Assembly: GCA_945861435.1 (NCBI GenBank) | Contig: CAMAUX010000057.1 | Location: 1-36,492 of the forward strand | Reading direction: 5' to 3' | DNA: 36,492 bases | DNA from: Chthoniobacter flavus | Lineage (GTDB): Bacteria > Verrucomicrobiota > Verrucomicrobiia > Chthoniobacterales > Chthoniobacteraceae | Part shown: one piece after another, positions 1-36,492 of the stretch | Position numbering within the stretch: the first letter of the stretch is position 1 | Layout: the number at the start of each line of letters is the position of its first letter | Notes under the pieces: model-generated | The model's database searches: none | The model's input: only the letters and a program-made list of their open reading frames with translations | Told to the model about the DNA's origin: nothing | Translations under genes and position numbers: made by a program

Positions 1-49
1 GCCATGGTGTGAAGTTCAGGCGCCGTTTCTCACACCAAGGCACCATGGC
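1..49. repeat. Inverted repeat at the window edge
   Basis: Nine bases at 1-9 (gccatggtg) pair perfectly with 41-49 (caccatggc). A competing pairing joins 6-12 with 30-36. The sequence may be part of a larger palindromic element cut by the window start. No coding potential is evident. It lies directly left of the hairpin cluster at 170-276 and may belong to the same dispersed repeat. Confidence 0.5.
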
Positions 50-73
50 ACCAAGCTGGAAAACAGGGAGAGA

Positions 74-388
74 ATGCCTGTCCCTTGGAGGCGCTTGGTT
101 GAGGTGGAGGCGCTTGAGCCGATAGCCGATAGGGAGAGGCAAAATTTCCTCGAATCGTCGTGCCTCTCGCCCCCCATCCGGGGGGCATCACATGGGTGTC
201 GTGATCCGGTGGTTCCCTGCGTCCGCGTTGCGGACTGCGATCACCACCGGCTATTAGCTTTCATGCCTCCGGCATGCAGACGTTGTGAGTGGCCGTTGCT
301 CGCGCGGGCGCGACTGTCGGTCCGGCTCTCATGATATCGGCATGGTGGTGTTCATCGGCTGAGATGATGCCTGTCCCTTGCAGGCGCT
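74..388. repeat. Imperfect 22-bp direct repeat bracketing the hairpin cluster (74-95 and 367-388)
   Basis: The 22 bases at 74-95 (atgcctgtcccttg, then one variable base, then aggcgct) recur at 367-388 with a single mismatch. The two copies are 293 bp apart and bracket the hairpins at 170-276. A short direct repeat around a palindromic non-coding block could be the edges of a small non-autonomous element or of a composite intergenic repeat unit. No ORF in this stretch resembles a protein. Confidence 0.5.
170..276. repeat. Palindromic intergenic repeat cluster (three hairpins)
   Basis: Three clear hairpins follow each other. A six-base C run at 170-175 pairs with a six-base G run at 180-185. 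A nested cruciform has outer arms ccggtggt (206-213) and accaccgg (243-250) around a perfect inner hairpin gtccgc (221-226)/gcggac (230-235). A third hairpin has stem catgcc (262-267)/ggcatg (271-276). The pattern of a ...caccaccggctatt... core followed by a short hairpin resembles dispersed intergenic repeats I associate with PVC genomes; that resemblance is from memory and was not tested. The block lies about 190 bp upstream of the next gene, and I see no gene in 1-465. Confidence 0.5.
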
Positions 389-465
389 CTTTGCGGGCGC
401 TTTTCGCTTTTGATGGGGGCCACTGGCCCGTTGCATGCGGTGTGCGCAGTCAGTAGAGGGGAGGG

Positions 466-1017
466 ATGTCCATCGCCGAACCACCCGCCTTGAATGATGC
501 TGAATGGGAGTCCGAGTTCCGCCGTGTCTGGGAGCGCGGGCTTGCGGCTGGGCGGTCCGGGGCACGGACACCGGATGCGATGTTTGGCGGGGGCGATGCT
601 GCGTTTCTTGCGGGCATCGGGTGCACGAAGCAGGAGCTTTTTGATTTTGTCGACGATGCGCTGGGCTGGGGGGATGTGGAATTCGAGACGGTGCTCGGGG
701 TGACGGCGATCCGGCGCCGTTACTTCCTTGGTGTGCAGGAGGGGCGGTGGACGGGGCGGGTGGTGCCGATGAGTGCGCTGCCAGCGAAGTCGGCGGCGGT
801 GGATGGGATCGCATGGCTGCCGCGGTTGATTGTGAAGGCGCGCATCAAGCTGCGCGGGGAGATGGATCCGGACCTGATGTACGGCTGCGGCGGCGACCGT
901 CCGTTTCTGCGCCAGCACGGGATGACGCTGGCGCAGTTTTTGCAGTTGGTATGGGACAAGGGGGACGATGACCGTGCGATCATCGATGCGTTCAAGCGGG
1001 CGGCCGGGCTGAACTGA
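466..1017 (+). CDS. DUF5069 family protein
   Basis: This encodes a 183-residue soluble protein with no signal peptide or membrane segment. The C-terminal ~80 residues match the DUF5069 pattern: a W-L-P-R-(LM)-I-x-K-A-R-x-K-L segment near residues 117-130, a Y-x-C/G-x-D-R-x-F-L segment near 140-150, and a terminal segment rich in W/D/E. The N-terminal ~90 residues look like a diverged second copy or a separate small domain; I do not recognise them. The function of DUF5069 is unknown to me. The gene is convergent with the giant gene to its right, with only 14 bp between the two stop codons. Its upstream region is the palindromic repeat cluster. ATG at 466 is chosen because no plausible coding continues upstream. 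Confidence 0.75.
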   Translation: MSIAEPPALNDAEWESEFRRVWERGLAAGRSGARTPDAMFGGGDAAFLAGIGCTKQELFDFVDDALGWGDVEFETVLGVTAIRRRYFLGVQEGRWTGRVVPMSALPAKSAAVDGIAWLPRLIVKARIKLRGEMDPDLMYGCGGDRPFLRQHGMTLAQFLQLVWDKGDDDRAIIDAFKRAAGLN

Positions 1018-1031
1018 TCAGGGGCGGGGCG

Positions 1032-4000
1032 CTACGGAGCGAGTTGCACTTTGAGGCGCAGGAACTTTCGGGCTTTGCCCGTAGAGTTGGCTGTGAAGAT
1101 CTGGCGCTGGCATCCGCCGGGTACTCCGGACTGATCGGCTGCGGCGATACCCTGGATGGTGAGCGTGGAGGATGGCGTGGCGTAATCGCTGAGTGCGCTT
1201 ACGGCTTCGGCGACGACGGTGAGGCTTTCGGAATTCGTGCGGACCACGGCGGTGATGGTGAATGCGGTGGGGGTGACGGTGGTGATGGGATCCTGACCGG
1301 TGGCCTCAGGGGTGGCCGCGCCGCCGATGGCGTATTTCATCAGCAGGGAGTCTGTGAGAGTGGCGTCGTTGCTCCATCCTGAGAATGAGCGGGAGGGAGC
1401 AGGAGTGATGGTGACCGCGACGGTGGCGGTGGCGCTGTTCTCTGTGCCGTCGGTGATTTCGAAGGTGAAGGAATCGGAGCCGTAAGCGTTGGGGTTAGGG
1501 GTGTAGGTGAAGGCGCCGGTGGAGGCTTTGCGGATGGCGACGGTGCCCTTGGAGCCTTGGGTGACGATGGAGAATGTGAGGGGATCGCTTTCGGCGTCGG
1601 AGCCGGTGAGGAAACCGCTGAAGGCGGTGTTTTCGTTGGTGGTGATGGAGCGCGGGTTGGCGACGGGGGCGTCGTTGACTGGGGTGATGGTGACCGAGAC
1701 GGTGGCGGGTGCGCTGTTGGCGGTGCCATCGTTGGTTTTGAAGGTGAAGGAATCGGAGCCGTTGGCGTCGGCGTTGGGGGTGTAGGTGAAGGCGCCTGTG
1801 GAGGTGTCGGTGATGGCGACGGTGCCCTTGGTGCCTTGGGTGACGACGGAGAAGGTGAGGGGATCGCCGTCGATGTCGGAGCCTGTGAGTGTGCCGGTGA
1901 ATGCGGTGTCCTCGTTGGTGGTGATGGGCTGTGCGTTTGCGACGGGGGTGTCGTTGACCGGGGTGATGGTGAAGGAGACGGTGGCGGGCGCGCTGGTGAG
2001 GGAGCCGTCGCTGACGAGGAAGGTGAAGGAATCGGAGCCGTTGGCGTTGGGGTTTGGGGTGTAGGTGAAGTCGCCGGTGGCGGCGTTGGTGATGACGGCG
2101 ATGCCCTTGGAAGGCTGAGTGAGAAGGGAGAAGGAGATTGCGTCGCCATCGACGTCGGAGCCGATGAGGGTGCCAGTGAAGGTGGTGTCCTCCGGGATGG
2201 TGATAGGCCTTGAGGTTGCGAGAGGGGCGTCGTTGACCGGAGTGATGGTGACGGAGACGGTGCCGGGGGCGCTGGTGGCGGTGCCGTCGTTGGCAAGGAA
2301 GGTGAAGGAATCGGAGCCGTTGGCGTTGGGGTTTGGGGTGTAGATGAAGGCGCCGGTGGCTGCGTTGGTGATGGTGGCTATGCCTTTGGAGCCCTGGGTG
2401 GCGATGGAGAAGGTGAGGGGGTCTCCTTCGATATCGAAGCCTGTGAGGGTGCCGGTGTAGGCGGTGTCTTCGACGGTGGTGAGGAATCGTGTGTTTGCCG
2501 TGGGCACGTCGTTGACCGCGGCGATGTTCATGGTGAGGGTCGCTGGCGTTGAGGAAGCGATGCCGTCGAATGCGGTGAGGGTGAAGGTTTTTGCGCCGTA
2601 CTCGTTCAGAGCCGGGGTGTAGGTCAGGTTGCCGATGTTTGCGATTGGGATGACTTGGTTGAGGGTCACCGCGGTGCCGGAGAATTTGAGGATGCCTGTG
2701 GATGGGAGGCTGGTGATGGTGATGGAGAAGAGCGCGTCCCCATTGGGATCGCTGTAAGCCGTGGTGAATGGGGTCGGGGTGAAGGTGAGTGTGGTGTCTT
2801 CACTGCCGGCGATGGACATTGCGCCGAGCGAGGGGGCGGTGTTGAGAGCGGCGTCGCCGATGCCCGTGAGGGTGAGGTCGCGGAAGGATTGGATGGAGCC
2901 GTCGTCGGCAGCGAGGCGGACGGTGTAGGAACCCGTCTTGGGAAGGTTGGCGAGCGAATCGACTGATGTGGAGGAGCTAAATCGGATGGTGGCGGGGCCG
3001 GCGCGCTGGCTCCAGAGGGTGGTGAGGTTGGGTGGCGTTGGGTAGTTGTCGTCGGTGACTGTGCCGTCCAGCGCGACGGGTGAAGGGGCGTTGGCCGCGA
3101 GGCTTTGGATGGAGACCACCGGGGCGGAATTGAGGGGGACGATGCTGAGGTTGGAGAAGGTGACGGTGTTGAGGCCGACGCCGCTTGCGTTGTCGACCCA
3201 GAAGCCGACGAGGACGGGGGTGGTCATGATGACGGTCTGCGGCTGGCCGATCTGGGTCCATGTGCCGGGTGCGCCGGAGACATCGGCGGCATGGAATGCG
3301 GTGATGGAGTTGCCCTTTCGGATGACGCGGATCCAGCGGGTGGCGCCGGTGAAGCTGGGGACGCCAGCGGGGGTTCCGCCTGCGACGGAGCGCCAGAGGA
3401 AGCCGCTGTAGGAGCCTGTGGGGATGCGGCCGACCTGGGCGTAGGCACCGCCTTCGATGTTCTCGGAGATGCGGATGCCGGAGGTGGCGGAGCCTGCGCT
3501 GGAGGTGGCGGTGGCGTGTTTTGCGGTGACCATGAGGTCGCCGGAATATTGCCATGCGTGGAAGTATCCGTTGGTGCTGCCGGCGACGGTGTAGGTGCCG
3601 GCGGTGAGGGAGGAATTGCCAGCGAGGGCGGGTGTGGCTGCGGCGTCTTCGGCGATGAGCGCAGGGGCCGCGGGTGTGGGGGTGAGGGTGACGTTGTCGA
3701 AGGTGGCGGTGGTGGAGGCGGAGGTGGAGTTGCTGGTGGTGGTGAGGCCGACGTTTGCGCGCGTGTCCATGGTGATCACGGTGGGGGTTCCCAACGTGGT
3801 CCATGTGCCCGGGGCTCCTGCGGAGTCCGGTGCGTAGGAGGCGGTGATGGCGCCGGTGGTGGAGTTGCGCTCCAGCTTGAGCCAGAGCGGGAGGGTGAGG
3901 CCGGTCTGCGTGACGACGGTGTCGTTGGTGGTCACGGCGGTGCGTGTGCGGAACTGGAGGCCGGTGCCCGGGACGTAGCCGAGCACTGCGCGGCGGGCGC

Positions 4001-7000
4001 TGCGGACCATGGCGTCGCGGATGGTGACGCCGGCGAGGCCGGTGGTGAGTGGAAGCGAGGTGAGGCGTGTGACGATGCTGGAATCGCCGTCGATGCTGCG
4101 CAGCGCGACGTGGGCTTGATCGTTGGTGGTGGCGGCGTAGCCCGCGCCGGTGCCTGTGAGGGAGAAGGTGCTGCCGAGCTGGAGGGTCTGGCCGCGTCGG
4201 CTGGAGGAGGTGCCGAGATCTTGGGTGACCCAGTCGGCTGCGGTGATGGCGCTGCCGACGACGACGGTGGTCTGGTCGCTGACGGTGAACTGTCCGTCGG
4301 TGGCGGAGAGTTGGAGGATGTAGGTGCCGGGGAGGTCGAAGGTGACGCCGGTGGAGGCTGCGGCGGCGTTGTCGAAGGTGGCGGTGCCGGGCCCTGCGAC
4401 TTGGGTCCATGCGAGGGTGAGCGGCTGGGGTTTTCCGTCGTCGGCGACGGTGGCGGAGAGCATGACTCCGTTGCCTGCTGCCACGAGGGCGCCCTGCGCG
4501 CCGGGGCCTGTGATGAAGAGGGAGGGCTGCGCGTCGTTGTCCGTGATTTCGACGCTGGCGAAGGAGTTGGCGCCGATGTCGTAGCTGCCGGTGCCCAGAG
4601 AGATGGTGACGAATTCCGAGGGTTCGGTGAGGAGGTCGTCGACGGGGAGGATGTCGATGGTGCGGCTGGCCTGGCCTGCGCTGAAGACAAGGGTGGTGAT
4701 GGTGGTGGGGCTGGTCGTGTAATCGGTGGTGCTCGTGGCGGTGCCGGAGACGGTGAGGTTGACGGTGAGCGCGACGCCGAGTGGTTCGGTGCGGGTGATG
4801 GTGAACTGGCCCGGATGGCCTGCATCCTCGGAGGCAAGGGGGATGTTGGCGACGATGGAGACGGTGCTGCGGTCGTCGTCTGCGATGCTGACGGTGGCGG
4901 AGGTGGCGGTGCCGAGTTTGTAATTGGAGGCGCTGGCGCTCAGCGTGAGGATGACGGTCTCGGTGCCCTCGTTGGTGGTGTCTTGGATGGGTGTGACGGT
5001 GACTGTGGCGGTGGCCTGGCCGTCGGGGATGAGCACGGTGCCCGGGGTTGCGATGGCGGCGTAGTCGGTGCCGCTGGTGGCGGTGCCGCTGCGGGTGAAG
5101 CCGACGGAGAGAGCGCCGCTGAGCGAGCCTGTGCGGGCGAAGGTGAAGGTGCCGGTGTCGCCGGCTTCGTTTGCGTTGGGGTCGGAGGCGGTGAGGTTGA
5201 CGGTGGGGAAGTCGTCGTCGTTGATGGTGAGGGTGTGGGTGGTGATGGCGCCGAGTTGAGCGCCCGAGGGGTTGGAGAGTGTGACGAGGAGGGTTTCGTC
5301 CGGTTCGCTCACGGCATCCTGGAGGATGGGGATCGCGGGAATGGCCTTGAGCGTTTCGCCGGGGGCGAAGGAGAGGGTGCCTGCTGCGGCTTGGTAGTCG
5401 GCGCCTGCCGTGGCGGAACCGTTGGCAGTGGCATAGGCGACGGTGATGATGGAGGAGGCCGGGCGGCTGAGGCTCACGAGGACGGAGGCGGAGCCGTCGG
5501 ATTCGTTGACGGAGGATGTGCCGGAGGCGAAGGCGACGAAGGGGGTGCTGGTGGCGGCGTCGTTGTCGATGATGGTGTAGGTGAACTGGGTGAGGGCGCC
5601 GAGGATGGCGGCGGTGGGGTTGCGGAGCAGGAGGACGATGTTGTCGCCGGGTTCCGGGGCGTTGTCGTCGGTGATGCTGAGGGTGATGTTTTTGGTTTGT
5701 TCGCCGACCTCGAAGGTGAGGGTGCCCGCGTTGAGGGTGAAATCGACGCCGGAACCGAATGCGGTGGAGACGGAGGTGGTGCGTGCGATGGATTCTGCGG
5801 AGGCGGTGGAGACGGAGCCGATGTAGACCATGCGGCCGCGGTAATTATCGTCTTCCCGGACCATGATGCCGGCTTGTGCGGTGGTGGCGCCGCCGGTGAG
5901 GGAGGTGATGCGGGCGGCAATGCTGAAGTCGCCGGTGACGGATTGCGCGGGGAAGTAGCATTCGTCCTGAGTGCTTGTGTTGATGCCGGCGCCGGAGCCG
6001 ACGACGGTGTGCACGCCGTTGGAGAGGGAGTAACTTCCCTCTTCGTTGACGAAGCCGATGGTGCGTCCGTTGAGGGTGCCTGCGGTGGATCCGTTGAGGG
6101 TGAGTTGGTCGAAGGTGGCGGTGGTGAAGCTGCCGTCGGATTTGGCGGAGACGGCGAAGCCCGCGAGCAGGGTGGGGGGGAGTGCGAGGGTTTGCGGGGT
6201 GCCGACTTGTGCCCATGAGACTCCGTCGCGGGAGATGGAGGTGGTGAAGACGTCGCCGGCGCGATCGAGGCGCAGCCAGCTTGGGCGGGAGGTTGGGGTG
6301 AAGTTGGAGGGGTTGGTGGCGGTGCCGTTGGTGGTAGCGCGAGCGAAGATGCCGATGCTGTTGGAGGGCATGACGGCGGTCATCGCGTGCATGGAGCCGG
6401 TGGCTGTGGATTCGCGGATCATCACGGCTGCGCGGGCCGAGGTGTTGGTGTTGGTCTGGGAAACGACGCGCGCGGTGAGGGTGCAGGTGGTGGAGTTGGT
6501 GATGGGGAACCAGAGGTAGCGGAATGCGTCCCCTGTTCCGGTGATGTCTGCGCCGGCGCCGCTGATGGAGTAGGTGCCGCTGGAGGAGGTGGCGCTGCCG
6601 GTGGCGCCGACGGTGCCGATGTCCGCGGTGCTGCTTGCGCCCTGGGTGCCGCCGTTGGCGAGGCCTGTGACGGTGACGTTGTCGAACACGACCGCGCAGA
6701 GGGTGCCGGCCACATGCGAGGTGACGGCGAGGCCCGCGAGGTAACTGGTGCTCGACATGGAGATGGTCTGGGCTGTGCCGAGTTGGGTCCATGTGACGCC
6801 GTCGGGCGAATGGTAGCTGGTGAAGGAGGTGCCGTTGCGCACCATGCGCAGCCAGTAGGGGACGGGCGAAACCGTGGCTGTCGCGGTGACTGCGGAACGG
6901 GTGCCGCTATCGGCCGCGTATTCGACGGTGACACGCTGGGTGGCGGGGGAGGCGAGGGTGACGGGGATGTTGACCGTGGCCACGGATTCGAGGCCGGAGG

Positions 7001-10000
7001 CGCCTGCGCTTTGGAAGGCGACGGTCTGGGTGCTGGTCTCGTTGTCGGCGATGTACATCACGGCGCCGGGGCCTCGTGCATAGGCGCCGGGAGCGAAGTC
7101 GAAGGTGATGGTTTCCACTCCCTCGAAGGTGGTGTCGTTGGTGATGACGACGGGGACGTCGGCGCCGAGGGAGCCTGCGGCGATGGTGACGGTGCCGCTG
7201 AGTGCGGTGTAGTCGGAGCCCGCGGTGGCGGTGCCGCCGATGGTGTAGTTGACGACGAGTGCGGCGGTGGTGCTGCCGGTGCGCGAGACGTAGAATTTGG
7301 TGGGGGTGGAGGTGGTGCCTTCGGTGACGGTGGAGCTTCCGGAGGTGCCGACTTGGGTGTCGACGAAGACGGTGGGTTGGTCGTCGTCCTTGAGCCACAT
7401 GGTGGCGGAGGAGGTGGGCGGGTACGTGGTGTAGGAGGCGCTTGGAGTGAGGGTGAGGATGATGGTTTCGAGTTCCTCGGCGGTGGTGTCGTTGACCGGG
7501 GTGATGACGACGTCCTTGGTGACGGTGGCTCCGTTGGAAAGAGTCACGCTGGTGCCGGTGCTGGTGTTGCCTGTGCCGGTGACTGTGTAGTCGGTGGTGA
7601 ATGTGGCGGTGCCGCCGAGGGTGAAGGCGATGGGCAGTGTGCCCGTGCCCGTGCCGCCGCGCACGGTGATGCGGAAGGTGCCTGTGGTGGAGGGTTCCGA
7701 GGCGCTGGAGGTGTTGACGACGTCGACGGTGGGCAGGTCGGTGGGGGCGTCGTTGATGGTGACGGTGGCGGAGCTTGGAGAGCCGAGCACGTAGTTGGTG
7801 GTGCCTGCGCCAAGGGAGAGGACGACGGATTCCGGGCCTTCGCCCATGTTGTCGAAGCGAGGGAGGATGGTGATGCTGGCTTGGGTGGAGCCTGCGGGGA
7901 TGATGACGGAGCCGGGGAGGGCTTCGTAATCGACGCCGTGGAGGGCTGCGACGCCGGTGCTCGGGGTGCCCGTCATGGCGTAGTAGACGGTGAGGGGGTT
8001 GGAGGTGTCGCCGCTGCGGGTGATGACGAAGGTGCCGGTGTCGGGGACAGCGCCTGGGACGGTGAGGTCGACCTCGGTGGCGGTGGGGTCGGTGGCGACG
8101 ACGGTGATGGTCTGAAGGTCGTTGTCGATGAGGTTGACGGTGGCGTTGGTGGCCAGTGGATCGATGAGGTAGGCGGCGTTGGTGCTGAGCGTGAGGCTGA
8201 TGGTTTCCAGTGGTTCGGAAATGGTGTCGTCGACAGGGACCACGCTGATGGTGGCGGAGGCGGAGCCTGCGGGGATGAGGAGGGTGCCCGGGAGCGTGGT
8301 GTAATCAGCGCCCGCGGTGGCGGTGCCGCCGACCGAGTAGAGAACGGTGAGGGCGGTGGTGGTGGCGCCGGTGCGCGTGATGGTGAAGAGGCCCTGCTGG
8401 GAGGAGCCTTCCTGCGTGGTGTCGCGGGTGGCGGTGATCGAGATTTTCGGGAGCGCGGTGTCGTCGTCTTCGATGACCACCGTGGCGCTGGAGCCTTTGC
8501 CCACGAGGTAGCCGTTGCCCGGGCCGAGTTGGAGGATGACGGTTTCCGGGCCTTCGGCGGAGGTGTCGACGACTGGGGTGACGGTGATGTCGAGGGTGGC
8601 GGAGTCGGCGGGGATGGTGAAGGTGGAGAAGCCCTGGCTGGCGTTGACGTAGTCCGGGGAGAGCGTGTAGTCGGACGTTTTCGTGGCACTGCCGAGGGCG
8701 GTGTTCACGTTGACCACGAGGCTCTGTGTGGTGTCCCCGGTGCGTGTGAGGGTGAAGCGGCCGGTGGTGACGGGGGCGAGTTCCTTGGCGGTGGGGATGG
8801 AGGCGGCGATGGTGACGACGGGCAGGGGGCTGGCTTCGAAGTCTGCGCCGGAAGCGCTGGGGCTTACGGTGATGCTGTTGTTGAAGAGTTCGCCGAAGGA
8901 GTAGCCGTAGAGCAGCGGCGTCATCGTGTAGGTGTTCGCGGAGAGGTTGGGGATGGAGTAGGAGCCGTCGGCGTCGGTGACCACGCCGTTGGAGCCGTTG
9001 GCGGTGACGACGACGTCCGGCAGGCCAACGCCCATGAGGGTGATGCGGCCGCTGATGGTGTAGCGGCTGTTGCCCGTGCCCACGGTGATGAGGCGGGAGC
9101 GTGTGGAGGTGCCGCCTTTCATGTCGCTGACGGTGCAGCTCACCACGTAGCTGCCCGCGGTGGAGAAGGTGCGGGTGATGACGGGTGTGTTGCCTGAGAC
9201 GAGCTTCACCGAGGTGTCCCCGAAATGCTGCCAGTAGTAGGCGAGCGCATCGTTGTCGGGATCGGAGGCGGAGGCGGTGAAGGTGACGGTGGCGCCGAGC
9301 GGGACGACCTCTGCGGAGGCTGTGAGGGAGAGGGTGGGAGGGCGGTTGGAGCTGAAGTCGCCGAAGTTGACGACGACATCGGCGTAACGCGGGGTGTCGT
9401 TGACGGCGATGGTGGTCATGTGGATGCCGGTTTCGAGATCGGAGAAGGTGTTGCCGACGGCGATGGGGGCGTCCGACTGGGAGAAGGGGGAGCCCGGGGT
9501 GACGTCGATGCGCTGGAGGTTGGAGCCGCTGCCATTGGGATAGCGCCAGCCGAGGAGCACGCCGTTTTTGGCCCACGGGTTGGTGTCAAAGAGCGAGCGG
9601 AGTTCGCCCCAGTAGGTTTTCTGGGAGTCCTTGGTGACGGTGAGAGCGTAGCGGCGGCCGGGGACGAGGACGCCTTGGTCGAATGCGTAGAGCCTGTACT
9701 GGCCGCTCTGTGCGATGGACTCGATGAAGGCCGGTGGGAGCCATTTGATCTGCGACTTGGCTTGGGCGTTGTAATGGCCGGCAGGGAAGGATCCGGAGTT
9801 GCCCATGATGTCGTAGGTGTCGCCGTACTCGAGATTGGTGCCGGCGCCGATGGCGCTGGTGCCCGCGGTGTCCCAGGAGTTGGAGTGGCCGAGGCCGAAG
9901 CAGTGGCCGATTTCGTGGGCCCATGTGCCTGTGCTATCGCTGCGCATCCACACGGTGCTGCCGCCGGCGAGGCCGCCATAGGAGCCGGGGCCGCCGTTGT

Positions 10001-11297
10001 GGCGGACGACGATGCAGTCGTAGTTATTGGAATCGAAGCCGAGTTTGCGTGCTTCGTCGCGGGCGTGGCTGTGTTCGAGGGAGGTGCCGCTGATGTCGCC
10101 GCCGTTGGTGGTGTCGCGGTTCACGTACCATGCCTCGTTGTGAGCGAGTTTCACAGGCGGGGTGACGGTGCCCACGAGCGTGAGCCTGCCGAAGGAGGCT
10201 TTCGCGTAAAAATCGCCCACGTCGCGGAGCACGTTGTAAAGGGCGGCCTCGGTGGACGGGACGCCGTTCTGGTCGGCGTAAGTCATGGGGATGGCGAGGA
10301 CGCGGACCACGCCGAGGGCGGGGGTGGGTGCGGCGGGGAGGATGCCGGTGAAGCCGAGGGAGCCTCCGGTGACGCCTTCGCCGTAGAGGATCGTCTGGTT
10401 GTAGGTTTCGACGTGGTACTGGCCGCAGAGCTGGACGATCTGGGTGGCGGTTTCGACGGCGGGCGTTTCTTCGGTGATGGGTGCGCCCTCGGCCAGCGAT
10501 GCGCCCGGGGTGACGAGGCCGGAGACGGGGCAGATGGTGACGGAGGGTTTTTCTGGGGGAGGGACCTCGCCGACTTCGAGGGTGCGGGAGGGGTTTTCGT
10601 TGAGGGCGAGTTGGCGATCGATGGAGATGCCGTTGAGGGATGCGTTGGCGGTCCATGTGACCACCTCGGAGCGTCGGCCGTAGACGTAGGCCCTGTAGGT
10701 GCCGCCGTCTTTGAATTCGACCTCGCGGAAGGTGAGGGAGCGCGGCGGGGTCGGGTCGCCGGCCATGGGCACGCCTTGGAGGACGCGCAGGACGCCGATG
10801 GCGTTGTGCCGGTCTTCGAGGCGCTCGAGGACGGCGGGTGGGAGGTTCTGGCGGAGCACCATGGGGACTGCGTGCTCCAGCGCTTTGCGCGGATCGGCGA
10901 CGATCACTGCGCGGAGCTCTGGTCGGCGGGCCTCGGCGAGCTGGCGTCCTTCTTCTACAAGGGCCGCGCGTTCGTGTTCAGGAGCGGAGAGGTAGCGTTC
11001 GGCCCAGTGATAGAAGGCTGCGCTGGCTGGGGAATCGACGCGGCTGGCCATTTGCGCGGCGATGTGTGCGGGCTGCGGCGGGGTGTTTGCGGGCGGCTTT
11101 GCGGGAGCCTGCGGGGTGGGCTGGGGTGGCGCTGGGGAGGGGGCTTCGGCGGGGCTGGCCGTTGTGGACTGTGCGATTTCCGAGCGGGGAGTCGGCTGTG
11201 GGGTGGGGTGGGGTTGTGGGCTTCGGAGTGCGAGCCAGAAAACAACGGTGCACGCGAGTGCGAGGAGGAGGAAATGGACGCGTCGGGGGGGGCGCAT
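1032..11297 (-). CDS. Giant exported metzincin protease / Calx-beta / cadherin-like surface protein
   Basis: This 3421-residue protein starts with an uncleaved-anchor or Sec-type hydrophobic segment (residues ~8-25) and a Pro-rich linker. A metalloprotease domain follows (~300-530) with the zinc motif HEIGHCFGLGH near 458-468 and a Met-turn-like YGDTYDIMGN; this is an HExxHxxGxxH metzincin, closest in feel to the M6/M11 types. Next come a PKD-like domain (~650-740), a carboxypeptidase-regulatory-like domain (~745-800), nine Calx-beta modules with D-N-D/D-D-D ends, four lectin-like (DUF1349-type) beta-sandwich modules, another PKD-like domain, and five cadherin-like repeats (~2820-3300). The last ~110 residues resemble a C-terminal module seen on large exported Verrucomicrobia proteins. 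The sixth Calx-beta module is split by a permuted insertion (~1466-1840). The likely role is a cell-surface or secreted, calcium-dependent adhesin/protease. It is transcribed alone, convergent with the DUF5069 gene. Confidence 0.85.
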   Translation of the reverse strand: MRPPRRVHFLLLALACTVVFWLALRSPQPHPTPQPTPRSEIAQSTTASPAEAPSPAPPQPTPQAPAKPPANTPPQPAHIAAQMASRVDSPASAAFYHWAERYLSAPEHERAALVEEGRQLAEARRPELRAVIVADPRKALEHAVPMVLRQNLPPAVLERLEDRHNAIGVLRVLQGVPMAGDPTPPRSLTFREVEFKDGGTYRAYVYGRRSEVVTWTANASLNGISIDRQLALNENPSRTLEVGEVPPPEKPSVTICPVSGLVTPGASLAEGAPITEETPAVETATQIVQLCGQYHVETYNQTILYGEGVTGGSLGFTGILPAAPTPALGVVRVLAIPMTYADQNGVPSTEAALYNVLRDVGDFYAKASFGRLTLVGTVTPPVKLAHNEAWYVNRDTTNGGDISGTSLEHSHARDEARKLGFDSNNYDCIVVRHNGGPGSYGGLAGGSTVWMRSDSTGTWAHEIGHCFGLGHSNSWDTAGTSAIGAGTNLEYGDTYDIMGNSGSFPAGHYNAQAKSQIKWLPPAFIESIAQSGQYRLYAFDQGVLVPGRRYALTVTKDSQKTYWGELRSLFDTNPWAKNGVLLGWRYPNGSGSNLQRIDVTPGSPFSQSDAPIAVGNTFSDLETGIHMTTIAVNDTPRYADVVVNFGDFSSNRPPTLSLTASAEVVPLGATVTFTASASDPDNDALAYYWQHFGDTSVKLVSGNTPVITRTFSTAGSYVVSCTVSDMKGGTSTRSRLITVGTGNSRYTISGRITLMGVGLPDVVVTANGSNGVVTDADGSYSIPNLSANTYTMTPLLYGYSFGELFNNSITVSPSASGADFEASPLPVVTIAASIPTAKELAPVTTGRFTLTRTGDTTQSLVVNVNTALGSATKTSDYTLSPDYVNASQGFSTFTIPADSATLDITVTPVVDTSAEGPETVILQLGPGNGYLVGKGSSATVVIEDDDTALPKISITATRDTTQEGSSQQGLFTITRTGATTTALTVLYSVGGTATAGADYTTLPGTLLIPAGSASATISVVPVDDTISEPLETISLTLSTNAAYLIDPLATNATVNLIDNDLQTITVVATDPTATEVDLTVPGAVPDTGTFVITRSGDTSNPLTVYYAMTGTPSTGVAALHGVDYEALPGSVIIPAGSTQASITILPRFDNMGEGPESVVLSLGAGTTNYVLGSPSSATVTINDAPTDLPTVDVVNTSSASEPSTTGTFRITVRGGTGTGTLPIAFTLGGTATFTTDYTVTGTGNTSTGTSVTLSNGATVTKDVVITPVNDTTAEELETIILTLTPSASYTTYPPTSSATMWLKDDDQPTVFVDTQVGTSGSSTVTEGTTSTPTKFYVSRTGSTTAALVVNYTIGGTATAGSDYTALSGTVTIAAGSLGADVPVVITNDTTFEGVETITFDFAPGAYARGPGAVMYIADNETSTQTVAFQSAGASGLESVATVNIPVTLASPATQRVTVEYAADSGTRSAVTATATVSPVPYWLRMVRNGTSFTSYHSPDGVTWTQLGTAQTISMSSTSYLAGLAVTSHVAGTLCAVVFDNVTVTGLANGGTQGASSTADIGTVGATGSATSSSGTYSISGAGADITGTGDAFRYLWFPITNSTTCTLTARVVSQTNTNTSARAAVMIRESTATGSMHAMTAVMPSNSIGIFARATTNGTATNPSNFTPTSRPSWLRLDRAGDVFTTSISRDGVSWAQVGTPQTLALPPTLLAGFAVSAKSDGSFTTATFDQLTLNGSTAGTLNGRTIGFVNEEGSYSLSNGVHTVVGSGAGINTSTQDECYFPAQSVTGDFSIAARITSLTGGATTAQAGIMVREDDNYRGRMVYIGSVSTASAESIARTTSVSTAFGSGVDFTLNAGTLTFEVGEQTKNITLSITDDNAPEPGDNIVLLLRNPTAAILGALTQFTYTIIDNDAATSTPFVAFASGTSSVNESDGSASVLVSLSRPASSIITVAYATANGSATAGADYQAAAGTLSFAPGETLKAIPAIPILQDAVSEPDETLLVTLSNPSGAQLGAITTHTLTINDDDFPTVNLTASDPNANEAGDTGTFTFARTGSLSGALSVGFTRSGTATSGTDYAAIATPGTVLIPDGQATATVTVTPIQDTTNEGTETVILTLSASASNYKLGTATSATVSIADDDRSTVSIVANIPLASEDAGHPGQFTITRTEPLGVALTVNLTVSGTATSTTDYTTSPTTITTLVFSAGQASRTIDILPVDDLLTEPSEFVTISLGTGSYDIGANSFASVEITDNDAQPSLFITGPGAQGALVAAGNGVMLSATVADDGKPQPLTLAWTQVAGPGTATFDNAAAASTGVTFDLPGTYILQLSATDGQFTVSDQTTVVVGSAITAADWVTQDLGTSSSRRGQTLQLGSTFSLTGTGAGYAATTNDQAHVALRSIDGDSSIVTRLTSLPLTTGLAGVTIRDAMVRSARRAVLGYVPGTGLQFRTRTAVTTNDTVVTQTGLTLPLWLKLERNSTTGAITASYAPDSAGAPGTWTTLGTPTVITMDTRANVGLTTTSNSTSASTTATFDNVTLTPTPAAPALIAEDAAATPALAGNSSLTAGTYTVAGSTNGYFHAWQYSGDLMVTAKHATATSSAGSATSGIRISENIEGGAYAQVGRIPTGSYSGFLWRSVAGGTPAGVPSFTGATRWIRVIRKGNSITAFHAADVSGAPGTWTQIGQPQTVIMTTPVLVGFWVDNASGVGLNTVTFSNLSIVPLNSAPVVSIQSLAANAPSPVALDGTVTDDNYPTPPNLTTLWSQRAGPATIRFSSSTSVDSLANLPKTGSYTVRLAADDGSIQSFRDLTLTGIGDAALNTAPSLGAMSIAGSEDTTLTFTPTPFTTAYSDPNGDALFSITITSLPSTGILKFSGTAVTLNQVIPIANIGNLTYTPALNEYGAKTFTLTAFDGIASSTPATLTMNIAAVNDVPTANTRFLTTVEDTAYTGTLTGFDIEGDPLTFSIATQGSKGIATITNAATGAFIYTPNPNANGSDSFTFLANDGTATSAPGTVSVTITPVNDAPLATSRPITIPEDTTFTGTLIGSDVDGDAISFSLLTQPSKGIAVITNAATGDFTYTPNPNANGSDSFTFLVSDGSLTSAPATVSFTITPVNDTPVANAQPITTNEDTAFTGTLTGSDIDGDPLTFSVVTQGTKGTVAITDTSTGAFTYTPNADANGSDSFTFKTNDGTANSAPATVSVTITPVNDAPVANPRSITTNENTAFSGFLTGSDAESDPLTFSIVTQGSKGTVAIRKASTGAFTYTPNPNAYGSDSFTFEITDGTENSATATVAVTITPAPSRSFSGWSNDATLTDSLLMKYAIGGAATPEATGQDPITTVTPTAFTITAVVRTNSESLTVVAEAVSALSDYATPSSTLTIQGIAAADQSGVPGGCQRQIFTANSTGKARKFLRLKVQLAP
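1395..2610 (-). repeat. Tandem 279-bp coding repeats (cadherin-like, 93 codons each)
   Basis: The motif gtgaagg (part of the S-D-S-F-T-F codons on the minus strand) starts at 1465, 1744, 2023, 2302 and, more diverged, 2581. Every step is exactly 279 bp, or 93 codons. Each unit encodes the same order: NEDTAFTGTLTGSD-type start, D-G-D-P-L-T-F-S, T-G-A-F-T-Y-T-P-N, N-G-S-D-S-F-T-F, and the ending V-T-I-T-P-V-N-D. Four units are close copies and the N-terminal-most unit is longer and diverged. These are calcium-binding cadherin-like/VCBS-type beta domains at the C-terminal end of the giant protein. Confidence 0.85.
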
Positions 11298-11599
11298 GGG
11301 GGGCGGGGTGGAGGAGGACTGCCGAGGGGGTGGAGGGGCCCTGATTTCCTACTTTAATTTGGTGTTAACTACGAGTTGTTTCCATTCATGGGTGATGGGT
11401 TTGTTTTTCAGGAGTTAATCAAGGCTGTTTGGTGTATTTAGATATATGCAATGCGCTGATTTCGTTGTTGTTATGAATGGGTTTGCCGGAGGCCCGCTCG
11501 CATGGGCTCGGACACGGTGCGCGGACGCAATGGGGCGATGGAAAACGGGGGCCGGGATGCAGCTCGGCGTTGGATGCGCAGAGCGAGGGGCCTGGCGGC
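11298..11599. other. Intergenic gap with an A+T-rich core
   Basis: This 302-bp gap lies between the 3' end of lpxK and the 5' end of the giant gene, both on the minus strand. The part at about 11350-11480 is strikingly A+T-rich for this neighbourhood and is where the giant gene's promoter should lie. I could not choose a convincing -35/-10 pair. The part nearest the giant gene's start (11300-11340) is C-rich on the mRNA strand and shows no clear Shine-Dalgarno sequence. No small ORF with recognisable similarity is seen. Confidence 0.45.
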
Positions 11600-12799
11600 T
11601 CAGGCGAAGATCGACTCCGGCGTGACGCCGTTGGCCGGGGCGCAGACGCGCTCGATGAGACGCGCCCAGCTTTCGTGACCGGAGAGGATCTCGATTTCGA
11701 CTCGGAGGAAATAGATTGGGACAGGGAGGTTTGGAGGGGCGTGCGGGAAGCGGACGCTGTCCTTTTCGGTGGTGACGACGAGATCGAGTTCGAGGTGTGC
11801 GCAGCGTTTGAGGAAGTCGTGCAGTTCGCTGTCGGTGAAGCGGTGGTGGTCGGCGAAGCGTTTGGTGAGGGGGAGTTCTGCGCCGAGGTCGCGCAGTTTG
11901 TTTTCGAAGCTTTCTGGCTGGGCGATACCGCTGAGGGCGCCGATGAATTTTCCGGTGAGGAACTCGAGGGGCTGGCGGTCGTCCTTTTGGTAGAGGTTTT
12001 GGAGATAGAGACCGCGGTGGGTGCACTCGATGATTTCAGCGGTGCGGTTGTGTTCGCGGATGCGTTCGATGAGTGGGCCGTTGCGGCCTGCGACGCTTTT
12101 GGTGAGGAAGATGTAGTGGGCGCGGCGGAGGTTGGAGGGGGGTTCGCGCAGGGTGCCGCGCGGGAGGAGGAATTCGTTGCCGAAGGGGGCTTGGCAGTCG
12201 ACGAGGCAGACGTCGATGCGGTGCTTGAGGCGGAGGTACTGCATGCCGTCGTCCAAGAGGATGGTGTCGGTGCCGAATTTGCGGACGGCGAAGAGGGCGC
12301 TTCGTACGCGGTCCTTGTGGACGAGGACGACGACGTTGCCGAGGGAGCGGGCGAGCATGTAGGGCTCGTCGCCGGCGAAGCTGGAGTTGAGGAGGAGGTC
12401 CTTGCCGTCGTGTACGAGGCGGGGTTCGTTGCGCACCATCCCGAGCCACTTGCGCTGGAGCCTGCGCATGAGGGGCGGCTTGCGGCTTTTGTAACCGCGG
12501 CTGAGGATGGCGACGTTGCGTCCGCGGTCCCTGAGGGTGCGGGCGAAGAGTTCGACGACGGGTGTTTTTCCGGTGCCGCCGACGGTGAGGTTGCCGATGG
12601 AGATGACGAGGCAGCCGGCGGTGCGGTCGCGCAGGAGTCGCTTGCGGTAGAGCCAGAGACGGGTCTGGACGATGCAGCGGAAGATCCACGAGAGGCTGTA
12701 TAGCAGCCAGCGGAGGATGGCTGCGCGCTTGCCGTACCGACGCTCAAGGATGACGTCGATGGCGAACTGCTCGAAACTTTCCAACCAGCGGCGGAACAC
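11600..12799 (-). CDS. lpxK: Tetraacyldisaccharide 4'-kinase (lipid A biosynthesis)
   Basis: LpxK phosphorylates the 4' position of the tetraacyl-disaccharide 1-phosphate to give lipid IVA, at the inner face of the cytoplasmic membrane. The 399-residue protein has the expected N-terminal hydrophobic/amphipathic segment (~27-52). The family P-loop context [15 protein letters not shown] follows at 66-80, then the conserved V-A-I-L-S-R-G-Y segment near 95-102 and the L-L-D-D-G-M-Q-Y segment typical of LpxK. Its length is slightly above the usual 320-350. It follows thrB on the same strand after 98 bp, so the two may share a transcript, although they are not functionally linked. Its presence shows a lipid-A-bearing outer membrane. 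Confidence 0.95.
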
Positions 12800-12897
12800 G
12801 GTGGGGTCTGGAGGATGCGGAGGTGGTGGGGGATCTGGGCGCCCGGAGAATTGTTTTCCTGAACGCTCCGGTTTTGCGCGGTGCGCGGGCTCTTAAG

Positions 12898-13734
12898 TTA
12901 AACCCGGAAGGTGCCGCGATTGTCGGCGGTGGTGACGAGGGTGCGCGCGTTTGAGCCCGCGGCTGCGAGCATGGCGGCGGCGACGGTTTGTGGGTCGCGC
13001 AGGGTGACGCAGCAGATGGTGGATCCGGATCCGCTGAGGAAGCCGCCGATGGCACCGGATTCGACGCCGGCGGCGATGACGTCGTGCAGCATGGGGATGA
13101 GGTGGAGGCGGTGGGGTTGGTGGAGCCAGTCCTCAAAGCAGCCGGCGAGCAGTTCGTAGCGCCGCAGGGTGAAGGCGGCGGTGACGCGGCAGGCGTTGGC
13201 GCAACTGGCGGCGGCGTCGCGGTGTGTGATGGTTTTTGGAAGCGCGGCGCGTGCAGCGGGGGTGGCCACTTCGAAGTCCGGGATCAGCAGGACGAAAGCG
13301 AGTTGGGGATCGACCTCGCAGCGCAGGGTGGGTGCGCCCGTTTTGGCCACGGTGAATCCGCCGAACGCGGCGGGGGCTGCGTTGTCGGGATGGCCCTCGA
13401 GGCGGGCGCAGAGTTCGAAGAGTTGGTCGGCATGGAGCGGCTGGCCGGTGAGTTCGTTGAGAGCGTGCAGGATGCCGAGTCGGACGGTGACGCTGCTGCC
13501 CATGCCACGGGAGCGCGGGACTCCGCCCTCGATTTCCCAGGAGAAAGGGAAAGGGGGCTTGCCGGAGGTTGTGAAGAAGAGGTCCGCAGCGTCGGCGACA
13601 ATCGGCGGGTGGGCCATGGAGGCGCCTTCGCGGACGGTGACTTTGTTGCGGACGTCGAGTGCGATGCCGAGTGCGTCATAGCCTGGGCCGAGGTTTGCGG
13701 TGGTTCCTGGGACGCTGATGGAGACTTCGTTCAT
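12898..13734 (-). CDS. thrB: Homoserine kinase
   Basis: This is a GHMP-superfamily kinase that makes O-phosphohomoserine for threonine synthesis in the cytoplasm. In 278 residues, the N-terminal substrate motif V-P-G-T-T-A-N-L-G-P-G-Y-D-A-L-G is at 8-23. The ATP-binding P-R-S-R-G-M-G-S-S motif is at 73-81, and the glycine-rich motif 3 (S-G-S-G-S-T) lies near residue 233. The family usually has about 300 residues, so this one is compact but complete. Start ATG at 13734 fits the motif spacing. No purine-rich ribosome site precedes it (ccgccctcgc). It is divergent from yqeY across a ~110-bp gap that must hold both promoters. Confidence 0.93.
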   Translation of the reverse strand: MNEVSISVPGTTANLGPGYDALGIALDVRNKVTVREGASMAHPPIVADAADLFFTTSGKPPFPFSWEIEGGVPRSRGMGSSVTVRLGILHALNELTGQPLHADQLFELCARLEGHPDNAAPAAFGGFTVAKTGAPTLRCEVDPQLAFVLLIPDFEVATPAARAALPKTITHRDAAASCANACRVTAAFTLRRYELLAGCFEDWLHQPHRLHLIPMLHDVIAAGVESGAIGGFLSGSGSTICCVTLRDPQTVAAAMLAAAGSNARTLVTTADNRGTFRV

Positions 13735-13844
13735 GCGAGGGCGGAGTGTCGGGGTGGGATCGGCGGGCGGTCAAGCGCTGTGGGGAGGCGTGCGTCTGGG
13801 AAAGGATTGCGCAGAGGCGGGGGTTCAATAGATTGTGACTCTCT
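13735..13844. promoter_or_regulatory. Divergent promoter region thrB / yqeY
   Basis: This 110-bp gap lies between two outward-facing genes and should contain both promoters. The last ~30 bp before yqeY (gggttcaatagattgtgac, then tctct) are less G+C-rich, as expected for a -10 region, but no confident hexamers can be assigned. Confidence 0.35.
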
Positions 13845-14297
13845 ATGGATTTCCAAGCCCGTGTTGATGAGGAACTCAAGGTCGCGATGAAGGCTCGGCA
13901 GGCGGATCGGCTGTCGGTTTTGCGGATGTTGAAGACGGCGCTCAAGAATGCAGCGTTGGACAAGGGCGGCGCGGAGGCGCGTCTCGACGATGCATCGGCG
14001 CAGGCGGTGGTGCGTAATGAGGTGAAGAGGCGGCAGGATGCTGTGGAAAGTTATGAGAAGGGGGGGCGTCCGGAGTTGGCAGTGAAGGAGCGCGAGGAGA
14101 TGGAGGTGCTGGCGGGGTTTCTGCCCCAGCAGTTGAGCGCAGCGGAGTTGGAGGAACTGGTGGGCCGCGCGCTCGCGGAGATCGGTGCGACGACGAAGGC
14201 GCAGATGGGGCAGGTGATGAAGCGTGCGACGGAACTGGCGGAGGGGCGTGCTGACGGGCGTGCGTTGAGTCAGGCGGTGTCGGCGCGTCTTCAGTAG
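13845..14297 (+). CDS. GatB/YqeY domain protein
   Basis: This 150-residue cytoplasmic protein belongs to the YqeY family, related to the tail domain of the GatB subunit of tRNA amidotransferase. Family features are visible: an N-terminal helix with L-K-x-A-M-K-A-R-Q-x-x-R-L-S-V-L-R-M-L at 11-30, a central E-x-R-Q-D-A-V-E-S-Y-E-K-x-G-R segment near 65-80, an E-x-x-E-M-E-V-L-x-x-F-L-P-Q-Q-L segment near 84-102, and a C-terminal K-A-Q-M-G-Q-V-M segment near 120-128. The length is typical. The precise biochemical role is not established; an influence on aminoacyl-tRNA quality is suggested only by homology. It is followed by ispD on the same strand after 100 bp. Confidence 0.92.
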   Translation: MDFQARVDEELKVAMKARQADRLSVLRMLKTALKNAALDKGGAEARLDDASAQAVVRNEVKRRQDAVESYEKGGRPELAVKEREEMEVLAGFLPQQLSAAELEELVGRALAEIGATTKAQMGQVMKRATELAEGRADGRALSQAVSARLQ

Positions 14298-14397
14298 GTC
14301 TGCTGACTGAGATGGCTGCGTCGATGGCGATGAGTTGAACGAGGCTGCCGGTCCGCACGACAGCGTTGCAGAAGAAATCCCCCACGCGCTTTTTCCC

Positions 14398-15180
14398 ATG
14401 CTCGCCGCCATCATTGTCGCCGCCGGAAGTTCGCGTCGGATGGGGTTCGACAAGCTGACGGCACCGCTGGCTGGCAAGCCTGTGGTATGGCACGCGCTGC
14501 GAGCCTTTGCGCAGACGGAGGAGGTGGGGGAGTTGCTGCTGGTGGCGCGAGAGGACAGGGTGGGGGAGTTTGAGGAGATGCTGGCTTCGGAGGCGATTGG
14601 TCGTCCGGTGCGCGTGTTGGCTGGGGGCGCGGAGCGGCATCTGTCGGTATGGAACGGGCTCCAAGCCGTGGATGCGCAGCGGTACGAGTACGTGGCGATC
14701 CACGATGGCGCGCGGCCGCTTTCGACGCCGCAGTTGATTCGGGATTGTTATGAGATGGCGCGCCAGCACGGGGCGGCCTGCTGCGCATCGCCGATCCCGG
14801 ACACGGTGAAGCGTGCGACGATCGAGCAGATGGTGCAGGAGAGCGTGGAGCGCACGGGATTATGGGCGATGCAGACGCCGCAGATTTTCGACACGGGTTT
14901 GATATTGGAGGCTTATGCGGCGCTGATGGCCGAGCACGAGATGGTGACCGACGAGGTGTCGGCGGTGCAGAAGCTGGGGAAGAAGATCGCGTTGCTCAAG
15001 AATCAGGATTGGAACTTCAAGATCACCTTTCCGCACGATCTGGAACTGGCCGCGCATGTGCTGGAGTTGCGCAGTGCGCAGCGGCGTGGCAAGGCGGCAG
15101 GGAGGGGCGCAAAGACGCATGCCGCAGGCGCGGTGTCGAAGGGCACGCGCAAGGCGGTTCGGCGGAAGCGGGGGAGTTAG
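14398..15180 (+). CDS. ispD: 2-C-methyl-D-erythritol 4-phosphate cytidylyltransferase
   Basis: IspD converts MEP and CTP to CDP-methylerythritol in the non-mevalonate isoprenoid pathway. The product begins M-L-A-A-I-I-V-A-A-G-S-S-R-R-M-G, the nucleotidyltransferase CTP loop. It continues with the G-G-x-E-R-x-x-S-V-x-N-G-L segment near residue 78-90, H-D-G-A-R-P-L near 102-108 and the C-terminal N-x-K-I-T-x-P-x-D-L-E segment. I chose the ATG at 14398 over one 63 bp upstream because the CTP loop normally starts within a few residues of the N-terminus. Of 260 residues, the last ~35 form an unusual Lys/Arg/Ala-rich tail that ordinary IspD lacks. The stop codon is 2 bp before the next gene's ATG, so the two are probably co-transcribed. 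Confidence 0.93.
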   Translation: MLAAIIVAAGSSRRMGFDKLTAPLAGKPVVWHALRAFAQTEEVGELLLVAREDRVGEFEEMLASEAIGRPVRVLAGGAERHLSVWNGLQAVDAQRYEYVAIHDGARPLSTPQLIRDCYEMARQHGAACCASPIPDTVKRATIEQMVQESVERTGLWAMQTPQIFDTGLILEAYAALMAEHEMVTDEVSAVQKLGKKIALLKNQDWNFKITFPHDLELAAHVLELRSAQRRGKAAGRGAKTHAAGAVSKGTRKAVRRKRGS

Positions 15181-15182
15181 CC

Positions 15183-16490
15183 ATGAAGGGTTCTATGACA
15201 CGTCCTCCACGGAGCTCGCCGGGTTCTAGGTACCAGGTGAGTGTGTTGGATAACGGGGTGAGGATCGCATCGGTGCGGATGCCTGAGAGGCAGGGGGTTT
15301 CGCTTGGATTTTGGGCCGGAGTAGGTGGGCGTCATGAGCGGGTGGAGCAGAACGGGATGGCGCATTTTTTGGAGCATCTGCTTTTCAAGGGGACACGGCG
15401 GCGGAGTGCGCTGGAGCTGAGTGAGGAGGTGGAGGGGGTGGGCGGATCGCTGGATGCGTTCACGAGTGAGGATCACACCTGTTATTATGCGAAGGCGCTT
15501 TCGCGGCATCTGCCGATGCTTTGCGACGTGCTGGCGGACATGTACGTGTGCAGCCGGCTTCCCGCGGAGGAAATCACGCGGGAACGCGAGGTGATCCGCG
15601 AGGAGATCGCCATGTACCGCGATCAGCATTCCCAGCACGTGGAGGAGATGCTGGCCGAGGCCTTGTGGCCGCGACATCCGTTGGGCCGTCCGCTCACCGG
15701 CACGGTGGAGAGTGTGGGACGGATGGGGCGCGCTGCGTTGAAGGACTTCCTCCTCCAGCATTACAGCGCACGCAACACCATCGTTTCGGCGGCCGGGGAT
15801 GTGGATCACGAGGAACTCGTGCGGTTGCTGCGGCCGTCGCTGGGCAGGTTGTCAGAGGGGCGGAAGTCCGGCTTTCAGCGGGTGCGCCGCGTGGGCGGTG
15901 GGGGGCCGCGTTTTAATGTGCTGGCTGAGGATGCGGAGCAGACGCAGTTGGCGTTGGGTTTTCATGCCTTTGGTCGGCGGGATCCGCGGCGGCATGCGCT
16001 GAAGCTGATGAGCGTGCTTCTTGGGGAGAACATGAGTTCGCGGCTTTTCCAGCGGCTGCGCGAACAGCACGGTCTTTGTTACAGCGTTTCCTCGTCGACC
16101 CTTACGCTTGCTGAAACGGGGGCGGTTCACATTTCCGCCGGCCTCGAGCGGGGAAAGCTCCGGAAGGCGGTGGCGATGATTCTTGGGGAATTGCGAAGGA
16201 TTCAGGATCGGGCGCCTTCCGTGGCGGAATTGCGCAAGGCGTGCGACTACACGGTGGGGCAAACCGTGCTGGGGTTGGAGGGCACGGGGAGTCAGATGAC
16301 GTGGATTGGGGAAAGCCTGATTGGCTTTGGACGGGTGGTGGATCCCGCCGAGACGGAGAGGGGCGTTCTTGCGGTTACTCCGGCGCAGGTGCAGGCGGTT
16401 GCGCGGGATTGTCTGCAGATGGAGCGGTTGGCGGTGGCGGTGATCGGCCCCGGGTTGACTCGTGCGGAGGTCGAAGGCTGGCTGCGCTGA
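15183..16490 (+). CDS. M16 family zinc peptidase (insulinase/processing-peptidase type)
   Basis: This 435-residue protein is of the single-chain bacterial M16B type. The inverted zinc motif H61-F-L-E64-H65 is followed by glutamate E141 in R-E-E-I-A-M, 76 residues after H65, the expected position of the third zinc ligand. The C-terminal inactive M16 domain contains the conserved R-L-F-Q-R-L-R-E segment near 283-290 and G-L-C-Y-S-V near 294-299. There is no obvious Sec signal, so cytoplasmic or periplasmic location is uncertain. ATG at 15183 is 2 bp after the ispD stop; a second ATG at 15195 is possible. The link to ispD is positional, not functional as far as I can tell. Confidence 0.92.
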   Translation: MKGSMTRPPRSSPGSRYQVSVLDNGVRIASVRMPERQGVSLGFWAGVGGRHERVEQNGMAHFLEHLLFKGTRRRSALELSEEVEGVGGSLDAFTSEDHTCYYAKALSRHLPMLCDVLADMYVCSRLPAEEITREREVIREEIAMYRDQHSQHVEEMLAEALWPRHPLGRPLTGTVESVGRMGRAALKDFLLQHYSARNTIVSAAGDVDHEELVRLLRPSLGRLSEGRKSGFQRVRRVGGGGPRFNVLAEDAEQTQLALGFHAFGRRDPRRHALKLMSVLLGENMSSRLFQRLREQHGLCYSVSSSTLTLAETGAVHISAGLERGKLRKAVAMILGELRRIQDRAPSVAELRKACDYTVGQTVLGLEGTGSQMTWIGESLIGFGRVVDPAETERGVLAVTPAQVQAVARDCLQMERLAVAVIGPGLTRAEVEGWLR

Positions 16491-16562
16491 GTGTGAGCGG
16501 TGGCGCTTCGTTCCGGGGTGGGCTTTGCGGCACTTGTCCGAGTGCGGAGGGCGAGTGGGCTG

Positions 16563-17270
16563 TTACAACTTTTTGTGGACCTTCGGGATGTCCTTCGTCC
16601 GGATCGTGACGTCATCAAAGTGGATGCGTTTACCGTTCTTGTATCTGGGTTGGAGTTGTTCCGGGACCGCGATGAAGAGGAGGGTGTGGCCTGCGGCGAG
16701 CTCTGGCAGGTTAAAGCTGATGCAGGCGTATCCGTCGTCCGTTGGCTCTGGGGCGAACGGGATTTTTGTTCCTGAGGAGGATTCGTAGATTTCGCGGATC
16801 TGTTTTGGGAGAGGAGTGGGGCCGGACATCTCGGAGCCGATCAGGATTTTCGTGGGTGGGGTGGAGGTCTTCCCCGGGTTGGCTACGAGGATGTGGAGAG
16901 CGTTTTGGGGGCTCTCGTCCACGAGTTTGAAGGGGGCGATGTGGGAGCCGACCCGTCCCTGCCTCCTGTTCAGAGAGATGTCGGCCTGGCGGGAAATGTT
17001 GTGAAGGACGTTCTCGCCCGGGAAGGTGGCGGGTACGACGCTGAATTGGACGGGGCCCCAGTATGCGGATGCGCGGAGGGAGCTTTCCGGCGTGAGTGAC
17101 AACACGACCGGCTCGGTATGCAACAGATCCAAGCTAATACGGTTGGCTGCGGGATCGTTCTCCGGCGCGGCTGGCAGCGGGTTATGATAGAGTGCCTTGT
17201 AATTAGACAGGGTGCTGCAAGCGGCCATTGAAAGCATGGCTAGTGGAAGGAGAAGAGGGGTGAGCTTCAC
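16563..17270 (-). CDS. Predicted lipoprotein of unknown function
   Basis: I do not recognise this protein. Read from the GTG at 17270, it begins V-K-L-T-P-L-L-L-P-L-A-M-L-S-M-A-A-C, a textbook lipoprotein signal with lipobox ending M-A-A-C, so it should be exported and lipid-anchored. A TTG at 17306 would add 12 residues and spoil the signal, so I prefer the GTG. The mature ~217 residues are beta-rich in appearance, Pro/Thr-rich, with no enzyme motif that I can see. The reading frame ends with a basic tail (H-K-K-L). It is convergent with the M16 gene (72 bp apart) and divergent from mrdA. Confidence 0.7.
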   Translation of the reverse strand: MKLTPLLLPLAMLSMAACSTLSNYKALYHNPLPAAPENDPAANRISLDLLHTEPVVLSLTPESSLRASAYWGPVQFSVVPATFPGENVLHNISRQADISLNRRQGRVGSHIAPFKLVDESPQNALHILVANPGKTSTPPTKILIGSEMSGPTPLPKQIREIYESSSGTKIPFAPEPTDDGYACISFNLPELAAGHTLLFIAVPEQLQPRYKNGKRIHFDDVTIRTKDIPKVHKKL

Positions 17271-17448
17271 CCTTGGATGGGACCAGAAAGCTAGAGACGC
17301 TGTCAATGGCGGCAGCCGTGCACCGAAGAGGGTGCATGGGGGGGAACCTCACTAGACAGGGGTGCGCTGGGGTTAAGATGGGGGGTAACTTGTCCGGCGT
17401 GCTTTGCACTCTTGTGGGGTGGGGAGGCTATCGCTAGGGTTGAGGTGC

Positions 17449-19392
17449 ATGATTTCCCGGCTGATTCTCGGATTACTGCTCCTCGCGGGGGCGGTTGCTG
17501 CGCAGTCTGTGCCTGAGGCGGGTGGCGGATCCGTCGGGGTGGGGGTGACAGGAAAGGCGAGGGAGGATGTTTCGAGTGGCAAGGCGCAATCGGGCGCGCA
17601 GCAGGTGGCGGCGCCGACGTGGGAGACGCAGAAGCAGGCGCGCAAGTACCTCATGGCGATCCCTGCACCGCGCGGGCAGATCGTGGATCGCAACGGGAAT
17701 CCTCTCGCGCAGACGCGGGTGAGCAAGAATCTGGGGATTGTTTTTCCGACGCCGTTGGAATGGAAGGGACAGCAGGTGATCGAGTTCACGCGTCGGCAGG
17801 CTGTGCGTGTGCAGGAGTTACTTGGGCGGCCCGTCCCGTTCGCGGAGGCTGCGGTGTTGAAGCACTATGCCAACCGGGGGGTGCTGCCATTTATTTTAGT
17901 ACAGGATTTGAGCGCGGAGGAGGTGGCAAGGGTGGAGGCTGCGCAGTCCAAGGAGTTGATTCTGCAGTCGGTTTACCTGCGGTATTACCCAAATGGCGGG
18001 CTTGCGGGGCACATCATCGGGTACGCGGGGCGGGCTGGGCGGACGCCGGACGGGCCGGTGGAGAATAACGAGACGCTCTGGTCCAACGCCGAGGGAAGGG
18101 ACGGTCTGGAGCTTTCCTTCGATGACCAGCTGCAGGGGAAGTTTGGTCAGTACAACCTCTCCTTTGATGCGACCGGTAAGAGGAGTGGGGAGCAGGTTTC
18201 GATTCCGCCGCAGCCTGGATACAACGTGGTGACTACGCTGGACTTGGATTTGCAGCGGCTTTGCGAGCAATCGTTGAAGGAGGGGTGCAAGCGCGGGGCG
18301 CTGGTGATGATGGATGCGTACACGGGCGATGTGTTGGCGATGGCCTCGTGGCCGACGATCGATCCGAACGCTTTCATTCCCAAGATCTCCGAGGAGGCCT
18401 TCCGTGCGTTGCAGGAGGACAAGGATATCCCGTTGCTTCCGCGCGCGTTCCGGTCCGCCTATCCGCCGGGGTCGACGTTCAAGGTGCTGGTTGGGCTGGC
18501 AGGGCTGCAGACGGGTAAGATTCTTGCGGAGGACGAATTCAGCTGCCCGCCCGTGCTTGAACTCGGGAAAATTTCCTTCCGCAACTGGAAGAAGAAGGAC
18601 ATGGGTTCGATGAATTTTGCGGATGCGCTCACGCAGTCCTGCAACACGTGGTTCATGCAGGCCGGGACGCAGATCGGGGCGCGGGATATCGTCGATTACG
18701 CCTTTAAGTTTGGGCTTGGGGTGCGCACGGGGATTCCGCTGGGGTCCGAGGAGGTCGGATTGGTGCCGACGGACGAGTACATGATGAAGGTGCACAAGCG
18801 GAAGCTGGCCGGGGGCGATGTCTACAACCTTTCGATCGGGCAGGGGGACACGCTGGTGACGCCCCTGCAGATGGCGCAGCTCATGGCGGCGGTGGCCAAC
18901 GGTGGGACGCTGATGGCGGCGCGCCTCGTGCAGCAGGTCCAGAGTATCGATGGTCAGGTGGTGCATGCGTACGACATCCGGGCCCGTGCGCGGATGGAGA
19001 TCCGGCCCGAGGTTTTTTCCGAAGTGCGCCGGGCGATGGTGCAGGTGGTGGAAAGCAAGATGGGCACGGCTGGGCGGGCTCAGGTGGATGGTGTGCGGGT
19101 GGCGGGTAAGACGGGCACGGCGCAGTGGGGGGCAAAGCCGCATGAGCGCACGGCCGCATGGTTTGCGGGGTTCGCGCCGGCTGACCGGCCCAAGTACGCA
19201 TTCGCGGCGATTTACGAAGGGGATGTGGGACGGGACGAGGTGCATGGCGGGACGTTCGCGGCACCCATTGTCGGCAAGGTGTTGCGTGAAGTTCTCAAGC
19301 CGGAGCCGAAGAAGAAGAAGGACGCAGCGCCGGAGGTGATCGACGGCGTCCAGGTGCTCCGCGCACAACCGGTGCGGCCGGAGGCGCGTTAG
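17449..19392 (+). CDS. mrdA: Penicillin-binding protein 2 (elongation transpeptidase)
   Basis: This is a class B PBP that cross-links peptidoglycan with the Rod elongation complex at the periplasmic face. Of 647 residues, the N-terminal hydrophobic stretch (~3-20) acts as signal or anchor. The PBP-dimer region starts at the P-A-P-R-G-Q-I-V-D-R-N-G segment (~residue 75-86). The transpeptidase domain has all three motifs: S342-T-F-K345 after Y-P-P-G, S397-C-N, and K554-T-G-T. I chose ATG at 17449 (gaggtg four bases upstream) over 17404 because the signal then begins properly. It has a polar C-terminal Lys/Pro tail. The M50 protease gene follows after 20 bp and is probably co-transcribed. Confidence 0.93.
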   Translation: MISRLILGLLLLAGAVAAQSVPEAGGGSVGVGVTGKAREDVSSGKAQSGAQQVAAPTWETQKQARKYLMAIPAPRGQIVDRNGNPLAQTRVSKNLGIVFPTPLEWKGQQVIEFTRRQAVRVQELLGRPVPFAEAAVLKHYANRGVLPFILVQDLSAEEVARVEAAQSKELILQSVYLRYYPNGGLAGHIIGYAGRAGRTPDGPVENNETLWSNAEGRDGLELSFDDQLQGKFGQYNLSFDATGKRSGEQVSIPPQPGYNVVTTLDLDLQRLCEQSLKEGCKRGALVMMDAYTGDVLAMASWPTIDPNAFIPKISEEAFRALQEDKDIPLLPRAFRSAYPPGSTFKVLVGLAGLQTGKILAEDEFSCPPVLELGKISFRNWKKKDMGSMNFADALTQSCNTWFMQAGTQIGARDIVDYAFKFGLGVRTGIPLGSEEVGLVPTDEYMMKVHKRKLAGGDVYNLSIGQGDTLVTPLQMAQLMAAVANGGTLMAARLVQQVQSIDGQVVHAYDIRARARMEIRPEVFSEVRRAMVQVVESKMGTAGRAQVDGVRVAGKTGTAQWGAKPHERTAAWFAGFAPADRPKYAFAAIYEGDVGRDEVHGGTFAAPIVGKVLREVLKPEPKKKKDAAPEVIDGVQVLRAQPVRPEAR

Positions 19393-19412
19393 AGTTCGGG
19401 GTTTCTGCGGCG

Positions 19413-20132
19413 ATGGCTATGATCGGGGAACTGAACCTGGCGGACGGTCTGATTTGGTATTTTGTGTTCGTGTACAGCACGGTGGTGCATGAGGCGGGGC
19501 ACGCGTGGGCTGCTCTGAAGCTTGGTGATGATACGGCACATCGATTCGGTCAGGTCTCGCTGGATCCTGTGCCCCATATGCGGCGGGAACCGCTGGGGAT
19601 GATCGTGGTTCCTCTGCTTTCCTGGTTCTTCAACGGTGGGCGCTGGATGATGGGATGGGCCAGTGCGCCGTATGATCCGGAATGGGCTGCGCGGTATCCG
19701 CGGCGTGCGGCGCTGATGGCCGCCGCCGGACCCGCGGCGGATGTGGTGCTGCTTTTGGTGGCGGTGTTTCTGATGCGCTGGGGGCTGGATGCGGGGGTGT
19801 TCAAGGTGCCGATGCGGCCTGATTTTGCGAAGGTGGTTGTGGCGGCGGATGCGGCTGCGCGTTACGGCGCCGCATGGGCGTTCTGTGCGCAATTGCTGAG
19901 TGTGACGTTCACGTTGCAGGTGGTGCTGGTGCCTTTCAATCTGCTGCCGCTGCCTCCCTTGGATGGAAGCGTGCTTCCGCTTCTGGTGCTCGGGCCGCGG
20001 CAGGCGGAGCGTTATCAGGAATTTCTCCTCAACCAGACGGTGAGGGTCTTTGGGTTGGTGGTGGCCTGGCAGGTTTATGCGGCGTTCCTGCCATCGATTT
20101 TCCAAGGCGCGCTTGGCCTTCTTTACCGTTGA
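19413..20132 (+). CDS. M50 family membrane metalloprotease (site-2-protease type)
   Basis: This is a 239-residue polytopic membrane protein. The first membrane segment carries the zinc motif H-E-A-G-H at about residues 25-29. The other active-site element, N-L-L-P-L-P-P-L-D-G (family N-P-x-P-x-L-D-G type), lies near 177-186. At least three further hydrophobic segments are visible (~55-70, ~95-115, ~205-225). There is no PDZ domain, so it resembles the short SpoIVFB/uncharacterised M50 members rather than RseP. The natural substrate is unknown. It follows mrdA after 20 bp, suggesting shared expression with cell-elongation functions. Two possible starts (19413 and 19419) differ by two residues. 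Confidence 0.85.
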   Translation: MAMIGELNLADGLIWYFVFVYSTVVHEAGHAWAALKLGDDTAHRFGQVSLDPVPHMRREPLGMIVVPLLSWFFNGGRWMMGWASAPYDPEWAARYPRRAALMAAAGPAADVVLLLVAVFLMRWGLDAGVFKVPMRPDFAKVVVAADAAARYGAAWAFCAQLLSVTFTLQVVLVPFNLLPLPPLDGSVLPLLVLGPRQAERYQEFLLNQTVRVFGLVVAWQVYAAFLPSIFQGALGLLYR

Positions 20133-20184
20133 GCGCGGGCCCGGGTGCGTTGGGAACACGGGAGTGCCCGGTGGCGCAACGGGT

Positions 20185-21324
20185 TCAGGGCTGGAGGCGC
20201 TTTTCGAGGGCCTGAAGTTCGGGTTGGAGCGAGACGAATCGCGGGTCGCTCATCCAGTCGCGAACGGCGGGAAGTGTTCTGGCTGCGTGGATGGCGGGCT
20301 CTGGCGGGGCGGAGCTGCGGCCTGTGAGGGAGTCGCCGAGGAAGGTGGTGGGGACCGCCAGTCTGCGGAGAAAGCGGCTCTTCTCATCGGTGCCCACGTC
20401 GGATCGGGTGAGGTAGGATTCGACGGCCCGGCGCTGTGTGGCGTTGACGAGGTTGGCCTTTGCGAAAGCATCCGCGCGGGTCTGCGGCTGATCCTTGAGG
20501 AGAAGAGGGCGTTGGATGAGGAGGGTCATCACCTCAAGAGGGGCCGCTTCAGCAAGCCTTTCGATGCTGTTGGCGGCTGCCTGCTGAAGGTCTGCGTTTG
20601 AACCGGCAAGGAGTGATTCGAGCAATGGGAGCAGGGTGGGATCCGCCAGTGCAGGGACGATATCCAGTGCATGGATGAAGCCTGCGGTGGGGTTTGCCAG
20701 CCATTCGGGTTTGGTGAGCAGGGCGCGGATTTTTTCGGCGAGCAGGGCGCGGTTTTTGGATTGCTGCCATGCAAGGTTGCGAAGCGCGATGACCCATTCG
20801 TCCGCTGAGTCGGAGTGTTCGAGCACGTTGCGAGCGAGGGCTGATGCCTCGGGGCGGTCGTTCTCGCGGGCGAGTCTGCCGAGCAGGTCCAGAAGGAAGA
20901 TGCGCAGGCTGGGAGAGTGCTCCAGTCGGCCGTCTCCGGGCGAGAACTCGTCGCCCGTGGGGGCGTCGAGCCCGTTGGTGAGAAATTCCACGATGGATGC
21001 AGTGGCGGCGGTTCGCGGGGCGGCGGTGAGGTCCGTTTCCAATGCAGCGAGTTCCCCGGCCGTGGTGCGGCCATCGCTGAGGTTCTGGAGCAGGGACTGG
21101 ATGCGCGCGCGGAGCTTCGCCTCTTCAGCCTTCGCCTCGAGGGGGGACGTCGCCGGAAGTTTCCACTGATCGAACAGGCGCGCGTTGAAGCTCAAGGCCG
21201 GGGCGGGGGCGCTGCGTGCCTTTTTTTCCGCGGACTGATTGGCGCCCCACTGGAAGTAGATCCACGCAAGGAACTGGCCGCCGATGATGGAGAGCAGCAG
21301 CGCAATAATCGCCCGTGGGGTCAT
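20185..21324 (-). CDS. Membrane-anchored HEAT-like repeat protein, function unknown
   Basis: This 379-residue protein has one N-terminal membrane segment (residues ~5-25, I-I-A-L-L-L-S-I-I-G-G-Q-F-L) followed by an Ala/Lys-rich linker. The rest appears alpha-helical, with recurring A-L-A-x-N-V-L, L-L-P-L-L-E-S-L-L and A-A-A-N-S-I-E-R-L segments spaced like HEAT/armadillo units. I see no catalytic motif. It is probably a periplasm-facing scaffold protein; that is inference from topology and repeat character only. It is convergent with the M50 gene (52 bp apart) and lies downstream of glnII, separated from it by a strong terminator, so it must have its own promoter within 21325-21512. Confidence 0.65.
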   Translation of the reverse strand: MTPRAIIALLLSIIGGQFLAWIYFQWGANQSAEKKARSAPAPALSFNARLFDQWKLPATSPLEAKAEEAKLRARIQSLLQNLSDGRTTAGELAALETDLTAAPRTAATASIVEFLTNGLDAPTGDEFSPGDGRLEHSPSLRIFLLDLLGRLARENDRPEASALARNVLEHSDSADEWVIALRNLAWQQSKNRALLAEKIRALLTKPEWLANPTAGFIHALDIVPALADPTLLPLLESLLAGSNADLQQAAANSIERLAEAAPLEVMTLLIQRPLLLKDQPQTRADAFAKANLVNATQRRAVESYLTRSDVGTDEKSRFLRRLAVPTTFLGDSLTGRSSAPPEPAIHAARTLPAVRDWMSDPRFVSLQPELQALEKRLQP

Positions 21325-21509
21325 GGAGGGAGAGGCTGGCGTGGCTTGGTGGGGGCGGCAATGGGGAATGCGGGGGCCGGCGATGGGCGGGGCGCCTTTG
21401 GACGAACGCTGCTTATGCGCTGGGATCGGCTTTGGCGCTCGATTTGCGGGCTGTCTGCGATCCCCGTGTGGTCTGGGGAGCGTGTTCCATCCGGGGGAAG
21501 GTGAGCGAG

Positions 21510-21548
21510 AAAAAAAACGCCGCCCCGCTTGTACGGGACGGCGTTTTT
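21510..21548 (-). terminator. Strong rho-independent terminator of glnII
   Basis: The arms 21513-21522 and 21539-21548 pair perfectly over ten bases (aaaaacgccg/cggcgttttt). The stem continues inward past one mismatch with four more pairs (24-27 with 34-37) around a six-base loop. On the minus strand the G+C stem is followed by eight T residues (complement of 21510-21517), so it ends glnII transcription 40 bp after its stop codon. The plus-strand T run is shorter, and bidirectional action is possible. Confidence 0.9.
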
Positions 21549-21588
21549 GGATTCGGAATGAACCGGTTATTTCAACCGGTTGCCTGCC

Positions 21589-22638
21589 TTACTTTTTCTT
21601 GGCCTTGGGAGCGCTGCCCTTGAGGGGGACAGTGGCGATCGTCTGCAGGATGCGGCTGGCGATCTTGTACGGGTCGCCCTGCGAGTTGGGCCGGCGATCT
21701 TCGAGGTATCCCTTGTAGTCGTTGTTGACGAAGCTGTGGGGGACGCGGATGGAGGCGCCGCGGTTGGCGATACCGTAGTTGAACTTGTCGATGGACTGGG
21801 TTTCGTGGAGGCCAGTGAGGCGGAGGTGATTGTCCGGTCCGTACACGGCGATGTGCTCGTTCTTGTGCTTGTCGAAGGCAGCCATGAGGGCCTCGAAGTA
21901 GTCCTTGCCGCCGACCTCACGCATGTGGGTGGTGGAGAAGTTGGAGTGCATGCCGCTGCCGTTCCAATCGACATCCAAGCCGAGGGGCTTGCAGTGCCAG
22001 TTCACTTCGACTTGGTACTGTTCGCAGAGGCGGGAGAGGATGTAACGGGCCACCCAGACCTGGTCGGCTGCGGTGCGTGAGCCCTTGCCGAAGATCTGGA
22101 ATTCCCACTGGCCCTTGGCCACTTCGGCGTTGATGCCTTCGTGGTTGATGCCGGCTTCGAGGCAGAGATCGAGGTGCTCTTCCACGATCTGGCGGGCGAT
22201 ATCACCCACCGCATCGTAGCCCACGCCCGTGTAGTACTTGCCCTGCGGAAAGGGGAAGCCGCCGCCTTCGGGGAAGCCGAGGGGGACGCCGTTCTGGTAC
22301 AGGAAATATTCCTGTTCGAAGCCGAACCATGCGCCCGAATCGTCGAGGATGGTCGCACGGGAGTTGCTGACGTGCGGGGTGAGGTCGGGCATGAGCACCT
22401 CGCACATCACGAGCACGCCGTTCTGGCGGGTCGCGTCGGGGTAGACGGAGACGGGCTTGAGAACGCAGTCGGAACTCTTGCCTTCAGCCTGACGGGTGGA
22501 GCTGCCGTCGAATCCCCAGTTGGGGAGGTCCTTGAGCTTCGGGAAGGAGGTGAACTCCTTGACGAGGGTCTTGCTGCGGAGATTGGCCACCGGCTCGTAG
22601 CCGTCGAGCCAGATGTATTCCAACTTATACTTGGGCAT
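21589..22638 (-). CDS. glnII: Glutamine synthetase, type II (GSII)
   Basis: This enzyme makes glutamine from glutamate, ammonia and ATP in the cytoplasm. The 349-residue length and motifs are those of the short, eukaryote-like GSII family rather than the ~470-residue GlnA. They are W-G-F-D-G-S-S-T at 41-48, F-G-F-E-Q-E-Y near 105-111 (metal ligands), G-Q-W-E-F-Q near 180, D-W-N-G-S-G-M-H-S-N near 224-233, and N-R-G-A-S-I-R-V-P followed by G-Y-L-E-D-R-R-P near 290-312. GSII is not adenylylated, so control is expected at transcription. A -24/-12-like element lies upstream. The leader just before ATG is accctaaccctaacc, without a Shine-Dalgarno sequence. Confidence 0.95.
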   Translation of the reverse strand: MPKYKLEYIWLDGYEPVANLRSKTLVKEFTSFPKLKDLPNWGFDGSSTRQAEGKSSDCVLKPVSVYPDATRQNGVLVMCEVLMPDLTPHVSNSRATILDDSGAWFGFEQEYFLYQNGVPLGFPEGGGFPFPQGKYYTGVGYDAVGDIARQIVEEHLDLCLEAGINHEGINAEVAKGQWEFQIFGKGSRTAADQVWVARYILSRLCEQYQVEVNWHCKPLGLDVDWNGSGMHSNFSTTHMREVGGKDYFEALMAAFDKHKNEHIAVYGPDNHLRLTGLHETQSIDKFNYGIANRGASIRVPHSFVNNDYKGYLEDRRPNSQGDPYKIASRILQTIATVPLKGSAPKAKKK

Positions 22639-22762
22639 GGATGGTTAGGGTTAGGGTCTGTGTATCTTACTTTGAAAGCGGCACACCGGGAGGTTGCCCG
22701 CTTGGGTTTACTGCTCGTCATCCTCCCCGGCGAGCGGGTCGGGTCAGAGCAAGAACGCCAAT

Positions 22763-22780
22763 TAGCAGACGCGATGCCAC
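22763..22780 (-). promoter_or_regulatory. Possible sigma-54 (-24/-12) promoter for glnII
   Basis: On the minus strand the sequence tggcatcgcgtctgct has the diagnostic GG (22778-22777) and GC (22766-22765) separated by exactly ten bases, with a TGGCA start as in the sigma-54 consensus. The -12 half (ctgct) is imperfect. Transcription would start near 22753 and give a leader of about 115 nt. Sigma-54 control of a glutamine synthetase would make physiological sense, but no enhancer site was identified and the match could be chance. Confidence 0.4.
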
Positions 22781-22873
22781 TTGGCCAGTGGGCGACCGCT
22801 TTTTCCAAAAAAAACCCAATCCAAGTCTCGAAAAACTGTTTCGCTGGCGGCCTTGCTCAACGAGGATGGAGCC

Positions 22874-23254
22874 ATGGGAACGGTAAAGGATACTCTGAGA
22901 TCCACAGTCCGTGTGGGTTACGACGGAAGGGTGTACAAAACGTTCCGGGGTCCCCGGGCGGAGGAACGCTTTGCCAACGAGGTGCGGGTTTTGAAGTTTC
23001 TGGAGGGCGCCGGGTGTCTCTTTGTGCCCAAGGTGGTTGAATTCTATCCAGATCGCCTGCAGATGGTGACCACCAACTGCGGCGCCCGCGTCCAGCATCT
23101 GGATGAAGCACGCTTGAAGGAGCTCTTCACCGAATTGGAGACGTACGGTGTCCGTCATGAAGATCAGGACATTCGTAATGTCACCTATAGGCAGAGCGAC
23201 GGGCGGTTTTGTCTGATCGACTTCGAGTTCGCTTCTATTCTTCCCCCTGTCTAA
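22874..23254 (+). CDS. Minimal kinase-like protein (126 residues)
   Basis: This small soluble protein preserves the protein-kinase-like catalytic order. A lysine (V-Y-K22-T-F) is followed by a conserved-helix glutamate (A-N-E36-V). The catalytic loop is H95-E-D97-Q-D-I-R-N102, with the canonical HxDxxxxN spacing, and the metal site is D116-F-E. There is no glycine-rich loop that I can identify, and almost nothing follows the D-F-E, so the usual C-lobe is missing. It resembles the bacterial lipopolysaccharide/Kdo-kinase-like and small RIO-like families. I choose ATG at 22874 (GAGG eight bases upstream); a TTG at 22781 is possible. Its stop codon overlaps the PP2C start (taatg), so the two are translationally coupled. 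Whether it is an active kinase or a pseudokinase is open. Confidence 0.7.
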   Translation: MGTVKDTLRSTVRVGYDGRVYKTFRGPRAEERFANEVRVLKFLEGAGCLFVPKVVEFYPDRLQMVTTNCGARVQHLDEARLKELFTELETYGVRHEDQDIRNVTYRQSDGRFCLIDFEFASILPPV

Positions 23255-24114
23255 TGACCGCGCTCCAGAACCATCCGCAACCCGGTCGCATCCGATGGTC
23301 CGCTTTGAGCGACCGCGGCAAGGTGCGGCAGAACAACGAGGATGCCTTTCTTGGTTTGCGCTTTGATGGGCGTGAGGCGCAGTTGCTCGGAAAGTTCGGA
23401 GAGACTTCCCTCGCCAGCCACGACTGTGTGTTTGCGGTGAGTGACGGGATTGGAGGTGCGCAGGCCGGGGAGTTTGCGAGTCGGATTGCGGTGGAAAAGA
23501 TCACGCGGTTGTTGCCGCGCGCGTTTCGTCAGGCCGGGCAGGGGATGGAGGCAGGGTTCGCGGACGTGCTCGCGGAGTTGTACACGCAGATCCACCGGGC
23601 GTTGCTTTTCCTCGGGGGGAGTTATGAGGAATGCGCGGAGATGGGGGCCACGCTGAGCCTTTGCTGGCTGAGTCCGGGGCGGATGTGTTTCGGGCATGTC
23701 GGCGACAGCCGGATCTACTATCTACCGGCATCGGGCGGCATCCGGCAGATCACGCACGACGACACGCACGTGGGCTGGTTGTTCCGGAACGGGAAGCTCA
23801 ATGAACGGGAGGCGCGCAATCATCCGCGCAGGCATTTTCTCCAAAAAGCGCTGGGCGCGGGTCATCAGTTTGTGGATCCGCAGGTGGGCTCTGTGGTGTG
23901 CGAGGTGGGCGATGTGTTCCTGCTCTGCAGCGACGGGGTGGTGGACGGGCTTTTTGATGAGCAGCTCCTCGAGTTGTTGCGGGAGCCGGCGCGGGCACGG
24001 GGGCGCGGGCGCGGCAAGTCCACGCCTGCGCAGTTGCTGGTGCGTGAGGCCCTGGAGCGTTCCGGGCGCGACAACACAACGGCTGTGGTGGTGGAAGTCT
24101 GCGGGCCGGTCTGA
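23254..24114 (+). CDS. PP2C-family serine/threonine phosphatase
   Basis: This 286-residue, soluble, metal-dependent phosphatase of the bacterial Stp/PrpC type shows all main motifs: S-D-R-G-K-V-R-Q-N-N-E-D-A at 19-31, V-S-D-G-I-G-G at 62-68, G-D-S-R-I-Y-Y near 150-156, L-C-S-D-G-V-V-D-G near 226-234 and the terminal R-D-N-T-T-A-V-V. The start is fixed by the taatg overlap with the preceding kinase-like gene; an upstream GTG at 23209 would lie inside that gene. The tight coupling suggests that the two act on the same target or on each other. A short Arg-Gly-rich stretch (residues ~248-258) is a small oddity. Confidence 0.93.
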   Translation: MTALQNHPQPGRIRWSALSDRGKVRQNNEDAFLGLRFDGREAQLLGKFGETSLASHDCVFAVSDGIGGAQAGEFASRIAVEKITRLLPRAFRQAGQGMEAGFADVLAELYTQIHRALLFLGGSYEECAEMGATLSLCWLSPGRMCFGHVGDSRIYYLPASGGIRQITHDDTHVGWLFRNGKLNEREARNHPRRHFLQKALGAGHQFVDPQVGSVVCEVGDVFLLCSDGVVDGLFDEQLLELLREPARARGRGRGKSTPAQLLVREALERSGRDNTTAVVVEVCGPV

Positions 24115-24302
24115 CGCGCACAGCGTGGAAGGGGGCTGCATCCTCGAGGTGAACCATCTGCCTGCAGGAGCCCGCCCGAGACAACTTCCCTGCGAGGCCT
24201 TCTCACGCGCCTGCCTGTGGCCATGGGCCGTGAGGCGGTAAGTCTGCGGGGCCGCGGATCGCCACACTCTTTCCGAGCGCCGGCACACCGTGATTGCGTT
24301 GA

Positions 24303-24710
24303 GTTTGCCCAATTTCCGGATCTGAAATACCGGTTCCCGAGGACACCTTGCGACGCGAGTTTTTCACGACTTCGGGGAAAAAGTTGAAGTCTCTAACGCC
24401 GCGAGAAATGGTTGATTTCAAGGAGATAAACGGCATTTCCATTGCGGCTTTGCTGAAGCGGGCGGAGGCGGTGAACCCCGTGACTCCTCAAACGCGCAGA
24501 GAGTTTTGGATTAAATACAGGATGGCGGGATATCGGACGAAGGGGGAGCCTGGACGGTACGCCGGCGTGGAACGCCCCACGCGTTTTCGGCGCCTTCTTT
24601 TGCGCGCGGTTGCTGATGAGATTATCTCCCTGTCGAAAGCGGCAGTCTTAGCGAACACGACGATCGAGTCGATTCGTGGCGACTTTACGTTGTCCGTGGG
24701 AGCCGCATGA
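24303..24710 (+). pseudogene. C-terminal fragment of an ImmA/IrrE (COG2856)-like antitoxin protein
   Basis: The frame is open from just after a TGA at 24300 and encodes about 135 residues. The C-terminal half (R-R-L-L-L-R-A-V-A-D-E-I-I-S-L-S-K-A-A-V-L-A with T-I-E-S near the end) resembles the tail of XRE/ImmA-IrrE proteins that pair with PIN toxins. The HTH and the H-E-x-x-H zinc site expected upstream are absent, and 24115-24302 contains no recognisable remnant, so I call it truncated. It ends in an ATGA overlap with the PIN frame, typical of a coupled toxin-antitoxin pair. A TTG at 24348 could still allow translation of a 120-residue piece. Family assignment is from memory and moderate. 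Confidence 0.5.
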
Positions 24711-24922
24711 ATGTCGTTATACACGACACGTCTGTGTTTGTGGATTTGGCGGAAGGAGGCTTGCGAGAGCTTTTTTTCCGGCTGGGAATTTGCTCGATGA
24801 CAACCAGTGCGGTGGTTGAAGAGATCAAGCACGAGAGCCAGCAGCAACTCCTGGAGAGGTTTACGACAGGAAGGGCGCTGACAGACCGTGAAAAAGTCCG
24901 CAACACTATGCGTAGGAAATAA
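24707..24922 (+). pseudogene. Truncated PIN-domain toxin (N-terminal part)
   Basis: The 71-residue frame begins M-N-V-V-I-H-D-T-S-V-F-V-D-L-A-E, the first acidic strand of a PIN nuclease, and contains the second acidic element E-E-I-K-H near 38-42. A full PIN toxin of this class needs ~140-160 residues. The later acidic residues (T-x-D/G-D) and the last strands are missing, and the frame ends in a basic M-R-R-K tail. The start overlaps the preceding antitoxin-like frame by four bases. It is probably inactive. Downstream sequence to 24974 holds an inverted repeat taacac/gtgtta around 24952-24971 that could act in termination. Confidence 0.6.
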
Positions 24923-24974
24923 GAGGGAAACTTCGGAAAATTAGGTCTATAACACAATCTTACGTGTTAGGTGC

Positions 24975-25088
24975 TTACAGGCGAAGTAATGATATAGGGA
25001 TGATCTCGGAATAATGATCGAAGTCGGGGTCGGATGTGAAAATCTGATACTGACGACGTGAGGCAAAGGCGCAAATAAGGAAGTCAAT
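24975..25088 (-). pseudogene. VapC-like PIN toxin, 3' fragment cut by IS insertion
   Basis: On the minus strand, positions 25088 to 24978 encode 37 residues, followed by a TAA at 24977-24975. They read I-D-F-L-I-C-A-F-A-S-R-R, then Q-Y-Q-I-F-T-S-D-P-D-F-D-H-Y and a hydrophobic tail ending L-L-R-L. This is the characteristic last third of VapC PIN domains: an acidic D-F/C-L-I-A helix start, then T-x-D-x-D-F. The coding sequence begins at the very base where the IS left end starts, so the upstream two thirds were separated by the insertion. They should lie beyond the right-hand IS copy. It belongs to a different PIN subfamily from the plus-strand fragment at 24707. Confidence 0.65.
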
Positions 25089-25226
25089 CACAGCCATCCC
25101 ACAGCCTGAGGAAACCGAGGTTCTGAAGGGACTTTTACAGAGGGAGGGTGGCGAAATTTGAGGGGAGGCAATTGCAGCTTTTGCGAGCGGGATTTTCTTT
25201 CTCGGGTGGCTGCTGTCCCATGAGAT

Positions 25227-26387
25227 TTACGCTGTGGAAGCGGTTTTTTGGCCTGCGGGAGGGGCCATCCCAGAGAGCCAGAGCTGCTGCCAAGCTTCAT
25301 GAAGCGCCCCGATAAATCGTATTCGTCCCGATGCTGTCCCATAGCTTTTTAAGAACTCAAGCAGGTCGAGCCGTTCCCAAACCGCTGAGCGCACCACCGC
25401 AAAAAGCCGCGTGAAGCTGTGCGCCCAGGCTGACAAAAATCCCTGGAAGCGCATTAGCACGTACACCAGTAGGGCCGTGTACACCTGCCAGCGCACTGCG
25501 TTGGCGCTGTGGCCCAAAAAATTGCTCAACTTCAAGGTCTGTTTGACCTGTTTAAAAAATACCTCGATGTCCCAGCGCCTCCGGTAGAGGTCGCACACCG
25601 AGCGCGGACTCCAGCTCAGATTGTTGGTGATAAAAACCAGCAGGCGTTCTTCTCCGTTAATTTCGACCTGCGCCTCCACGAGTCGTAGCAGCATGCCTTC
25701 GTGCTTGGCGTTCTTGAGCACAACGAGCTGGTCCTTGAGAATGCCTTTGACCCCTTTAGTCAGGGTCTTTTTTGCCTTGTAGGCCAGGTTCTCTTTGGCG
25801 CGGCTCACCCACCAGACCTCACGTTCATTTAGGTCCCTAAGGTGCTCGAAATCGACGTAAGCCTTGTCGAAGACGACGATTTCACCGGGGGCAATACCCG
25901 CACAGACCTCGCGTGCCCGCCTGTTGTCGTGATGGGCAGCGGTGTCGACAACGGCAAAGGAGGGAAGAAAGCTGTGCAGGTCGAGGCGCAGGTGCATTTT
26001 GGCGGCGGCCTTGCGTCTGCGGTGTTTGGCCCAGTCGATGCAGTTGGCGACCAGTTCCATCACAGTGGAATCGACGGCGTGAATCCTGACCTTGAAACGG
26101 TGCAGGAGGCCCTTGCCTTTTTTGCCCGAGGCAAAGCGCGGCTGGATGTTCTGAAGGTGTGCGAGAACCGACCAGAAAAGCGTTTCGATGAAGTCAGCTG
26201 AACGCACCTTGTTTGCGTGAGAAAGAGCGTTGCGCGAGGGTGGTACGATTTGAAGGCGGCTCAAAGCCGCTGCTTTGAGCCGAAGCCAGTCGCAAACGTC
26301 GTTGAGACTGATGGCATGCGAAAGCTGTGCAAAGAGCATGGCAGCCAGGTGGCTCAAAACGCTGAAGGTGCGAGCCTTTGTGTCCAC
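25227..26387 (-). CDS. IS4-family DDE transposase
   Basis: The transposase has the catalytic acidic residues in order: D106 in H-A-V-D-S-T, D174 in F-D-K-A-Y-V-D-F, and E275 within the signature Y268-R-R-R271-W-D-I-E275-V-F-F-K-Q-V-K282. This is an exact Y-x2-R-x3-E-x6-K match that defines IS4-type enzymes. The listed start is a GTG. The same frame is open back to 26486 and encodes family-like residues (F-S-L-K-Q-L-L-N-F-I-P-R-S-V-L), but no ATG, GTG or TTG occurs in it, so the true N-terminus is longer with an unusual start or this copy is slightly defective. The catalytic core is intact. Confidence 0.9.
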   Translation of the reverse strand: MDTKARTFSVLSHLAAMLFAQLSHAISLNDVCDWLRLKAAALSRLQIVPPSRNALSHANKVRSADFIETLFWSVLAHLQNIQPRFASGKKGKGLLHRFKVRIHAVDSTVMELVANCIDWAKHRRRKAAAKMHLRLDLHSFLPSFAVVDTAAHHDNRRAREVCAGIAPGEIVVFDKAYVDFEHLRDLNEREVWWVSRAKENLAYKAKKTLTKGVKGILKDQLVVLKNAKHEGMLLRLVEAQVEINGEERLLVFITNNLSWSPRSVCDLYRRRWDIEVFFKQVKQTLKLSNFLGHSANAVRWQVYTALLVYVLMRFQGFLSAWAHSFTRLFAVVRSAVWERLDLLEFLKSYGTASGRIRFIGALHEAWQQLWLSGMAPPAGQKTASTA

Positions 26388-26492
26388 CCCAGTTTTGCGG
26401 GCGGTTTGATTGAGGACGCTCCTCGGTATGAAGTTGAGAAGCTGCTTGAGTGAGAACGATAATGTCGGCGCGGGCTGGTTTTTGGTTCACAC

Positions 26493-26510
26493 CCCTACTG
26501 TGTGGTAGGG
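26493..26510. other. Hairpin in the IS upstream of the transposase
   Basis: The sequence ccctac (26493-26498) pairs with gtaggg (26505-26510) around a six-base loop, between the IS right end and the transposase. Hairpins at this place in insertion sequences can reduce translation of transcripts that read in from outside. Here the reading-in transcript would be that of the sulfatase operon. No T run follows, so it is not a classical terminator. Confidence 0.4.
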
Positions 26511-26594
26511 ATCCTTTCTCCAGCCCAACTTTTTTAACCTGCCACCTCATTCCTGTGGGACGGCTGTGTCATGATTACATTTCTTTGATGGCAT

Positions 26595-28373
26595 TCAATC
26601 AAGCCGGCGGACGCTGACGTAATAGGCGCCGCAGATCTCCTTGCCCTGATCGTCGAGGAAGGTGCCGCGCAGCATGGTCTGGCCCTGCTTGAGGGAGATG
26701 TTGAACACGGCAACCGTATCGGTCTGAGTCACTTCTTTTGCGCCCTTGAACTCACCTGCGCTCAGCCGCGCCTTCACAATAGGAAAGGCCTTGCCGGCGG
26801 GAAGTCGGTGGTTACCGAGCACGGAGTCCCAGGCGGGCACCGTGCCGCAGATGGCGGTATTCGCCTCCTCCGGCCATCGACGGAGAGCGATTTCGTAGTG
26901 ACCGTCGCGCGCCACTTGGATGAACCATTGATCCATCGTGTAGGTGCCTCTGCGCACCATTTCTGGAGAGAGACCTTTCTGCTCGTACTGCGTCGACGGC
27001 ACCAGCATGGACGGATTTTCATGGTCGTCGCCCACGATGATGGCGCTGCGCCTGGTCGTCCATGGCTCAACGTCTTTCCACCATTCTGCATAGGCTGCGC
27101 GCAGCTTCGCGACGATCTCTGGCTGTATGGCGCTCACATCCCTCTGCTGGCCCGGGTCGGTGGCAAGGTCGTATAATTCGCTTTCCACCAGACGCCAGCG
27201 CCCCCACATGACGGCCAAAGGTTTTTGCGCGGGATCAATGCCTGGGGCGGCTTTCCGAGGATAGCCGTGTTGAACAACCAGTATCCGGTCAGGCGGCTCC
27301 TGCCCCGCTTTTTGGAGCACTGGCGCGAGGTTGATGCCGTCAAATTTGGCCCCAAGCGTTTGCTTCAGACCGCACAGCCCGATCAGCGTCGGCACCAGAT
27401 CCTGCACCTGTGTTAGGCCGGACACTTCGCCCGGCGGCCGCAGTCCGCCGGACGGCCAACGGACAAACAACGGGGAGCGATGGCCGCCCTCCCAGGGCGT
27501 CGCCTTGCTCCCGCGCATCCCGGCGTTGTAGAGGTCTGACATGTTGGCGGTGCCGTTATCATGGAGAAACATCAGGATCGTGTTCTCGCGCAGACCTGAC
27601 TGGCGGAGGAAGGCGTCCAGTCGACCCATGTTTTCATCCACATTGGCCAGCATGCCGAGGACTTGCCGATGGTTCGGCTTCTGATCCTTGTAGGGCTCGC
27701 AATATTTTTGCGGCACAATCAGCGGCGTATGGACCAGAGGTAACGGCAGATAGCAGAAGAAAGGCTCCCCGCCTTTACTCCGCTGATCCATCCACTTCAT
27801 GGCTTCGGTGAACACAATGTCGTTCACGTAGCCCTTGAGCTGGACCGGCTTGCCGTCGGCGTGGCGGAGCCACGGATCGACATAATCGTTGCACCAGGTG
27901 TCGTCAGACACGCCGACAAACGCCGAGTTGAAATAGAGCACGTCCTTGAAGCCACGGTCCTGTGGACGGAAGGGATAATTGTCGCCCAGATGCCATTTGC
28001 CGAACTGCCCGGTGCGATAGCCGTTGGCGGCGAAGATATCGGCCACCGTCGGCAAGTCAGGGCGGAGTAACATCCGCGAGCCTGCGACCACGCTCGCGCC
28101 GTTGCGGAAATTATCCACGCCGGTCAACAGTTGTGAGCGGGTGGGAGTGCAAAATGGAGTCACGTGGAAGTCGGAAAACCGCACGCTTTCCTGGTGAAGC
28201 TTGTCCACGTTGGGCGTCTTCGCCACCGGGTTGCCGTGGCAGGCGTAGTCGCCATAACCGGCATCGTCGACCAAGATGACGATGACGTTTGGTTTGGCGC
28301 CGAGTGCCGCAGCGTTCAGCGCCGCCAGCGGCGAGAGGAACAGGGCGGCGAGGAGTGGTAGCGTGAACTTCAT
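26595..28373 (-). CDS. Exported sulfatase (formylglycine type), CTPTR active site
   Basis: This type I (S1-superfamily) sulfatase has 592 residues read from ATG at 28373, where a Sec signal begins (M-K-F-T-L-P-L-L-A-A-L-F). An ATG 39 bp upstream gives a longer, less signal-like start. The metal site V-D-D-A-G-Y-G-D is at 35-42. The residue converted to formylglycine is C75 in C-T-P-T-R, followed by L-L-T-G. The His/Lys motif G-K-W-H-L-G is near 140. The long C-terminal region, past the D-N-G metal motif, ends in a beta domain that the shorter sulfatase lacks. It is the last gene of the presumed operon, 126 bp after the second sulfatase. The substrate cannot be read from sequence. No maturase (FGE or anSME) is encoded in the window. 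Confidence 0.92.
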   Translation of the reverse strand: MKFTLPLLAALFLSPLAALNAAALGAKPNVIVILVDDAGYGDYACHGNPVAKTPNVDKLHQESVRFSDFHVTPFCTPTRSQLLTGVDNFRNGASVVAGSRMLLRPDLPTVADIFAANGYRTGQFGKWHLGDNYPFRPQDRGFKDVLYFNSAFVGVSDDTWCNDYVDPWLRHADGKPVQLKGYVNDIVFTEAMKWMDQRSKGGEPFFCYLPLPLVHTPLIVPQKYCEPYKDQKPNHRQVLGMLANVDENMGRLDAFLRQSGLRENTILMFLHDNGTANMSDLYNAGMRGSKATPWEGGHRSPLFVRWPSGGLRPPGEVSGLTQVQDLVPTLIGLCGLKQTLGAKFDGINLAPVLQKAGQEPPDRILVVQHGYPRKAAPGIDPAQKPLAVMWGRWRLVESELYDLATDPGQQRDVSAIQPEIVAKLRAAYAEWWKDVEPWTTRRSAIIVGDDHENPSMLVPSTQYEQKGLSPEMVRRGTYTMDQWFIQVARDGHYEIALRRWPEEANTAICGTVPAWDSVLGNHRLPAGKAFPIVKARLSAGEFKGAKEVTQTDTVAVFNISLKQGQTMLRGTFLDDQGKEICGAYYVSVRRLD

Positions 28374-28499
28374 AGGTGAATGGAATGAGCTGGGGCCGGT
28401 CTGGGGCAGCAAAAGCGGCGCGCGGCCACTGGAAAGGTTTCCTTATTCTGAGCCTGAGGTTCCGCCAAAGGCCTTTAGATGCTGGATTTTCCTTCCGCG

Positions 28500-29930
28500 C
28501 TATCGCCAGAGAGGCTCGATTTGTTCAGCATTCCATTTGTCCCATAACGCCGACATCTGCTGTACACGGGCCGGCTCCCGAGGGGCTAAATTTGTGGCCT
28601 CCCCAATATCGTGGGCCAGATCATAAAGCTGCCATTCCTTGCCACTCCGGATGAGTTTCCATTCGCCCAACCGCGTCGCGTTCTGCTTCCCCACCCGCCA
28701 GAACAAAGGCCGCTCCGAAAAATGGCCCGTCTGACCCGTGAGAAGCGGCAGCAGGCTCACTCCATCCAGCGCTGTTTTCTCTGGAGCCGTCCTGGCGAGA
28801 TCCAAGGCTGTCGCCGTCGCATCCATCGAGGTTACAGGCGTATCGATCTCCTGACCTTCTGGAAGATGATTTTTCCAGGAGACGATAAACGGAACTCGAA
28901 TTCCCCCCTCCAGCAACTCCCCTTTTCCTCCACGCAAAGGAGTATTATCGGAGGTGAGCTCTTTGGTTGGTCCACCATTGTCACTGAGAAAAACAACGAG
29001 CGTATTTTCCTCAGTTCCGCTCTCCGTCAATTTCGCGAGGACTTTGCCAACGCCATCGTCCAGATGAGCCAGCATCGCGGCAAAAATCCGGCGCTGGACA
29101 TCCTCAATGTGTGCGAATTTTTTCATATACTGATCCGCACCCTGCATCGGGCTGTGGACCGCATTATAAGCTAGATAGAGGAAGAACGGTTGAGCCTGAT
29201 GACGACCGATAAAGTCACAGGCCTCGCGAGTGAAGACATCGGTAAGGTTTGCCTTTTCATCCAATGGCTGGCTGCTGCGCAAAAGAGGATTATCGGTATC
29301 GTATTCGTGTTCATTGTGTCCCAATTCTGTGCTCCACACAATCCGGCCATCCGGCGAACTCCACCGCCCTTTCCCCCCATCCGGGAGGGTCTTCTTCCGC
29401 AACCAGGTCGTCACCCCCTGCCAGGGACTTGGCACATAAAAATGCCCTTCATGCAGGAACCCGAAAAACTCATCAAAGCCCCGCCGCTGCGGATGAAACT
29501 CCGCCGTGCCCCCGAGGTGCCACTTTCCAATCAATCCCGTTGCATAGCCACTGTCCCGCAACCGATCCGCAATGGTCTTCTCCGACACCGGGAGCCCAAT
29601 TCCGGGCATCGAGTTTTTGGCACCGGTAGGGTTATTCTCAAATCCAAACCGCGTCTGATAGCGCCCAGTCAAAAGCGCCGCGCGCGAAGCCGCACAAAAC
29701 GGTGCAGTGACATAGGCACTCCTGAAACGCGTTCCCCTAGCCGCCAATGCATCAATGTTCGGTGTCGGGATCTCCTTGCCTCCGTAACATCCGAGTTCTC
29801 CGTAACCGAGGTCGTCGGCAACAATGACAAGAATGTTCGGTCGCGCAGCGGCCTCGACTGCGTACCCGGACGGCAGGCCAAAAACTGCCACGGTTAAGGC
29901 TGCAATAATCCGCATCAGTGAATTTCTCAT
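28500..29930 (-). CDS. Exported sulfatase (formylglycine type), CAASR active site
   Basis: This 476-residue type I sulfatase has start ATG at 29930, giving the signal M-R-N-S-L-M-R-I-I-A-A-L-T-V-A-V-F-G. An upstream extension to 30116 would run into the preceding gene. The metal site is A-D-D-L-G-Y-G-E at 38-45. The formylglycine cysteine is C79 in C-A-A-S-R, with alanine instead of the usual proline two residues after the cysteine. G-K-W-H-L-G and D-N-G-G motifs follow. It differs enough from the neighbouring sulfatase, in length and active-site motif, to suggest a different sulfate position or sugar rather than recent duplication. It begins 68 bp after the DUF5722 gene stop and is exported to the periplasm. 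Confidence 0.92.
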   Translation of the reverse strand: MRNSLMRIIAALTVAVFGLPSGYAVEAAARPNILVIVADDLGYGELGCYGGKEIPTPNIDALAARGTRFRSAYVTAPFCAASRAALLTGRYQTRFGFENNPTGAKNSMPGIGLPVSEKTIADRLRDSGYATGLIGKWHLGGTAEFHPQRRGFDEFFGFLHEGHFYVPSPWQGVTTWLRKKTLPDGGKGRWSSPDGRIVWSTELGHNEHEYDTDNPLLRSSQPLDEKANLTDVFTREACDFIGRHQAQPFFLYLAYNAVHSPMQGADQYMKKFAHIEDVQRRIFAAMLAHLDDGVGKVLAKLTESGTEENTLVVFLSDNGGPTKELTSDNTPLRGGKGELLEGGIRVPFIVSWKNHLPEGQEIDTPVTSMDATATALDLARTAPEKTALDGVSLLPLLTGQTGHFSERPLFWRVGKQNATRLGEWKLIRSGKEWQLYDLAHDIGEATNLAPREPARVQQMSALWDKWNAEQIEPLWR

Positions 29931-29998
29931 AACTTGGATTTCTGGAGACAATGCTAATTTTGATCTTGGGAGCCGGTCGGGTCCACCCGCCCGAAATC

Positions 29999-32080
29999 CT
30001 ATGGCGTTAAACTCTTTCTCAAAACGAGCCGGGGTGCGACCCATGTCGTCCAGTCGTAGCCGGGATCCTTCAACGCATCGACAATCCAACAGATCGTCAC
30101 CTTCTGTCCGCGCCAAGCCTTCAGAGAAATCTCCGCAGGCACCTTTTCCGCAGCCTTCAAACTCCTGGCGAACACTTCCTTTCCGTCAACCTCCACTGCA
30201 AATCCGGCGCCCGTGCTCTTTTCGTGATTCAGAAATGCTTCAAACAAAAGCAAGCCATCCCCTTCTTTTTCGGACGGAACTTCCACCTTGAAAGAAAGAC
30301 GACCGAGGCCCTTTGGCATAGGATGTTGTAACAACCCGGGCCGCTGGATTTCGTCCTCAGGACCGACCAGCTTTCGAGCGACATTCTGTACATTCTCTTT
30401 CAACGCCGAATCCCGCGCCTGAACAAAATCGTAAATAACCTTGTCGGATTCGTGAAAAGGCGTTCGGGGAGCCTCGAACTTTGAAGAAATCAGATTGTTC
30501 CAATCCGCGCGCCCCACAATGGGCAGCGCGAAAGCAAACGCAGAGTCTTCCTGAGCTGTTCCGGCGCTTTGGAACAGGCTCCAAATCGCACGTTTCTTTC
30601 CAATACCATTCACGTTGCTACTGCCGTCATGAGCGCGCAGGCCAAAGTGCAGTCCGCCTTCCTGAGGGTGGTCCACGTGTCTGTGGTAAAGGAACGACTC
30701 AATTGCAGGAAGCGCCTGAACCTTTTTCCACGCAAGTGCGAATGCCGCCGCCTGTTCCTCTTCTCCATTCTCTTTGTCAGAACAATGAAATCCCTGCTCC
30801 GTGAGGGCGATTGACCGAACCTTACCCTCGAACAAATACTCGGGCTGTCCCAGAAAAGCTGGAAGGACTTCCAGATTGTGAAAGGTAATCCGTGGCGCAT
30901 CAAACCGGAGAGGCGCCGAACGGTCATTCCAGAATTCCGCTTTAAATAAGTTTTGCGGATATGGATGGAATGCCAACGCCCACGGAAAATTACCACCCTC
31001 CGTCGAGATCCTCTGAATTCCCGAAATCGCCTCAAGTCCTGAAAATCCCTTTGTAGGGTCTTCAGAGGCCGACATCAGCCAATGGTGTTCCAGCGAAACG
31101 TAGATACTAAACTGTTCGTGCATCGACCGCGTCACCAAATCCGCGATCCTCAGCGCCGCCGAATACTCGCGGATGACGATTTTGGAATCCACATTCCCAA
31201 GGTGATACCACGACCAGTGACTCTGCATTTCATTTCCAATCACCAGACCACTTAGAAGACCGAACACGGCGTCCTCCCGGGTATAGCGTTCGACCAACCA
31301 GTGAATAATCGCCCGGTAATAGAAGACGCCTTCTTCGGTCGCAGTATTGAAAGCTGAAGGGCCGATCGGAACCCGCGAAGGATCCGTAAGAGGATGTACC
31401 AACGGCGAGGACGCCGGCGTATTGGCGCGAACGTTATTCAGGAGGATTCCCGTAACACGCTGACCATTTTGATGAGCGGCCTTTAAATGTTTATCCAAAA
31501 GCGCCACACCCGCGGGACGCAGTCCAATGGTACGCCCCTCATATGTGAAATGAGCTTTGGCTTCGGCGCTTTGAAGATCCAGCAACACACCAATATCAAT
31601 GTTCTCGTTCACTTGGGCACATCCAAGCGCGACCCCGTCAGCCTCATCCAGTAGACACGTGATCCCCTTTTTCGAGGCGCCGGCTCGAAGTGGGTTCTTT
31701 CCGCGAAGCACAGCCCTGAAGTCAGTCACATACTGCGGGGCACCGAGTGCTTCTTTTCCGTCCGCCGAACACAGCCGGTATTTTGCGAAGAGTCGGTCAC
31801 GCCCACCTTCGAAGCGCGGGGTCGTTGCCCGCATTTGCGAGGCTTCGCCCCTCCATACCACAACGGATTCCGAAGACTGAGCCTCGGCGGAATCAGCAGT
31901 GAGTTGGTTGGTGGCAAGCGAAAGCCGCTCAATGGAAACCTTTCCAGGAACCTCTAAATCCCAGCGGAACTGAATTTCATCGGGCGTCACGGCAACGCAC
32001 AATCCGCCCGAAGCCGCGAGGAGATCGGGGCCTTTTCCCACTCCAAGCAGGAGCAAAAGAACAACCTTCACGAATTTCAT
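29999..32080 (-). CDS. DUF5722 protein, glycoside-hydrolase-like, exported
   Basis: This is a 693-residue protein from ATG at 32080 (signal M-K-F-V-K-V-V-L-L-L-L-L-G); an ATG 57 bp upstream would add a polar leader. The central ~400 residues fit DUF5722: the V-N-E-N-I-D-I-G segment, the E-E-G-V-F-Y-Y-R-A-I segment, and the I-G-N-E-M-Q-S-H-W near residue 282. Later come L-A-F-H-P-Y-P and A-L-T-E-Q-G near 426. Glu-282 after I-G-N and Glu-426 after L-T sit like the acid/base and nucleophile of clan-A TIM-barrel glycosidases; that reading is inference. The N-terminus is a beta domain and the C-terminal ~150 residues look like a carbohydrate-binding beta sandwich. Its location between a sulfatase and a dehydrogenase supports a role in cleaving a sulfated glycan. 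Confidence 0.75.
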   Translation of the reverse strand: MKFVKVVLLLLLGVGKGPDLLAASGGLCVAVTPDEIQFRWDLEVPGKVSIERLSLATNQLTADSAEAQSSESVVVWRGEASQMRATTPRFEGGRDRLFAKYRLCSADGKEALGAPQYVTDFRAVLRGKNPLRAGASKKGITCLLDEADGVALGCAQVNENIDIGVLLDLQSAEAKAHFTYEGRTIGLRPAGVALLDKHLKAAHQNGQRVTGILLNNVRANTPASSPLVHPLTDPSRVPIGPSAFNTATEEGVFYYRAIIHWLVERYTREDAVFGLLSGLVIGNEMQSHWSWYHLGNVDSKIVIREYSAALRIADLVTRSMHEQFSIYVSLEHHWLMSASEDPTKGFSGLEAISGIQRISTEGGNFPWALAFHPYPQNLFKAEFWNDRSAPLRFDAPRITFHNLEVLPAFLGQPEYLFEGKVRSIALTEQGFHCSDKENGEEEQAAAFALAWKKVQALPAIESFLYHRHVDHPQEGGLHFGLRAHDGSSNVNGIGKKRAIWSLFQSAGTAQEDSAFAFALPIVGRADWNNLISSKFEAPRTPFHESDKVIYDFVQARDSALKENVQNVARKLVGPEDEIQRPGLLQHPMPKGLGRLSFKVEVPSEKEGDGLLLFEAFLNHEKSTGAGFAVEVDGKEVFARSLKAAEKVPAEISLKAWRGQKVTICWIVDALKDPGYDWTTWVAPRLVLRKSLTP

Positions 32081-32188
32081 GAAAAATAGAACCCGGGGCC
32101 TTTTAAAGGCGGCGAATCGAGGAGGTTTGGTAGTCACTTTAACTTTGGTTGTTATCGAACAAGCACCGCTTTCGTGTTAATTTGAATG

Positions 32189-35100
32189 CTAGTTCGCCTT
32201 CTGTTTTTGGGGCAGAGGCACCTGCGACGTGGTGCGCAGGTACGCGATCAAATCCCGGACCTCTTCGTCAGACAGCGCCTTGAGCAAACCCTCCGGCATC
32301 ATGGAAATCGGCAATTTCTCGCGGGATTGAATCTCCGATTTTGCGATGACCGTGTCCTGGCCGATCACACGCAGGGTCACTTGTTGTTCATCTTCCGCCG
32401 CCACCATTCCAGAGACCGTGCGCCCGTCGCGAGTGGTCACCACAACAAGATGATAGGCCTCCTGCATGGTCTCACTCGGGTTGATAATTTGCGCGAGGAT
32501 GTAATCAAGGTTGGCACGATTTGATCCCGTAAGATCCGGGCCGACATTTCCACCGGAGCCGTAGAGCATGTGGCATAGCGTGCACGAACGCTCAAATACT
32601 GCGCGGCCCCGGGACACATCCGCCTTCGCCAGGTAAGCATCGGTTAACAACGCTTTGTACTTCGCGGTGTCGGCTTCCTTGTCGCTGGCGAGCTGCGTTA
32701 TCGGCCCCCAAAACTCTACAAACGAGGGTCCAATCACGCGGTAGAGCTGACGTGCGGCAAAGGCGCTCACGTCACTCTTTGGAATGCGGTTGCCTTTTAT
32801 GGAATCGACCAGTGCCTGCGCCGTGTTCCGGCGCCCGGAAAGCGTAAGAACCACCTCCGCCTTGTGGACTGGCGACATCGAAGCGTACCGCCCGAGCAGT
32901 TGTTGCCCCACTTTTGGATCATCAAACGCGGCAAGCGCCCGAATCGCGTCCTGACGAAGCGCTTCTTCATCCAAGAGCGACAGTACCACTGGCAGCGCCG
33001 GAGCATGAGTCGCACGGGCGAACGACTGTAGAATTTCGCGGCGCTGTGGAACCGGTGTTACTTTGTTCTGTAGCGCCGCGAGCTGTGCTCCCACGGCATT
33101 AGCATCCCCAAAGAGCTGGCCAACCTGCGCCACAAATTCGCGCAGTTTCGGATCGTTCGTCGCAGTAAGTACCGCAGCCGCAGTCTCCCAATTCTTGGGA
33201 GCTTTCACCTCACGTTTATCGAGCGATTTCAACCCATCGCGCAGGCCTTCCACAAGCAACAGCCTGGCATTGAGATCAGCCGTTTTGGTGAGCGCATCAG
33301 CAACCGCTTCGGATTCCTTGGCAATGCTTGCGCGGCGGGCGATATATTTCGTGAGCACTGGAATTCGACTGCCAGCGCCCAAGACAAGAGCGCGGGCAGC
33401 GTCTTTCTCAACCAGGGGCTCAATACCGAACCACAGCATCTTGGGCAGATTGTGATCCGCGTCATCTTCCGAATGTGCGACGAGCTGCTGGGCAATCGGC
33501 CAGCGGTCAGCCAGCGGCATGCGCTGCAGGGCCGCGGCGACATAAAGCCGAACAATGGGCGAGGGATCCTTTTCCGCGAGTCGCGCAAGTTTGTCCAAAG
33601 CGGCCCGGCTGTAGGAATGATCTTCCCCGAGTAGTTGAATCGCCCACCCACGCACATAGGGCTCAGCGTGATCGAAGAGCGGCAACAGGCGATCCTCGGA
33701 CAGGTTTTTGGTCACATGCAGCGCCCAGAGTGCACGGAGTTGGTGTGCTCCTGTCTTGGATTGGGCGAACAAGTCCCAAAGGCGCGCAGGCACTGAAGCA
33801 TCGAGGCACCCCTCGGCAGCACGTTGCTGGAGGAGAACCCGGACCCGACGGCTATACCAGTCGTTTGCATTCGTGAGGAAGCTCAAGAGCTCGAGATCAC
33901 TCTTCGCGTTGAGGTCAAGATTGGTGGTGCCTGGTAGCCCTTTCGGCGCAAGGCGGTAGATGCGACCGGTCTCTTTGTCGTGGATGGCGTTTCCGCAGAT
34001 CTCGGTGTCGTGCCAATCAAGAGTATAGACCGCTCCGTCGGGCCCGATTTCGGTGCTGAAACCCACCCAAGCATTGTCGTTTGCAAGCAGGGTCTCGTCA
34101 CCGTGGTGGCCCACAAACCCGGAGCCCTTTGGTTCCAGAATATCGGTAAGCACCGCATGTTCGTGGAGATTCGCCATGAATATCCGGTTGTGGTATTCCT
34201 TGGGAAATGCGTCAGCGAGATAGACGCGGGCTCCCCCATGGGCTGAGCGGTGCCGGTGGTCCGCGATGGTTTTGATATCATCAAAGACGTAGGGGTTCAC
34301 ATGTTTGCCCCCCTGGCGGTGGTAAATGCCGCCGGGAATCACATGCCAAAGGTGCGGAATCACGCAGGCGGTGATGAACATCTGGCCGTGGTCGTCAAAA
34401 TCAAGTCCCCAAGGATTGCTGAAACCGTGCGCGACCACTTCAAAACGATCCTTCGTTGGATGATAACGCCACACTCCACCGTCGATGAATTGCCCGTCTT
34501 TCACTGCAATATCGATCGGGAACGCATCCCCCTTGCGCAGGATAGTGCCGCCGTTCAGAGGCTTGCCTACCGTCGAAGGTGTCGCAAATCCCTGGCAACC
34601 GTAAAGCCAGCCATCCGGTCCCCAGGAGAAGCTGTTAAAGACCTCATGCCGGTCCCGGATGCCCCAGCCCGTCAGGCGCACTTCGAAATTCCCGTCAGGC
34701 TTGTCATCGTGATTTTTGTCCGGAACAAAAATTAGGTTCGGCGGAGCACCTAGCCACAGCCCGTCAAATCCAATCGCAATCGCCGAGGGAAACGGGATCC
34801 CTTCCATGAAAACCGTGCGCTTGTCGAATTTCCCGTCACCGTCCGTATCTTCGAGGATGAGGATCCGACTGTTTCCGTCCGCGGAGAAACCAGTGCTCCG
34901 CGTTTCGTAATCCCGATTTTCAGCGACCCAGAGACGGCCGCGGTCATCCCAGCAAAAAGCCATGGGTTGAGTGATCATGGGTTCGACGGCGGCAAGTTTC
35001 GCCTCCAACCCGGCGGGGACTGTCATTTTTGCGACTGCCTGTTCCCCGGTGAGAAAAGCAGCGGCACTGCCACCTTTCCGAGCGAGCACCATGTTTTCAA

Positions 35101-36001
35101 CAAGGACCTTTTTCTGGCTAAAGTTTTCCCATGTCTGGTTGAGGGCCTCCTGATCCAGTTTGCCGGTGTAGACGACGAACTGATGTCGAACGGTATCGGA
35201 TTTGCCCTTCTCAATCGTCCAGTCACCGCCGATGGCACGGCAAGGCCCCACGCCCATTTGACCGTCCACACGCCACGCGTGCGGATATCCAGCGTTCTTC
35301 GGGTGATCAAAAATTGCGATGTGCGCCTGGTCTTCGCGTCCCTCAACTTTGAGTCCGAGATCGACCCAAAAGGCGTTCTTTGTGTTAGCCAGACCATTGC
35401 GAAGGCGGTCGTTATTTACCACGGCACCGTCCATGCCAGGCTTCCAAGGCATGCGAAGGAAGAGACCGCCGTACGGCTCTTTCGCCACTGTGAGATCTAC
35501 AAGACCTTCACCCTTCCATTCCAGGTCCAGTATGTACCGGTCACCCGTGTCGCGCATCGTCCACTTCTGGGTCTCTGCCATCACCAGGTTCCCTTGGGCA
35601 TCGAGAAGGTGGTAAACCGTGCTCCACTTGACTGACTCGCCTTCCGCAACGAGCGACGCGCTGGAGACCTTGCGCCAGAAGCCCGCACCTGGATTGTGAA
35701 AGTAATCCCGCCCATTCACCTGCTTGAGTCCCCAGTAAAGACCGGTCTGGTGCTTGTGATGCTCCGGACTCAACTCCGTCAGAACCCCCTTGCCATCAGG
35801 TGCGACGATCGGATGTAAAAATGGCCGGAACTCAGGCCGTGCGTTTTGAGTCAGGATTGGTTCAGCGATGTTTTGCCGAAAGACAGAGATGGTGTGGGCG
35901 GCTTCATCCTGACGCAATGCAAGCGGAGCAGCATCGGCCTGAACGGAAAGGGCTGCAAACAAGACCAGAACAGTGACAGGGAAGTGCGGAAGGAATTGCA
36001 T
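32189..36001 (-). CDS. DUF6807 + PVC-type dehydrogenase + HEAT + cytochrome c fusion, exported
   Basis: The start ATG at 36001 gives a Sec signal (M-Q-F-L-P-H-F-P-V-T-V-L-V-L-F) and 1270 residues. Residues ~25-300 form a DUF6807 domain (E-H-H-K-H-Q-T-G-L-Y-W-G segment). This family is often mis-annotated 'PmoA', and no methane oxidation is implied. Residues ~320-740 are the PVC membrane-bound dehydrogenase domain (TIGR02604-like beta propeller) with the W-V-A-E-N-R-D-Y and D-T-D-G-D-G-K-F-D-K calcium-loop-like segments. Residues ~740-1100 are HEAT-type helices. The C-terminus is a PVC cytochrome c domain with C-T-L-C-H near 1138-1142 and the G-P-D-L-T-G segment. It probably oxidises a sugar or alcohol in the periplasm and passes electrons to its own haem. 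It is the first gene of the operon. Confidence 0.88.
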   Translation of the reverse strand: MQFLPHFPVTVLVLFAALSVQADAAPLALRQDEAAHTISVFRQNIAEPILTQNARPEFRPFLHPIVAPDGKGVLTELSPEHHKHQTGLYWGLKQVNGRDYFHNPGAGFWRKVSSASLVAEGESVKWSTVYHLLDAQGNLVMAETQKWTMRDTGDRYILDLEWKGEGLVDLTVAKEPYGGLFLRMPWKPGMDGAVVNNDRLRNGLANTKNAFWVDLGLKVEGREDQAHIAIFDHPKNAGYPHAWRVDGQMGVGPCRAIGGDWTIEKGKSDTVRHQFVVYTGKLDQEALNQTWENFSQKKVLVENMVLARKGGSAAAFLTGEQAVAKMTVPAGLEAKLAAVEPMITQPMAFCWDDRGRLWVAENRDYETRSTGFSADGNSRILILEDTDGDGKFDKRTVFMEGIPFPSAIAIGFDGLWLGAPPNLIFVPDKNHDDKPDGNFEVRLTGWGIRDRHEVFNSFSWGPDGWLYGCQGFATPSTVGKPLNGGTILRKGDAFPIDIAVKDGQFIDGGVWRYHPTKDRFEVVAHGFSNPWGLDFDDHGQMFITACVIPHLWHVIPGGIYHRQGGKHVNPYVFDDIKTIADHRHRSAHGGARVYLADAFPKEYHNRIFMANLHEHAVLTDILEPKGSGFVGHHGDETLLANDNAWVGFSTEIGPDGAVYTLDWHDTEICGNAIHDKETGRIYRLAPKGLPGTTNLDLNAKSDLELLSFLTNANDWYSRRVRVLLQQRAAEGCLDASVPARLWDLFAQSKTGAHQLRALWALHVTKNLSEDRLLPLFDHAEPYVRGWAIQLLGEDHSYSRAALDKLARLAEKDPSPIVRLYVAAALQRMPLADRWPIAQQLVAHSEDDADHNLPKMLWFGIEPLVEKDAARALVLGAGSRIPVLTKYIARRASIAKESEAVADALTKTADLNARLLLVEGLRDGLKSLDKREVKAPKNWETAAAVLTATNDPKLREFVAQVGQLFGDANAVGAQLAALQNKVTPVPQRREILQSFARATHAPALPVVLSLLDEEALRQDAIRALAAFDDPKVGQQLLGRYASMSPVHKAEVVLTLSGRRNTAQALVDSIKGNRIPKSDVSAFAARQLYRVIGPSFVEFWGPITQLASDKEADTAKYKALLTDAYLAKADVSRGRAVFERSCTLCHMLYGSGGNVGPDLTGSNRANLDYILAQIINPSETMQEAYHLVVVTTRDGRTVSGMVAAEDEQQVTLRVIGQDTVIAKSEIQSREKLPISMMPEGLLKALSDEEVRDLIAYLRTTSQVPLPQKQKAN

Positions 36002-36363
36002 CGGTGGAAGCGGAATGGGTTGCCCGGCTGCTCGCCAAGAGTTGGGACTTGGTGTCGGTAAGTTACGGCGCGGATAGAAATTTCCCATAGGACATGTTTT
36101 GTGATCCATCAGACATTCTTGGGTGCTCCGTATGTGGCGCCGCCTCATCCCCCCTTTCGGTTCCAACCGGGAAATCTTCCACACTCGTGACTGTCCCCGA
36201 TGGCTTATTTGACGCGCCCCGCGATGGCCAAACCACCAACATAATCTCTCATCGCGAGTAGCTCAAAACTCGGGGGCACTCCAATTGGTTTTACCAGAAG
36301 CAATCCGCTGTTGTGCACCCAGTATTTTTTGAGGACAGTTCTCCTACTCACGGCGTGAATTAA
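36002..36363 (-). promoter_or_regulatory. Operon upstream region and a possible gene remnant next to the IS
   Basis: This 362-bp region separates the first operon gene from the second IS copy and should hold the operon promoter, probably in the last ~150 bp before 36001. I could not choose a -35/-10 pair with confidence. On the minus strand, 36363 to 36205 is an open frame of 52 codons ending in TAA. It reads from the IS edge (L-I-H-A-V-S-R-R-T-V-L-K-K-Y-W-V) to a tail L-A-I-A-G-R-V-K. It could be the 3' end of a gene interrupted by the IS, perhaps a regulator, but I do not recognise it and chance is not excluded. Confidence 0.4.
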
Positions 36364-36366
36364 AAT

Positions 36367-36492
36367 CACAGCCATCCCACAGCCTGAGGAAACCGAGGTT
36401 CTGAAGGGACTTTTACAGAGGGAGGGTGGCGAAATTTGAGGGGAGGCAATTGCAGCTTTTGCGAGCGGGATTTTCTTTCTCGGGTGGCTGCT
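36367..36492. mobile_element. IS4-family insertion sequence, right copy (left end only)
   Basis: From cacagcc at 36367 to the window end, the sequence is identical to 25089-25214, the left end of the complete IS, in the same orientation. The flank three bases to the left (aat) is shared and the base before that differs. The visible part covers the terminal repeat and the non-coding stretch downstream of the transposase stop; the stop codon itself would be just outside the window. A complete element would extend to about 37.85 kb. Confidence 0.9.

Follow-up and report, generated by a model that had tools for sequence, protein, structure and literature searches.

A probable ancient insertion of a circularly permuted DUF1349-like sandwich into the sixth Calx-beta domain of a zinc-peptidase-like protein of Verrucomicrobiota

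The plant-specific insert of plant aspartic proteases, or swaposin, is a permuted saposin, explained by permutation by duplication in PMC3320104, which also describes concanavalin A as a protein permuted after translation. Nested domain insertions of the form A1-B1-C-B2-A2, in which the halves of a host enclose a domain whose own halves enclose another, have also been described, with inserts smaller than their hosts in 77.0% of events according to PMC13114784. Here we describe a Calx-beta domain of a bacterial protein that is interrupted by pieces of a DUF1349-like sandwich in permuted order. As in the swaposin, a permuted member of a family that also forms tandem arrays in ordinary order sits inside an unrelated protein, its C-terminal half before its N-terminal half. 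Unlike the four-helix swaposin, the insert is a beta-sandwich, its host is a different one and constitutes one repeat of a domain array, and either one or two units are present, the second nested in the first, where the swaposin has a single unit. The sequence order A1-B1-C-B2-A2 is found here too, with the differences that the middle domain is permuted, that B and C come from one family and that the insert exceeds its host in size (379 against 111 aa). The best structural matches of the permuted sandwich, the glucanase CPA16M-127 (1ajo) and concanavalin A, are likewise permuted jelly rolls; they are not inserted in a host domain, and the likeness is structural, with no sequence relationship shown. 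The host domain belongs to the same family (PF03160) as the Calx-beta domains of NCX/CALX and integrin beta4, and the model of one relative superposes on CALX-CBD1, but here the loop after GGT is interrupted by about 200 (in the relative L053) to 379 residues (in the gene under study). Literature searches for a Calx-beta domain with a domain insertion or circular permutation, and for a permuted inserted jelly roll, returned no description of this arrangement. Permuted and nested insertions are thus already known, while this variant is without precedent in the literature searched.

The split Calx-beta domain and its host gene

The window, that is, the whole 36,492-nucleotide stretch analysed, is an entire contig (C57) of a Chthoniobacter flavus genome of 5.35 Mb in 105 contigs. 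The host gene encodes, in order, an N-terminal hydrophobic segment, a metzincin-type HExxHxxGxxH region, a PKD domain, a carboxypeptidase-regulatory-like domain and nine Calx-beta domains, one of them split, followed by a second PKD domain, two sandwiches and cadherin/Big_9 repeats; Pfam reports Calx-beta, Big_9/cadherin, PKD and DUF1349. Judged by its sequence, the product is a long, secreted, zinc-peptidase-like bacterial protein. The zinc metzincin-type signature was recognized as a sequence motif, HEIGHCFGLGH. Peptidase M66 (PF10462), matched over a region that includes this motif, scored 20.2 bits in this gene and 19.9 bits in its relative L039, below the cut-off of 20.6, and the gene is therefore not filed as M66. 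The features are as follows.

1032..11297, reverse strand: host gene, 3421 aa, single open reading frame
9885..9917, reverse strand: HEIGHCFGLGH zinc-peptidase motif, residues 461-471
6900..7028, reverse strand: N-terminal part of the split sixth Calx-beta, residues 1424-1466, Pfam positions 7-49 of 119
6651..6899, reverse strand: C-half of the outer (permuted) sandwich, residues 1467-1549, HMM 105-176 of 176, 87.8 bits
6084..6650, reverse strand: complete inner sandwich with linkers, residues 1550-1738, HMM 1-175 of 176, 189.4 bits
5763..6083, reverse strand: N-half of the outer (permuted) sandwich, residues 1739-1845, HMM 3-97 of 176, 69.9 bits
5559..5762, reverse strand: C-terminal part of the split sixth Calx-beta, residues 1846-1913, Pfam positions 52-119 of 119
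3681..4223, reverse strand: downstream sandwich D1, ordinary order, residues 2359-2539
3138..3632, reverse strand: downstream sandwich D2, ordinary order, residues 2556-2720

The N-terminal part of the Calx-beta ends in AADSGT at nt 6900 and the C-terminal part begins with AFGSGVDF at nt 5762, which leaves an insert of residues 1467-1845 (nt 5763-6899). The original prediction had placed the first break correctly, near residue 1466, but had set the restart at about 1840 instead of 1846 and the insert at about 370 residues. It had also pointed to an ACC codon at both breaks; the codons are there but are uninformative, ACC making up 12.7% of the codons of the host gene and two random points both having one within two codons in 24% of cases.

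The two Calx-beta parts scored 13.3 (N) and 32.5 bits (C) against PF03160, and 56.9 bits over positions 7-119 in a single stretch once joined, so that the joined halves, like the C part by itself, pass the cut-off of 27 bits and the N part by itself does not. As had been proposed, the joined halves score as one Calx-beta domain. For the sandwich we used an HMM built without the window gene and the two-copy orthologues known by then, L053 staying in. It recovered the predicted series of C-half, full copy and N-half; the outer halves joined in family order (N then C) gave one domain (HMM 3-176, 161.5 bits), and in the order found (C then N) they broke into two. In both domains, then, the halves complement each other, and few residues, if any, are missing or repeated where they were parted. 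When cruder, fixed cuts were applied to all 16 split genes described below, every one of the 16 joined sandwiches reached 112-238 bits; the gain of joined over summed halves lay between -5.0 and +5.9 bits in the case of the sandwich and between -6.2 and +4.2 bits in that of Calx-beta; the evidence thus lies in positional complementarity and not in a large rise in score. DUF1349 (PF07081, cut-off 32.4) is exceeded both by the whole gene (46.3 bits) and by the 490-aa segment that spans the split domain and its insert (43.2 bits), the best stretch in the segment being the outer C-half (108-177 of 179). On this segment Pfam marks DUF1349 twice and Calx-beta twice, and in neither case does the best stretch cover more than a C-terminal part. 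The locus also serves as a test case for domain annotation, since whole domains appear only when the pieces are paired correctly.

Several other features of the window were recorded. A 279-bp repeat (3.9 copies, 81% matches) occupies positions 1405-2482, in the cadherin-like C-terminal part of the host gene, and this part, where alignable, shares 27-32% identity with four orthologues; for the rest of the protein the values are 42-73%. Opposite the host gene, on the forward strand, run reading frames at 3105-6218, 6387-9197 and 9225-11357 (1037, 936 and 710 aa), probably a by-product of its GC-rich codons. From 24000 to 36492 the GC content drops from about 60-68% to 53-60% and the GC skew goes from about +0.1 to +0.4 down to values near zero or lower. 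This part encodes a DDE transposase (25227-26387) and, after it, two sulfatases and one DUF6807/DUF7133/cytochrome c protein.

Predicted structure of the insert and its host domain

We modelled the 490-aa segment with AlphaFold2 from six orthologue rows (mean pLDDT 73.3). The sandwich stretches mostly reach pLDDT 74-95, with some blocks at 59-67, whereas the Calx halves are low, with ten-residue means of 28-65 (model residues 1-50) and 31-72 (421-490), and are not resolved in this model. Its best match among solved structures is the circularly permuted glucanase 1ajo_B (Z 11.8, 3.5 Å, 169 of 213 residues, model 44-419), followed by concanavalins at Z about 8. The outer C-half and N-half together count about 180-190 residues, so the simplest course for the match is from C-half to N-half, bridging the inner copy; the ranges give first and last residues, and the pairing is read from these ends and the counts. 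Most simply, then, the two halves would pack as one sandwich. For the relative L053, which carries no inner copy, a 313-aa module, encoded at L053:7385-8323, was modelled from an alignment of 21 rows, eight of them uninterrupted Calx-beta domains (mean pLDDT 85.2). This model matched CALX-CBD1 (3ead_A) over 110 residues at Z 15.0 and 1.7 Å (model 1-313) and 1ajo_B over 165 residues at Z 12.0 and 3.4 Å (model 52-234). Since the eight uninterrupted rows favour the pairing of the Calx halves, that part of the L053 result is not independent evidence. A plain Foldseek list also holds 1ajo and Calx domains, at high rmsd or over short alignments, and the inner copy compared by sequence with solved structures gave weak matches only, the best being a designed propeller (E 0.00046). 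The sandwich halves are thus predicted to pair in the window gene and in one relative, and the Calx halves in L053 only; neither model has the independent domains on each side that would have spoken against the nested arrangement. The suggested link to lectins comes down, in these models, to the shared jelly-roll fold.

Distribution of the split and the empty site

The split is carried by 16 Verrucomicrobiota genes. Fourteen hold two sandwich-equivalents (the window gene, G003, G008, G035, G013, L041 and the near-identical L042, L043, L044, L154, L155, L156, L158 and L159), and two (L053 and L157) hold a C-half followed by an N-half with no full copy, which is a plain permuted sandwich inside a Calx-beta. 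Those of known kinship belong to four families (f1, f17, f18 and f125) of one class. The break points in host and sandwich agree within a few residues across one-copy and two-copy versions. Taken as a series of permuted units, the insert consists of C-N once or twice, and the full copy is the N-half of unit one plus the C-half of unit two.

Among 147 genomes, comprising the genome itself and its relatives, four other genes matched the 490-aa segment end to end (G013 from residue 3), with identities of 59% (G003, same genus), 59% (G008), 49% (G035) and 43% (G013). For the insert these values are 58, 56, 48 and 42%, against 63, 70, 53 and 44% for one flank and 63, 69, 53 and 49% for the other; the insert is nearly as conserved as its surroundings. 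A first scan of named genomes with a single-protein query found no match, and a second with an alignment query found L039 (taken as G008), L040 (taken as G035), L041-L044 and L053, all in Verrucomicrobiota metagenome assemblies. We then scanned with profiles of the two junctions. In the order sample, 5 of 213 genomes span both the Calx-N/C-half profile (from 1-2 to 126-127, at least 166 bits, next best 86) and the N-half/Calx-C profile (2 to 173, at least 246 bits, next 95.5). In the class sample, 8 of 384 genomes match the first profile over a stretch that starts no later than position 4 and reaches at least to 121; they are the same eight whose peptidase scores at least 293 bits against the window's (next 226.7), and all eight are split: seven are two-copy and one (G368) one-copy. 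Such a match occurs in 5 of the 387 genomes of the phylum sample, none of them outside the window's class. Six genes were opened in full, of which L157 is one-copy and L154, L155, L156, L158 and L159 are two-copy. No relative was found in phages.

Weaker wide matches to the first profile were left outside the count, among them G667 (7-121), G748 (9-120) and G633 (6-122) in the class sample, G539 (5-122) and G422 (6-124) in the phylum sample, and G094, G109, G062 and G089 in the order sample. The gene L169, which yielded no row, was not counted either. Four further candidates were rejected on inspection: G165:C169 (16-173 of the N-half/Calx-C profile) is really two ordinary Calx-beta domains, and G041:C15, G018:C44 and G001 (3-122 of the Calx-N/C-half profile, 58 bits) are ordinary sandwiches.

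The alignment with genes lacking the insertion, as had been suggested, revealed the empty site. Six paralogues of like build (L118-L123, from genomes G028, G013 and G031) have an uninterrupted sixth Calx-beta, and the aligned split copies join at their GGT-A; for example, GGT-ALGGGIDH corresponds to TGA-[insert]-ALGDGIDH in the split gene of G035. In nine more Calx-rich paralogues (L160-L168, six to nine Calx-beta matches each, family labels f15, f17, f18, f97 and f127) we found no partial Calx-beta of this kind; L162 and L163 come from genomes that hold a split gene too, and genome G013 has a split gene plus both kinds of uninterrupted paralogue. The sandwich family itself occurs as back-to-back units in ordinary order, three in L010 and two each in L045, L047 and L049. 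D1 and D2 are in ordinary order, so that the family stands in tandem in the window gene as well. They form groups of their own in half-domain trees (100/99 and 100/99 for the N-half, 100/99 and 100/95 for the C-half), and the insert is thus not a recent copy of either; with 95 and 68 columns, these trees resolve little else.

That the contig is an assembly chimera, or carries a recent rearrangement, is vanishingly improbable: the gene is repetitive and the genome a draft, but the order recurs in 13 other genes besides the two one-copy versions, the reading frame stays open, and GC3 is 0.86 in the insert against 0.88 in its flanks. The shared order rules out an accident of this contig. An ancient insertion stays compatible with it, since the site is empty in close paralogues; the order is indeed shared by orthologues, within one class and not throughout the phylum sampled. 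The earlier idea of a recombination or loop-out from a domain array holds insofar as an out-of-phase array piece fits the data, but a recent event is unsupported, the order being common to 14 genes. It is also improbable that the outer halves do not pair and are decaying leftovers around one working sandwich. The half-domain trees leave some room for this, being poorly resolved and with outer copies that diverge about as much as inner ones. Conservation of outer and inner copies is alike, however (within-group identity 46 against 40% for the N-half and 41 against 47% for the C-half), the joined outer halves reach 112-238 bits in every split gene, L053 and L157 have no other sandwich copy at the site, and the best match of the model is a permuted jelly roll spanning both halves.

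Origin, history and a possible role

We favour, with a probability of about 0.8, the ancient insertion of a circularly permuted domain: an out-of-phase piece of a tandem array would lie in a Calx loop, folded as a side arm. The order, the conservation, the one-copy and two-copy versions and the uninterrupted paralogues are established at the level of the genes compared; the origin of the piece from a tandem array is what we infer. A tandem array of DUF1349-like sandwiches would have been cut inside a loop (at about HMM 97-105) to a whole number of units, and the piece would have inserted into the post-GGT loop of the sixth Calx-beta in a secreted, zinc-peptidase-like protein, in a swaposin-like event after which the insert gained or lost a unit. 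The Calx halves would close around the insert, and the outer sandwich would assemble from its C-half and N-half, each of them tethered to the Calx loop; the second unit, where present, would be a complete sandwich at the site of the original ends of the outer one. The outcome would be a nested Calx(sandwich(sandwich)sandwich)Calx. Calx-beta repeats in tandem form a rod. Held by both ends in a loop, the insert would stand off this rod as an arm of one or two sandwiches, lengthened by the second unit. Such an arm would most likely add binding surface for the substrate of the peptidase, in a fold presumably of carbohydrate-binding type, because a peptidase-like domain stands at the front of the protein and sandwich domains occur elsewhere in it. 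Should the predicted fold of the arm be correct, the protein illustrates a way for a single chain to form a branch.

We considered whether the piece entered by a single crossover of a circle at a shared motif, an idea prompted by GGTAT-like peptides in Calx and sandwich loops (TTNGTAT in the inner sandwich, for example), and found no support for it. In 11 unsplit genes, in-frame 9- and 12-mers common to sandwich and Calx coding DNA were too few (69 and 3); the count in 12 split loci was spoiled because the HMM alignment of the sandwich C-half extends into the Calx N part. In profile-profile comparison the junction pair was not at the top, ranking 281 of 16,830, 320 of 16,296, 270 of 15,770 and 202 of 15,252 for windows of 7, 9, 11 and 13.

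As far as the comparison of genes goes, the insertion is old and inherited, neither a sequencing error nor recent. Its history was followed in a tree of the region from the peptidase to the fifth Calx-beta (25 rows), in which ten split rows form their own group (100/100) and L053 stands beside the six uninterrupted genes (100/99). A single clade of all split rows was rejected (p-AU 0.0023), as it was with 12 rows (0.0027), 16 rows (0.019) and a shorter region with 21 rows (0.048). Since the split rows are not one clade, there was either one gain followed by a clean loss or two gains at one residue. We lean towards the single gain because the break points agree in both domains. Two independent insertions, in the split clade and again in L053, at a residue preferred in both domains, are the less likely history; they would account for the position of L053 in the tree and for the rejection of the single clade, and GGT-A-like peptides are indeed present both in Calx loops and in the corresponding loop of the sandwich. 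One gain and one loss, by contrast, requires no positional coincidence; L053 is a long branch (0.67), and the profile likeness of the two loops is unremarkable (ranks above). The N-half of L053 is also somewhat nearer to the inner N-half of the split genes, with up to 56% identity and 37% on average, than to the outer one (up to 42%, on average 35%) or to the downstream sandwiches (at most 36% for D1 and 34% for D2); its C-half is nearer to neither inner nor outer C-half.

L157 falls near the base of the split group, which hints that one copy preceded two, support for a single two-copy clade being 50/0 and, in another tree, 60/36. Its unit is nearer by identity to the outer N-half and the inner C-half, and the one-copy form may have arisen by deletion from two copies. 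Permutation by duplication predicts partial intermediates, and here one gene family displays an uninterrupted host, one permuted unit and two nested units, each in relatives whose position in a tree can be given.

It is conceivable, though doubtful and less probable still than two gains at this site, that the sandwich family repeatedly enters other domains as a permutant in whole-unit doses and so branches linear rods, having done so twice independently at one Calx residue (split clade and L053) and once, with another break point, in the unrelated protein L137. The latter (L137:2547-7061, on G002:C18, same genus as the window) has a second permuted sandwich at about residues 484-664, where the profile runs 123-172 and then 2-122; this protein ends in a HATPase_c domain, and the region around the sandwich is one that we take to be OB-fold-like. 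A separate interruption was seen in the fourth Calx-beta, which is whole in the window gene and split in five split genes (L036/L039, L041, L042, L044 and L158, in the last at residues 1253-1522) by about 266-270 residues of VWAVGDGG-like repeats, presumably beta-propeller-like.
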